Below are positions 1 through 64,000 of a stretch of DNA of 64,000 bases, piece after piece. The notes beneath the pieces were generated by a model. It had not been told where the DNA came from, searched no databases, and saw only the letters and a list, made by a program, of their open reading frames with translations. The stretch comes from Artemia franciscana (lineage: Eukaryota; Arthropoda; Branchiopoda; Anostraca; Artemiidae): contig NC_088866.1 in assembly GCF_032884065.1 (NCBI RefSeq), forward strand, positions 29,704,440 through 29,768,439. The letters are read 5' to 3'. Numbering within the stretch: position 1 is the stretch's first letter; each line of letters begins with the position of its first letter. The position numbers and the translations under genes were made by a program.

Positions 1-24
1 AAATACTTTTATTTACGTTTTTAG

Positions 25-145
25 GCAAAAGAAGCAAAAGACAGAAACTACAGAAGTTCTTGAACAAAAGCCAACTAGTTTTCTGGCCCCTGGCGAAAAA
101 GGAGCACAAACTAATAGAAGAGTTTGTTGTGTAGAGCCGGCTCAG
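25..145 (+). CDS. Internal coding exon of the PAT-like giant-exon gene (exon A)
   Basis: A pyrimidine-rich stretch ends in TTTTTAG directly before base 25, and CAG|GTATTG follows base 145. Only one frame is open: one base completing an upstream codon, then 40 codons starting QKKQKTETTEVLEQ and ending RRVCCVEPAQ. It ends on a codon boundary, matching the phase-0 start of the exon at 4414. The segment is hydrophilic and has two adjacent cysteines; no domain is recognised. The start codon and earlier exons lie outside the window. Inference: it is spliced to the giant exon 4.3 kb downstream, across an intron that contains a decayed copy of that exon. A chance open frame is possible, but two splice sites, phase agreement and similar composition argue for a real exon. 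Confidence 0.6.
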
Positions 146-1149
146 GTATTGTAGCCTATGATTCTTGTAATATCGTAACTTCTATCTCCGCATAAGCCAT
201 CAGCTTGTTCAGCATGAGTAAATAAGCAGTTGATCGCTTGTCGCATGTTCACGCGATCTTACACCGCTGACCCAAGTTTTTGTGGGCCGTTAACAGTCAT
301 TGCAATCTGCAAGAGAAAATCTATTTTGTATTAAGTATATTAGGGCTTCTCATCTTCCTGTTAAAATCCAGAATCACTAAACATCTTTTTTTCTTTGTTC
401 AAAACACATTGTTACCTTTTCTTCAATACAAGACCGTAACTTCAGTTTGTAACTACTTAAAACATGTTCAGTGCAGGAAACTTATTTTTCCTCCGATCCT
501 CAGCCTTCTGCACCTCTAAACTTACTTTCGTAACTGGCAAAAGATGGCTAGATTAAACGAGGCTCCAATATTAAAACAATATGTGCAAAGAGGTAGAGCC
601 TGGGTTTCAAAATTGGGGAAGAACTTTAAAAAGCTGGTGGTTATTCCCTAGCTTTCAGGTAAGAGATCTAATGCTTAGACACTCACCTGCAGACTAGGTG
701 GTTAACGAGCTGCACCTTGCATAGTATGCCCCTTTTCCAATTTAAAAGTATGGATCATGTCTACGTTGCAAATAAGCGGCTCTGGTTTTGGACGGCTGTT
801 GTATTCCAATTTTCCTGAGGTACAGATGCAGAACTCAAACAGCTTGACGAAGTAGTGCTTCCATTAAACAAAAAAAAAAAAAAAATCTTCTAAGAGGTTT
901 CAAGTGCAAACGCTTGAAGTTTCAGGTAATGCTGGCTAACTGTATCCCATCAAATGATTTCAATTTATGAAACATTAAACTTGTAAATAAAAAAAGGTAA
1001 CTATTCCTCCCTTTTTTGGTCCTTTTTTCAAAAATTTCAAATATCTGAATTAAAAGTTAATTCTCAGTAAAAAACAGTCTGGATTACTTAAAAATATGGA
1101 ATAACGCAATCTCAACCATCGTATTTTTTTCCTTTGGCCCCGGAGACAG
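146..1149. other. Intron sequence without recognisable features
   Basis: This AT-rich stretch follows the donor at 146. A short frame at 280-519 is hydrophobic, lacks splice context or similarity to anything I know, and is taken as chance. An A-rich run lies near 870. Confidence 0.5.
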
Positions 1150-2545
1150 GTAAAATGTCGACACTGTAGAGTTGCCTTTGCTTCACGCAACACCAATTCG
1201 TCAATCTTCCTGAAAAAAAAGGAAAGAGGACGCGGAGGACTCTGATAGGTCTTTTGATACTATTTGTTTCTCTCTAAATTGTCGATTTGACAAAGAATTT
1301 GAAGATGTGTATCAAAAGAGCGTTTTATCGTTTCCAACAAAGACAATTATGAGCAAATAGAGTAAATTAGCCACATGAAACATTAAAATTAAGAACGACG
1401 CTTCTGGTTTCCGAAATATCCTTCAACGTTTTTGATCTTTCCAGAAATGAAAATTTCTGAAGAACACAGATATATTGAAGATCAATGTCTTTTGCACATA
1501 GTCAAAGGAATAGAGGAAAGTGAAGTTCTCCGAATGCCAGAATCATTCCTGAAGTTGACCTTAATCAGGGAACCTACATGCTGAATATTGGTTCTCATTT
1601 ACGCAATAAGACGGAAGATGAAGAGAAGTAGGTTCAGTACAAAAGAACTGATGATCTTACTAAAGTCCAAAAGGAAGCCGAAAAAGAGATAATTCGGAAG
1701 ACGTGAAGCTTAGCTGGGAGCTCAGCATTCTTATCGAATATAGTAAGATCGAAGCTTCCCAGATGAAAAGCATTTAAGGAAGATACTTGCCATTTTTGCC
1801 CCTAGTGCAGTCTTTGAAGATAAAGCCTAGCGAAGAGTCCAATCCTTATTGTCCATTACAGTGAGATTGAAGCATTTCAAGATCATAGCTGGAAGAACAA
1901 AATGCATGGAATAAAAAAGAGGTAGATGCTCAGTCGCTCAGTTTCGACACCCTAACCTACAACAAATCCACTGACCCAGTAGTTATCGGAACAGCTTCGT
2001 AGCTTTTTAATAATGTTATTCCAAAAGAATTTGAGCTTTGCCATTGTGGTTATTCAGCTGAGCATAAACTAAAGGATGTTATGAAAGATATGAGTGACGA
2101 ATACTAAAAATGCTGCCGGCAGAGATCGCCTTTGATCGTGAAAATACATCTGAAAGTCTAAAAAAAAAGAAGTTAACTTTGTATAAAATTGCAGATGTCC
2201 TTCAGAAGCAGTAAGACGAGAGCGAAATAGAAGCAACTGATGAACAAGAACGAAAGAATGAATTTGAGAATGTAATAGAAGAAACGATGAAATGAAATAG
2301 CTTGAAAGTTTTGCAAAAGAAACAGCTACACCCAAAACAACTTTAAAAAGCAATAGAAGAACGTGTGAATGCACCTTCTAAGGTGTCACTGAGACATGGT
2401 GAAGAAATTATTCTAAAATATTTAAGAACCTGAATTGTAAAATCCTCAACATGGTGAAAGTTGAGTTTTGGAAAAACATGTGCTAAGGGATGTTACGAAA
2501 TATCTTAAGAAAGAACTGTGGGGATACATACTACAAGCTGTTACT
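1150..2545 (+). pseudogene. Decayed copy of the giant exon 4414-6951
   Basis: Reading along the plus strand, this stretch follows the intact exon at 4414 in the same order but with many stops and indels. TTTTATCGTTTCCAACAAAG near 1323 matches TTTTATCTCTTCCAACAAAG near 4612. CACATGAAACAT near 1372 matches the same word near 4666. GAGCATAAACTAAAGGATGT near 2057 matches GAGCATAAATTAAAAGACGT near 5472. At least four of the five internal repeats can be followed (near 1852, 2035, 2215 and 2447), and the similarity fades in the fourth. TAG and TAA codons interrupt every frame, so it cannot encode the full segment. It lies in the intron before the intact exon, as expected of an old local duplication whose upstream copy lost function. 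Confidence 0.8.
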
Positions 2546-4413
2546 GTTTTTGATCCTAAAAATTGCATAAAATTGGAATATTGGAGAGGGGGCGGGCATC
2601 CTCGAGATTCTCCTATTGTTGGCACCTCCAGTCAGAATCTAGCCAAATTGATGTGTCTTTTTTTTGTTTTGTTTTTTACAGGAACGGCAAGGACAAGCCT
2701 CTCAATATTTCAATTGTTTTGACCAAAACAACTAGGATAAAAGGGGAAGGTTCCTGATTCCTTCCCTCCAAGGCTCAAAATGGCAAACATATTTGTAGGA
2801 AAAATTAATTTATTTTTCTTCAGCCTTTCTTCAGCTCTGGAAATTTCTTCACCTCTTCTGCTAAAAAGGAAAGAAAAACTAAAATAGCTTTTCCGATTAA
2901 TCATTTTTCCACTTGTTCGTATACGCCAGCTTTCCCTTGTTGTCAGTATTTAATCGATGATACTGTACCTGAAGGACTCAAGTTAAATGCTATCAATCCC
3001 CCCGGATCAGGATTTTAATATAATCTCCTAAATGTCTCATTTACCTCATTTTTTTTAATTTAGACTGCCCCCCCAAAAAAAAAACACCGCTCCCTTCCAA
3101 CAGAATCAATTCATGCATAAGTGTCTGTAACTAATTTTTAACATTCCTGTAGTAGTAGTTCTTACACAACTATATTATTTTGCAATGCTATAAAGAAATA
3201 TGGTTTTTATTTTCTTTTATTAACCGTAAAGGTTGTCATATCGTGACCATAATTGACAAGATTCAAAAGTACGGCATCAATCTTTAAAACTAACATGCTA
3301 CTAAAATGATTACATTTGGATTGTTTCTTACGCTTCGTGAAATCAAGAGTCTAATTAATCTTCGCATTATGTCTTATTGGGAAGGCGATCTAAGAGAAGA
3401 GATGGTTCAAAATCAACGAAACTTGATGAGAGACGACTGATGATATTCTTGTTTTGGCTTTCAACGGTTCCAACCAACTTGACCTCTCTATAGAGGGTTA
3501 TATAAGTTCTATTCAATAAGGATATCTACAAAGAGAAGATATTCAATCTCAACCAACTTAATTAGATGAAACAGTTAATTTAATGGTAACTTTTTATCAG
3601 AAACTAGAACTGTTTAGACCTCCTAGGAATGGGGGGAGGGTCTGAAAATTCCTGTCATGTGTATGTCTACTAGAAGGGGACATCAAATCAAAGCCAAGAT
3701 TGGGGGAAGTAAGAGATAGAATCATAATTTTGACTTTCTAGGGTGCGGTCCTGACTTGAGCTCTGGTGGCCGATAAAGGTTACAAAGCTTTTCTAGTGCC
3801 AGCCTAATTACTAAGTGAACTGGCGCAATTTAGTCTAACCTAATATATACATTTATGGTTTCGATTGACCCTAGCTGAGTGAAGGAACGCTGTGTATTAA
3901 TTGAAGCATGGATTAGAAGTTAGGACTTAATTGTTTGGTTAAAGGGTTTGGGGATGGCCTTATATCTTGCAGAATATTAAAAGCAAGAAGTAAGTGCAAT
4001 ATGGGCATTCAGGTGATATTTTATTTTCGCTATGTTGGTATGATTGTAAATCAACAAATTCAAAGATGGCCCAAGGAAGTCATCCAAGATTGTCACGTAA
4101 AGAAAAACAGCAACAAAACATAAAATTTGTGGTCACAATTATCTACAAAAAGCAGTATTCGGTTTATTCACTTTATCGCTAACATTTATTTCCAGAGTTA
4201 TCTAATTCTGTGGTAAACGAAAAGCACGATAGGGAGGGGTGAAGTTCCCCCCGTAATATATATTCTTTTGCATTACTTCACACCTTTGAATCTCCTGTCA
4301 AAGTTGCTGCAGCTCTTCACGGAGTCCTGGCACCGGAGGGTATATTTAGTAGCTGTTCAAACAGCTATTTAATGATTAAGTTTATATTCTCAATCACCGA
4401 AAATCTTTTTCAG
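2546..4413. other. Intron sequence, nothing recognised
   Basis: AT-rich sequence between the decayed exon copy and the intact giant exon. Short frames at 2710-2904, 3935-4123 and 3994-4182 have no splice context or family resemblance. The last bases, ending TTTTTCAG at 4413, are the acceptor of the giant exon. Confidence 0.5.
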
Positions 4414-6951
4414 GTGGCCGAGCCCGACGAAATTATTCACATAACCGATTTACCCTTAGTTCGCTCTTCATCAAACGCTTCTTCCGATTTTGTCGATATT
4501 CCTGAGCAAAGGGAAGGAGATTTCGAAGACATTGATAAGTCGCAAGATACGATTTTTTTAGCTGCAAACCGTCAGCTAGACGAAGAGTCTGAAGAGATGG
4601 ATCAAAAACGGGTTTTATCTCTTCCAACAAAGGAGGATTATGAACGAGAAGAAGAAAGAATTGATCACATGAAACATGAAAGTCAAGAACGACTAAAGGC
4701 GTCAGGAGAAGAAAGAATATCGGATCGCAATCTGTTGGAAAAAGCAAAAGGCAATGAGGCAGCAGAGTTTCTCGGAATACCAGAGGAATATCGAATAGAT
4801 AAAAAATTAAGCTCAGAAGATATCCTTCATCAAGATCCACTGATATTAAACGTCGGATCTCATTTACAGCATCAGCGAGATGATGAGAATGAGCAGATTG
4901 AATATGAACGAACTCATGATTTTACAGGAGCTCCCAGAGAAGAAAATCTGAAGGGAAATGAGAAAGAATCAAATATTCAAGAAAATAAACCGGAAGTTTC
5001 AAATAAACCAATGAAGCCTGTTTTGTCGCTTGAATCTGATAAAAAGGAAACCAGTGCACCCCACAAGTTGAAAACTGAAGGAAAAAAGCAGAAGAAAAAT
5101 CAAACAAAAAATGAATCACCTGAAACGTACGCAACTGTGACATCAACAGAAAAATGTAATAGAGGGAAGCATGTACGTCCTTCTGGAGGAAAGGTTTCTT
5201 ACAATCCAATCAGCGCTAAAGAGCTTCAAGAAACTAGAAAAATTAACCCAGATGTAAATGCTGCTGATCATAATGAGATTGGAACCCCACAAGATCATAG
5301 TCTACAGAATGAAATGGAAGCAATAAAAGAACATGCACAGAGTCAGATGCTCAGTTTCCAGTCTCAGGTAAATGCTGAATCCAAGGAACCACCAGTTATT
5401 AAAACAGCTACACAGCCTTTTGATCATTTATCGCCCAAAGATCCCGAACATCATGAAATTGGAGGCCCAGGTGAGCATAAATTAAAAGACGTATTGAAAG
5501 ATATAAATGAAGAAGCACAAGAACAGATGCTACAAGCAGAGGCAGCTTTTCATCCCAAAAATATATCTGAAACTGTAAAATCTGAAAGAAACGAGCTACC
5601 TTCGGCAGAGACTGCAAATATTCCTCCAAAGCAGCAAGAACACAGCGAAATCGGAACAATTGAAGAACATGAATTAAAGAATGAATTTGAGAATGTAAAA
5701 GAAGAAGCACAAGAGCAGATGAAAGAATTTGAAAATAAGGTAGAACAAACCTCAGTTCCATCCAAAACTGCTCCAATTAAGAAAAAAGAAATAGCTGAGC
5801 TCGTGAAGGCCCCTTCTAAGATCTTGCCAAAAGATATTGAAGCCAATGAATCTGGAAGTGCTGAAGAACACAAATTAAAAAATGTTATGAGGGAAGTATA
5901 CGATGAATTCCAGAGCCAGATGAAGCAATTTGAAACAGCAGTCGGGTCCGATACTTCGCGCAAGTCCCAAGAAAGGGAAACTGTAGATGTTCCACCTAAT
6001 CAACAAAAACATGGCGAAACTGGAACAATTAATGAACAAGAGTTGAAGAAAATGCTTAAAAGTTCTAAAGAAGAAGCAAGAAAATGTGATGACGAAACTT
6101 CTCCACAAAAAAGAAAAGATGCAGCTAATAAAGGAAGCAATGTAGACATAGGATTTGAAAAATTGAACAGAAAAGCTGAAGGAAATAGCTCTGAGGCTGA
6201 TAAACAAATCAGCCAAGGAGATTCCAAGTCTTCAGAACAAGAGAATTTTGAAGAAAAGCACAAAAAAGAAACCGTATATCCAGAAAAAGTAAGAAAAAGC
6301 CACGTAAAAAGTCATCCCTTGAAAAAAGAGGAACAGATTGCAGTTGATGTCCCCACTATAAAGGAAAAACCAGATGCCGGCTCGTTAATTCGCAGAGATC
6401 TGAAGAAAGGAATTAAAAAAGATATTGAATTTGAAGGATTGAAGAGAAAAACAGAAGAAGAGCAGCAAAGAGAATTTGGTAAGAAATCCTCAAGTCGAGG
6501 TGTAATAGAGCATAAGTCTGAAAAACCTGAGAAAAGTGACGAAGATGCAAAGGAAGCAGAAAAAAATAAAAAGCTTCTTAGTTTTGAAGATATGAAAGCA
6601 GAAGCATCTCGCTTTCAACTAGACCAATCTAAAGGAGAACCAGTCCACATTGCGCGAAGTGAAGAAAATATCAAAGAAATTTGTGAGGATATTGAGCGTG
6701 TTTGTGAAGAGATGGAACTTATGTCAATTGAACATCCAATGGAAGAAGACGCGGATGAAGCTACAGAGAGAGAGGTGGCAATACAACTAATCGACAAAAA
6801 TCCCAGTGTTAATCCTGCTGAGATCATGGATGTTTTCAAAAAGTTGAGTTCCTTTGCAGAGAATACAGCATCTGAAGCGGGGTCTGAAGGCATTCATCAT
6901 TCGCCTTTAGAGAGTGTCCCTGTTCAAAGGAAAAGACGAAACGATACCAAT
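4414..6951 (+). CDS. Giant internal exon: charged, repeat-bearing segment of the PAT-like gene
   Basis: The exon starts after the acceptor CTTTTTCAG and ends at AAT|GTAAGT. It is 2538 nt, 846 codons, phase 0 at both ends. An ATG lies upstream at 4372, but it sits inside the intron before a strong acceptor, so translation probably enters from exon A. The product is rich in Glu, Lys, Gln and Ser and has almost no hydrophobic core, so it is predicted to be disordered or helical. Residues about 286 to 558 of the exon hold five repeats with the pattern H-x-E-I-G-T-x-E-E-H-x-L-K-N, then E-E-A-Q-x-Q-M-x-x-F-E. The C-terminal third is Lys/Glu-rich with an acidic stretch (IEHPMEEDADEATERE). It is followed in frame by the exon at 12416. 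No known family is recognised for this part; a scaffold or surface-coating role is only a guess. Confidence 0.85.
5269..6085 (+). repeat. Five tandem protein-coding repeats of about 56-67 residues
   Basis: Repeat starts (HNEIG, HHEIG, HSEIG, the degenerate ANESG, and HGETG) lie at 5269, 5452, 5641, 5842 and 6010, so the units are 183, 189, 201 and 168 nt apart. Each has an E-H-x-L-K-N-like core (the fifth reads E-Q-E-L-K-K), then an acidic helix-like part with Q-x-Q-M (lost in the fifth). The varying spacing and third-position differences show the array is old and kept at protein level. Every spacing is a multiple of three. Confidence 0.85.
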
Positions 6952-7202
6952 GTAAGTACTAAGCTTTATTTTACGTTTGTTTTATTTTAAATCTAAAAAT
7001 GAATATTAATATCGATTGTTAAAAAGGAATAGAAAACAACTTCTAGATTTAGTGTTTTTTCTTATAAACTTCTCATTTCTTTTGAAATATTCTGGTCGTC
7101 CACAATTATTGTGATCCATACTTTTTGCATAACTCTTATAATATTTCTTATGGCTGCTATAGCTCAAATTCTTCTATAGTTCATAATTCTTCTATAGTTT
7201 AT
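6952..7202. other. Start of the intron after the giant exon
   Basis: It begins with the donor GTAAGTACT. AT-rich, with no other feature before the modular repeat element. Confidence 0.6.
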
Positions 7203-9553
7203 TATGGCACTTGGTATTAACCAAGTGACATATAGCGATCGCAAATTCTGTCAGTCTGTCTGTCGGTCTGTCTGTTGCTCTGTCTGTCCCGGTTTTGCTA
7301 CTTTAGGCACTTCCAGGTAAGCTAGGACGATGACATTTGGCAGGCGTATCAAGGACCGGACCAGATTAAATTAGAAATAGTCGTTTTCCCGATTTGATCA
7401 TCTGGGGGGGGGGGGAGTGGGGGCTGGTTAATTAGAAAAAAATAGAAAAAAAGAAGTATGTCTCAGAACTTATATATTAAATCCCGACCAGATCCAATGA
7501 CATTGGGGGGAGTTGGGGAGGGGGGAACCTAAAATCTTGGAAAACGCTTAGAGTGGAGGGACCGGGATGAAACTTGGTGGGAAAAATAAGCAGAAGTCCT
7601 AGATACGTGATTGACATAACCGGAACGGATCTGCTCTGTTTGAGAGGGGGGAGGGTTAATTCTGAAAAAATTAGAAAAAGTGAGGTATTTTTAACTTACG
7701 AAGGAGTGATCGGATGAAATTTGAAGTTTGGAAGGATATTGTGTAGAGCTCTTTTTTTTAATACCGACCAGATCCGGTGACATTGGTGGGATTTGGGGGG
7801 GGGAACCTAAAATCTTGGAAAACGCTTAGAGTGGAGGGATCGGGATGAAACTTGGTGGGAAAAATAAGCATAATTCCTGGATATGTGATTGACGTAACCG
7901 GAAAGGATCCGATCTCTTTGGAGGAGTTGGGGGGGCTAGGGTTAATTCTGAAAAATTAGAAAAAATTAGGTATTTTTAACTTACGAAGGAGTGATCGGAT
8001 CTTAACGAAATTTAATGTTTAGAAGGATATCGTGTCTCAGAGCTCTTATCTTAAATCCCGACTGGATCCGGTGAAGGGGAAGCTGGGGGAGGGGGACGGG
8101 ACCTAAAATCTCGGAAAACGCTTAGAGTGGGGGGATCGGGATGAAACTTGGTGAGAATAATAAGTACAAATCCTAGATTCAGGATTGACATAACCAGAAC
8201 GGATCTGCTCTCTTTGGGGGAGTTGGAGGGAGGGTTAATTCTAAAAAATTAGAAAAAATGAGGTATTTTTGACTTACGAAAGAGTGATCGTATCTTAATG
8301 AAATTCCATATTTCGAAGGACCTCGAAACTCAGATCTCTTATTTTAAGTCCAGACTGGATCCAGTGTCATTGCGGGGGGCGGAAATCTTGGAAAACGCTT
8401 AAAGCGGAGATATCACGATGAAACATGGTGGAAAGAATAAGAACAAGTCCAAGATAGGTGACTGACCGTACCGGACGGATCCGCTCTCTTTGGTAGAGTT
8501 GAGGGGGGGAGTAATTCGAAAAAAATAGAAAAAATGAGGTATTTGTAACTTAAGAACGGGTGATCAGATCTTAATGAAATTTGATATCTAGAAGAATTTT
8601 GTGCTTTAAATCCGGTGACATTGAAGGGAGATGGAGGGGGAAACCGGAATTCTTGGAAAACGTGAAAATCGAGATATCTTACGAATGGATGATCGGATTG
8701 TAATGAAACTTGATATATAGAAGAATATTATGTCTCAAATTCTCCCACTTTAAATTCGAATCGGATCCGGGGACATAGAAGGTTGGAGGGGAGAAACAGA
8801 AATCTTGGAAAACCCTTAGAGAGGAGAGATCGGGATAAAACTTGATGGGAAGAATAAGCACAAGTTATAGATACGAGATTGACATAATTGGTACGGTTCC
8901 GTTCTCTTTGAGGGAGCCGGGTGTTGTTAATTTGGAAAAATCAGAATAATTGAGGTATTTTTAACTTAAGAACGGGTGACCAGATCTTAATGAAATTTGA
9001 TATTTAGAAGGAACTCAAGTCTCAGAGCTCTTAAGTCTAATGCCGACCAGATCTTTTCTCATTGGGGGGAGTTGGAGGGGGAAAACCGGAAATCTTGGAA
9101 AACGCTTATAAATGTCGTAGATACGTGATTGACGTAACCGGAATGGATCCGCTCTCTTTGGTGGAGTTAGGTGGTAGGGTTCAGTACTTTGGCGAGTTTT
9201 GTGCTTCTGGACGTTCTAGGACGATGAAAATTGGTAGGAGTGTCAGGGAGCTGCACAAATTGACCTTATAAAGCCGTTTTCCCCGATTCGACCATGGGGG
9301 GCTGAAGGGAGAGGAAAAATTAGAAAAATTGAGGTATTTTTAACTTACGAGTGGGTGATCGGATCTTAATGAATTTCAATATTTAGAAGGACCTCGTGAC
9401 TAGCTCTTATTTTAAATCCCGACCGGTATTAAGCCTCTGATTTTCCTTTTAAAGCAATCTATGATTCTTAGAATTTTGCTAGAGCTCATACCATATGAGC
9501 TCTTGGATCTTCCGATCTTGTCCCAACTGCCATATGAGCTCTTAGCTCTTGTT
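7203..9553 (+). mobile_element. Modular G-rich interspersed repeat, copy 1 (about 2.35 kb)
   Basis: It opens with a perfect 8-bp stem hairpin at 7208-7227 (CACTTGGT, loop ATTA, ACCAAGTG), then a GTCTGTCTGTC tract. The body is a run of diverged units of about 280-300 bp. The marker GGGATGAAAC falls at 7564, 7842 and 8138, with weaker copies beyond. Each unit repeats modules such as TTGGAAAACGCTTAGAGTGG, GGTATTTTTAACTTACGA, ATCTTAATGAAATTTGATAT and a G-rich block. The far end has GAGCTCATACCATATGAGCT and TGCCATATGAGCTCTTAGCT. No transposase is visible, so any movement would depend on another element. Two further copies lie at 18040-19291 (reverse) and 22680-24543. Confidence 0.75.
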
Positions 9554-12415
<2,862 letters not shown>

Positions 12416-12629
12416 GAAAGTTATGGATTCACATATGAAGATGTCTATGAAACCAGCGATGAAGACAGCTGTAGAAGCACTGATGGAAGTCCAATTGAAG
12501 AAGGAGAAATGAAAAGGAAGCAGTTGCGCACTATAGATGAAAAATATGATATTCATAACATTGAAGATGTTTCAGAAGCTGATAGACATGCCATAACCTC
12601 ATCTGGAAGATCTCCCGCAAGGTCAAAAT
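12416..12629 (+). CDS. Internal coding exon of the PAT-like gene (exon C)
   Basis: The acceptor is TATTTTATAG and the donor AAAAT|GTAAGT. It has 214 nt: 71 codons plus one base. The phase-0 frame is open throughout and begins ESYGFTYEDVYETSDEDS; the other phases are interrupted. The peptide is acidic and Ser-rich at first (SPIEEGEMKRKQ) and ends SSGRSPARSK. The trailing T joins GG of the exon at 26730 to make a Trp codon, so phase is kept across a 14-kb intron. Serines next to acidic or Arg residues look like possible kinase sites, which is inference. No domain is recognised. Confidence 0.75.
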
Positions 12630-13845
12630 GTAAGTTTATAAGATTTTATTTATGAAATATAGGCTACCATAAGCCAAGATGGGCTTGATTCAGGCTCAGG
12701 AATAAAAACAGGAAAACGACAAGAAAAAACAGCATAAAAAAAAACACAAAAACAGGGCAATCAATTAGGAAGAAGGTAAAAAAAACTTGGTCCCAGAAAC
12801 ATGGAACGGTTTAGACCAAAATTCAAATGAAGCCGGCTAATGAATGCACAAAATGATACTATACATTTGATACTTTTTGTCATCCAGTATATCGTGAGAA
12901 AGCAAGGTCACATAGAAAACAACTCTAGAGAACAATCACCTAGAGAACAAATCACCCAGAGGACACATAGAGAACTAAGCAAAAAGGCAAAAAAATTATA
13001 ATTCGCACAAATAAAGCAGCTACGCCATTAGAATTAAGAATCATCATAAATGTTTAACGTACTTATGTAACAGGTTTTCCCACCTCTTTTTTGTCAAGTA
13101 TTTTACATTTGTTTTCAACTTTTTGCACGGCTTTGGCTCAAAGCTTCAAACTTTTCCTTTGAGTTTAGATCTAGTTTTCCTTATGTAAAATAGAAATACT
13201 ACAATAGATTGAGCTTAATGGCGTCAAATGGAAGAGGAAATAGATTATTTTGCCCCCCCCCCCTTACCATGTTTTGAAAAATACTTTTTTTGTGGTACTT
13301 TCATCGATAAGGCCTTTTATGTTATTTTTGTTGAGCAATCAAAAAAAAACTACAAATTTATCCCTCATCAAGTTTTAAAAATAGAGTTCGTCCCATCCCC
13401 CCTTGAATTTTAGGGAATTGACGTCTCCAAATAGACTCCAACTAGAAGCAATCAAATTAGATAGTGGGTTATATATTATATTATCCATATTATATGGATG
13501 ACATATTATATAGATATAGTATATAAATATCAAAGAAACAAACAGATAACATATTTAGAAAAAATCCAACTAGATAGTAGTAATAAGTTATATAAGATGA
13601 CTAAGTTAATTATAAATTAACTAGTCAGATGGTTTGGGCTGGAGACTTTAAACTTTCTCTGTGGGAGGTATTTTAAATTTGAGTTTATCTTAAAACAGAA
13701 ACAAATAAATTTAGATTATAGAATTACATATATTTTAAAAATTTAAAATTATGTAAATTTTGTTGAAATAAGCATGGAAATAAACGTAAATTAATAGGAT
13801 ATTTTAAATAAATCGAAGTAGATAGAGATAATAGTTATTACTTAC
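12630..13845. other. AT-rich intron sequence
   Basis: Starts with the donor GTAAGTTTAT. A short palindromic TATAATATATGG-type patch lies near 13470-13520. No coding signal is convincing; the frame at 13228-13413 is chance. Confidence 0.4.
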
Positions 13846-13849
13846 TTAG

Positions 13850-15258
13850 ATCCTGGCAATCCTCGTGGGATGTTTTGGCCCCAATCTGGTGCGATACGTG
13901 CTAACTGGACTATCTAAACGTTGTCGAAGTGAAAGTTCTCCATCCATCGTTTTCCTTGTCAGCCTTCAAAGTTGGCTAGTTTTTGGAGGCTAGAGCTAGC
14001 AAGTGCAAGTTGATGTTTCAGTTCAGAGCTATGGGAATTGCCTGAGGGGAGTTGGCTACCAAGATACATGAAGTTGTCAACCGTTTCAACGTATCTCCAG
14101 CCTATGCTGATAATGGGTGGGTTGTTTAGTTCACGTCTCGTAGTTACCAAGCCTTTGGTCTTGCTGGCATTGATCTCCATTGCCGACGGCCTTGTGGTAT
14201 TGTAGAGTTATATCAGCTTGTGTCTGCAGTTCTTGTGTAGAGTTGGCTAGCACATCAATATCATCAGCATAGGCAAGATTGTCTATTAGCAGCCCTCCTA
14301 TTGTTGTGCCATATTGTGATTACAAAAGTGACAGAACGGCATTTAGAAAGAGATTAAAGAGAAGTGGTGATAAGATGCAACCCTGGAGTACTCCTGACGA
14401 AGTTTTGAACTCTTCTGACAACCCATCAGCGGTTATTATTTGGCCTCGAAACTGGTCATAGAGACTCTTGATTATTTGGGCTATCTCGTAAGGGATCCCG
14501 TTGTGAAGGAGGATAGGTCAGAATCCTTCGCGCCGCATCCGGTCAATTGCCTGACAGAAATCAACAAATAGCTGGTATAGTTCTTGGTCGAATTTATTTC
14601 AGCCTTGCACCACTGACTGGGTACGTGGACACACCGAAGACACAATGGTATGGTACAGATCAGGTACATCATCCGACCCAGTGTTAATAAGTTCAGCGCA
14701 GACTCCGTCTGGACCAGGGGCTTTTCCTTGTTTGAGCGACTTGATTGAAGACTCGATTTCTGTCTTGAGTGGGGGTGGTGGTCTGAGCTCTTGGTCGGTT
14801 TTGGGAAATTGGGTTATTATTTCAGGATCCAAAGCTACTGGGAGATTTATTTTATCGTTAAAGTATCCTTTCCATTTTTCAAGTTTCCTTTTTGAATTCG
14901 CTAATTTCATTTCCGTCCTTATCCACTATCACTGATATTTGCGACTCAATTTTCCGGTTTAATTCGCGTACCATTCTGAAAATCTGAAAACTATTCCAGT
15001 GATCCTCTGCTTGAACGGTGCTTTGTAGTCTTTGCATTTCTTCCGCAGGTGGTTACGTAGTGCCTTTCTGATCTCTCGCTCTACTCTTCTTTGAGGAACT
15101 TCTTTTGTAAGTATCCCGACTGTGGCGGTCGGATCTATTGAAAAAAAATTGCTCATCCTCGCATAGCACAATGATCTTATCTGTGATCCAATTTTTCGTC
15201 CGAGGACGTCATTCGCTGTCTCTATGATTGCTGATGTTGCCTGCTTAGTCAGGGAATC
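13850..15258 (-). mobile_element. Non-LTR retrotransposon (LINE), 3' part with reverse transcriptase relics
   Basis: Minus-strand translation gives a broken reverse transcriptase. In order, from high to low coordinate: a pre-RT segment (GHPVDSLTKQATSAIIETAN near 15270), a linker with WKGYFNDKINLP and the RT opening motif GKAPGPDGVCAELI near 14720, then SSGVLQGCILSPLLFNLFLN near 14370, the catalytic AYADDIDVLA near 14260, and a thumb region with YLGSQLPSGNSHSSELKHQL near 14060. Frameshifts and stops make it inactive. Its upstream half continues at 16226-16800 beyond an inserted mariner-like element. It sits antisense in an intron of the PAT-like gene. Confidence 0.85.
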
Positions 15259-15260
15259 TA

Positions 15261-16223
15261 CAGGGTGACCCAAAAAGATTCGTACCTATATTTTATTCGA
15301 TAAAAAATTCATTTTTAAAAAAATATCCTTTCTGTTGCGGAACATAAAAGGTGAACCTTTGGATGATCGTTTGCAGCTATAAGTTGCCCCAAACATGTCT
15401 TGGACCAATCAGCAGAAGATATTCTCCCTGGAGACCTATTTTGTGACAGAATCATACCAGAGTGTACAAATTCAGTTTCGAAAACTTTTCAATTGTCGCA
15501 ACTTATTTTGCGATCTATTTTGGACGAATTTTTCCAAAATAGTTGTGGACTTATGTTCTAAAGCCACAGGGGGAACTTATTCAGTCTGGAAAAAGAGGAA
15601 AATATTGCCGCAGTGAGGGACTCAGTAGAATGCAACCCTAGGAAATCAGTGCATAGACGCAGCCAAGAACTACAGACAAAGGAGTGCAAGGACATGCAAG
15701 GAATGCAAGGACAGAAGAAAAAGTTGCTGCAGTAAGGGACTCAGTAGGACGCAGCCCTAGAAAATCAGTACATAGACACAGCCAAGAACTCGGAATGACA
15801 AGGGAGTCACTGTGGCGTGTTCTCACGTTTAATTGGACAGTGTAGTCCCTCACTACAGCAAAGTTTTCTTCTTTCCTTGCACTCTCTTTCCTGCCTGAAT
15901 AAGTTCCACCTGTGGCTTTAGAAATAAGTCCACTACCGTCTCATGCTCACTGAATTTCGTAACCCAAGTAACAATCGTGATTTTGGTGGAAAGTTGAGAC
16001 AATGGAAGTTTTCGAAACTGAATTTGTACGCTCTGGTATGATTTTGTCACAAAATAGATCTCCAGGCAGAACATCTGCTGATTGGTCCAAGATATTTTTG
16101 GGGTAACTATAGCTGCAAACGATCATCCAAAGGTTCACCTTTCATGTCCTGCAACAGAAAGGATATTTGTTAAAAAATGGATTTTTTATCGAATAAAATA
16201 TGGGTACGAATCTTGGGACGTGG
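15261..16223. mobile_element. Snapback (inverted-duplicate) mariner-like element
   Basis: It is flanked by TA at 15259-15260 and 16224-16225, the usual Tc1/mariner target duplication. The left end reads CAGGGTGACCCAAAAAGATT and the right end, reverse-complemented, CCACGTCCCAAGATTCGTAC; both continue into ATATTTTATTCGATAAAAAAT. The two arms (about 15261-15620 and 15845-16223) are inverted copies of the same 5' half of a transposase gene. Each encodes a helix-turn-helix-like N-terminus, FVTESYQSVQIQFRKL on the plus strand and FVTKSYQSVQIQFRKL on the minus. There is no catalytic DDE/D core, so it is non-autonomous. It interrupts the minus-strand LINE. Confidence 0.8.
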
Positions 16224-16225
16224 TA

Positions 16226-16800
16226 GCATGTAAAATCGCATTATCATTATTAAAAATCGGCTGTTCATCGTTTACCCCGGACGCGGTAGCAGATGTTTGC
16301 ATAATATTGAGCCTTTCTTATGATTTCAAGAAGGTAGTTTCTTGGCTAAATGGGTGGTGGCGGCAAGCAACTCCTCTCCATCGCCTTGAAGAGGCCGTGG
16401 TCCGTAATCTGGATCCTCCGCCATTCTGCAGTTGTCCTCCAATAGGGGATCCTCCCACGATGGTGTTCTGCTGCGCCATGCAATTCAATCCATTGCTGGG
16501 AGAAGGTGTGTAACTGACGGGACGTGTCGACACGCCGGTGGGCCCTGCTGAGTGTACATATGATGGGCCTTCTTCCTCCTCCGCTTGAATTTACAGCCCC
16601 CGGTTGAGGGAGCCCCAGTTTCAATTAAGGACCCCGAGGGACTGGGTCTCCCTTGGTTTTCGTCTCATACTGAATGGAGGTACCATACATATCTGTAGGG
16701 CGTTCCCCTATCCACCACCTGGGGACGCATGGAGTGGCCTGAGGGAGGCCTCTGCTGAGGTGCTCAGGTTTAGAGGCCAGTTTTACCATGGGGAAAACTA
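16226..16800 (-). mobile_element. 5' part of the interrupted LINE
   Basis: This GC-richer block lies beyond the mariner-like element. Its minus frames carry segments such as MAQQNTIVGGSPIGGQ and RTTASSRRWRGVACRHHP, of the kind found in the 5' region of RTE/CR1-like LINEs. Together with 13850-15258 it makes one element of about 2 kb, without a visible endonuclease domain. Confidence 0.55.
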
Positions 16801-18039
16801 AAAAATGAATTTTATTTGACTGATTTTGACTGAAATCATAACGAGCAATGAATTTTCTTTTTGGATTTATTTTGTATATTTGATCAGAATGATCTCTGAA
16901 AAGTTTTTTTTCAATAAATCTCTGCAATAGACTGTGAGACAAATAGTAGATAAGAATAGTTAATGTTATACATTATTGATTGCAGCGGTGATTCTGGTAG
17001 ATATTGAAACACAAAAGCAAAAGCGGGAAATTTTTATAGGTGAACACATAGCCTATATATATGTGTACATGATATTTAAAACAGTGTGTACATGAGGATG
17101 GAAAAAATAGATGTTTTGTATAAAAGACCCAAGGACCAGGCCTGCGAAAAAAGACAAAATAATTCTAAAGAACACAGGGTAACATCAATGTCACATTCTA
17201 CATTTCATTTTTACATAAATAAATATTTGACTTTAAGACAGGAAAATAGTTCCGAAACCCACCACTATGAACAGTTGCAAATTTAAAATTTTATCAACTG
17301 GTTATCTCTGCAGCTATCAATAAGTAACAGATTGTCAATTATAAAAGCCTGTTCAAAGTATTTATGAAAACTTAACATCAAACAAAGATAAATATATTTT
17401 TTTTAATCATCTATCTTAATTGAAGTATTTCAAATCTTGTTATAGTAGATGATTCAAAAGGGAAAAAAACTTGTCAAACCTGCTAAAGTCAAAACATGGC
17501 AGCATATTAGTAAGTAACCATATAAAGTTAAAGTAACGAGTGTTTAAAAGGATTGGCAATATCGCATAAAAGATAGAATATAAATTTTTTACGCTATTAT
17601 ATAACAGCAGGTGCAATTGGTTTAAGAAACAAAATTACTTTAAAATGTCTAAAACGCACACAACTAGAGGGAAAAAATCTCTTCACTAGTAGACTTTAAC
17701 AGGAATGATTATTAAACAACAGGGGCATGGGGAAGGAAATTATAATTAATGTGCTTGTACGTTTCATGAAGAGTTATGTGGAATGACAGACTATAATGAC
17801 TGCTGAGATCCTGGAGTGGGTGATCATAGATTTTCTTTTCTCTGTTAACAATAAAGTTTTCTTTTCAAGTAGTTACGCTTTGTATTTTGCATAGAATCCA
17901 GAATGAATTACTATTAAAATTTGGTGTATGGGAGAAAGGAATTGCTTATGATCCATATGCTTGTAGCTTATGTAATGAGTGGCAAAAGAGCCAAATTACA
18001 GGACTTTACAAAATGCCAACATTGCAAAAGCTAACCAAT
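16801..18039. other. AT-rich intron sequence
   Basis: No gene, RNA or clear repeat seen. The last 50 bases (ACAAAATGCCAACATTGCAAA near 18008) match the monomer of the minisatellite at 19300, suggesting that modular repeat copy 2 inserted into that array. Confidence 0.45.
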
Positions 18040-19291
18040 AACAAGAGCTAAGAGCTCATATGGCACTTGTGACGAGGCGAGAAGAGCTAAGAGCCGAGAG
18101 CTCACATGGTATGAGCTCTAGCAAAATTCTAAGAATCAATAGATTGATTTAAAAGGAAAATCAGAGGCTTACTGCCGGTCAGGATTTAAAATAAGAGCTC
18201 TGAGTCACGATGTCCTTCTAAATATCAAAATTCATTAAAATCCGATCACCCACTCGTAAGTTATAAATACCTCATTTTTTCTAATTTTTCCTCTCCCTTT
18301 AGCCCCCCCCCCCAAATGGTCGAATCTGGAAAAACGACTTTATCAAGTGTATTTGTGCAGCTTCCTGGCACGCCTACCAATTTGCATCGTCCTAGCACGC
18401 CCAGAAGCACCGAACTCGCCAAATTACTGAACCCCTCCCCCAACTCCCCCAAAGAGAGTGAATCCAGTACGGTTACGTCAATCACGTATCAAGGACATTT
18501 ACTTATTCTATCCACCAAGCTTCATCCCGATTCCTCCACTCCAAGCGTTTTCCAAGATTTACCCCTCCAACTCCCCCCCCCCAATGTCAACAGATCTGGT
18601 CGGGATTTGAAATAAGAGCTCTGAGACATGAATTCCTTCTAAATATCAAATTTCATTAAGATCCGGTCACTCGTTCTCAAGTTAAAAATACCTCAATTTT
18701 TCAAATTTTTACAAATTAACACCCCCCTCCCCCCGGATCCTCCAAAGAGAACGGATCTGTTCCAATTATGTCAATCAGGTATCTAGAACTTGTGCTTATT
18801 CTTCCCATCAAGTTTCATCCCGATCTCTTCACTCTCAGCGTTTTCCAAGATTTCTGTTTCCCTCCTCCAGCCCCCTATGTCCCCGGGTCCAATTCGAGTT
18901 TTTACCCCCCCCCCCCAATAGACCCCCCAATCACCCCGCCTCCCCAATAGAGTGGATCCGTTCCAATTATGTCAATCACATATCTAAGACTTCTGCTTTT
19001 TTTTTCCACCAAGTTTCATCCCGATCCCTCCAATCTAAGCGTTTTCCATGATTTTAGGTCCCCCCAATGTCAGCAGACCCGGTCGAGATTTAAAATAAGA
19101 GCTTTGAGACACGATATCCTTCTAAACTTCTATTTCTAATTTAACCTGGTCCGGTCCCTGATAAGCCTGCCAAATTTCATCGTCCTAGCTTACCTGGAAG
19201 TGTCTAAAGTAGCAAAACCGGGACCGACAGACAGACAGACCGACAGAATTTGCGATTGCTATATGTCACTTGGTTAGTACCAAGTGCCATA
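18040..19291 (-). mobile_element. Modular G-rich interspersed repeat, copy 2 (reverse orientation)
   Basis: Reverse complement of the element at 7203. It begins with AACAAGAGCTAAGAGCTCAT and ends with the hairpin CACTTGGTTAGTACCAAGTG at 19268-19287, just after the GACAGACAGAC tract. It has fewer internal units (about 1.25 kb in all). Open frames inside it (18316-18615, 18768-18950) arise from the repeat units and are not genes. Confidence 0.75.
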
Positions 19292-19299
19292 AAAACTAG

Positions 19300-19645
19300 A
19301 AATGCTACCCAATAAACACTACAAAATGCCAACGCTTCAAACACTACCCAATAATACTACAAAACATCGATAGTAAAAGCACTACCCAATAAACCCTAAA
19401 TTACCAACACCACAAACACTACCAAGTAAAAACTACAAATACTTCCCAGCAAATACTACAAAACACCAACACTTCAAACATTACTTTATAATGCTGCAAA
19501 ATATCAAGATTACAAACACTATCCAATAAAGTCTACAAAAAACCAACACTGCAAACACCACCCGGTAAATACTTCAAACATTACCCAGTAAACACTACAA
19601 AACACCAACACAACAAAGACTACCCAGTAAATACTATAAAATGCT
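19300..19645. repeat. Minisatellite, about 35-40-bp degenerate units
   Basis: Repeats of the theme CACTACCCAGTAAATACTAC followed by AAAACACCAACACTACAAA. A second block of the same monomer is at 20220-20350, and a stray unit lies at 18005-18040. Transposon insertions appear to have split the array. Confidence 0.8.
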
Positions 19646-20219
19646 TTAAAATAAATATATGCAAAAGAAAACTTTTAAAAACACATCAAAAATGTGAAAT
19701 TGATATCTACTCCCTTACGATTTCTGAGTATATTTCTGGTCCACGCCTTTATTATGAAAGTAAAGAATAAGATTAACCCCAAAATGAGCAGAATTTATTC
19801 CATACTGGAGGGGGATTGCCCCTTCCTTATCTAGACCTCCAACTCAAGGTAAAAAAAAAAAACTTCGGAGTGTTCTCATTAGATCAGAAATTGAGAGTTC
19901 TAGTCCTTTTATTGAAGTCCAAAGGGATTGGAGACCAACCAGCTGCATGGGGGTGATATTTTCTGGGGGGAGTGTTTTTTTAGTTTTTTTCTGGGGAGGG
20001 GTGTTTTTCGCGGGGCAATTTCCCGCAGGGTATAATTTCTGGGAGGGGGTAAACGCCGGCCACCAAAAAGGACAAGGAAATGCACAAAAAAGACCACTAA
20101 TATCTTTAGATACATCAAGCGAGGCATGCTCAATGCCGATAAAAACCAGAAAAGAACATATGAATAGGAATTGCAACCAGTCAAGTGAAGAAGAGAAGAG
20201 GAAAATCAATAATCACTAT
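19646..20219. other. Unique segment between identical 44-nt minisatellite copies
   Basis: The 44 nt at 19599-19642 are repeated exactly at 20220-20263, bracketing this 577-base stretch. It contains a G-rich patch (19950-20050) and chance frames on both strands. No transposon signature was recognised. Confidence 0.6.
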
Positions 20220-20350
20220 AAAACACCAACACAACAAAGACTACCCAGTAAATACTATAAAATACCAATACTATAAACGCTACCCATTGGACACCACAAA
20301 ATACCAAGACTGCAAACACTACTCAGTAATCACTACAAAATACAAAACAC
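20220..20350. repeat. Minisatellite, second block
   Basis: Three to four units of the CTACCCAGTAAATACTATAA monomer, continuing the array at 19300-19645. Confidence 0.75.
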
Positions 20351-22679
20351 CAAAGAACATACAGGATATTTTCCCCAAACCAGAAAAATCAAAATCAGTA
20401 ATGTATCTTCTCCAATTTTTCCAACTATTTGTTGTATTATATGCACTAGAGTTTTTGAAAAAAGGGGGAGGGGATAAAAAAACTTCAGAACGCTCATCTC
20501 CACAGTTACGAAACTAAATGAGCTACGTAATGCGCAGTGTTCAATTGTCAGTTTATCTTCACTACTAGGATGAAGTCGAATAAACATTTTATCTGAATAG
20601 ACATTGCTCCTTTGAATAGAAAGAAAACGCAGAAGAAATTGATACCAAATTAGCAATGAGGTGTTGTATAAGACAATATGGCTACACAGATCACACTGGG
20701 TATCATCAATAAAAATTTTGCAGAAAACATGTCGTGCATTTGTTGCAGAAACAAATCCACGCCCTTTTTCAACTGGGGCATTTTAGGCTTAGGTTTAAGG
20801 TTGACAAAACGCCTTACGTACATAAATCCTAATGCAAATTGCTTATCCTTTCATTAAGGAAAAAAGTATGTATCGAATATATGTTTATATTATAGGGGTT
20901 GACCCTCAAATAGGATCGAATTGGGTTGCAAAAGATCCTTTGAACGAACATTTTAGTTCTAGCACCTCTTCTAAGTAAAAAAAAAGATGTTACTGCATCA
21001 ACGTACCAATCTGGGCTATTTTATTCCATAAAAATGTGATTGTGGCCCAGATAGGGGCCAAAATGTTTCATTGGAAAAGTTTGAAGATACGCAATTGGCT
21101 TAAAACTACCAAAAAGCTATATTTATATAGACTTCCAGTCTCGCAAACCATACTAGCGCGTGGGTATTTATCCCCAAAGCGTATATGCAATCTATAAGAA
21201 ATGAACAGATATTATACGGACAGTTTATCCAATAAAACCCAAGGCTAAAGACGATTGTATACATAGATCCAAAGTATTAGGCTGAAACTTAGGAGTAATT
21301 CAGGGGAGAGGATACCAGATGCGTTTACTGAATCAAAATGTCTTTTCTGCCAAGGACAGCTTGGTATTCACTTAGTTGAGATGCATTATGTTCAGGAAAT
21401 TTTAACTGAAAGGGAATTCTTGTACCCCCTTTTACCTCTTGTTTCCTTCCCTAACTCAGACCCAAGGCCGTATCCAGGGGTGCTACCAGTTTTGACCCCC
21501 CCCCCCCCAAAAAAAAAGAGAAAAATATCCGAATCGTAATACATTGCAAAAAGGATATAAAGAAGTTTTTGGTGGTTTATTTAATTTTCTTTTGCGACCC
21601 CCTTTCCTGAACAAAAATCCTTGATTTACCCTTGCTCACTCTCACGAATATGCATGGTCTAATTGACCTTTTAACAATTATAGCAGGTTCAGAGCAGAAA
21701 ATCGGATAAGCTAATTAATTATTTCAATCCATAAAAATATCGAAAAATTCAATCAGCTGTACCAACTATAAATGTATTAGATTTAAATAATGCATCTCAA
21801 ATATCATAATCCAAGTCTCTGTAATCGAAAGTGCAAAAAAAGTGGTAACACCTGTTGGGGTCAAACAATGACAGTCTTTTTGCAATAGAATCATGCCGAA
21901 TAGAAATAGTTATAGCTCACAGAGATTTGAATGCTTCATCTGAGGCAGCAATCATCTATCTGAAGAATGGGTTTTTTAAAGTATTAAAATCAAGGGTTTT
22001 TCAGTTTTTGGGTTTTTATTCTCATTCCTGCCACTAACAAGCGAAGCAATTCATGAAAATTCAGGCGGAAAGAGGCAAGGATTATTTTTCCCATTTCTTA
22101 CTCAGATGCAAAAACTATTTTTCAAATTGTAGGAGGGGGGCAGTTTTTTTTTAATCTAGGATGAGGGTTTGCATAAAATCAAAGTTGAAAACTAGGTAGT
22201 TTTTTTTTCAAATGAAAACCGAAATTTTTTTCCAAAATCTAGTCCTTGTTATAAAATAAAATCCTTGTTAAAAATTAGGGGGAATAGACAACCTCTCCTT
22301 CCTCCCTCCCAACTGATGCCTCTGGAACCTAATCCGAAGCAAATATATCAATTGGAGGAATAACTGCAATCTAGTATTGAGGCTACCTCGGTCCATAGTA
22401 ACAGGAACTTATGAAACGATTTTTCAAAAATATATCTAGAGATAACAAATTACCACTCGGAACTGATTTCGGAATGGTAACTATTATTTTGCTTAATCAG
22501 AATAGTAGAAGTTTATCGCAAAACCAAATTTACAGAACTTTTGAAAAAAGAGCTTGAAAGAGCTCGGAAATGGCAGTGGTTTCGAAATGATAAGAGTACC
22601 ATTGGAATAATCATGGTAAAATACACTGCAGAGAAGAATTATAGTCCCCTACCTTGAACAACAGGGGAAACCCCCTTTT
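20351..22679. other. AT-rich intron sequence, no clear feature
   Basis: Short frames only. A C-rich and A-rich junction lies near 21500 (run of C then A) next to a short patch beginning GTATCCAGGGGTGCTACCAG, which may be an old repeat edge. Nothing else is supported. Confidence 0.4.
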
Positions 22680-24543
22680 TATGGCATTTGGTATTGACCA
22701 AGTGACATATAGCAATCGCAAATTCTGTCGGTCTGTCTGTCGGTCCCGGTTTTGCTACTTTAGGCACTTCCAGGTAAGCTAGGACGATGAAAACTGGCAG
22801 GCGTATCAGGGACCGGACCAGATTAAATTAGAAATAGTCGTTTTCCCGATTTGACCTATGGGGGGAGTGGGGGGCCCGTTAATTCGAAAAAATAGAATAA
22901 TTGAAGTACTTTTAACACGAACGGTTGATCAGATCTTAATGAAATTTGATGTTTGGAAGGATATCGTGTCCCAGAGCTGTTATTTTAAATCCCGACCGGA
23001 TCTGGTGACATTAGGGGGGGAGGATTTGGGAGGGGGAAACCTAAAATCTTGGAAAACACTTAGAGTGGAGGGATCGGGATGAAACTTGGTGGGAAAAATA
23101 AACACACGTCCTAGATACATGATTGACATAACCGGAACGAATCCGCTCTCTTTGGGGTAGTTTGGGGGGGTTAATTCTGAAAAATTAGAAAAAATGAAGT
23201 ATATTAACTTACGAACGGGTGATCGGATCTCAATTAAATTTGATATTTAGAAGGATATCGTATCTCAGAGCTCTTATTTTAAATCTCGACCGGATCTGGT
23301 GGCATTGAGGGGGAGGGGAACCTAAAATTTTGGAAAACACTTAGACTGGAGGGATCGGGATGAAACTTGGTGGGAAAAATAAGCAGAAGTCTTAGATACG
23401 CGATTTACATAATTGGAACGGATCTGCTCTATTGGGGGGGGGGGGTTAATTCTGAAAGAATTGAAAAAATGACGTATTTTCAACTTACGAAGGAGTGATC
23501 AGATCTTCATGAAACTTCATATTTAGAAGGACCTCGTAACTCAGATCTCTTATTTCAAATCTCAATCGGATCCAGCGTCATGGGGGGGGGGGGCAGCTGG
23601 GGAGACCAGAAATCTTAGAAAATACTTACAGCGGAGAAATCAGGATGAAACTAGATGGGAAGAATAAAAACCTGTCTAAGATACGTCACTGACATAACCG
23701 GACCGGATCTGCTCTTTATGGTGGAGTTGAGGGGGGGGTAATTTTGAAAATTGAGGTATTTGTACCTTACGAAAGGGTGACCAGATCTTAATGAAATTTG
23801 ATATTTAGAAGGATCTAAAGCTCTAATTTTATATTCCGACCAGATCCTGTGACATTGGGGGGAGCTGGAGGGGGGGACCGAAATTCTGGGACAAAGTGAA
23901 AATTGGGGTATTTTTATATTACAAATAGATGACCGGATCTTAATGAAATTTGATATTTAGAAGGAATTTATGTCTCATAGCTCTTATTTCAAATCCCGAC
24001 CAGATCTTTTGACATTGGGGGGAGTTGGAGGGGAAAATCTTGGAAAACACTTGGAGTGGAGGAATCGGGATGAAGCTTGGTGGATAGAATAAGCAAATGT
24101 CCTTGATACGTGATTGACGTAACCGTACTGTATTCGATCTCTTTGTTTGAGTTGGGGGGAGGGGTTCAGTGATTTGGCGAGTTTGGTGCTTCTGGACATG
24201 CTAGGACGATGAAAATTGGTAGGCGTGTCAGGGAGCTGCACAAATTGACTTGATAAAGTCGTTTTCCCAGATTCGACCATCTGGGGGGCTAAAGGGAGAA
24301 GAAAAATGAGGTATTTGTAACTTACGAGTGGGTGATCGGATCTTAATGAATTCTGATGTTTAGAAGGACATCGTGACTCAGAGTTCTTATTTTAAATCCT
24401 GACCGGCATTAAGCCTCTGATTTTCCTTTTAAATCAATCTATTGATTCTTAGAATTTTGTTAGAGCTCATACCATATGAGCTCTTGGCTCTTAGCTCTTC
24501 TTGCCTCGTCACAAGTGCCATACGAGCTCTTAGCTCTTGTTTA
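22680..24543 (+). mobile_element. Modular G-rich interspersed repeat, copy 3
   Basis: Same layout as copy 1. The start is ATGGCATTTGGTATTGACCA, with a slightly decayed hairpin stem, then the GTCTGTCTGTCGGTCCCGG tract. The roughly 280-bp units follow (GGGATGAAAC at 23076 and 23357). The end module has GGTTCAGTGATTTGGCGAGT and CTTAGCTCTTCTTGCCTCGT. It has the same orientation as copy 1 and is inverted relative to copy 2. Confidence 0.75.
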
Positions 24544-24559
24544 CATGGATAAAACTGAC

Positions 24560-25560
24560 GTCTCTTATTTTTACTGTTTTTTTTTTCTACTAATGCCAGC
24601 TGGGTGCTGTAACATTGTAGAGAGATGTTTAAGGGCTCATTTAAAAGCTACTAATCACATCTACATGCTTTTATAAATTATTCTCAGTAATATCATTTTT
24701 AAGTGCTACTAAGCAACAGAATTGGCACTTGTTGATCTCGAGCAAAAAGGCTGAGAAGAATAAAAGAGCATTCTATAATTTCAATGGCAAAAAACTTAAC
24801 CAGGAGTATAGAATCCCCCTCTTTTATATTCCCCCTCCGAGCCCATTTAGTAAGTTTCGCAAATGGTTTTATGGGCAAATTTATGGGCTTTTTGTAAATT
24901 TGTCTTAATAACACCATCGTGAAGTGCCAAATGGCAGTTTATGGGGTCATTTATGGTTTAAAAGGCTGAGAAGCATAAAAGCTATACCATTAGGCTATAA
25001 TTTTCGTGTCAAAAACCCTTAACTTGTAATAACAACTCCTCCTCTTGTCTATTGCCCCTTTCAGTCCCCTCAGCAAGAATAAACTAAAAATCACGTTTTG
25101 AAAAAACGACGAAATGAAAAAAAAATCAATCTGATTTTGGAATAACAACAGTTATCTATGTTCATCTTAACAGAAAAAGTTAATGTCGTAAATAATTTTT
25201 CGGAAATTTCGAAAGAAATTGAAACACTGATGTGTTTATTTTTTATACTTTGTATTTCTCCAGCCAGAATAGGGCGCCAACACTTGGCAGAAATCTTTCT
25301 AAGAGCTCATTTGGCAGTTAATACTTATATCTGTATTATTAGTGCAAATTTAAAGTGTAAGTTGGCGTATAGCACAAAAAATGTGACTTGTTATGTCATT
25401 TTCTAAGTAGACAGGCGTGGAAGCATAAAATATGTGCGATTGGAACCTCCAAGGTGTAAGATCCTCAACCTGGTGGCCGTTCGGGCAGGGGGAGCTACCC
25501 CCCTTCCAGTTTTTCTGACATCTGGCATTCAGTTCCTTTTATTTTATATTTTTACTCTCC
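24560..25560 (+). repeat. Diverged tandem units of roughly 300 bp
   Basis: Phrases recur through the stretch: GGCTGAGAAGAATAAAAG near 24750 and GGCTGAGAAGCATAAAAG near 24964, with a weaker GGCGTGGAAGCATAAAAT near 25415; and GGGCTCATTTAAAAGC near 24635 and GAGCTCATTTGGCAG near 25303. No coding potential is evident. Confidence 0.5.
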
Positions 25561-26729
25561 TGTGTTATGTATTTCCCCCCCCCCTCAGATTATGATGCCT
25601 AAAACCACTAGTGCTTTAACCGGACGCTTAGAATACTCCTGTTGGATGCTCCACTTATTAGTCCTTTTAGAAAATGGAAATTAAAAAACAAGTCTTGTAA
25701 AAAACAGCCTAGTTACAATATCTTCAATCTAAATCATTGCTTATTCAGGAATTAGCTGAAATAAGCACAAACAAATACTATTTGTGTTTATCCTGCACTA
25801 AAATTGTAAAAACTCATTTTTGGGAATTCTGAAAAAACAAGCTTGAAATTCTTATGCCTATTTTTATTTTAGATATATTTTCTTTTTCTCCAGCACTTGT
25901 GGACCATGGGATATCGTAGCAGTGTCCCACCCGATCGAGGCGTGCAAAAATTGCTCACTGTTTTCGACGTCACCTACGCCATTCGATGCGATGAGGGCAC
26001 TGTTCTTTTGAATTCGGGAGATTTTCTTGTTTTAACCTTGTATTTTTCATAATAATATGATTTCAATGGGCTCTTTTCCTAAAATTTAATAAGTTCAAAA
26101 GTCTAAAAAGCAAAAATAATTAAAGTATACTTTCTTTTTAGAAGCTGAGAATTTTTTTTTTTTTTTTGCAGCATTGTATCTGGGAAATTGCAAGAGAAAA
26201 GCTTGACAACCGTAATGTTTTTATCCAAAAAACACGAAATAAAGTTATGTGTTCTGCCCAGGTTAGGTCACTACTACCCTGTATGTAATACCCTGTGTAG
26301 TACACACAGGCAGTAACGAAGGGTTCTTTCACGGAGGTTGGGGGGGGTTGTAAATGGTAAAAGGCAAATTTTATTCGATTGCTTTAATGATAAGTGCTTA
26401 GAAATTTGGAAAATTGAAGGATTTGGGGGGGGCCTCGAGACCCTTCCGCTAGGTACATCCTTGAAGGAACACAGCCCACTTTTGTACGAGATTTAAGTCA
26501 CCTTTCGGAAGGAAAAGAGTATCATAGTGCTATTTTGGAAGACCCGACCCCCGGCCTCAGAAAAAAGTATTTTAGGTGTTGATTTATAAATGGGCAATAT
26601 CTTTTGGTTATCCTGTCTTCCTGGTTTCTGGAGGAAACAAATCAATATGAAGAACTGTCAAGTTGTAAGGAATTACAGAAACGTGCTGTTACAGTTATGT
26701 AAGATAAATAGTATCGTAATATTTTTTAG
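25561..26729. other. Intron sequence upstream of exon at 26730
   Basis: Mostly AT-rich. A GC-richer patch at 25890-26035 contains a 54-codon open stretch after a TTTCTCCAG acceptor-like site, but it does not fit the phase of the surrounding exons. The last bases, AATATTTTTTAG, are the acceptor of the next exon. Confidence 0.45.
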
Positions 26730-26902
26730 GGGAACTTGAAACTGAACAGCAGCCTAAGCTTACAAGAACGAAATTGAAACGAACAGAAATTCATCCAAGC
26801 ATCTTGGGTGAAATCGACTCCGAATTTTTGGACAAAATCCTTGACTTGTCAATTGTTGATGCCGGACTAAGTTTCGCATACTTAGTTTATACTAGTTTCA
26901 AG
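26730..26902 (+). CDS. Coding exon with start of a PAT (perilipin)-like domain (exon D)
   Basis: The acceptor is ATTTTTTAG and the donor AAG|GTGAGC. It has 173 nt: two bases completing a Trp codon with exon C, then 57 codons. The basic linker QQPKLTRTKLKRTEIHPS is followed by FLDKILDLSIVDAGLSFAYL and VYTSFK. The spacing of V/I-L-x-L-x-I/V, a run of small and hydrophobic residues, then V-Y-x-x-x-K is how the PAT domain of perilipins and insect Lsd proteins begins, as I remember that family. These proteins coat lipid droplets and control lipase access. It ends at phase 0, joining the exon at 28719. The family assignment is inference. Confidence 0.7.
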
Positions 26903-27717
26903 GTGAGCTGAATTTTTTGTTTTCGTTTTTTATATTAAGTTTTAATTTGCATTTCTTATTTGTGTTTAAGGATGCTTGATTCTTAATAAAAACAAAATGT
27001 AATGAACATAGGTGTTGTCTTAATGCCCATTTAATTGTCCATTATGTATGCAGGACTAAATTCGTGTACTTTGTTTTTACTAGTCAATGGGGCCAATTAG
27101 GAGGGGGGTACGTCTTCCCCCTCCCAGTTCTTACAAATTGACACCACTGATAATAGTTTGAAGGTAAGTTACACATTATAGTGATTAAATTGTAATTAAA
27201 CTGCATTTATATCAATGATTTTGTTTTGATATTAGACTATTTTATTTCGTTTCCAGGATTGAAAGAGTATGGAACACTGATGAGTCTCTGAGAAAAAGCT
27301 ACCCCTCTTTTCCTCACCTGGCAGACTTCTAAAAAAAAACAACAGAAAACAATATGTTTTGCTGCAATTATTTTTTGTTTCTTTTAACATTTTCTTGTAT
27401 TGGCTCTTAGATACGAGCTAAAAGAACTGTTTTTTTCTGGATCGAAATAAACCCAATCCTTCTAATTTTATTCTGGGAGGAATAGTTTTCTGATGGCACG
27501 ACGCAAGTTTGACTTTCGATACCCTTATGCACATATCTGCTTTGCTGTAACTACTGAAAGGGTTGTCCATCCTTAGATCATTAGGTCGTCATTAGGTCAT
27601 TCATTAAAAATGTGTCCTCGGGTCTTAATATCTGCATCAACATAAATGATAGCAATCAAGAAAAAAATAATTGTGATCCGTTTCAGGAAATAAGAAAACA
27701 GTAGGTAGTCCTCGTTT
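26903..27717. other. Short intron segment before a LINE insertion
   Basis: Donor GTGAGCTG, then AT-rich sequence with no feature recognised. Confidence 0.5.
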
Positions 27718-27730
27718 AGTACTCTTGCTT

Positions 27731-28322
27731 ACATTAACACCTGCATACTTAACACCTGAGCTAAGGCTCAAGGTGTTTTTTCACAGTTAAAAAAAAGTTT
27801 GGAAGAATAGAAAGATAAGTCTACAAACCAAGATTAGAATATTGGAAGCTACAGTGATGACAGTGGTCAAATATGGCTCTGAAGCATGGACACTCCGAAA
27901 AGCAGATGAAAATTTACTAGATGTTTTCCAGAGAAATTGCCTACGGATTGTTCTGGGTACCCGGCTGACTGACCGTATTTCAAACAGTAGGTTGTACGAA
28001 AAGTGTGGTTCAATCCCACTTTCTGGGGCTATAATGAAAGAAGGGTTGAGATGGCTAGGCCACGTTCTACGGATGAAGGATGAGAGATTACCGAAGATTG
28101 TCCTTTTTGGCTAACCGTCTGGGGCTACACGGAAAGCAGGTCGTCCTTGTCTGGGTTGGGAGGATGTTATAAATAAAGATTTAAAGGGAATGGGAACTTC
28201 CTGGGAGGGTGTAAAGAGGGAAGCTTTAAATAGATTAGGTTGGAAGAGGAGCGTGCGTAGCTGTGTTGGCCTCAGGCGGCTTGGTGCTGTAGTGAGTTAT
28301 TAGTAGTAGTAGTAGTAGTAGT
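27731..28322 (+). mobile_element. 5'-truncated LINE with TAG tail and 13-bp target duplication
   Basis: The 3' part encodes the C-terminal end of a LINE reverse transcriptase protein (VKYGSEAWTLRKADENLLDV, then FQRNCLRIVLGTRLTDRISN and GLRWLGHVLRMKDERLPK), open for 90 codons from 27842. It ends with a (TAG)n tail at 28301-28325. The target duplication AGTACTCTTGCTT lies at 27718-27730 and again at 28323-28335, perfectly conserved. This shows a fairly recent target-primed insertion. It belongs to the same family as the longer copy at 47135-49338. Confidence 0.9.
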
Positions 28323-28718
28323 AGTACTCTTGCTTGAATTATATTTGTGAAGTTAATTTTTTTTCTCGCGTTTGACTATGCTTATATGTTGTTGTTGTTT
28401 TTTTTTTTATATTGACGTTCATATTTTCTCGTTTATTGCTAAGTCCTTTTTACTGTTTTTTAAATAAGCAGATGTGGAACGGACAATAAAGTAATTGGTC
28501 AAATACCCTATAGGCAAGGGCACTTTGCAAATAACACATAAGTGTAAATAAAGATAATGTAATTGACCTTGAACGGACACAAGTTATTATATAATCCCTG
28601 TTAAAAGGTTTAGTCAATGGCATGCAGGGGAATGGCATCCTGAAGGAAGGTCAAAGGGTGGCCTGCTTGTATTCTAAGCCCGTATACTACTAGTCATTAA
28701 ATATTATCCCATTTTCAG

Positions 28719-28901
28719 GGAACATGTCCCAGATTTATCCAAAATCTTGTATTTGGATCAAGTGAACAATGCACCTGGATGGCCTTGCATTTATCCAAGT
28801 TTTTCCTACGACCTCTGTCACGTCAGCTGCAGACACTTGATCACATGGCAGCCAATTGTGTTGAGATAATGGAAAATACGTTTTCGCCCCAAGCTTCGTG
28901 A
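28719..28901 (+). CDS. Probable terminal coding exon completing the PAT-like domain (exon E)
   Basis: The acceptor ATCCCATTTTCAG precedes an open frame of 60 codons ending in TGA at 28899-28901. The frame is phase 0, exactly what exon D needs. The peptide runs GTCPRFIQNLVF, SSEQCTWMALHLSKFFLRPL, then LQTLDHMAANCVEIMENTFS. Joined to exon D, it keeps the order of a PAT core: Y-x-x-x-K, an amphipathic stretch with a Glu, a Pro-containing turn, and L-D with a downstream C-x-E-x-x-E-like end. Typical perilipins continue with an 11-mer region and a four-helix bundle; none follows here, so the protein would end with the PAT-like segment. An alternative is that a weak donor (TTC|GTGAAC) skips the stop. 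Confidence 0.6.
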   Translation, partial: GTCPRFIQNLVFGSSEQCTWMALHLSKFFLRPLSRQLQTLDHMAANCVEIMENTFSPQAS

Positions 28902-29001
28902 ACTATATATACTAAGCTGCTGCCTTGAGCTTTTTAAGTGGAAGGGGAAGCAGCCTATATTGAATCTTCGTTGCATTATTGTTGTACCGTTATTACGAAA
29001 A

Positions 29002-29007
29002 ATTAAA
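29002..29007 (+). terminator. Possible poly(A) signal ATTAAA
   Basis: ATTAAA lies about 100 bases after the TGA of exon E, the second most common animal poly(A) hexamer. No strong downstream GT-rich element was checked. Confidence 0.3.
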
Positions 29008-29009
29008 TT

Positions 29010-31170
29010 ACAATATTTTGTCTCAATTAGACTTTTCAATTGTTTCTAAAGTCTTTAAAAGGGAGAATTTTTATGAGGAGCAAATATGGGCGTCAAAGCA
29101 TATCGGAAGCAGTACAACTACCAGCGTTTGGTCCGTTTCTTTGGTTTCATTTTCTGAGAGATTTTTTCCATGTGGGATACGAAAAGATGAGAAGAGACTC
29201 TGCTCTTAGTTTTTTAGAATTCCCAAGGTTTCATTCTAGCCTAATAATTAGCATAATAAGCAACAAAATGAGACTACCTTAGCTCCAAAACTAACTTCAA
29301 AAGATCATGTAATGTCAGACCTTTGTCGGGCTATGTACTGTTTCTTTGAAGACATAAAACGGAAATTCTGACCCTTAAGTTCCTAATGTTAGTAGGATTT
29401 GAGGAATTGATGAATTTGGAAATTTTACACGCTGTTAGGGTCAACACCAACAAGGATAGCAGGTCTAAAATTTCTTAAGGGAAAAATCTTTGAAATTGGC
29501 CTTGTCTCGATAAAATTTAAAGTGACTTGGGACACTTCTATGTTATCTGGAAATAATTATGGAAGAGTGGATCTCAAAATTCCAAATTTGTATCTTTGTA
29601 TTTATATTTTTGGCTCGTTGAAAAAGATTTTGGATTTTGATAGAATTTTCTGAAACTGGGTGTGCATATAAAACATCAGATTGATATATTCATTACTTCT
29701 AATACATTATATAAAAAACTCGAGAGCAGCATAAAGGACAAATGTCCTGCGTGTGGCTCTATCTTTTAACATAAAAATATTCACCAATTAATAACACAAA
29801 AACTAATCTGTTATTTGTCACAAAAAAGAAGAAATAATTAACCTTAAAAAGGTTTCAAGAAAAGTTAAAAAAAATTTCTTTTACCCGGAACTAGGCCTAA
29901 AGAAGTCCAACTGTAATCTGACTTAGAGATGAAAGGATGGAGAGGCATTTCCAGAATCCTCATCAGTGAATGAGCCAAAGAAATGCGAAAAGTCAACAAA
30001 ACTTCATTGAAAGTAAGAACTGGTGTCCTAGGTTTGACTTTTAGCCATCGAGAAACAAAACTTACTTCTTTGGAGGGAGGAAGGTTCCAAAATTGTTATC
30101 TTTGGAACATCCACCCAAAACAGTAATCTAATATTGGCTAAGCTTGCTAGGGAGTTGGAGGTACTCACTCATTTGGTGCAAAGAACAAGATTCTACTTTT
30201 GCTTATGATGATACCTGTCAGAACTCTGTGTTGAAGGACGGCGGAATCTCTTAATTCTTGTTGTCATGATAACTAAAAGAAGTGGTTTTCAGATCTCAAT
30301 CGAACTTGGTGGGAAGTAAAAGTAACCGTCCTATTGAGAATTTTGTGGTCTTTAGTCGATTAGACCAATACCGGGGTCCGTAAATTCTGGTCACCCGGAG
30401 ACCAATCCAAAGGGGTTGTCATATATCAAAAATTTTGGGAGAGATTGTAACTAAGGGACATTTTGGTCCCTTGGAGACCCATGCGAAATCTCAGCCCCCT
30501 TAGAAGGAGCAGAGGGACCATTAATTTGTGTCGTTATATCTCCCAGAAGGTGTGGTTAAATTTCAACCACACAGTGGGAAGTAAGGGCTAGTATCCTAAT
30601 TATACCTTTGAAGTATAGTCACAAAAGGATTAATGCTGCTGAGGCGGTGGCCAGGGGTGTAGCTTGAGCATTGTTATTTGGGGGGGGGCAAGATGGGTCC
30701 ATATTCAGATAGTCAAGGAGGACAGGCTATATAATAATTTTCCCTCCAAATTTTAGGGGGAAACTGCCCCCCCCCAAATGACGCCCTGGTGGTGGATGTC
30801 CTTAAATTATTACCACCTGGGTATATATGATAAACATTTGTTAGATCTCACCGAAACTTAATCCGAAATGCCAGCTGATGGGTGCCGTCTCATGGACTTA
30901 TTCAATACATGCTGGATAAAGAAAAGATCTAAATTCTTTTCATCGTTCAAGGTATTTGACCAAGCGTGACTACGTTTTTATCATTCGTGCCTATAGGAAC
31001 GGCTTTTCGAGTTTCGACAATTAGTGGTAGGAAGTAGCTACAATAGTTTTGATTGTGCCTTTGGAGAGGCTCGAATTCGATCAGACATCTTATGCAGCAT
31101 TGGTAGCCAGAAGCATGTTCAGAGCTAGATCTTTAGTCTTTTATCATTGTTTGGCTTAACCATGTTTCAA
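29010..31170. other. Intergenic or intron sequence with weak 300-bp repeats
   Basis: Phrases recur at about 30005, 30310 and 30575 (AAGTAAGAACTGGTGTCCTA, GTGGGAAGTAAAAGTAACCG, GTGGGAAGTAAGGGCTAGTA), suggesting a decayed roughly 290-bp array. It may be a distant relative of the modular repeat element (AACTTGGTGGGAA words). No gene was found. Confidence 0.4.
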
Positions 31171-31174
31171 ACAG

Positions 31175-32310
31175 TTCGTGGTAACGAACTGTAGTAAAGA
31201 GCGACCCGGCTCAATAGTAAACGAAACTCTAAAAAACGGAGCTTCGATGCTAAAAGATATATCAAAAGAATCAGATTTTCATGTTAATTTTAAATATATA
31301 AGTTTCATCAAATTTAGTCTTTGTCATCAAAAGTTACGAGCCTGAGGAAATTTGCCTTATTTTGGAAAATAGGGGGAAACACCCCCTAAAAGTCATAGGA
31401 TCTTAACGAAAATCACACCATCGCATTCAGCGTATCAGAGAACCCTATAGAAAAAATTTCAAGGTCCAATCTACAAAAATGTGGGATTTTGCATTTTTTG
31501 CCAGAAAACAAATCACGGGTGCGTGTTTATTTGTTTTTTTTTTGTTTTTTTTTTCCATGGGTCATCGTATCGACCAAGTGGTCCTAGAATGTTGCAAGAG
31601 GGCTCATTCTAACGGAAATGAAAAGTTCTCGTGCCCTTTTTAAGTGACCAAAAAAAATGGAAGGCACCTAGGCCCCCTCCCACGCTCATTTTTTCTCCAA
31701 AGTCAACAGATCAAAATTTTGAGATAGCCATTTTGTTCTGCATATTCAAAAACCATAATAAATATGTCATTGGGAATGACTTACTCCCCCACAGTCCCTG
31801 GGGGAGGGGCTGCAAGTTACAAACTTCGACCAGTGTTTACATATAATAATGGTTATTGGGAAGTGTACAGTCGTTTTCAGGGGATTTTTTTTTGGTTTTG
31901 GGGGTGGGGTTGAGGGGAGGGGGCTATGTGGGAGGATCTTTCCTTGGAGAAATATATCATGGGGGAACAGAAATTCAATGCAAAGGGCGCAGGATTTTCA
32001 AAAATTACTATAAAAAAAACGATGAAAAATAAACATGGAAAAGTATTTTCAATTGAAAGTAAAGAGTAGCATTGAAACTTAAAACGAACAGAGATTATTA
32101 CGCATATGAGGGGTTCTAAAAATACGTTAGAATAAAGAGTGAGGTATTTAGGAGTACATAAATACCTCGCTCTTTATGCTATAGCATTTTTAGTAATTTC
32201 AACTATTTATTCTACGGCCTTTTTGATTCAGGGGTCATTCTTAAAGAATTGGGACAAAACTTACGATTTAGTGTAAAGAACGAGGTATTAACGAGGGTAC
32301 AAACCCCCTC
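31175..32310 (+). repeat. Interspersed repeat family B, copy 1 (about 1.1 kb)
   Basis: It can be aligned by eye to 40035-41060. Shared blocks are GTGGTAACGAAC near the start, CAAAAGTTACGAGCCTGAG, GCGTGTTTATTTGTTT, CAAAATTTTGAGATAGCCAT, CCACAGTCCCTGGGGGAGGG, and the end module AAACTTAAAACGAACAGA with a CTCTTTA-type block. No coding capacity is evident, so the family cannot be named. A further fragment of the same family follows at 32400-32530. Confidence 0.7.
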
Positions 32311-32629
32311 ATAGACATAATAAGAATTAAAGAATATAAAAGTTTCTTACGTAAGTTAATTCTTACGTTACGTATATTTTTTACTAATAAAAAGATTCGT
32401 GAAAAATTAAAATTTATAGTTGCCTTTTTATGTAACCGAAAAATTGCATGGCAACTAGGTCTCCTTCCCCATCCCTTATTTCTCAAAATCGTCTGATCAA
32501 AACTAAGAGAAAGCCATTTAGCCAAAAAAGGAATTAAGATGCAAATTTCATTTTAATAATTTATATGTGGAGAGCCAAAATCAAACATGTATTAATTCAA
32601 AAACGTTCAGAAATTACATAAAAAAACTA

Positions 32630-32892
32630 GTTTTTTTAACTGAAAGTAAGGAGCGACATTAAAACTTAAAACGAACAGAAATTACTCCGTATATGAAATG
32701 GGTTGTCCCCTCCGCAATCCCTCGCTCTTTACGCTAAAGTTTGACTCTTTACCACAATTCTGCTTTTTAAAACAATTAAAAGCTTTAGCGTAAAGAGCGA
32801 GGGATTGCGGAGGGGACAATCCATTTCATATACGGAGTAATTTCTGTTCGTTTTAAGTTTTAATGTCGCTCCTTACTTTCAGTTAAAAAAAC
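32630..32892. repeat. Nearly perfect 110-bp inverted repeat (foldback)
   Basis: The arm at 32630-32739 begins GTTTTTTTAACTGAAAGTAA and the arm at 32783-32892 is its reverse complement with a single visible mismatch, separated by 43 bases. The arms contain the end module of family B (GGAGCGACATTAAAACTTAA). Transcribed, it would form a hairpin of over 100 bp. Being so well conserved next to decayed relatives, it must be young or gene-converted. Confidence 0.92.
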
Positions 32893-33239
32893 AGAAGTAT
32901 TTTTTGTAATAGCCTGATAAACATTTATGTTAAAAACAAACTACCAACAACAAAAACAGAGCATGAAAAGGTGATGTTGATAAAATAATGGAACAAGATA
33001 ATGTATGTACTCAAGGACATCCCCAGGGTGGGGTCAGGATAGCTTTATCGAAAAGCACGAAAATTTGCAATCCCCATGATTGAAAACCACCCTCCCCTTC
33101 CACCTCGAATCGAAAGCTTTGATGTAATACTCAGTTTTTGCCTATAGTTTAAGTTCTCTTAAATTGTGACAAAAGTTTGACTTTTTGTCACAATTATTGA
33201 AGGGACTGCTCAAACGCAAGAGCCTGTGAATCTGAATGA

Positions 33240-33365
33240 GATGCATTTTACAGAACTGTAAACCTTAGGGTAAAGAGCGGGAGCTGAGGAAGGGATATGC
33301 GGAATGTTTTCTGTTTGTTTTAGTTTTAATGATGCTCCTTACTTTCAGTTGAAAAACCTGTTTTT
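33240..33365 (-). repeat. Fragment of the family B end module
   Basis: Reverse orientation: GGTAAAGAGCGGGAGCTGAG and GATGCTCCTTACTTTCAGTT match the right arm of the foldback with several differences. Confidence 0.6.
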
Positions 33366-35160
33366 TATTCATTTAATCTCTTAAAAGGACAGGTAGCAAG
33401 CTAGTCACCCAGCCACCATGTAAAAACAAAATTACTAAAATTTTGAGAAACGGTCACTAAATGAGCAAAAAAAAAAAAATCACCGAATTAAAAAATTTTC
33501 GCCTGAAAGGTATTTAAAAAAAGAGGAAAAATCACTAGACAAAAAAAAACACAAGAAATAGTGATAAATCACCATGGCTAAAAACCCTGCGCCCAGTCTT
33601 GTCGAAGCTGAAATTGAACCCTCGGGTCCCGTATTACCAAATAGAGTATCAATCCACATTGCTGCTGCAGTGTTTCTTCAGGGAACCAAAAAACTTCTAA
33701 GAAATATAAATTATTTACCTAAATGATAACAATACTAAGAGATATATGGCCAAATTGGCTTACGATAACCTGATAACAATTTGTACAAAAATGAAGAAAA
33801 TAAAGATTTAAGTTGTATTATGTACCAATTACAATTACAGCAATAATGTAATAATCTAATGAAAATAAAATTTGTTTTTAGTATTTTCCTGTTTATTTTC
33901 GGTGGTTTCACACTATTTCAGATTATCAGCCGAATTCGTATTACCGCGGATGCTATGCCACCCATTTCTATGGATAGTTGAACGATTGTCTTATTAATAT
34001 AATTTTTTGTGGGTTTAGTCTTACATCAGATTAGGAATCCACTTATTCACGGGTGCCATGCCCCAAATTCTGTCGACAATCAAATGGGTATATAAGTTAA
34101 TATATATTAGACGCGTTAAACAAAATTTTGCGCGATTTTAGTGCTCCTATTTCAAATTATCTGTTATACATTTATGAACTAACAATAAAGTTTTTGAAAA
34201 GAGAAGTTTTTTTCAGGAAAGATTAAGGAGCAATATTAAACCCTAAGACAAGAAGAAATAAAGTCCTATAATAACTGAAACAGGCAGAAATGTTTATTAA
34301 TAATTAAATGACACCAAAAACAAACAGAAAATAAATCAAAATAGCCAAATGAAACATAAACACCACAGATACTGCTATAGATGAATAAATACATCCTAAA
34401 ATAAGCAGAAACTAAAAGGAATAATCAGGTTAAACCTAAACACACACATACATTAATACACATGGGGATTGGGTTACGGCTAAAGCCCTTAAAATTCTGC
34501 GTCACTTGCGCTTTACTGAAAACAACTTGTATTCCGAGCAAGGTTTTATCTATTTGTTATTGAACAAAAAGCAAAATAATAAAAAAAAAACATTGCAAGT
34601 CTATTCGTTTACAAATAAGCGTGGTTCTACTCCAACTCCCCACAATCCCTCTAATCTAAACAGCTTGAGCTCCATTTGCATTTAATTAAAACAGAAAAAA
34701 AACGATATGTATTTCGAACAGAATTCCTTTGTCAAATCATTGACATATTCAAATAAAATATAATAGTCAATATGACTGGAAAGAACGAATGAAAGTTTTA
34801 TAATTGTTTAATATATAATAATATTAATTCCTGGGAATCTCAGCAAATTTTGATATTCAATTTCATAGTTATAAAAGAATTTTTTTTAATATAATTGGTT
34901 TCCAGTAAAGAACAAATGACGCTATAAGCTGTAGACGGTCTAGAGGGTAGTAGCACTACTGTTTTTTTTTTTTTTTTTTTTATTTCTATTTGTTCTCGGT
35001 TTGATTCATTTTAATTTATCCTCGTTTTAGGATTTATTTATTCACCTATAGCAGTATCTGTTATCGTTAAGCTTGACATGGTTATTTATTTAAATTTCTG
35101 TTCTTTTTAGGTTTCATTTGTTTAATAATAGTCGTTTCGGTTTGTTTTAAGTTGGAATTA
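33366..35160. other. AT-rich sequence, nothing recognised
   Basis: No open frame of note on either strand. A run of about 20 T lies at 34962-34981. Confidence 0.5.
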
Positions 35161-35164
35161 AATT

Positions 35165-35365
35165 AAAAAAAAAAACAAGTTTTTTGACCGAAAGTAAGTA
35201 GCAACATTAAAGCTCATAATGAACATAAATTATTTCGTATATAAAGAGGTTGCCCCCCCCTTTTTTAACTACCTTGCTCGTCGAGCTAAAGTTCTTAGCA
35301 CTTTAAAGAAACTTCCTATTCTAATTAAATCGCCCTTGTGTTTCAGGAGTCGTTCTTTAAAATCT
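35165..35365 (+). repeat. Family B end-module fragment
   Basis: GACCGAAAGTAAGTAGCAAC and the later CAGGAGTCGTTCTTTAAA match the 3' part of the 31175 and 40035 copies. The 80-codon frame here is part of the repeat, not a gene. Confidence 0.6.
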
Positions 35366-36074
35366 GGGACAAACAGTCGAATTTGTATGCATAGTGGCGT
35401 TAGTTTACACTTAAACCAGTTCAAACATTCAGAATCTATTTTTACAGTCCTTCGTATTTGATTTTTTTTTTAATCTGGAGTAGAGGTCAAGTTTTTTGCA
35501 AAATTAAAATTAGATCTGACGTATTAATACAAATTTAAGAGTATACTCGATATCAATTACTAATATTAGATATACACAAGATTAAATTCAATAACACCCT
35601 TGAAAAAGAAACATTCTTCAAAACAATGGTGTAATCGCATCAAGGATGAACGCAGGAGCTTTTCTCTGGGCAGACGGAGAGGGCAATCAATAAAAATGAA
35701 AATTTGAATAAGAAGTTCCCAAAAGTTCGAGATTTCAGGAGGGTCTAAGCCCCGAGGTCCTCCTCCTACCTACAACCCTGGCTCATACCTACAAACTAGT
35801 ATTCAGGATATGACATGGTATTTACAATCAAGTGTATATTTGGACATGTTTCAAGATTATTTGTTTCAGATTATTATCAAATTCTGAAATAAATAATATT
35901 TTTACACAGCTGCTAAGGTAATTAATGTCTCAAATATTTATGAAATTCTTTAACTTGAGAAAAGAACATATATTGAAATAATTACTAGATGTACTTTGAA
36001 ATATTTTTATTGCTTCATACAATATATATCAAAGAATTTAGCAAACCTAATAAAAATGAACCTGTATTTTAAAG

Positions 36075-36156
36075 GTCTTAGATCTGGTTGTATTTAAAGA
36101 GAAAATTAGTCAAGTTTATGCAGCATACGGAATCACACTGAATATTTTCTATCCGA
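36075..36156 (+). CDS. Candidate alternative exon of the PAT-like gene (weak)
   Basis: The sequence TTTTAAAG precedes and A|GTAAGTG follows, an excellent donor but a poor acceptor. The only open phase is 0, matching the end of exon D: 27 codons starting VLDLVVFKEKISQVYAAYGI, then one base. If used instead of exon E it would extend the protein. Joined to the next acceptor (41879), the frame stops 22 codons later, so it would give a short basic tail. Against it: the donor word recurs in diverged forms further on as part of a local tandem repeat of about 110 bp (36140-36500), so it may be chance. Confidence 0.3.
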
Positions 36157-36500
36157 GTAAGTGAATTATGTTACTATTTTTGTGTTCATTCCAGAGTTGT
36201 GAAGAGAAGTTTAGGATTTAACATTCTTAGATATGAACGTATATTTAACATGAATTTCCCTATTGGAGTGAGTGCAACGACCTTGTTGTAAAGGAATCCA
36301 TTTCTAAGTTATAAGGAAAGATGTAGCGAATATTATAAAATATGACCTTCAAATTAAATTTGAATTTTCCTATCTGAGCAAGTGCAATTGCCAGCGGAAG
36401 TTTTCAAGAGAGGTTTGAGACTTAGCATTCTTATACATGACTTTCCCTTATGAGAGATATTTTCTTATATATATTCTTATATTTTCCCATCTGAGAGAGG
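36140..36500 (+). repeat. Degenerate tandem repeat, about 110-130-bp units
   Basis: The phrase TTTTCTATCCGAGTAAGTG recurs in altered form as TTTCCCTATTGGAGTGAGTG, TTTTCCTATCTGAGCAAGTG and TTTTCCCATCTGAGAGAGG. The units also share a GAAGAGAAGTTTAGGATTTAA / GAGGTTTGAGACTTAGCATT theme. Confidence 0.6.
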
Positions 36501-36574
36501 AGAGGTGTGTCAGTTGCTTTCTTAAATATGCTAAAATAAAAAGGTAAAGAAAACGGCACTGAGCTTAACAGTTC

Positions 36575-36980
36575 CTACCGGTAGTGCTGATATTTGGCCC
36601 CTCGACCAGGAAATTGGGGGTAGGGGTCCAGCCATCCTATGCTTTCACGCTTCCTGTTTACTTTCCTCAGACTTTCTACGTACACTTTTTTAGCTAAGTC
36701 GGCTCTAACTGCGCTTACAGAGCCACACGACTGACCCCCGTTCGAAACCGAACAACCAGTGACACCAGGACCCAAATCCCTGTTATCACGGACAAATGAT
36801 TTCAAGTCTGGCGTGCTAATTACTCGCCTAGGAGAGCCCAAGTCTAGTCCATAAATCCTTCATGATCACCTCATTTAAAACGACCGCTTTCTGCTTGATC
36901 CCAGGTGGATGACCAACGAACCCGGTCTTTGACAATCTATCCACTGTAAAACACATCAGTCGTCCACAGTCATTTCTTCA
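36575..36980 (-). pseudogene. GC-richer block with a frameshifted coding relic of unknown family
   Basis: The minus strand has a coding-like 45-codon stretch (CFTVDRLSKTGFVGHPPG near 36940, ending DLWTRLGLS and a stop). Shifting by one base, it continues as RRVISTPDLKSFVRDNRDLG through an 88-codon frame to 36575. Base composition is distinctly more GC-rich than the flanks. This suggests a captured or transposon-derived coding sequence broken by one frameshift. I do not recognise the protein. Confidence 0.4.
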
Positions 36981-37274
36981 ATGAAAATATTCGCAGTTTT
37001 TAAATTTTTTCTTCGGATTATTAAATTCAAAAGTGAAGTAGCCCAATATTTTTTTAAGAAACAATATGGTTTTGAGAAACAGTTTTAAGCTTTTTGTAAG
37101 TTCGGTAGCTTTAGATTTTAGTAAATAAAAGCTAACTAATTGCTTAAGAATGTTTTCCAAAGCAGTTTTTACACTGAACTCAAAAATGTAATAAATTATT
37201 TTGTAAATCTTTTGGAATTCTTAGTGTTTCAAACCTAAAAGTTTTAATAAAATTAACTAAGATTAGATTATTGG

Positions 37275-37690
37275 GACCCCCAAGGCGACCATAGTGGTCA
37301 GGTATGGATGTGATACGCAGAGGCCTTGAAAAGTTTAGGTAGATATGCTAAATGTCTTCCACAGAAATTTTCTAACAATAGTTTTAGGCATTCATTTTTC
37401 AGGACCTTTATATCAAACAGTAAGATGTAGGAATAATGAAGTCGAATACCAATTTCTAGGACTATGTTAAGATAGCTACATCATGTTCTACAGATGAAGC
37501 ATAATAGTTAAGTCGTCGTCCCTAATGGAGTGGGAGGAGGTTATGAGAAAGCATTGAAAATAAACTAGAAATGCGGGGGAGAGTTAAAGAGTGAAACTTT
37601 GAAGGAAGTAGGCGGAATGGGAAGTTCTGCATCTGTTTTGGCCTCAGGTGGCTATGTGCTGCAAAAAGTTACCAGTAGTCATAGTTGTAA
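37275..37690 (+). mobile_element. Decayed LINE 3' fragment
   Basis: It aligns by eye with the C-terminal part of the LINE at 27731 and 47135 (ATAGTGGTCAGGTATGGATG, then CTTCCACAGAAATTTTCTAA, and CTGTTTTGGCCTCAGGTGGC near 37633), heavily mutated. The 3' end is a degenerate AGTAGTCATAGT tail. Confidence 0.7.
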
Positions 37691-38319
37691 TAGGAGAAGC
37701 CTAGAAAGGTAGGAAATCTAATTATAGTTTCGGATGTACATTAAAAAGTTACGTTAGAAAACTCGTGGAAAATTCATTATTTCTTCAAATGTCCAGAATA
37801 GTCCAGTTTTGGAAAAAAAAAGCTCAAAAAAGGTATTAACTGAAAACCAAGGACGATGGGAAATTCCGATTGCATTTCCAAATCAAGCAAAAAACTTTCC
37901 ATTAAAATCTACTAGAAAGGTTTTATTTACCTCTTATGTAAGGGGCCATCCATTCTCAATAATTGTGTGCCCAAGGTTGCAAATATGGTAGAAATGAGTT
38001 ACGCTGGGCCCGAAAATGCAGGCATGGCGGAAGTTGGCAAAATTTGGCACAAAATGTGCCACACTTGGTATAACAAACAACACCACAAGAAGTACACCAG
38101 ATAGGGGGCTGGGTGACCCCTTCAGACAAGTATTTTTATGAGGTGTACAGGTTTTGCAATAAATAGTGGGAATTTCCGTGGGGTTTCCCACAGAAAAGCC
38201 CGTCATTCTAGATGACAACAAGAGGGTGTCAAGGGCGTACAGTGACTCCCCAACTCTTTAGTGTTATCATTGGGTTATATTATGACAAGTTCTACAATAT
38301 GCCTCAGATTTAGGCACTA

Positions 38320-38640
38320 GTTTGAGCATCATCTAATCTCGAACGCTGACTTGGCCATCTCGGTGGGAGTAATGGAGCAACTGCTTGAAGCGTCTCGACT
38401 TTTACGAGAAGACGCGGAAAAGAATGGACTACAGATAAACATGAATAAAACCAAAATTTTGGCCATTAGCTCATCTACCCCTGAGGGTGATTCATCAGCT
38501 AATCCCAACACTTCCGCTAGCATTGATATTATTCAAAAGTTCACCTATATGAGCTAGAAAAGAATGGACTACAAATAAACATGAAAAAAAACAAAATTTT
38601 GGCCATTAGCTCATCTACCTCTGAGGATGATTCATCAGCC
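38320..38640 (+). mobile_element. LINE reverse transcriptase fragment with internal duplication
   Basis: The frame at 38351-38557 reads like the post-catalytic part of an RT (LLREDAEKNGLQINMNKTKI). The block AGAAAAGAATGGACTACA through CATCAGC occurs twice (about 38407-38500 and 38554-38640), so the second half is a local duplication. A LINE tail-like end with GTAGTGGTAGTAGTA lies at 38885-38905. Confidence 0.65.
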
Positions 38641-38909
38641 GATCCTCCCAGGCTAATTTATTGGGTGGCACCCCAATTATGTACGAGAGGGTCGTACATA
38701 ATATAATTTCCGCTAATGTTAAGTTTTAGCATCAATCTTTACTTTTTTTGGAGTAAAGATGTAGTATTTATTAATAATATCCGGACAAAGTCAAATGATC
38801 TACCAAGGTTACGTATCTTATAGATAATGACATTGGAAGGGTGGGATGGGAGGAGCCTACGCAGCTAAGTGCTCCTGTGAGTTGCTAGTAGTGGTAGTAG
38901 TATTGATAG

Positions 38910-40030
38910 GTGATAAAGTGAGATTCTCACGCAAAAGTCAAGTTACTTTCAAAGTTTACACGACAAAGTACACCAGAAGGCATTGTACCAAGATAAATAC
39001 TTAAACTGACACCATATTTGCGCGGTTATGCATAGATGCGTTTAGTCTATATCTGTAAAGTTGTAATATGTATAAAATAGTTTTGCAAATTTCGACTGCA
39101 AAGAGATATATTCTTACAGCATAATCACAGTCAACGTAATAGCGTTGAGTCAAGTGGGATGCATCTCCATAGTACTATCTGTTTCCTTATTATTTTTCCT
39201 TCATGGATCATGGTAATGATGGACGGTCGTAAAAAGTCGAGGAAGGGCTCGTTCAATCGCACATACGGAGGTCAGGTGCCGCTTTAAGAGTTTCTACATA
39301 AAAAGGCACTAAATATCCTTCTTAGAGATAAAAAGTTAAGATTTCAGGTGAAGGGGTTTTTTGTCTTCTTAGAAAGTAGTTGAGTAAGAGAAATGTAATG
39401 AATCGACGGCCTTGAATATACCCCGAGAATTTGTTATCAAGCTAAATTTCTACCATTTCCTTATATCTAGAACTTATAAGGATTACATAGAAGACAGGTC
39501 TATTACCGGATAAAAATGCTGTACCTCAATTTTTTGTGTACCGGTTTCTTTAGCCCTTGGTTTTTAAATCACAATCCCTACAACCTCAGCAGGATTTGAA
39601 GCCAAACAGTTTCACGAATTTCTAGAACGCTATAAATCAAGATAGAGGAAAGTTATAAGACCTTAAACACTTTCGTTATGTTTCATTTGAGCTATGGATT
39701 TTTTTCTGAAGATTTCAATTTTGTGAAAAGTTATCGTTACTGCCTTTTGGAGGAGGAATGATAGGATATAGATACTTAAAATACCATGCAAAAGCATCAT
39801 AGAGGTTCTGGGTAGAAAGTTCTATTCCCTTAATTCAAGTGCTTTTCAAGATGTGTAGAATTTTACCAGAGATTTTGATTTAGATTTTGAAAAAAAAAAG
39901 ATTTTTCATGGTATCTTCGTCGAAAATTACCCTTTTAATATTTCCTTTAAAAATTTTGAAAATGTAATTTGTCCCACTCCACTAAATTTTCAATCGTTGG
40001 GAGCCTTGATGCTACGCACTGTAGTTTTTG
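38910..40030. other. AT-rich sequence, nothing recognised
   Basis: No coding, RNA or clear repeat signal was found. Confidence 0.45.
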
Positions 40031-40034
40031 TAAA

Positions 40035-41060
40035 TTTTTTAAACAGTTTGTGGTAACGAACAGCAAGTAAGGAGTGATGCGGCAAAACAGTAACCGAAGC
40101 TCTAAGGAACAGAGTCTTTATGATAATAGATACATCAAAACAATGTAATTTTGATTCTCGTTCAAAACATGGAAAATTCATAAAATTGATTGGTACCCAT
40201 CGAAAGTTACAAGCCTGAGAAACTGTTCCCAGTTTCTGAAAAAAGGGGTAAACACCATCAAAACATCAAGATATTTTAATGAAAATCACTTCATCAGATT
40301 CAGCATACCAGAGAACCCCACTGTAGATGTTTCAAGCTCCTATGTACAAAAAAGTTAAATTTCTGCATTTCTTGACAAAAAAATGATCACATATGCGTGT
40401 TTATTTATTTTTGTTTGTTTGTCCTCCCCCCCCTGTGGTGATCATACCAAACCAGTGATTATAGAGGATCAAGAAAGGGCTTATTGGATCGGAAATCAAA
40501 AGTTCTAGTGTCTTTTTAAGTGACTAAAAATATTGGAGGACAGCTGCCCAAAGTCACCCAATCAAAATTTTGAGAAAGCCATTTTGTTCAAGAAAGTTGA
40601 AAAATTTAACAACTATGTTTTTGAGGATGACTTAACTCCCCACAGTCCCAGGGGGAAGGGCTGCAAATTATGAACTTTGCCCATTCTTTACATATAGTGT
40701 TGGTTGCTGGGAAGTATCCAGACGTTTCAGGGGGGATTTCTCTGGTGAGGAGAGAGGGTCGGGGGGTTTCGCGGGAGGTCCTTTCCGTGGAGGAATTTTT
40801 CATTGGGGAAGGGAACTTTCCATGGAGAGGGAGCGAGATTTCCCAGCATTATTTAAAAAACGATCAGAAATCAACTGAAAGAAAGGAGCAGCATTAAAAC
40901 TTAAAATGAACAGAAACTATTATGTATATGAAGGAGGTCACCCTCTTGTCAATACCTCACTCTTTACACTAAAGTTTTTTTAGTAATTTCAAACGAGCCA
41001 TTTATTCTAATTAAATGGCATTTGTGACTCAGGAGTCATTCTTAAAGAGCGATTACTTTC
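40035..41060 (+). repeat. Interspersed repeat family B, copy 2
   Basis: Same order of blocks as 31175-32310: GTGGTAACGAACAGCAAGTA, AAAGTTACAAGCCTGAGAAA, GCGTGTTTATTTATTTTTGT, CAAAATTTTGAGAAAGCCAT, CCACAGTCCCAGGGGGAAGG, and AAACTTAAAATGAACAGAAA. Diverged, same orientation. Confidence 0.7.
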
Positions 41061-41878
41061 TTTCTTACTTACTTTATTACTTACTTTCAGTCTAAAGGAC
41101 TTATATTTTTATTTAACTTCATTTAAAGCGACGAAGAATCATGTTTCTGTGAGGCCAACCTAAAATTTCATTTTACTCATGTACAACCTTTGAGAAGGAA
41201 TTTGAGGCACAATTGTTTTTTTCCTCTGCGGTAGAATTTGATTACAGAGAGCTGCAAATTTACCCAAATGAAAGTGAAAAAACGTCTGAAAAGTAATGCG
41301 TCACCCTAATATGTGCCTTTTTGTTTACGAGTACAAAGCGGCTGGAATTAATTCATTAATCATATATTAAGTTGCAATAGCACATCAGCACTAACACATA
41401 TCGTCGTGACAAGGACCAAAAGGCTTAAATGATTTTTCTTCTTCGAGCTTTTGGGAAACTCAAAGCTTATTCTTGTAGATCTGTTTTAAAAGTCTCAACT
41501 TTTACTCAATTGAGCAAATAAAACCTTCAAAATTACAATTTTCAACATCCCTTTACTCTGCAATCCAAATATGTACTGAAAGCTACCAAAGTCTCGAGTT
41601 TTATTATAGTATTCAAATTATTTTTGTGGCCCTAGATGGTTTTCTGGGTTTCAGCCCCCTCCAGCTCATGCATACACGTGGGCACGCTTGTATGTAAATG
41701 TGCACTCTCATCCAGGTGTAAGTTTTTTCGAAGCAGTCCTGCCGCTTTTGAAATCTTCTAGATTGCTGAAACTTCCTGACTTTTCTTCCATCTTTTTTGT
41801 TTCTCAGATTTTTTAATCACTTGCTTATAGTAAATCTTAGAGTTGCGTTTCTCCATTTATGGCAAAAATTCTTTCTAG
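41061..41878. other. Sequence upstream of the 1547-codon gene
   Basis: AT-rich. It ends in a good acceptor, TTCTTTCTAG, at 41878, suggesting that the first bases of the next transcript come from an upstream exon. No TATA-initiator pair was convincing. Confidence 0.45.
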
Positions 41879-41899
41879 GATATAAGAGCTTGAAAAAAT

Positions 41900-44800
41900 A
41901 TGAACAATCAAGACAACCAAAACGTTCCTATAGAAGCTCAAGATGATACGCATTTTGCGGAGAGTGATTCCACGGTAAATTCAGTATTCACCGATAATTC
42001 TGAACTTGCAGACGTAAATTCTCCTGGTGCTTCTCTGGAAAGTGATTTCCTGAAGATTGCAACCATTTTCAGAACAGAAAAAGAAATTATTATTGAATCT
42101 GATCGTCAGGTTGCGTTGCAACTTTCAGCAAAAATCTCAATAAACAGTGATGATTTTTCAACAGCAGTTCAAGAAGAAAACATAGCAACTGACAGAGAGC
42201 TGAGTCCTATTTTAGAAAGTAACAACGACAAAACTGATGAAAGAGACCCTTTACTCACACCTGGACCTTCAGAAAAGCTTATAATAGAAGATATTAAATT
42301 AGAAGGAGACTGTATTTCTCAAATTAAGATTGAAGAACTGGTTAAAAGTAGGATTGAAACAACTATTAAAGATGATTTCAATGAAAATACCACGGGGAAT
42401 GTGCCTCAATTCAACAAAGGGCCCCAGAGAGGAAATGAAAGCTTTATCGAAAATCTTGATACGAGGTTAGATACTCTTGAATATAATACGATTCCCAAAT
42501 TAAACACGCAAAATAATATCGAAATGAATGTTATTGTTGATAAGTTAAACAAACAAAAGCAAGCTCACTCAGAAAATGGAGCAAAAACTGAAAACGATGA
42601 GATTGTTCAAAACGCTACTGATTGTTTAGAATCAGACTCCCAAGTACTTATGAGCAAGAAAAATAGTGGGAAAATGATTGATGTTGTAGGTGATTCAGCC
42701 AAAGAAGAGCGAACTCTCTTTGGGATTTCTCAAAGCTCACTCAGAGAAACTGAACGAAAAATAGAGAAAGAAGACGCGGTCGAAAATACTACTGAATGCA
42801 CAGAATCAGAATCCCCAATAATTTCAAACGCAAGAAATAATGGCGAAACGCCTGATACTGTCGATGATACAAACGAAGAAGAGCGGATTATTTCTGGGAT
42901 TTCTCAAAGCTCACTCAGAGAAACGGAACCAAAAATCGAGAAAGAAGAAGTGGCTGAAAATGCTACTGAATGTGAAGAATCAGATTCCAAAGTACTTTCA
43001 AACGAAAGAAATAATGGCGAAACGACTGATACTGTGGGTGATTCAAGCGAAGAAGAGCGAACTCTCTTTGGGATTTCTCAAAGCTCACTCAGAGAAACTG
43101 AACCAAAAATAGGGAAAGAAGATGCGGTTGAAAATACTACTGAATGCGCAGAACCAGGCTCCCCAGCAATTTCAAACGAAAGAAATAATGGCGAAACGCA
43201 TGATATTGTCGATGATTCAAATGAAGAGGAGCGATCTCTCTTAGAGATTCCTCAAAGCTCACTCAAAGAAATTGAAGCAAAAACAGAGAAACAAGACGCA
43301 GTTGAAAGAACCACTGAACGTGTGGAATCAGGCTCCCCAAAACTTTCAAACGAAAGAGATAATGGCAAAACGAATGATGCTGTGGGTTGTTCAAATATGG
43401 AAGAGAGAGCTCGCTCCAAGATCTGTCGAAGCTCACTTAGAGAAGTTGACGCGAAAACTAAAGAAGTAGACGTGGTAGATGATCCAACTGAAAGTCAGTT
43501 CAGACAATCGAGTTCACCATATTTGAAAAATAAGGAAGATGTCCTTATTGAAACGAAAGTAGCTGATCCCATTCTGACAACTGGAGTACCAGAACATGCT
43601 GCGAGCCCAAATGAAAAAGAACAACAGGGATGCACTTATGACAAGGCAGAGGCAATATTAGCAGAAAGCCGGCAGAATAATGGAGATAAGAAAGTCAAAC
43701 ATCAAAACCCTGAAATTGAAAATAAAGCAAACTCAAACAACCAATACTTTAATGATGAAACTATTGGGAATCTTAAAGTGGTTAAAATGACAGGCTTAGA
43801 AGTAGGGAATAGTTCAGAACCTCCGCTTTTTAACGGGAATATTAACGAGGGCATTACAAAAATGGAAAACGGATATTCTTCGCCTGCTACTAAAGCAATT
43901 GATAGCGAAGTAGACGAAAGAATGGACAAAAATGATGGTTATGTCAAAGGCCAGCCAAGTTCTTCTTTTGAAGGTGTGGAGCCACAACAAACTATCTTAG
44001 AAAATAAGCAAGATGGGATTCAAAACATGGATTTTTATTTAGAGCCAGAAAAAACTGAAAACAATGCAATGCAAAAGAAAGATAATTCAGCAGATTTTTC
44101 TAAAGTTTCTGCTGATAATTTTACACTAACATGTAAGAAAGAAGAAGAATATTCTAAGAGCCCTGGAACAGCCTATAATGAAACCAAACAGCAGCCAAAA
44201 TTCTCTGCTATTTCGAGGAAACCTGAGGCAATCGCTTCTAAGTCCGCTAGAAGTGAAAAAGAACAGTTAAAAATAAAAACGTGGGAAAAGGCATTGCCAG
44301 TAGACAGTATCGTCTTGATATCTCCTAAGCTGGTACAATCAGTTTCAGATAAAGACCAAGGCACAATTCCTGCAATTGGTGAAGAAGGCAATAAAGAACA
44401 AATCAGAAGCATAAGTTTTAATAACAATGATCTTCATGTTTCCAAAAATAATGCAAGGGAAATTACTGAGATTTCTGGGGAAACAGATCCAGAAGACGGA
44501 AAAACTGGTTCATTTAACAAAGCTATAGATAGTGATAATTCTTTACTTCTACCATTTGAAAACTCTTTAGAAGAAGGAAGATCTACTCTTTTACTTCCTG
44601 TCACAACTAAAGAATCAAATAAACGCTCTATGTTAATGGATATGGAACACTTAAAGGGCTGTGAAACAGACGACAAATTAAACAAACTGCAACTTGAAGA
44701 AGGAATTGAAAAGACGACAGAACCACTGAATTACTCTGGGACTGTGCATGAGGCACCTACGACTGATAATTCGTCTTTTAAAAAGCCTATCAATGAAGAT

Positions 44801-46543
44801 AATAATGAAATACCTAAAGGGGGGACTAGCAAAGATATTTCTATATCGAAAAGTACTTCTCGTGAAGAAAATAAAAACAAAAGTAAAAACGCTTGTTTTA
44901 ACAAAAAAGGCGCTGATAGGTCTCGTACTCATGATAGGTCCGGTGATGCTGTAGAAACACCAATAACCATGGAAGATACCTCGGACACAACGATGAATAT
45001 TTTATCTGAATATAGTCCTAACACGGCCCAAATTTTAGAAGAAAATGTCGACCAGGAAACTTCCAAGTCCGTTATGCTAGAACTGCAGAGTGATTCAGAT
45101 AATAAAGAGGATTTTCAAACGATAAGTCCAATGAATCCAGTAATTCAGAATTTCAAGGAATCAGAAAAAAAATTAGGTGAAGAAATGTCCAACGGGAATG
45201 AAAGGGAATCTAAGGTACTATCTTCCAAAGTACCTTTTGAAAAAGATGATAACTCTTTTGCTACTGAAGCTCAGACAGAACTATATGAAGAAGAAGCTGA
45301 GCAAATTGCAAAAAATAACGATGTTCAAGTATCTTCAGAAAATTTGACAAACTTCGAAACTTATAAAAATATGTCCTCCGACTTTAAAAATTTAGTTAGG
45401 ACTGCAGTTGACAATATTGAAGATGGGACAAAATATGGCATCAAGTTGAATGAAAATTTAAATCCACTGAATATCGTAGCTAAAGAGGGGCAAGAAACCC
45501 AAATTTTATCTGAACAGACAGCTCAAAGACTTGACAACCCAGTTGAAACTGGCAGTAGTACAATGTTCAGTGTGGATTCCTTCCAAACAGTGACTGAAAT
45601 AAAAGAGACCATGGAGTTAGGATTACCATCTGAAAATGCTGAAGATTCTTATAACGAATCACAAAATGAATGTGATCAGAAATCTTGCCATATTAAAGAT
45701 TTTCCGAACTATGGAAACGTAAATGATATTATTGCTGCAAGAACTATAAGGACAGTTGAAGAAAGAGCAATGGACTTGAATCTTTCCTCAAAAACGTTGA
45801 ATCAAGTAGAAGTACTGCAACAGAAAGTCGGGATTGGAGGCAAAAGTGAAGTAAAAGAGTTAGTTAATGATCACAACGGAGCCAATGAATCCCCTAAAAT
45901 GACCGTTGAACATACTGACGGAGATAGCATAGTGACTTCCATCAGCGATGATTCACCTGAAGTGCCGGTTATTGAAGATGCTGAGATACAAGATTCAGTG
46001 ACCAAAACTGAAATGAGAGAAAGTTTTGGAGCCAACGAAATTGGATCAGAAGTACGCACTCAACCATTGAACCAACTTCTCTGTTGTGACAATTCAGATA
46101 ATAATGAGAGTATTTACAAAACAGAAAAAAGTCCGATTGAAAATTTTATACAATTCGAAGCATTTAAAGAGTTGGAAGCAATAAATAAAAAGATGAATTG
46201 TATGGCTGGGACTGAAAATGCCATTCTTGATCCCGAATTAGACACAAATAAAACATATGAAAGTGATTCTAAAGACAATATTTCAGCCTACCAGAACAAC
46301 AAATCCCCAGTGAAACCACTGATATTCATAGTTTCACCTGACGTTTCTTTCCTTGAGACTACGGATACCTACGAGTCTCAGAATGAGAGCAGAAACAGTA
46401 ATTACAATTTTGAGGAAGATGATTCTTATTCAGCCCCTGTTGGTACCAATTCAGATGACGATCAAGATATGAGTCAGAATTGTGTCATGCCCATTGCCCT
46501 TTTGATCACCCCAGAATACTTTAGTTACGCAGGAGGAATTTGA
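41900..46543 (+). CDS. Large acidic repeat-bearing protein, 1547 residues, unknown family
   Basis: A single open frame from ATG at 41900 (A at -3) to TGA at 46541-46543. An in-frame TGA at 41891-41893 sits just after a good acceptor (TTCTTTCTAG, ending 41878), so 41900 is the likely start on a transcript with an upstream untranslated exon. The protein is rich in Glu, Asp, Ser, Asn and Lys, has no membrane segment or recognisable fold until its end, and is probably disordered. Five perfect-period repeats of 58 residues occupy about residues 240 to 530 (core EERTLFGISQSSLRETEPKI). The C-terminus turns hydrophobic (VMPIALLITPEYFSYAGGI). TTTGAG|GTAAGA at 46562, after the stop, could be a donor for a 3' untranslated intron. 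It shares composition and repeat style with the giant exon at 4414 but no clear sequence. It may be a separate gene or an alternative product of the same locus. Confidence 0.8.
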   Translation: MNNQDNQNVPIEAQDDTHFAESDSTVNSVFTDNSELADVNSPGASLESDFLKIATIFRTEKEIIIESDRQVALQLSAKISINSDDFSTAVQEENIATDRELSPILESNNDKTDERDPLLTPGPSEKLIIEDIKLEGDCISQIKIEELVKSRIETTIKDDFNENTTGNVPQFNKGPQRGNESFIENLDTRLDTLEYNTIPKLNTQNNIEMNVIVDKLNKQKQAHSENGAKTENDEIVQNATDCLESDSQVLMSKKNSGKMIDVVGDSAKEERTLFGISQSSLRETERKIEKEDAVENTTECTESESPIISNARNNGETPDTVDDTNEEERIISGISQSSLRETEPKIEKEEVAENATECEESDSKVLSNERNNGETTDTVGDSSEEERTLFGISQSSLRETEPKIGKEDAVENTTECAEPGSPAISNERNNGETHDIVDDSNEEERSLLEIPQSSLKEIEAKTEKQDAVERTTERVESGSPKLSNERDNGKTNDAVGCSNMEERARSKICRSSLREVDAKTKEVDVVDDPTESQFRQSSSPYLKNKEDVLIETKVADPILTTGVPEHAASPNEKEQQGCTYDKAEAILAESRQNNGDKKVKHQNPEIENKANSNNQYFNDETIGNLKVVKMTGLEVGNSSEPPLFNGNINEGITKMENGYSSPATKAIDSEVDERMDKNDGYVKGQPSSSFEGVEPQQTILENKQDGIQNMDFYLEPEKTENNAMQKKDNSADFSKVSADNFTLTCKKEEEYSKSPGTAYNETKQQPKFSAISRKPEAIASKSARSEKEQLKIKTWEKALPVDSIVLISPKLVQSVSDKDQGTIPAIGEEGNKEQIRSISFNNNDLHVSKNNAREITEISGETDPEDGKTGSFNKAIDSDNSLLLPFENSLEEGRSTLLLPVTTKESNKRSMLMDMEHLKGCETDDKLNKLQLEEGIEKTTEPLNYSGTVHEAPTTDNSSFKKPINEDNNEIPKGGTSKDISISKSTSREENKNKSKNACFNKKGADRSRTHDRSGDAVETPITMEDTSDTTMNILSEYSPNTAQILEENVDQETSKSVMLELQSDSDNKEDFQTISPMNPVIQNFKESEKKLGEEMSNGNERESKVLSSKVPFEKDDNSFATEAQTELYEEEAEQIAKNNDVQVSSENLTNFETYKNMSSDFKNLVRTAVDNIEDGTKYGIKLNENLNPLNIVAKEGQETQILSEQTAQRLDNPVETGSSTMFSVDSFQTVTEIKETMELGLPSENAEDSYNESQNECDQKSCHIKDFPNYGNVNDIIAARTIRTVEERAMDLNLSSKTLNQVEVLQQKVGIGGKSEVKELVNDHNGANESPKMTVEHTDGDSIVTSISDDSPEVPVIEDAEIQDSVTKTEMRESFGANEIGSEVRTQPLNQLLCCDNSDNNESIYKTEKSPIENFIQFEAFKELEAINKKMNCMAGTENAILDPELDTNKTYESDSKDNISAYQNNKSPVKPLIFIVSPDVSFLETTDTYESQNESRNSNYNFEEDDSYSAPVGTNSDDDQDMSQNCVMPIALLITPEYFSYAGGI
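42606..43500 (+). repeat. Five coding repeats of exactly 174 nt
   Basis: The codon for the first Glu of EER falls at 42704, 42878, 43052, 43226 and 43400, four identical spacings of 174 nt. The core is ISQSSLRETEPKIEKEDAVE followed by SNERNNGET. The first units are very similar at DNA level; the fifth has diverged (KICRSSLREVDAK). The constant period and high identity point to recent unequal exchange. Confidence 0.92.
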
Positions 46544-47134
46544 GGAACATGGAAACTTTGAGGTAAGAAACAACAAAAAGTAAATTTGAATTTGATGAGG
46601 TCAAACGAAAGTTATTAGTTGATTCTAAAGCTGAGATCTAAAGAAACGCATAAGGCCACCATGAAACTATACCCCTTTAATTGGGGACCTAATTTCAGAT
46701 GGAGAAGTCTAGACCCAATATTTCAGATGTAATTTTTTATCCCTATCTGTACAGTAAAGCCATTTGTCTCATTCGTATAAAATAGCATGATTTCTATTTA
46801 ATTACATAAGTACAAAATAGCGTAATTGCTCGTGCAAGCACAAATTAAACAAAAAAATAGAACCCATGATACTATTTAGTTATTATACTAGCTTCAATCA
46901 TCAATAATACCCACAACTTTACAGTAGCCAAATTTTATTTTTGTGTTGAGTAATATATCCTAGAAGCAGAGCAAGGTTTAATACTGGTTCTTTGAAGAGC
47001 CAGGTCAAATGTGAAATCTTGAAAATCATTGACCTTGCTCAACAACTTATTTTTTTAGCATTAAAAATTGTCTGGAAAGCAAATTTTATTTTATCCTGAA
47101 AAGGGATCGATATAAAAAAGATACGAGCCTAAAT
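46544..47134. other. Downstream of the large open frame
   Basis: Donor-like GTAAGAAAC at 46563, then AT-rich sequence. No AATAAA was seen close enough to the stop to name a poly(A) site with confidence. Confidence 0.4.
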
Positions 47135-49338
47135 CGTACAGGAAGCTATTGAGCCACCAAGTAGTGTCTAGGGTTAATTTGAAGCTGGCATTTCGGAAGG
47201 GTAACTACCTCCTGGGAAGTTATGATGTTGTTAGACTCCAGGATGAAAATTTGAGAGAAACTTCCCAGGAACAGTTGAATACTAAACTGGAGAGTTTAAA
47301 ATTTGACAATGCGGGAAATGGTTGGAATAATTTTAGAAAACCATTTTTGAAGTTGCTGATGGTATCTTAGGAAAGAAAGTTAAGACTGCAGCTAGGAATA
47401 TTAGTGGAAAAGCTTTATATTTAATAGAGAGGAAAAAGGGCTTGTACAAGAATTATCTGATTGATAAATTATATGAAAACAAAAGGAATGTAGAGAAAGA
47501 GGTGAAAGCATTAAAATATGAACTAAGGATGTGTGAATTTTAGGCCATGGATAAAATTGCCGAGGATCTGGAAGATGAAGTTAGATGAAGTAAAATATTG
47601 TACTGGCAGTTAATAAATTTAGAGGGAGTAGTCAATCTGGACTTGTCCCAATCAAATATAGGAACGGGGCCACAATTAGTGATAAGGAAATTCTTAAAGA
47701 GAGATGGGTGGAACATTTTGAGAATATGCTGAACCGAGATACAGTTGCAGGAAAAAATATAGAGAAAAATAAAAGTTTGTGATACCTTGGATTTGGAAGA
47801 AGTTTTTGTCTTGTGAGAAGAATTAGCGACGGTGCTAAAAAATAAAAAAAATAATAAGGCTTCGGGTGCTGATAGGGTGGTAAATGAGTTTCTTAAATAT
47901 GGTGGCTCTGAGATTAGAAATAAGTTAGTGAAGATTATGCATATGATTTTTAAAAAGGGAGAAGTACCTAACGGTTCTATGAAAACCTTAATTAAACCAC
48001 TGTATAAGAAAGGTGATAAGAATGAGTGTCGTATTGAGGCAAATTACTTAGTAATATGTTATACTTACATAGTAGGTAGCAAATTACTTAGTAAGATGAT
48101 ACTTTTTAGACTGAGAGATGCTGTAGACAAAGTTTTGAGAGAAGAACAGTACGGTTTTAGAAAAGGTAGAGGATGTGTCGACCAAATTTTCACTCATAGG
48201 TTAATAATAGAGAAGTGCCCTAGTTGTCAAACACCTTTCGTCCTCAGTTTTATAGATCATGAGCAAGCGTTCGATTATGTTGATAGAAGAGCTTTAAGCA
48301 AAATCATATCATTGTATAGTATACCGGACAAATAACTCAAAGTGATTCGTGCTATGTGAGAAAATAGCTGCGGTTAAGGTAGGAAATAAGGTTAGCAGCT
48401 GGTTTTGTATTAAATCAGAGTTAAGCAGGGATGTGTTCTATCCCCCTTTATGTGGATCATTTTGATGGACTTTGTCTTAAGGAGCATAGGAAAGGCAATG
48501 GGAGATCACGGAATCAAATGCACAGGAAAAACTAGTCTGGATTTAGATTATGCTGATGATTTAAGCATCCTAGATGAAAGTGTGAGCAAAATGAATGAAT
48601 TTTTAGAGGTTTTGCGAGTTCAAGGTGCTAGAATAGGTTCGAAAATTAACGTTAAGAAGATTAAGTCACTAAGACTGGGAATAAGTGAAGATGAAAGGAT
48701 GACGTTAGGTAACAAAAAGATTGATCAGATGGACAGCTTCACTTACCTTGGTAGTATTATTAGTAAAGAAGGTAAGAGCAGTGAAAATGTTAAAAGTAGA
48801 ATAGTCAAGGCTCAGGGCGTTTTTTCATAGTAAAAAAAAGTTTGGAAGAATAGGAAGATAAGTCAGCAAACCAAGAATAGAATATTGGAAGGTACAGCGA
48901 TAACAGTGCCAAATATGGCTTTGAAGCATAGGCGCTTCGAAAGCGGATGAAGATTTACTAGATGTTTTCCAGAGAAATTGCCTACGGATTGTTCTGGGTA
49001 CCCAGCTGACTGACCGTATTTCAAACAGTAGGCTCTGTGAAAAATGTAGCTCAATCTTATCACTATAACGAAAGAAAGGTTGAGACGGCGAGGGCTCGTT
49101 CTCCGGGTGAAGAATGACAGATTGTCCTTGTCGGCCAACCGTCTAGGGCTAAACAGAAAGCAGGTCGTCCCCGTCTGGGGTGGGAGGATGTCATAAAGAA
49201 AGATTTAAAAGAAATGGGAACTTCTTGGGAGGGCGTAAAGAAGGAGGCTTTGAATAGATTGGGATGAAGGAGGAGCGTGCGTAGCTGTGTTGGCCTTAAG
49301 CGGCTTGGTGGTGCGGTGAGTTGTTAGTAGTAGTAGTA
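47135..49338 (+). mobile_element. LINE with near-complete but broken reverse transcriptase
   Basis: From left to right it reads: pre-RT (VSRVNLKLAFRKGNYLLGSY), NISGKALYLIERKKGLYKNY, RT fingers and palm (NNKASGADRVVNEFLKYGGS, LIKPLYKKGDKNECRIEANY, EEQYGFRKGRGCVDQIFTHR, LSFIDHEQAFDYVDRRALSK), the catalytic LDYADDLSILDESVSKMNEF near 48545, then YLGSIISKEGKSSENVKSRI, and a decayed C-terminus. The 3' end carries GTTAGTAGTAGTAGTA. At least three frame breaks (near 47370, 48335 and 48830) make it inactive. The endonuclease domain is absent, so it is 5'-truncated. It is the longest member here of the TAG-tailed family. Confidence 0.9.
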
Positions 49339-51384
49339 TACATTACATTTGTAGAAGAGTTTTAGTTTTTGGTTCGAAAATATATCTTATCTTTTAACTG
49401 GCGTATTAATGAGCTGTCAAAAAAATTTTTACCAACATTTATTGCAGTTGCAGGTAGTGTTGCAAAATGACTGGTATAAAACGGCGCAGACGCAAACGCA
49501 ATAAAGCACACGCCGATTATCAATCAAAAATGCACCAAATATGGAATTTTATACAACATTGAAATTTTTTTCAGAAAATATGCTTATTTAAAGAATTCAG
49601 TGCACACCCACCTAAAAGTCAGCCGAATGCATCCCAGCTGACAAAACCAGTTCAAGGGAAAATTTTATAGAAGTGAGTTAATTCGAAAATCTTTCATATG
49701 TTTATTTTTCAGAGGCGTATTCTCCAAAGTCAAGCATGAAGTTTGGCTCCGAAGAATAACATTTTTTTTCAATTATGGTTCATGGTTTTAATAAATAGTT
49801 GGGAATCGGTATTTATTCACTTTGTTTTTGGCAATTATGTTAGTTTCTGTAAGCGATATTTAATGAAAAATTATGTCAATACTTACAATGATAAATGAAT
49901 TTACAACAAATATAAATTACAACTAATACAAAATCATTACAATTACACTAAATTCGACAATGCAATAACCTTAACCAAACAAAGTAGCACCGCGCAGGCA
50001 CTAGTATCGACAAACAAACCAACGCCATCTAGGGTCTGATGTTTCTTGGCTTTTTTATTACAATAATAAGGCGAAGCTAGTGCAGATGGTATAATCAATA
50101 CGGGAGCACATGGCTGATTTTGGTTTCTGAAAAAAAAAAATGAAGCTTGAAAAAAAAAATTCCAAATGCTAGCTAGCGTTGGTGATTTTTTTTGTCGACT
50201 TTAACACCAGTTTCCACTCTTCAGAGTTACCCATACGATTTGGTCCAAACTTTTAAAGGCTTATCTAGGATATCGCGGGTTGTATAAGTCACCAACTATT
50301 CGATACCGTTCTTTAGCTTTTGGAAAATCCAAAATATTCTATATTCAGAAGCTTTTGGGCGAAAATCCTCCATGGATAACACCAATTTTAAAGTGACCAA
50401 ATTCTGGTGGCGGTTCTAAGCCTGGGCAGAAATTTTCTGACATTGAATTTCTTTTAACTTATATTTTACAGTCCTATAGTTTACCTTGCCCCCCCCCCAG
50501 ATTATAAGGCCCAAAACCACTACTGCTATGTTCATTAAAATATATGATAATATCAAGCAGAAAAATGCGCAAGAGTTGAGATTATAAAGAGCTTCTGATG
50601 ATAAAGTATAATCTTGAAAACTTAATAAATACTGTTATTAATATTATTAGAGGCATGAAATTGGCTTGTTGCTGATCGAATATCACCAGACCCATCTTGC
50701 CACCAATGGGTAGCAGAAGGGTAGATATGTAATACCATATTGAATCGAAGAAATATATTTAATTAGTATGGTTTTAGAGCTAAAGCGGTCTTAAGGCCCG
50801 TTCCAATTCACCCCGAGCTTTTTAGCACAAAGACAAGCATATTCAAACCCTTTTAGAAGCGGAGAGAGCACAACTTCTTTTTAGATGTATGATTAGGTGC
50901 CCAAAATGGTTCCTTCATCCTTCAAACACTCCCTTTTCCATCTCCTACTATTTAACAGAAAGGTGGACATAGTTACAACTTTAAAAATAAAAAACGAACA
51001 ATGATTTTCATTTTGTATGATTTTATACATAAAGTCAAAAAATGACTTCAACAACAACCTCCCCTCTTTCAACCAGCTTCCCAGTAGAAAGGTAGACACA
51101 TTGCATCAGGCGCTACGATTTCTCGTTAATTTTTTTTAATCGTTCATGTAACTGAATCTTATTTTTACACTACGGAACAATAAAGTTTTCGTAACTCAGA
51201 CGACTTGGAATAACGCCAAAATTGGCCACTGTTATCCAACCCTGGTGGACTAAACCCTTCATTAACTCATACATCTTAGTTACCACCTTGCCGCAGCAAT
51301 CTTTTTCCAGTCAGACAAGAATTCAAATTTCAAGTTACAGCCCTTTTGAAGAATAAACCAAACGAAACCTCTTCCAGAAATCAA
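49339..51384. other. Intergenic sequence between the LINE and the end of RpL10
   Basis: AT-rich. No gene or RNA is supported; small frames near 50893-51099 are chance. Confidence 0.45.
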
Positions 51385-51390
51385 TTTATT
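51385..51390 (-). terminator. Poly(A) signal AATAAA of RpL10
   Basis: Minus-strand AATAAA 35 bases after the stop codon at 51425-51427. This is a normal short 3' untranslated region for a ribosomal protein gene. Confidence 0.8.
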
Positions 51391-51424
51391 TGTATCTCAT
51401 CAAAAACAAAACAATTGATTCCAA

Positions 51425-51592
51425 TTACATCTGGTGAACTTGCACCATCCATTTTTTCCAGTTGGTGAGTGGGCCATGGTTGGGCCTGTACTTAACGTTT
51501 GCGCCATCAGGTTCGAGCTGGTGGTTCTCCTTCATCTCTTCGTAGACGGGACGTTCGAATTTGGTGAACCCCCATTTCTTTGAAACATAGAT
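51425..51592 (-). CDS. RpL10: Ribosomal protein L10 (uL16), last coding exon
   Basis: The minus strand reads TTTTAG|ATC, then IYVSKKWGFTKFERPVYEEM and 34 further residues to a TAA stop. The KWGFTKF motif followed by a Lys/Glu-rich helix and DGANVKYRPNHGPL is the C-terminal part of uL16, which sits in the central protuberance region of the 60S subunit near the peptidyl-transferase centre. The tail (NWKKWMVQVHQM) is longer than the vertebrate WRALHS type, in keeping with an invertebrate. Phase 0 start matches exon 4. A poly(A) signal follows within 40 bases. Confidence 0.95.
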   Translation of the reverse strand: MYVSKKWGFTKFERPVYEEMKENHQLEPDGANVKYRPNHGPLTNWKKWMVQVHQM

Positions 51593-51723
51593 CTAAAAGC
51601 AAATAGAGAATAGAGATTATGACACAAAAGTAAATAAAAAAAATAAAGGAGTCAAAAGTGCAATCCCGAAATAAAAAACTGAATTCCGACATGGACTATT
51701 TTTAAAGCCAAATGAATAGTTTT

Positions 51724-51850
51724 TCTTGTCAGGAGGGTGAAATAGGCAGTTCTTCAAAGATGAACTGCCATTGGAAATCTCCTCAATTATCTGGCACTAC
51801 CCTTTGTCACTACTTTATAGATAAAGTAGTAATTTTTTGTACAGTGCTTT
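51724..51850 (-). ncRNA. Box H/ACA snoRNA, copy 1, in RpL10 intron 4
   Basis: Two hairpins joined by an H box and closed by an ACA box, on the host gene's strand. The 5' hairpin has outer stem GCACT/AGTGC and inner stem CTACTTT/AAAGTAG. The H box is AGATAA (ANANNA). The 3' hairpin has outer stem AGGAG/CTCCT and a perfect upper stem GGCAGTTC/GAACTGCC. ACA lies 3 nt before the proposed end. The 3' pocket offers TCCAA on the left and ATTTCACC on the right, complementary to 18S rRNA GGTGAAAT-U-C-TTGGA, with the unpaired U 14-15 nt from ACA, as the family requires. The predicted role is guiding pseudouridylation of that U with dyskerin (Cbf5). Confidence 0.85.
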
Positions 51851-52351
51851 TCTGCAAGTCAACGACAGTAATTAAGCAACGTGAGTTGTTCATGGACAAT
51901 GAGTGAATTAATTTCTTAGACGTTACTGGTTTTACATTTTTGAATAAAGGGAAAATATATAAATAAACAAATTAGAAAGCAACTGCCTAGAGTTTAGAAA
52001 AAAAAAAACAATACAAAATTCTGAGTGACAAGGGGTGGGAAAAACCGTGATATACGAAATACACCTTCCAATAGAAGATTCAAATCAAATATACAGCGTT
52101 TTATAGAAGCTGCTATTGAAAACCTCAGGCCCCGCCCCTACGGACACCCTTTTTAGTTTTCCTTTAAGAGCTAGGTGAAACACCCATCTTATTTATCATT
52201 GATGGCAACTTTAAAATAGCAAAAAGCATAAAAAAAGACACGTATCTTTTTAGTTTAGTCAGCAATGCAAAAATTTAATTTTGACGCAATTCATTTCCAA
52301 AACTGAACACAGGTCAAAAGAATTGAAAAATAAATAAATCTAGAACACATT
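51851..52351 (-). other. Intron 4 spacer between snoRNA copies 1 and 2
   Basis: AT-rich. Its part next to each snoRNA 3' end (GACGCAATTCATTTCCAAAA near 52284) resembles matching flanks of the other copies, so each duplicated block was longer than the snoRNA. Confidence 0.6.
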
Positions 52352-52479
52352 TTGTTGTCAGGAGGGTGAAATAGGTGGTTTATTAAAATTAAACTACCAT
52401 TGGAAATCTCCTCAATGTTGTAGCACTATCTTTCGTCACTACTCTATAGACAAGGCAGCGATGTTATAGATAGTGCCCT
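52352..52479 (-). ncRNA. Box H/ACA snoRNA, copy 2, in RpL10 intron 4
   Basis: Paralogue of copy 1. The outer 5' stem is GCACTAT/ATAGTGC. The inner 5' stem CTGCCTT/AGAGTAG keeps pairing by a G-U change. The H box is ACAACA, a different sequence that still fits ANANNA. The 3' upper stem GGTAGTTT/AAACCACC has one mismatch. The 3' pocket words CCAAT and TATTTCAC and the ACA spacing are unchanged. Same predicted 18S target. Confidence 0.85.
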
Positions 52480-52504
52480 ACTACAATGGGTCGAATATGG
52501 TAAT

Positions 52505-52900
52505 TAAGCACTATGAGTAGTTGAAGATAATTTCTTAAACCACATTGGCCATTGCCCAAAATCGAGTAGGTGTAGACTAGACCTTGCAACCAGCAGCTTT
52601 AAGAGCCTATCATCAATTCGGAAAAGTAAATTACTATTTAACACTCTCTTACTCCCCATTGCTTTGAATGCAAGTGAAATTTGGTCAATTAAAACTGATG
52701 ACGAAAGTCGAATCTCCGCATTTGAAACAAAATTTCTCCGTCGCATAGCAGGGATCACCTACATTGACAGAGTATCCAATGAAGACCCCTTAAACCCCTC
52801 CACTATCATGGACTGAATCAGAAGTCAGCAACTCCACTGGCTTGGTCATATCCAACAAATATCATCAAATCAACTCCCAAAAATCGCATTTGAAGAATAG
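52505..52900 (+). mobile_element. LINE C-terminal fragment, left part (split by hAT)
   Basis: Plus-strand reading gives LLLPIALNASEIWSIKTDDE, ISAFETKFLRRIAGITYIDR and LHWLGHIQQISSNQLPKIAF, the C-terminal end of a LINE protein from a different family than the TAG-tailed copies. It has one in-frame stop. The reading breaks at the hAT left end and resumes at 56049. It lies antisense in RpL10 intron 4. Confidence 0.8.
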
Positions 52901-53061
52901 CAGGGTTCGGACAGGTCGGTTCGTTTCAAATTATAGACTCTGTCCTATTTTTATAGGATTTCCCGAGCCCAAATATAGGATTTGGAAGTCTTCGGGACCA
53001 TATCTGTAGTAGATGGCGCGGGATGCTTGGTCACATACATTCGTTATTTCTCGGGTTTCTG

Positions 53062-53092
<31 letters not shown>

Positions 53093-56048
53093 TATTTATT
53101 TACTTCAAATACAAACTGTACAAATAGTAAAAACAGTAAAAAAAAATAAAAAATGATCAGATACACATGATGTGCCAACGATTGACTGCTACAGGTAAAA
53201 TACTTGGAATCACTCTTGCTTCTTCTTGGGCATCGATTTCGATATGAGGTCGGTTATTCTCTTTGCAAGAGACTGCTCCATTCTCACAAATTACACCATC
53301 TGCTCTCTTTCACCTGTTCTGGACTACACAGCTCCTTCGAGCAAAGAAACAGCTAGAGCAATGTCTATGGAACTCATGGACTCGGCAGCCTTCTTCATTC
53401 TGTCAGTCGCTTCCTGAAGTATAGTATCTACTACTGTTCTCTTTTCTTAATCTGATGATTTTTTGCTTTCCAGGTCTTCTATTTCTTTCTTTTTTTCATT
53501 GACCTCCTGCAACTTCCGCAGGTTATCCTCTTCGAAAGCTGCTTTGCCCTTCTCGGATAGCTCTTCTTTTTTCTTTTCGTCCAGATATTGTTGATACCGA
53601 GACCGTGCGGAACGTGCAAGATTCAAGAGTTCTTTTGAAATAAAAACCGTTCTGGTTTTCCTCCATAAAGTCTCAACGTGTCATATACCATGAGTCTCGC
53701 ATCCAGAGCGCGTTCAGACAAATAACGCCTGGTCTTCACCGAAAATCCTACCAGAACGCGAGAACACACATTCAATATCGGCACCACTTTGATAAGTTTG
53801 GTAAGTTCCGGGTACTTGCTGTCCCTGCGCTAATTCACCAGTCAAAAATAGTGGCTCCAAAAATGATTGATCCGAGTAATGTCCTCCCGGGGTCCAGTTT
53901 CCGTTCACAAAAGCAGCCACTCAGCCTAGGCAATGTCTGAGCTTACTCAAATCGCAATCTCGCGTACCACAAACGCTATGTCTGCAATACTTCTTGAATC
54001 TTTCATGTTGATCGGACTCAAGCAGCGTAAAGCCTCTAGAAAACCATCCTTTTACAGAAGACATCTGTTTAAAATATAGCGAATATCCGCAATAAAATGT
54101 TTTCGCACACTGGCATAGAAAATGGCCTTGTTTTTCAGTGTTGCTTTTTCACGGGAAGCTCGCTCCACATTTTCTAATACTGTGGGATTTTCTGCAAATT
54201 TTTACAGCAAGATTCAACATTTCTGGCGAGAAATTTTCTGTCTCGGTCACGAAATCTGGAGTAAAGACCCGTCCATAAAGTGTCACAACCAGTTTTTTGA
54301 TCTGCGAGTGCAGAACATGAACGAGAGGCTCTTCTTTCTGGAACAGTTGAGTGAAACTCGTGAACAGTTCTACTGAGGCTAGAACAAACTCAAGTTGCGC
54401 CTTCATCATCGCACTTCTGATGTAAGCCATAATCTTCAGAAATTTGGGAGTGGGCAGAAGTTTCTTCAGTTTTTTTCTCTCTCGGAACGAAGTTCAGGAA
54501 AGATTGCCGGCCACTGCTGCATGATCCTAGCAAGGGCACGTCCAATCGTCAGCCAGCGGCTTGGGACATGCTTTATAAAAAGCATTCTCTCACTTTATTT
54601 GGCACTTTCGATAGTCTTCACAACATGCAGGCAATCCATCAAAAAATAAATGCACAAGAATAACAAAGTCGAAACTTTCTTCTCCGAACACCTGAAGACC
54701 TTTCAAGAAAGCGTTATGGATTATATGGATGTTGCAAGTACCAATGTTCAACATTCCCTTTTCCATAAATTTCTTTCTGTCGGCATCGAACTTGTTCCAA
54801 ACGCTTTTGTTGACGTTTGGTCCGTCACTTCCAAGCATGATCAGTTTCAAGTGGCAGCTGATTCTGCTCCATGGCTGACATAATCTTCCTATACGGGTCA
54901 TCACTTGTCGCTTGGCCCATAAAACTTGTGCATGTCTGCTCTGGATTTCGTTTCCGTATGAGGATCAATATTGAGCACGTATCTGTAACTCTTTCATACC
55001 AGCGTTGTTGGTTGTCTCATCATATTCTAGTAAAGAATATGACTAAATGTCCTTCACAAGCATTTGATTAAAGTAAGGATGCAGCGCGTCGGTGATCAGA
55101 TACGGGGACTTCTCCGCACTTAGGCACATTCCGTCCCGGATCTTACTGGGGAACATCGCATGGAATGTTCCGACAGGTCTGAAGAGTCAGCAGACATGGA
55201 ACTCTGTACCGTCTGAAGTGCCCATATTAACTCAGCTTTATAAGCGGCATCACGCTCACAGAACATGTTTGTACCAACTAATGGTTTATCCTTGGATGTT
55301 TCATCAACTCGAAATTGTCCGGTCAGATGAAGCTGCAGTGGATGTAGTTGAGCAGTAACTACGGCTTTCCAAGTAGAGTTTGCAAAAGGACGAGTACTGG
55401 TCATTCCCAGTCTTACACCATTCGCCAATCTTTCTACCGCTGCAATCCGTCTTAGCAGGTCATGAACTGTTAAACTTGGTAGGCCCCATACTTAATTATC
55501 AAGCATCACTTGCAAAATAGCACCCCAAGATTTAAAGACCATAAGAAGAAAAAATGTGGATATATCCGAAACTCGGCCGTATTTGCATCAGCCTTTTAAA
55601 TAGCGTTCAGCCAGGAAATGCATAAGTCACAAGAACTCCAGTCTCATTAAGCAGAGACTGCTAGCCTATATACTGATTTTCGCTCATTTCGGACAAGCCC
55701 AACATGACAAAAAAACATAGGCTATTAAGTCAACATAACAGCATAGCCCAGGCTGAAGAAGCTTACTAAGCCCAACACAAAGCATTGGTTAAGTTCAAAC
55801 AGCTCAACTTTTGTAACTATCAATCTAGACCAAAAGAAAGCACAGTCTACAAGCAGAGTCAAAAGCAAAGAAAAGCATATCTTGGCTTACTTAATGAGCA
55901 GTGAAAATTCCAAATCACGAATAATGTTGTTAGTGCTCTTCAACCGAAAATATAGGAATAATAGGATTTTAGCCAAAATATAGGCATTTTATAGGAGTGC
56001 ATTAAAATATAGGAATTTATTGGAATTTATAGGCGATTCCGAACGCTG
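52901..56048 (-). mobile_element. hAT-type DNA transposon, decayed, about 3.15 kb
   Basis: The ends are imperfect inverted repeats, CAGGGTTCGGA and (reverse complement of the right end) CAGCGTTCGGA, with subterminal copies of TATAGGATT/TATAGGAAT clustered at both ends, typical of hAT elements. The minus strand encodes a broken transposase: FCERDAAYKAELIWALQTVQ near 55270, MLGSDGPNVNKSVWNKFDAD near 54830, LNIGTCNIHIIHNAFLKGLQ near 54740, ADIECVFSRSGR near 53780, and a Lys/Glu-rich C-terminus near 53580. Many frame breaks make it inactive. The 8-bp flanks (GAAGA-) are only partly alike, a decayed target duplication. A 29-T run lies at 53062-53090. Confidence 0.85.
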
Positions 56049-56225
56049 GAAGAGGTACATGGCACACGATCTTGCGGCCGACGCCACAAGACATGGAATG
56101 ACTACTTCAATGGCCAGAATCTTCCCCAACTCCTGCGTCTAGCACCAGATAGAACCGAATACCGTCACCATATTCAACTGGTGTGAAGTAAAGAAGTCCC
56201 AATACAGCCACAAAGGAAGGATGGC
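56049..56225 (+). mobile_element. LINE C-terminal fragment, right part
   Basis: It resumes exactly where 52900 stops: GAAGAGGTACATGGCACACG reads EEVHGTRSCGRRHKTWNDYF, then a short tail to TGA. Removing the hAT restores a continuous LINE frame, which fixes the insertion order: the LINE first, the hAT later. Confidence 0.8.
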
Positions 56226-56920
56226 ATATAAGTCAGTTAGTGTTTTTCTCTGAGTCGACAACAGTGCCTTTTGCTGAACAAAAATATTTAAAATATTTAA
56301 AGCTAACACGATGATTTGAAATGAAAAAAAATAATAGTAAAATTGACCAAAATTTATTTAATAGAGGAAGAATACCTCATACAAACAGGCATTTGAATGA
56401 GTGCACCTTCATATCTGATAGTCCAGAAATAGCCAAAAGACACACAATTCCCACAGAACAGAAAATGATAGGCAAATTTATGATTAAAACTATTATATAT
56501 ATAATAGTGTTACAGAGAAAGACTGAAATCTGGTCTCCCCCCTCCTCCTAAAGACACCATCTTTAGAGTTTTCATGTCAGAAACCGGACCATAAAATAAT
56601 AGAATAACCATCTTCATGAACATAAAATCACCAACTTATAAGTTTTGTCCGGAATACATAATTGAATGTGGTTTTACATACAATCGTAATTCAAAATAAA
56701 AAGAATTCTTGATAATATACAAAAAAAAAAATTAGCAAAATCCTCATTCCCCAACCAAAGGCCATCTTTAAGATTTTCTAGTTTCTCGAAGTTCACAAAC
56801 TTGGACCTTTTGTTTAGTTTCTGAAATACAAAAATTGAATTCCGACGCAACTAATTTCAAAACCGAAAAAGTATAAAAAAAAATCAATGCATAACATAGG
56901 AGAGGATTAAATACAGCTTT
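56226..56920 (-). other. Intron 4 sequence between the LINE/hAT nest and snoRNA copy 3
   Basis: AT-rich. The part near 56835-56920 resembles the flanks of the other snoRNA copies (GAATTCCGACGCAACTAATT). Confidence 0.5.
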
Positions 56921-57047
56921 TACTGTCAGGAGAGTGAAATAGGTACTTCTATAAAACCAAACTACCATTGGAAATCTCCCCAATTATCTAGCACTATCTT
57001 TTATCACTACTTTATAGATAAGGTAGCAATGGTTTAAATAGTGCCCT
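56921..57047 (-). ncRNA. Box H/ACA snoRNA, copy 3, in RpL10 intron 4
   Basis: Paralogue nearest exon 4. The outer 5' stem is GCACTAT/ATAGTGC, the inner 5' stem CTACCTT/AAAGTAG, the H box AGATAA and the 3' outer stem GGGAG/CTCCT-like. The upper 3' stem is weaker (GGTAGTTT/GAAGTACC). The pocket words TCCAAT and TATTTCAC are conserved; one base change (CACT for CACC) gives a G-U pair with 18S. ACA is followed by GTA. Confidence 0.8.
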
Positions 57048-57547
57048 TATCCAAACACTCAAAAACAGCAATTAACCACTGCGAGCTCTTAAAAGATGCT
57101 TGGGTGAAGTATAGATGACAAAAATAATTTTTAGACAACCCTGGCTTTGCATGTATTTTCATGTTCCAACGTGGTAGAACAGACGACACTCTGGTACCAT
57201 CCTAAAACATTACAATTTTACAACAAACGAAACAGATATATGAGAAAATCACCGTTTTCAGACATTAATAGACCTAAGACAGGTCCAAGGAGAAACAATG
57301 TATATGCGATCTATGTAAAAAGTCATAATTTTGGCTATTTGAATTACATTGAGGGTAGTACAGTGCTGTAAAGATGTCAAATACATTTATACAAACCAGA
57401 AATGATAGGATACTCGTGGAAAATCACTAAATTAATCAAAATCAGTTAAGTGCCAACCCTGCGTTTTGGTATGGTTACATAAAAAAACCAATAATAAATT
57501 CTAAAATCGTGCAACTTTTTTTTCGCACATTAATAAATGAAAAGTAC
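57048..57547 (-). other. Start of RpL10 intron 4
   Basis: Donor GTACTTTTC after exon 4, then AT-rich sequence. No further RNA was recognised. Confidence 0.6.
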
Positions 57548-57710
57548 CTTTTGGCGTCCTGGGAACTTGAATTTAGCACGACGGAGTGCCTCGATAATGG
57601 CGGCTTTGTTTTTATCAGCAGAACGGATCGAGATAATTGGCTGACCGATGCGGACTCTGGCGACAGTGCCTTGGGGCTTACCAAAAGCCCCTCTCATACC
57701 AGTTTGGAGC
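57548..57710 (-). CDS. RpL10: Ribosomal protein L10 (uL16), coding exon 4
   Basis: Acceptor TTCTTCTAG, then G completing an Arg codon, then 54 codons: [20 protein letters not shown] and on to [14 protein letters not shown], followed by GTACTT. The loop [13 protein letters not shown] is the conserved element of uL16 that reaches the peptidyl-transferase centre. [10 protein letters not shown] and [12 protein letters not shown] are hallmark segments. Phase 0 end fits exon 5. Confidence 0.96.
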
Positions 57711-58429
57711 CTAGAAGAATTATTTTAGCAAGACAGAGCAAGTTAGACATTAAGTCTGTCAGATTTTCATAAAATTTTGCAGGTGATAAGTCCACTTCAT
57801 AAGTAGCTATTTCTTTAACGCTGAATCGACACCAAAAAATAAAATAAAAATTACTACTACTCCTACTAACAATTTACTGTAACGCCAAGTCACATGAGGT
57901 CAAGACTGCTACACACACTCCTTCAGACTATCTAAAAAATCAATATCTCCCCCCTAAAAAAAACGTTATGAGAAACCACACAATCAGGATTAAGTTCACT
58001 TTGTAAAATTTACAGAGGTTTCCTATGTATATTTCAGATTCTAGCAAAAAAGACGAAAGAAAAAACCATTACTATTCAAATAAATGTAGTAATTGAACTC
58101 TAAGACAGGATAATCGAATTTCTATAAAATTGTTGAATACATTTAACAATGATAAAGCAGGTTAACTGAATAATATAAGATTTATTGCTATTGCTCACAA
58201 ATAATTATTTTTGTCAGTTTATTTTTATTCATTAAGTATGATTTAGTAATTGTCAGTTCAAGTATTTAATTCTCTTTTTATTATAAGAAAATTAATTCAG
58301 TAGCCATTGCGATATCTTGTCCTCGAGTTTCTGTAGGTATAGTCACTCTGGATAATACTTAGTGGAGCCTCCAAAAATGGTGCAAAATATGGGGATATTC
58401 TGGTAATTGAATTTACCTAGTTGGCGCAA
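57711..58429 (-). other. RpL10 intron 3, proximal part
   Basis: AT-rich. It starts at the acceptor of exon 4. No feature other than the decayed exon 2 copy that follows. Confidence 0.5.
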
Positions 58430-58640
58430 ATATGGCAAATATACGCCGGTAATAGAAATTGTTATGTTGGTGCCAATACGACCAGCCTCTAGGGTTCAGA
58501 AGTAAATTGCCAGAGACAAGATGGACACATAAAGGCAAATCTTCAAATGATGCCTTCTTTCTGCCTGAATAAATAATCCCGACCTTTTGATCAGGAGCAC
58601 GGCAGAAACAACTCTTTGAAGAAAGCTTGTTTTTGATGGA
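58430..58640 (-). pseudogene. Decayed duplicate of RpL10 exon 2
   Basis: It aligns with exon 2 at 62628-62826. GACAAGATGGACACATAAAG vs GACAAGGTGGACACATAAAG, ATGCCTTCTTTCTGCCT identical, and ACGGCAGAAACAACTCTTTG vs ACGACAGAAACGACTCTTTG. It keeps an exon-like edge at the splice-donor side (TTACCTAGTTGGCGCAAATA) but has an insertion near 58440-58470 and broken frames. It sits inside the intron after exon 3, so it cannot take part in the normal transcript. Confidence 0.88.
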
Positions 58641-58698
58641 ACAGTTTTCCTGAGGATTTTCCTTTTTTGTTTCTTTGTTCAGTTAAAGTACTAAGGAC

Positions 58699-58745
<47 letters not shown>

Positions 58746-59690
58746 ACCCACCCCCGGGACCCATTCATACTACTGATAACCGTGAATTTTAAGATTTACC
58801 CTATGGCTAACACAAAACTACAATATGATGACCCTTTCTTAGTAAAGAGTTACCCTCTCACCGTTACTAAGAAAGAGTCATCTATTTTAGTTTTGCATTT
58901 TGTTTTAAGGCTTGGTTTTTTTTTATATTTTTATCAGTTTTATTCTGCACTGAGGACGGTCAAGCGGAGGTCTTGACCAAAATATTTGGATAATTTTTCA
59001 ACCTTTTCACTGGCTGTTTAATGTCCTCGTTTTTTTCCTTTCTTCGCACTTTTATGTTTTATTCATGATGAACTCCCCAAACCCCTAAATATGCCGCCAC
59101 CTTTTTACCTTGGATCAAAATAATTATCATCTTTGTAATAATAAAAAAAAAATCATGCTATAATTCCTTCTACTCTTTCTGTAAGGTCAGACTTTAATCC
59201 TGTAACGACGAGTCACATTGTATGGAATGTGATGCCTGAGTTGGCTCGAATGTGCCACTCTTAGTTTCTTTAAAAAAATTGTTAAATCTTTTTTTGGCTT
59301 CATAGAGGTTAATTGTTTTCTTTTTTCTTTTCTCCTTTTCACAGAATTCATTTGAGCATTTAATTTGTATAACTTAGGTAATTTTAATTCTTGTGTCCCA
59401 TTTTTCTTTTCTCGATTAAGTGGCTCGTGTGTCTCCCCTTCTCTTTTACAGACCAAGGAGCCATTGGAGGGAATTAGTACATGGCATTATTGTAAGTTTC
59501 TTTCATTATGAGTAAATCTTATCTTACACAGGAGTTTATCTACAAGGACATAACCTTGAAAAACGCGTGAATTAAACAGAAGATACATACAATTCACAGA
59601 ATATACACAAGATTTATTTGAAAAATAGACATTACTTCAAAAATAGGCGATAAAAATAGAGAAAATACAGTATAAACAAAGGAACCGTAT
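58641..59690 (-). other. RpL10 intron 3, middle part
   Basis: A run of 43 A lies at 58702-58744 (T on the coding strand). Otherwise AT-rich; nothing else supported. The frame at 59187-59456 lacks splice or family support. Confidence 0.5.
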
Positions 59691-59694
59691 TACC

Positions 59695-60145
59695 TGAAAA
59701 GGATGTATTCTCCGAAAATGGAAAACATATTACATGTTGTTGCAATGTACGATTTATTATTGGTTGATGAAAAAGCATACCCCAGGTACGAAAACTTCGG
59801 GGTACCAGAAAAAACTAAAGCTATCAAATGCAGCAGAAGAGAACTTTTGATACGAGATACGTGAAAGAACGTTTTCCTTATCTAATATGGAGATCATCAC
59901 ATAATGCTGGGATGTAAGATTTTAAAGTGGTTGATAGAAAATCATACTCCAGTGACAAATCCTTGGGGTAGTAGGAAGAATTAAAGCTATTGGATGAAGA
60001 ACCCGATAACATTTCATTGGTAAGAATATACTCTTTTCTAAAATGACGAACTTTATTGATATGTTTTGCCTACCCTAGGGAAAGACAACTTTTTACTTAC
60101 CTGAGTCTAATATGGAAAGCATAGGCTATTATGTCTCCATGGAAT
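59695..60145 (-). pseudogene. Tandem decayed copies of RpL10 exon 3 and its flank
   Basis: The intron flank of exon 3 (GGGGTAGTAAAAGTAACTAA next to the donor at 60222) recurs as GGGGTAGTAGGAAGAATTAA near 59967 and GGGGTACCAGAAAAAACTAA near 59801. Each is followed on the plus strand by remnants of exon 3: ATAACATTTCATTGGTAAGA and ATACTCTTTTCTAAAATG near 60030; CTTATCTAATATGGAGATCA near 59878. Two other traces are GAAAAGGATGTATTC near 59698 and GTCTAATATGGAAAGCAT near 60105. So at least two, perhaps four, partial copies sit beside the real exon. All are beyond coding use. Confidence 0.7.
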
Positions 60146-60223
60146 GCACAATTTATTACTGGTTGCTGGAAAAGCATAACTTAGGGACAAGTCCCTGGGG
60201 TAGTAAAAGTAACTAAAGCTTAC

Positions 60224-60330
60224 CTATCGGCTCCAGCACAGGACAACATTTTATTGATCCGGGTCACATGGAAAGGATGCACTCTTATTCTAATGTGGAA
60301 AGCATCTTTACCGCAGTTCTTTACCAAATA
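60224..60330 (-). CDS. RpL10: Ribosomal protein L10 (uL16), coding exon 3
   Basis: Acceptor TTTTTATTGCAG, then 35 codons ([20 protein letters not shown], then [15 protein letters not shown]) and AG, with donor GTAAGC. The split Arg codon is completed by exon 4. [11 protein letters not shown] and [11 protein letters not shown] are diagnostic of eukaryotic uL16. A longer open frame runs upstream but is intronic. Confidence 0.96.
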
Positions 60331-60780
60331 CTGCAATAAAAAGACAAATAGTAGGGCATACAAGCATAGGGAAAAAGAAAAAACAAAAGGCAATAGAAAA
60401 ATTGTTTTTGTACTAAGAGATATAGAATGATGCAAACGTTGCAGATGGGCTGGTAATTTACGGGCTGGTGTTACCGGGAATGTCCGCAATACCTTTTTTT
60501 CTCCTGGGATTTAGTCAGCGTTGCCAGTCAGTTTTTAAAATTTAATGCAAGGTTTGATGATGACACATTAGGTTAAATTAGGTTTGGTTTGACGAGGTTA
60601 GGTTGGTTTAGGTAAGCTTAAGTTAGGTTTTTAACTCATTTCTGATATTTAGAACCCAATTTAACCTAATCTGATCTAAACTAACATAATCTAACTTAGC
60701 TTCAACTTTTACAATCATAGCTTGCATAACACTGTAATAAGCTGATTCACAAAGCTAATTGAATCGAAGCAGAGAAAAAG

Positions 60781-60782
<2 letters not shown>

Positions 60783-60824
<42 letters not shown>
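60783..60824. repeat. (AT)n microsatellite
   Basis: About 21 uninterrupted AT dinucleotides inside RpL10 intron 2. Confidence 0.95.
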
Positions 60825-60826
<2 letters not shown>

Positions 60827-61170
60827 AAGAACAAATGTCTAGCTCTAACAGATATACAGATAATATTAAATAAAAGACTTAAAGCGCGAGGCTAACAATT
60901 TATTTATACCTGAGATAAACCCTACATCGTTTTCACATTCACAAGATAACACGTCTCACCGACCCCAACCCCACGGAACCAAATGATCTAGTGCATCAGA
61001 AGCATTGATGAAAATTAGACAACATATGCTCAAGTCCTTATCCAGGAGGGAAGTTTACCAGGTTTGAACCCCCACCCCTGAATTTTTTTTCCGACTCATA
61101 AGATTTAACCAAAATGTATACGAACAAATTTTTGACGCCGATAGTGAAAGTTCTTTGTGTTAAACACCCC

Positions 61171-61271
<101 letters not shown>

Positions 61272-62324
61272 GATGTGTACTTGCATGTGATGTAGTTTTT
61301 TCTCTAGGTTAGCTAATTGCATTCACTTATCCAGCACTTAAAAGAACCTTCACCAATTCAGTTATTCAATTGCTTTAGTGAGTGGCTTGGTTTTGAAATT
61401 ATCTATTGTTGTTTTTTTTTTTATATGCAATTTGTATTTTACAAGATTTTTTTTTAATGTTTTTACTTCCGTTTTGTTTGTTTTAATCATCTTGTTTTAA
61501 TCCGGCTTATCTTGTGTATTTTTCACTTGGAGAATATGAGCGTGTTTCCTTCAAACTCTCTTTTTGCGCCAAAGAAGGGAAGCGGCTGTCTTCCCGAAAT
61601 ATTCATATTGTTTCGTTTAGTGTTTTTATTGGCATCTTCATTTCTTTCATTTCATATTTTGTCATGGCTGGCCAATGTGGCTTCTAAATTTATTTTATAT
61701 ACATACATATAGTGCCAAAGTACTAAGCTTTACTCGGTAAAAAGAAAGACAGTTTTTTAAATCTCAGTTGCAAAACAGATTTTATTTTATTTGGCAAATC
61801 TCTTTGCACATTTACATTGACAAAATTATTCTATAATATTGACTATGTAATGTACTTTTAAAATATAGATAACAATTCAGTTTGATTGTCGACAGTACGG
61901 AATAATTGGTCGGTATAAATACGTAAAAAGCATTATCTAATAAAATGAAAATTGTTTAGCAACCAAGATTCAAAAAAAAAATTCTTTCTTTTCACCAAGC
62001 TTGCTCCTCTGGTACTACCATTTAAATATGGGTATCAGCACAAATTAAATATCAGCACGGAAGTTTTGTATGAAACCTTGTTTCGTCTATGGCACTTGAT
62101 TGGAATTATCATCTAAAAGTCACGGTGACTCAATTCATTCAGGTTAAATTGCTGCTATACCACCTCAGAGCCATCTATTCCAAGTATTTGTGTTCATGGG
62201 TATTACTTAAGATAACTTGCTTTATACAGACAATATACGTTTGATTATTTTTCTTCAAAGACATACACCCACTTTTTCCAAATATTTACTTCTTTGACTT
62301 CCTTTTAGTTTTACAGAGGTAAAG

Positions 62325-62400
62325 AGAAAGAGAGGAACATGGAATGAGGGAGAGATAAAGAAAGAGAAGGAGAGGTTTAGAGAAAGAGGGCAAGAGAGAA
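62325..62400. repeat. GA-rich low-complexity patch
   Basis: Irregular repeats of GAGAAAGAGAGG type; polypyrimidine on the RpL10 strand. Confidence 0.8.
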
Positions 62401-62627
62401 CAATTCACAAATGATCAATGAAAAAATACATATGATGGGTGACAATCAAATTCTTTGCAGTTTTAAGCAACAAACCTAATGAACAAACTTTTGTTCACAG
62501 TTGTTAACAAGAAATAAAAGTCATTGCAACATATTATCTTAGAAATCTGTAGATAGGGTCAGATAATATTTATTGGAATATATGAAATAACTGGAAATTA
62601 TTGGGACAGACTGGTGATAGAATTTAC

Positions 62628-62826
62628 CTTGTTGGCGCAAATACGGCCAGCTTCGAGGGCTTCAGACGAAAGCTGCTCAAGCTCACCAGAGACAAGGTGG
62701 ACACATAAAGGAAAATCTTCAACTGATGCCTTCTTTCTGCCTAAATCAAAAATCCTGATCTTGGGATCTGGAACACCACGACAGAAACGACTCTTTGGGT
62801 AAGGCTTGTTCTTACAATAACGATAA
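62628..62826 (-). CDS. RpL10: Ribosomal protein L10 (uL16), coding exon 2
   Basis: Acceptor ATTTCAG, then T completing a codon (probably Cys after the usual MGRRPAR start), then 66 codons: [40 protein letters not shown], and [15 protein letters not shown], with donor GTAAAT. This is the strongly conserved N-terminal half of uL16, a 60S protein loaded late in the cytoplasm. The first exon, with the start codon, lies above 64000. The visible exons total 211 residues, so the full protein would be about 219, the normal length. Confidence 0.96.
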
Positions 62827-64000
62827 CTGAAATAGATATTCTTATTAGCAACTAAAATGAAGTTTAGTAGTCTGAACTGAGTCTAAGAATGAGGGGTCCT
62901 TAAAGGACTACTTCACCTGCACTTGTAGTTCTATTGAAAATTCTATATAATAATTGGTTAAGTCTATAAGCAAAGAGTATGGGTAACTTACAAGAGTGGA
63001 AACTGGTGGTAGTGTCAATAAAAAAACGTCATCTAGCCTTTTGGTGACACTTCGCATTTTTTTAAAATAATTAATTTAATTTGTTTAGATGGTAAAATAG
63101 TGTAGTAATATGTGCCTTATCTCAGTTCCTAACAGAAAACAATTACAACACTTCAAATATTTCAAGTATCACCAAAAATTAGATGGCGCTGATATTTTTC
63201 TTTACTGATATTAGCACCAGTTTCCAATCTCATAAGTTACCTATACTCATTGTCTATAAGCTTTATAGACTACCCATTTTCAGTAAACCAGAGAAAATCC
63301 CTATCACTTCTGGTCATTAGAAAGTACTAACCACTTTTTTGAGAACATATAAAATCATTTTAGTTCAAAAATTTTTCTTTTTTTTTGTACCAGGCTATCT
63401 TTTCTTATTACTCTTTTTATTCTTTGCTAAGTCATGGAATCAATTCTCACCCTCTAAGTTTAGTTCTTAACTACACATTCAGCTGAACCATGATGAGAAG
63501 TCTGGTGCTCCACAGGTCTGGCATACAACTGAGCAAGCTAAACTTTGGTTTTATACCTTTTGTGTATTAATTTATGCAAACAAATGGGATTGTACATATA
63601 CACAATCTCTTATATAGTAAAAATCCATAGATTGCTCCAAGCTGCAATTTAAGGTAATATATAAACTGAGATACTAGAAATATTTTCCCTGTCAAAGCTG
63701 TTGGTACAAGGAAAAAAATCATAAAAAAACTAATTATAACCCTCACCAGACAACACAATTATTAAAGGTTTAAACTATTTTTTTTTAGAGATCATACACA
63801 AAAGAAGTATACAAAACCTCTCCAGCATATTACATTACATGTTACTTTAAATCACACACTAAAACCAGGAAGTCAATGTTCATAATGATATCCTTGCAAA
63901 GAAGAGAAAAGTAAATGGGAATATATATTGTTAATTTGTACAGTTTTTTTAGGAGTAAACCTCATGTTTAATCATCTGAAATATATAAAAGGAGAAAGAA
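62827..64000 (-). other. RpL10 intron 1 (partial)
   Basis: AT-rich sequence upstream of exon 2, reaching the window edge. No snoRNA, exon or promoter could be supported. Confidence 0.6.

Follow-up and report, generated by a model that had tools for sequence, protein, structure and literature searches.

Among the H/ACA RNAs described so far, SNORA70 lies in an intron of human RPL10, the gene that corresponds to the host gene considered here. Several snoRNAs can also share one intron, an arrangement called an intronic gene cluster, and Huang et al. (2004), by its title, reportedly dealt with box H/ACA snoRNAs and intronic clustering. Human SNORA14A and SNORA14B are directed at 18S U966 (PMC9886955, PMC7072173) and are hosted by POR (PMC9886955) and TOMM20 (PMC7072173), and SNORA70G is assigned to 18S U1692, not to U966 (PMC7072173). 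In animals, the main rule is a single snoRNA in each intron (PMC11028025), intronic gene clusters have been published for rice and Drosophila (PMC2780460), and 27 ribosomal-protein genes host snoRNAs in the fly, such genes being usual hosts (PMC2246290). In this work, we analysed a window of Artemia franciscana DNA (i.e. the whole stretch of 64,000 nucleotides), in which three diverged copies of one element, located in a single intron of RpL10, very likely guide the conversion of uridine to pseudouridine at the rRNA site also served by human SNORA14, as judged from their sequences. We consider them to be paralogous genes for box H/ACA snoRNAs whose guide type is that of SNORA14 (18S-Psi966), with the expression, targeting and origin proposed below, and give this reading a probability of about 0.88. 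They provide a concrete and checkable guide candidate for a single conserved modification of rRNA in a genome where such annotation was lacking, and suggest that the 18S-Psi966 guide occupies differing host genes, i.e. POR and TOMM20 in human as opposed to RpL10 here. The understanding of the class is unchanged, the locus being a well-built but ordinary member of the known H/ACA class.

The host intron (51593..57547, minus strand) is 5,955 bp long, shows GT...AG boundaries (5' GTACTT and 3' TTTTAG, read on the minus strand) and separates the codons for ...FKFPGRQK and IYVSKKWGF.... The exon located 5' of the intron (57548..57718, minus strand) matched PF00252 (L16p/L10e, E 1.9e-12) and was the single match of a genome search in which only the best candidates were scored. 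The last coding exon, stop included (51425..51592, minus strand), was recognised from its translation, which reads IYVSKKWGFTKF..., and gave no hit when searched alone against Pfam. The initial annotation had named RpL10 as host and placed the copies on its strand, which is confirmed by the exons on both sides, their minus-strand orientation and the PF00252 match.

All three copies are on the minus strand: copy 1 (51724..51850) is the 3'-most in the intron, with 131 nt between it and the 3' splice site, copy 2 (52353..52478) is the middle one and copy 3 (56921..57046) is the 5'-most. Their lengths (127, 126 and 126 nt, respectively) were set by us, the 5' end and the 3' end ('ACA + 3 nt') being placed by convention. 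The corresponding direct repeats, found mechanically, span 51716-51888, 52345-52517 and 56913-57085, with 68 %, 100 % and 77 % identity to the reference copy, and a fourth copy sought in the window with a covariance model was not found. As putative genes, these three snoRNA-like copies form an intronic cluster within intron 57547-51593. The contrast first drawn with a single snoRNA per intron holds as the main animal rule but has to be softened, since an intronic gene cluster has already been published for rice and Drosophila: the three-copy arrangement is uncommon, not new. Like those clusters, it groups snoRNA genes within an intron; unlike them, its three identified members are all paralogues of a single guide, and the host intron, which belongs to a ribosomal-protein gene, has grown through transposable elements.

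Folded without constraint, each of the copies adopted the hairpin-hinge-hairpin-tail architecture, with z-scores of -4.07, -3.90 and -2.01 for copies 1, 2 and 3, and equally good folds were obtained for 0/200, 0/200 and 9/200 shuffles, respectively. Inspection of the boxes revealed an ANANNA H box in every hinge (AGATAA, ACAACA and AGATAA) and an ACA box in every tail, whose 3-nt spacing to the RNA end is a conventional placement; the two hairpins, H box and ACA box initially attributed to all three copies are thus present. In the three-copy alignment, the named structure paired 94.9 % of 99 cells, versus 34.3-54.5 % after sliding by 1-3 columns, and three pairs were altered on both sides. The pair shuffle control was modest, as 47 of 500 shuffles matched the observed covariation and pairing, with three sequences only.

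The 3' pocket of copy 1 comprises an upstream arm, ATTTCCAAT (51770..51778, minus strand), in which TCCAA pairs with 18S TTGGA, and a downstream arm, TATTTCACC (51736..51744, minus strand), in which ATTTCACC pairs with 18S GGTGAAAT. This two-armed pairing with the species' own 18S was found in all three copies; it leaves U and C free (the UN of an H/ACA pocket, about 14-15 nt from the box), and the distance from the free U to ACA, counted by reading, is 14 nt, in agreement with the common pocket and the 14-15 nt of the initial annotation. Among the scanned uridines of 18S, 5.8S and 28S, U919 of the species' own 18S (GGTGAAAT[U]CTTGGA) ranked first for every copy (scores of 30, 30 and 27.5 for copies 1, 2 and 3), which supports the 18S target that had been predicted. 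None of 300 pockets obtained by shuffling that of copies 1 and 2 reached the score of these two copies, and the 27.5 of copy 3, whose guide duplex contains a G-U, equalled the best of the 300. The position originally proposed, about 918-920 in human numbering, did not hold: U919 is the own-species number, and we take its human equivalent to be U966 in helix 23. In base pairing, the 3' pocket is thus predicted to be aimed at the same helix 23 uridine as SNORA14A and SNORA14B. The fly names Psi18S-920 and Psi18S-996 did not occur in the papers searched.

The closest known RNA that we found is SNORA14, at scores below the family cut-off. With the SNORA14 model (Rfam RF00397), it was the top family for copy 1 (25.4 bits, E 0.0043) and copy 3 (31.2 bits, E 0.00018), and came third for copy 2 (20.5 bits), after SNORA50 (24) and SNORA55 (20.7). 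Because the window contained no match at the curated Rfam gathering cut-offs (36 bits for SNORA14, a score that none of the copies attained), the link to this family depends on scores below threshold; chance SNORA14 matches, all under the cut-off, were obtained in six of 14 microbial control genomes. A search of the whole genome with the family returned no match at E <= 10 and did not recover these copies either, a result that says little because only 41 of 71,003 candidates were scored. SNORA14A and SNORA14B resemble the copies in being two-hairpin H/ACA RNAs, the arms of their 3' pocket (UCCAA and AUUUCA) aligning with those of copy 3, and differ in that here three copies share one intron.

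Conservation among the three copies is uneven. Overall, 36/124 columns varied; the guide core (i.e. 3' pocket, lower stem and tail) accounted for two variable columns out of 32, compared with 34/92 elsewhere (Fisher p 6e-4). The 5' pocket varied at five of its ten columns, and conservation is thus restricted to the 3' pocket and does not extend to the 5' pocket. The 5' hairpin was also considered as a second guide and rejected: its best targets differed between copies and the top scores (14.0, 16.0 and 18.5) did not attain the shuffle maximum, 19.8 on average, an unmatched control whose shuffles came from the longer 3' pocket.

According to the mechanism that we propose, transcription of the RpL10 pre-mRNA would include all copies, which, once freed from the intron, would associate with the H/ACA core proteins. 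In each of them, the pocket of the 3' hairpin, ATTTCCAAT/TATTTCAC(C or T), is predicted to bind 18S GGUGAAAU...UUGGA and to position U919 (human U966, helix 23) for presumed conversion to pseudouridine by dyskerin/Cbf5, and the 5' hairpin, devoid of a conserved pocket, is probably structural. The copies would have arisen when a unit including flanking intron sequence was duplicated locally at the DNA level, after which purifying selection may have held the guide core while the remainder drifted.

Regarding this origin, flanking sequence is shared on either side of copies 2 and 3 (273 bp), which points to local duplication at the DNA level as the source of the triplication. A LINE remnant, identified by eye, now lies between these two copies, together with a TIR element (inverted ends CAGGGTTCGG.../CAGCGTTCGG...) inside it (52901..56048, no strand assigned), which looks hAT-like by eye; three frames within the latter and one frame of the adjoining LINE remnant gave no Pfam hit. 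Outside the intron, five more copies were found on C4, C8 and C13, of which four, all decayed, belong to a block of roughly 5.6 kb that is present twice, i.e. at least eight places in total, copies 1 and 2 being the queries, so that relatives resembling copy 3 alone may have escaped detection. Since their best match is copy 1 or copy 2 and some RpL10 intron flank is retained, these outside copies are traced to RpL10. A Helitron reading of the C8/C4 block, based on an open frame seen by eye, was dropped, as Pfam detected no helicase in five frames.

It is unlikely, though deserving serious attention, that function is confined to one or two of the three copies, the others being pseudogenes of intact look. 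Each copy has one or two mismatched stem positions, copy 3 combines the weakest fold with the G-U in its guide duplex, and decayed paralogues do occur elsewhere in the genome; yet, in spite of the 36 variable columns, all three copies retain boxes, lower stem and pocket, whereas the copies of the dispersed block, which are not mutually independent, have changed at 3, 3, 3 and 11 of 32 core positions. Far less probable is a main target elsewhere (e.g. 18S U1127 or a non-rRNA), the U919 match being secondary: pairing at U1127 reached 25 in copies 1 and 2, above the 95th percentile of the shuffles (24.0), and 22.5 in copy 3, but it requires, in our reading, one mismatch per arm, and U919 scored higher for all copies and is the uridine assigned to the SNORA14 family (PMC9886955). 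Least probable of all is a dispersed repeat with chance rRNA complementarity and no guide role, which the outside copies might suggest, but these derive from RpL10 and bring the places found to just eight (a lower bound), and conservation among the RpL10 copies concentrates on the guide core, an argument weakened by the C13 copy, whose core is likewise kept (0/32 changed).

If the three copies are guide genes as we propose, their intron constitutes a natural test of the release of several snoRNAs from one animal intron. Exonuclease trimming of the debranched lariat alone should not free all three, as an internal cut is needed to generate the inner ends. Located between 11-bp target-site duplications, the C13 copy has its start close to the 5' end expected for mature copy 1, which is the end facing copy 2, and retains an extension at its 3' end; it is likely the fossil of a processed copy-1 transcript. 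From this geometry, the retroposon may preserve a cut-and-trimmed intermediate, and the further proposal that all three copies are released, this fossil pointing to endonucleolytic separation within an animal intron, is offered as a rather doubtful one. Like known snoRNA retroposons, the C13 copy consists of a snoRNA followed by 3' intron sequence between target-site duplications; unlike them, it has no visible poly(A) tail and a 3' flank of only about 50 nt.

A repeat finder run over 50500-58500 returned a single direct-repeat family, with three members (51716-51888, 52345-52517 and 56913-57085). The corresponding three minus-strand elements of 126-127 nt, i.e. copy 1 (the 3'-most, 51724-51850), copy 2 (52353-52478) and copy 3 (56921-57046), lie within one RpL10 intron (57547-51593, minus strand). 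The upstream exon (57718-57548, minus) matched the Pfam L16p/L10e family (E 1.9e-12) and was matched once when the 1.27-Gb genome was searched, with only the best candidates scored; the downstream exon (51592-51425, minus; translation IYVSKKWGFTKF...) gave no Pfam match when searched alone. The placement of three copies in a single RpL10 intron, made in the initial annotation, was thus upheld.

Folding without constraint yielded the hairpin-hinge-hairpin-tail arrangement in all three copies, with z-scores of -4.07, -3.90 and -2.01 for copies 1, 2 and 3, respectively, and with 0/200, 0/200 and 9/200 shuffles folding equally well. H boxes were read as AGATAA, ACAACA and AGATAA and an ACA box was found in each copy, in agreement with the architecture originally described. 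Within the three-row alignment, the named structure gave standard pairs in 94.9 % of 99 cells, a value falling to 34.3-54.5 % when the structure was slid by 1-3 columns. Three pairs were changed on both sides; as the observed pairing and covariation were matched by 47 of 500 shuffles, in an alignment of three rows, covariation lends weak support. A covariance model of the three copies detected no fourth copy across the window: its five other matches scored at most 22.5 bits each, and the top three of these overlap or adjoin copies 1 and 3 on the other strand.

A 15-base 18S pattern, present at 23 places, led to the rDNA of this genome, and Rfam identified one full-length 18S, the one used here, at L021:2061-3869, in an excerpt of this genome (1658 bits). 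In character this 18S looks like that of an arthropod. Uridines of the 18S, the 5.8S and 4,952 bases taken as 28S (Rfam confirming only the start) were scanned with a simple scoring scheme of our own. U919 of 18S (GGTGAAAT[U]CTTGGA) ranked first for all three copies (scores 30, 30 and 27.5 for copies 1, 2 and 3), in line with the 18S pairing predicted earlier for the shared 3' pocket. The runner-up, 18S U1127 (25, 25 and 22.5), is close to the sites of human pseudouridines 1174/1177. Among 300 shuffles, all of the copy-1/2 pocket, none reached 30 (maxima: mean 19.8, 95th percentile 24.0, top 27.5), so that the copy 3 score equals the best shuffle. The 5' pockets had no common best target in this rRNA scan.

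In the human 18S sequence used, the target U is base 966 rather than the 918-920 first proposed; as a check on that sequence, 24 of 25 human pseudouridine positions are U in it, the exception being 166. Part of PMC9886955 gives human SNORA14A as the guide for 18S U966, and a table in PMC7072173 lists SNORA14B/TOMM20 for 18S U966, in helix 23. The Rfam SNORA14 model scored copies 1, 2 and 3 at 25.4, 20.5 and 31.2 bits, all below its cut-off of 36; it was the top family for copies 1 and 3 and the third for copy 2, behind SNORA50 and SNORA55. When copy 3 was aligned to SNORA14, both pocket arms fell on the family's own arms. Given the target, these ranks and this alignment, the RNA is designated SNORA14-type by predicted function, and orthology with SNORA14 is likely. 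A genome-wide search with the family gave no match (41 of 71,003 candidates scored).

Variation among the copies is unevenly distributed. Of the 32 columns of the guide core, which comprises the 3' pocket, the lower stem and the tail, 2 varied, against 34 of the 92 remaining columns (Fisher p 6e-4); the upper part of the 3' hairpin (upper stem and loop) had 12/25 variable columns and the 5' pocket 5/10. Both core differences belong to copy 3: A to G turns a lower-stem A-U into G-U, and C to U turns a guide-duplex G-C into G-U.

According to part of PMC11028025, animals mainly carry one snoRNA per intron, as the initial annotation had noted, and intronic gene clusters are on record for rice and Drosophila in part of PMC2780460. 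Portions of two further papers report 27 fly ribosomal-protein genes hosting snoRNAs (PMC2246290) and four isoforms of one C/D snoRNA in the Drosophila Nop60B gene, one gene per intron (PMC1821038). With such precedents, the RpL10 trio belongs to an already known class. The RpL10 pre-mRNA would be spliced and the lariat opened, snoRNP proteins shielding each element; the inner ends of the three elements would require internal cuts, otherwise one RNA would be released per lariat. The guide would then steer pseudouridylation of 18S U919.

At least eight genome places were matched using copies 1 and 2 as queries, one search giving 7 and another 8: the three in the intron, four as two pairs on contigs C8 and C4, and one on contig C13. 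C8 and C4 share a block of about 5.6 kb (93-96 % identity) that holds the two pairs and probably represents either a mobile element or a dispersed duplication; it includes about 810 bp derived from the RpL10 intron (81-82 % identity), with decayed copies 1 and 2 (L008:4585-5353 and L009:4888-5676). Core positions were altered in 3, 3, 3 and 11 of 32 in these four copies, and in 0/32 for the C13 copy (6/95 elsewhere), the 5' part of one alignment in this comparison being poor. The C13 copy (L010:4922-5117, i.e. G000:C13:13874121-13874316) is likely a retroposed copy 1: 174 bp flanked by two perfect TTGATAATTGA copies (11-bp target-site duplications), a flanking match equalled in 0 of 5,000 random placements. 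Since two 5'-hairpin pairs kept in copy 1 are broken, it may be decaying, though its guide core is whole. It starts a few bases from the predicted mature 5' end of copy 1 and extends about 50 nt beyond the ACA box, and so probably records the reverse transcription of an RNA whose 5' end had been processed and whose 3' end was still extended; the 5' end of the C13 copy could also have been set by chance, through 5' truncation during retroposition. As such a record, the C13 copy would be the sole, indirect, evidence here touching on expression.

Within the intron, the stretch common to copies 3 and 2 is 273 bp long (57080-56808 and 52512-52249) and takes in flanking sequence to either side of the RNA. 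For copies 2 and 1 the common stretch measures 173 bp, and for copies 3 and 1 164 bp, with a detached 24-bp block of the 3' flank in addition. That the 5' flank is also common favours duplication of DNA within the intron over retroposition. Copies 2 and 3 are separated by 4,442 bp, which contain a terminal-inverted-repeat element (52901-56048, hAT-like by eye, ends CAGGGTTCGG.../...CCGAACGCTG) nested in an apparent LINE remnant, also read by eye, and were therefore probably nearer each other formerly. Four frames from these two elements had no Pfam match. Elsewhere in the window, two long single open frames on the plus strand, rich in charged residues (4243-6990, 915 codons; 41894-46543, 1,549 codons), had no Pfam match at E 0.01, and reverse transcriptase fragments occur at 47817-48830 (PF00078 in two open frames).
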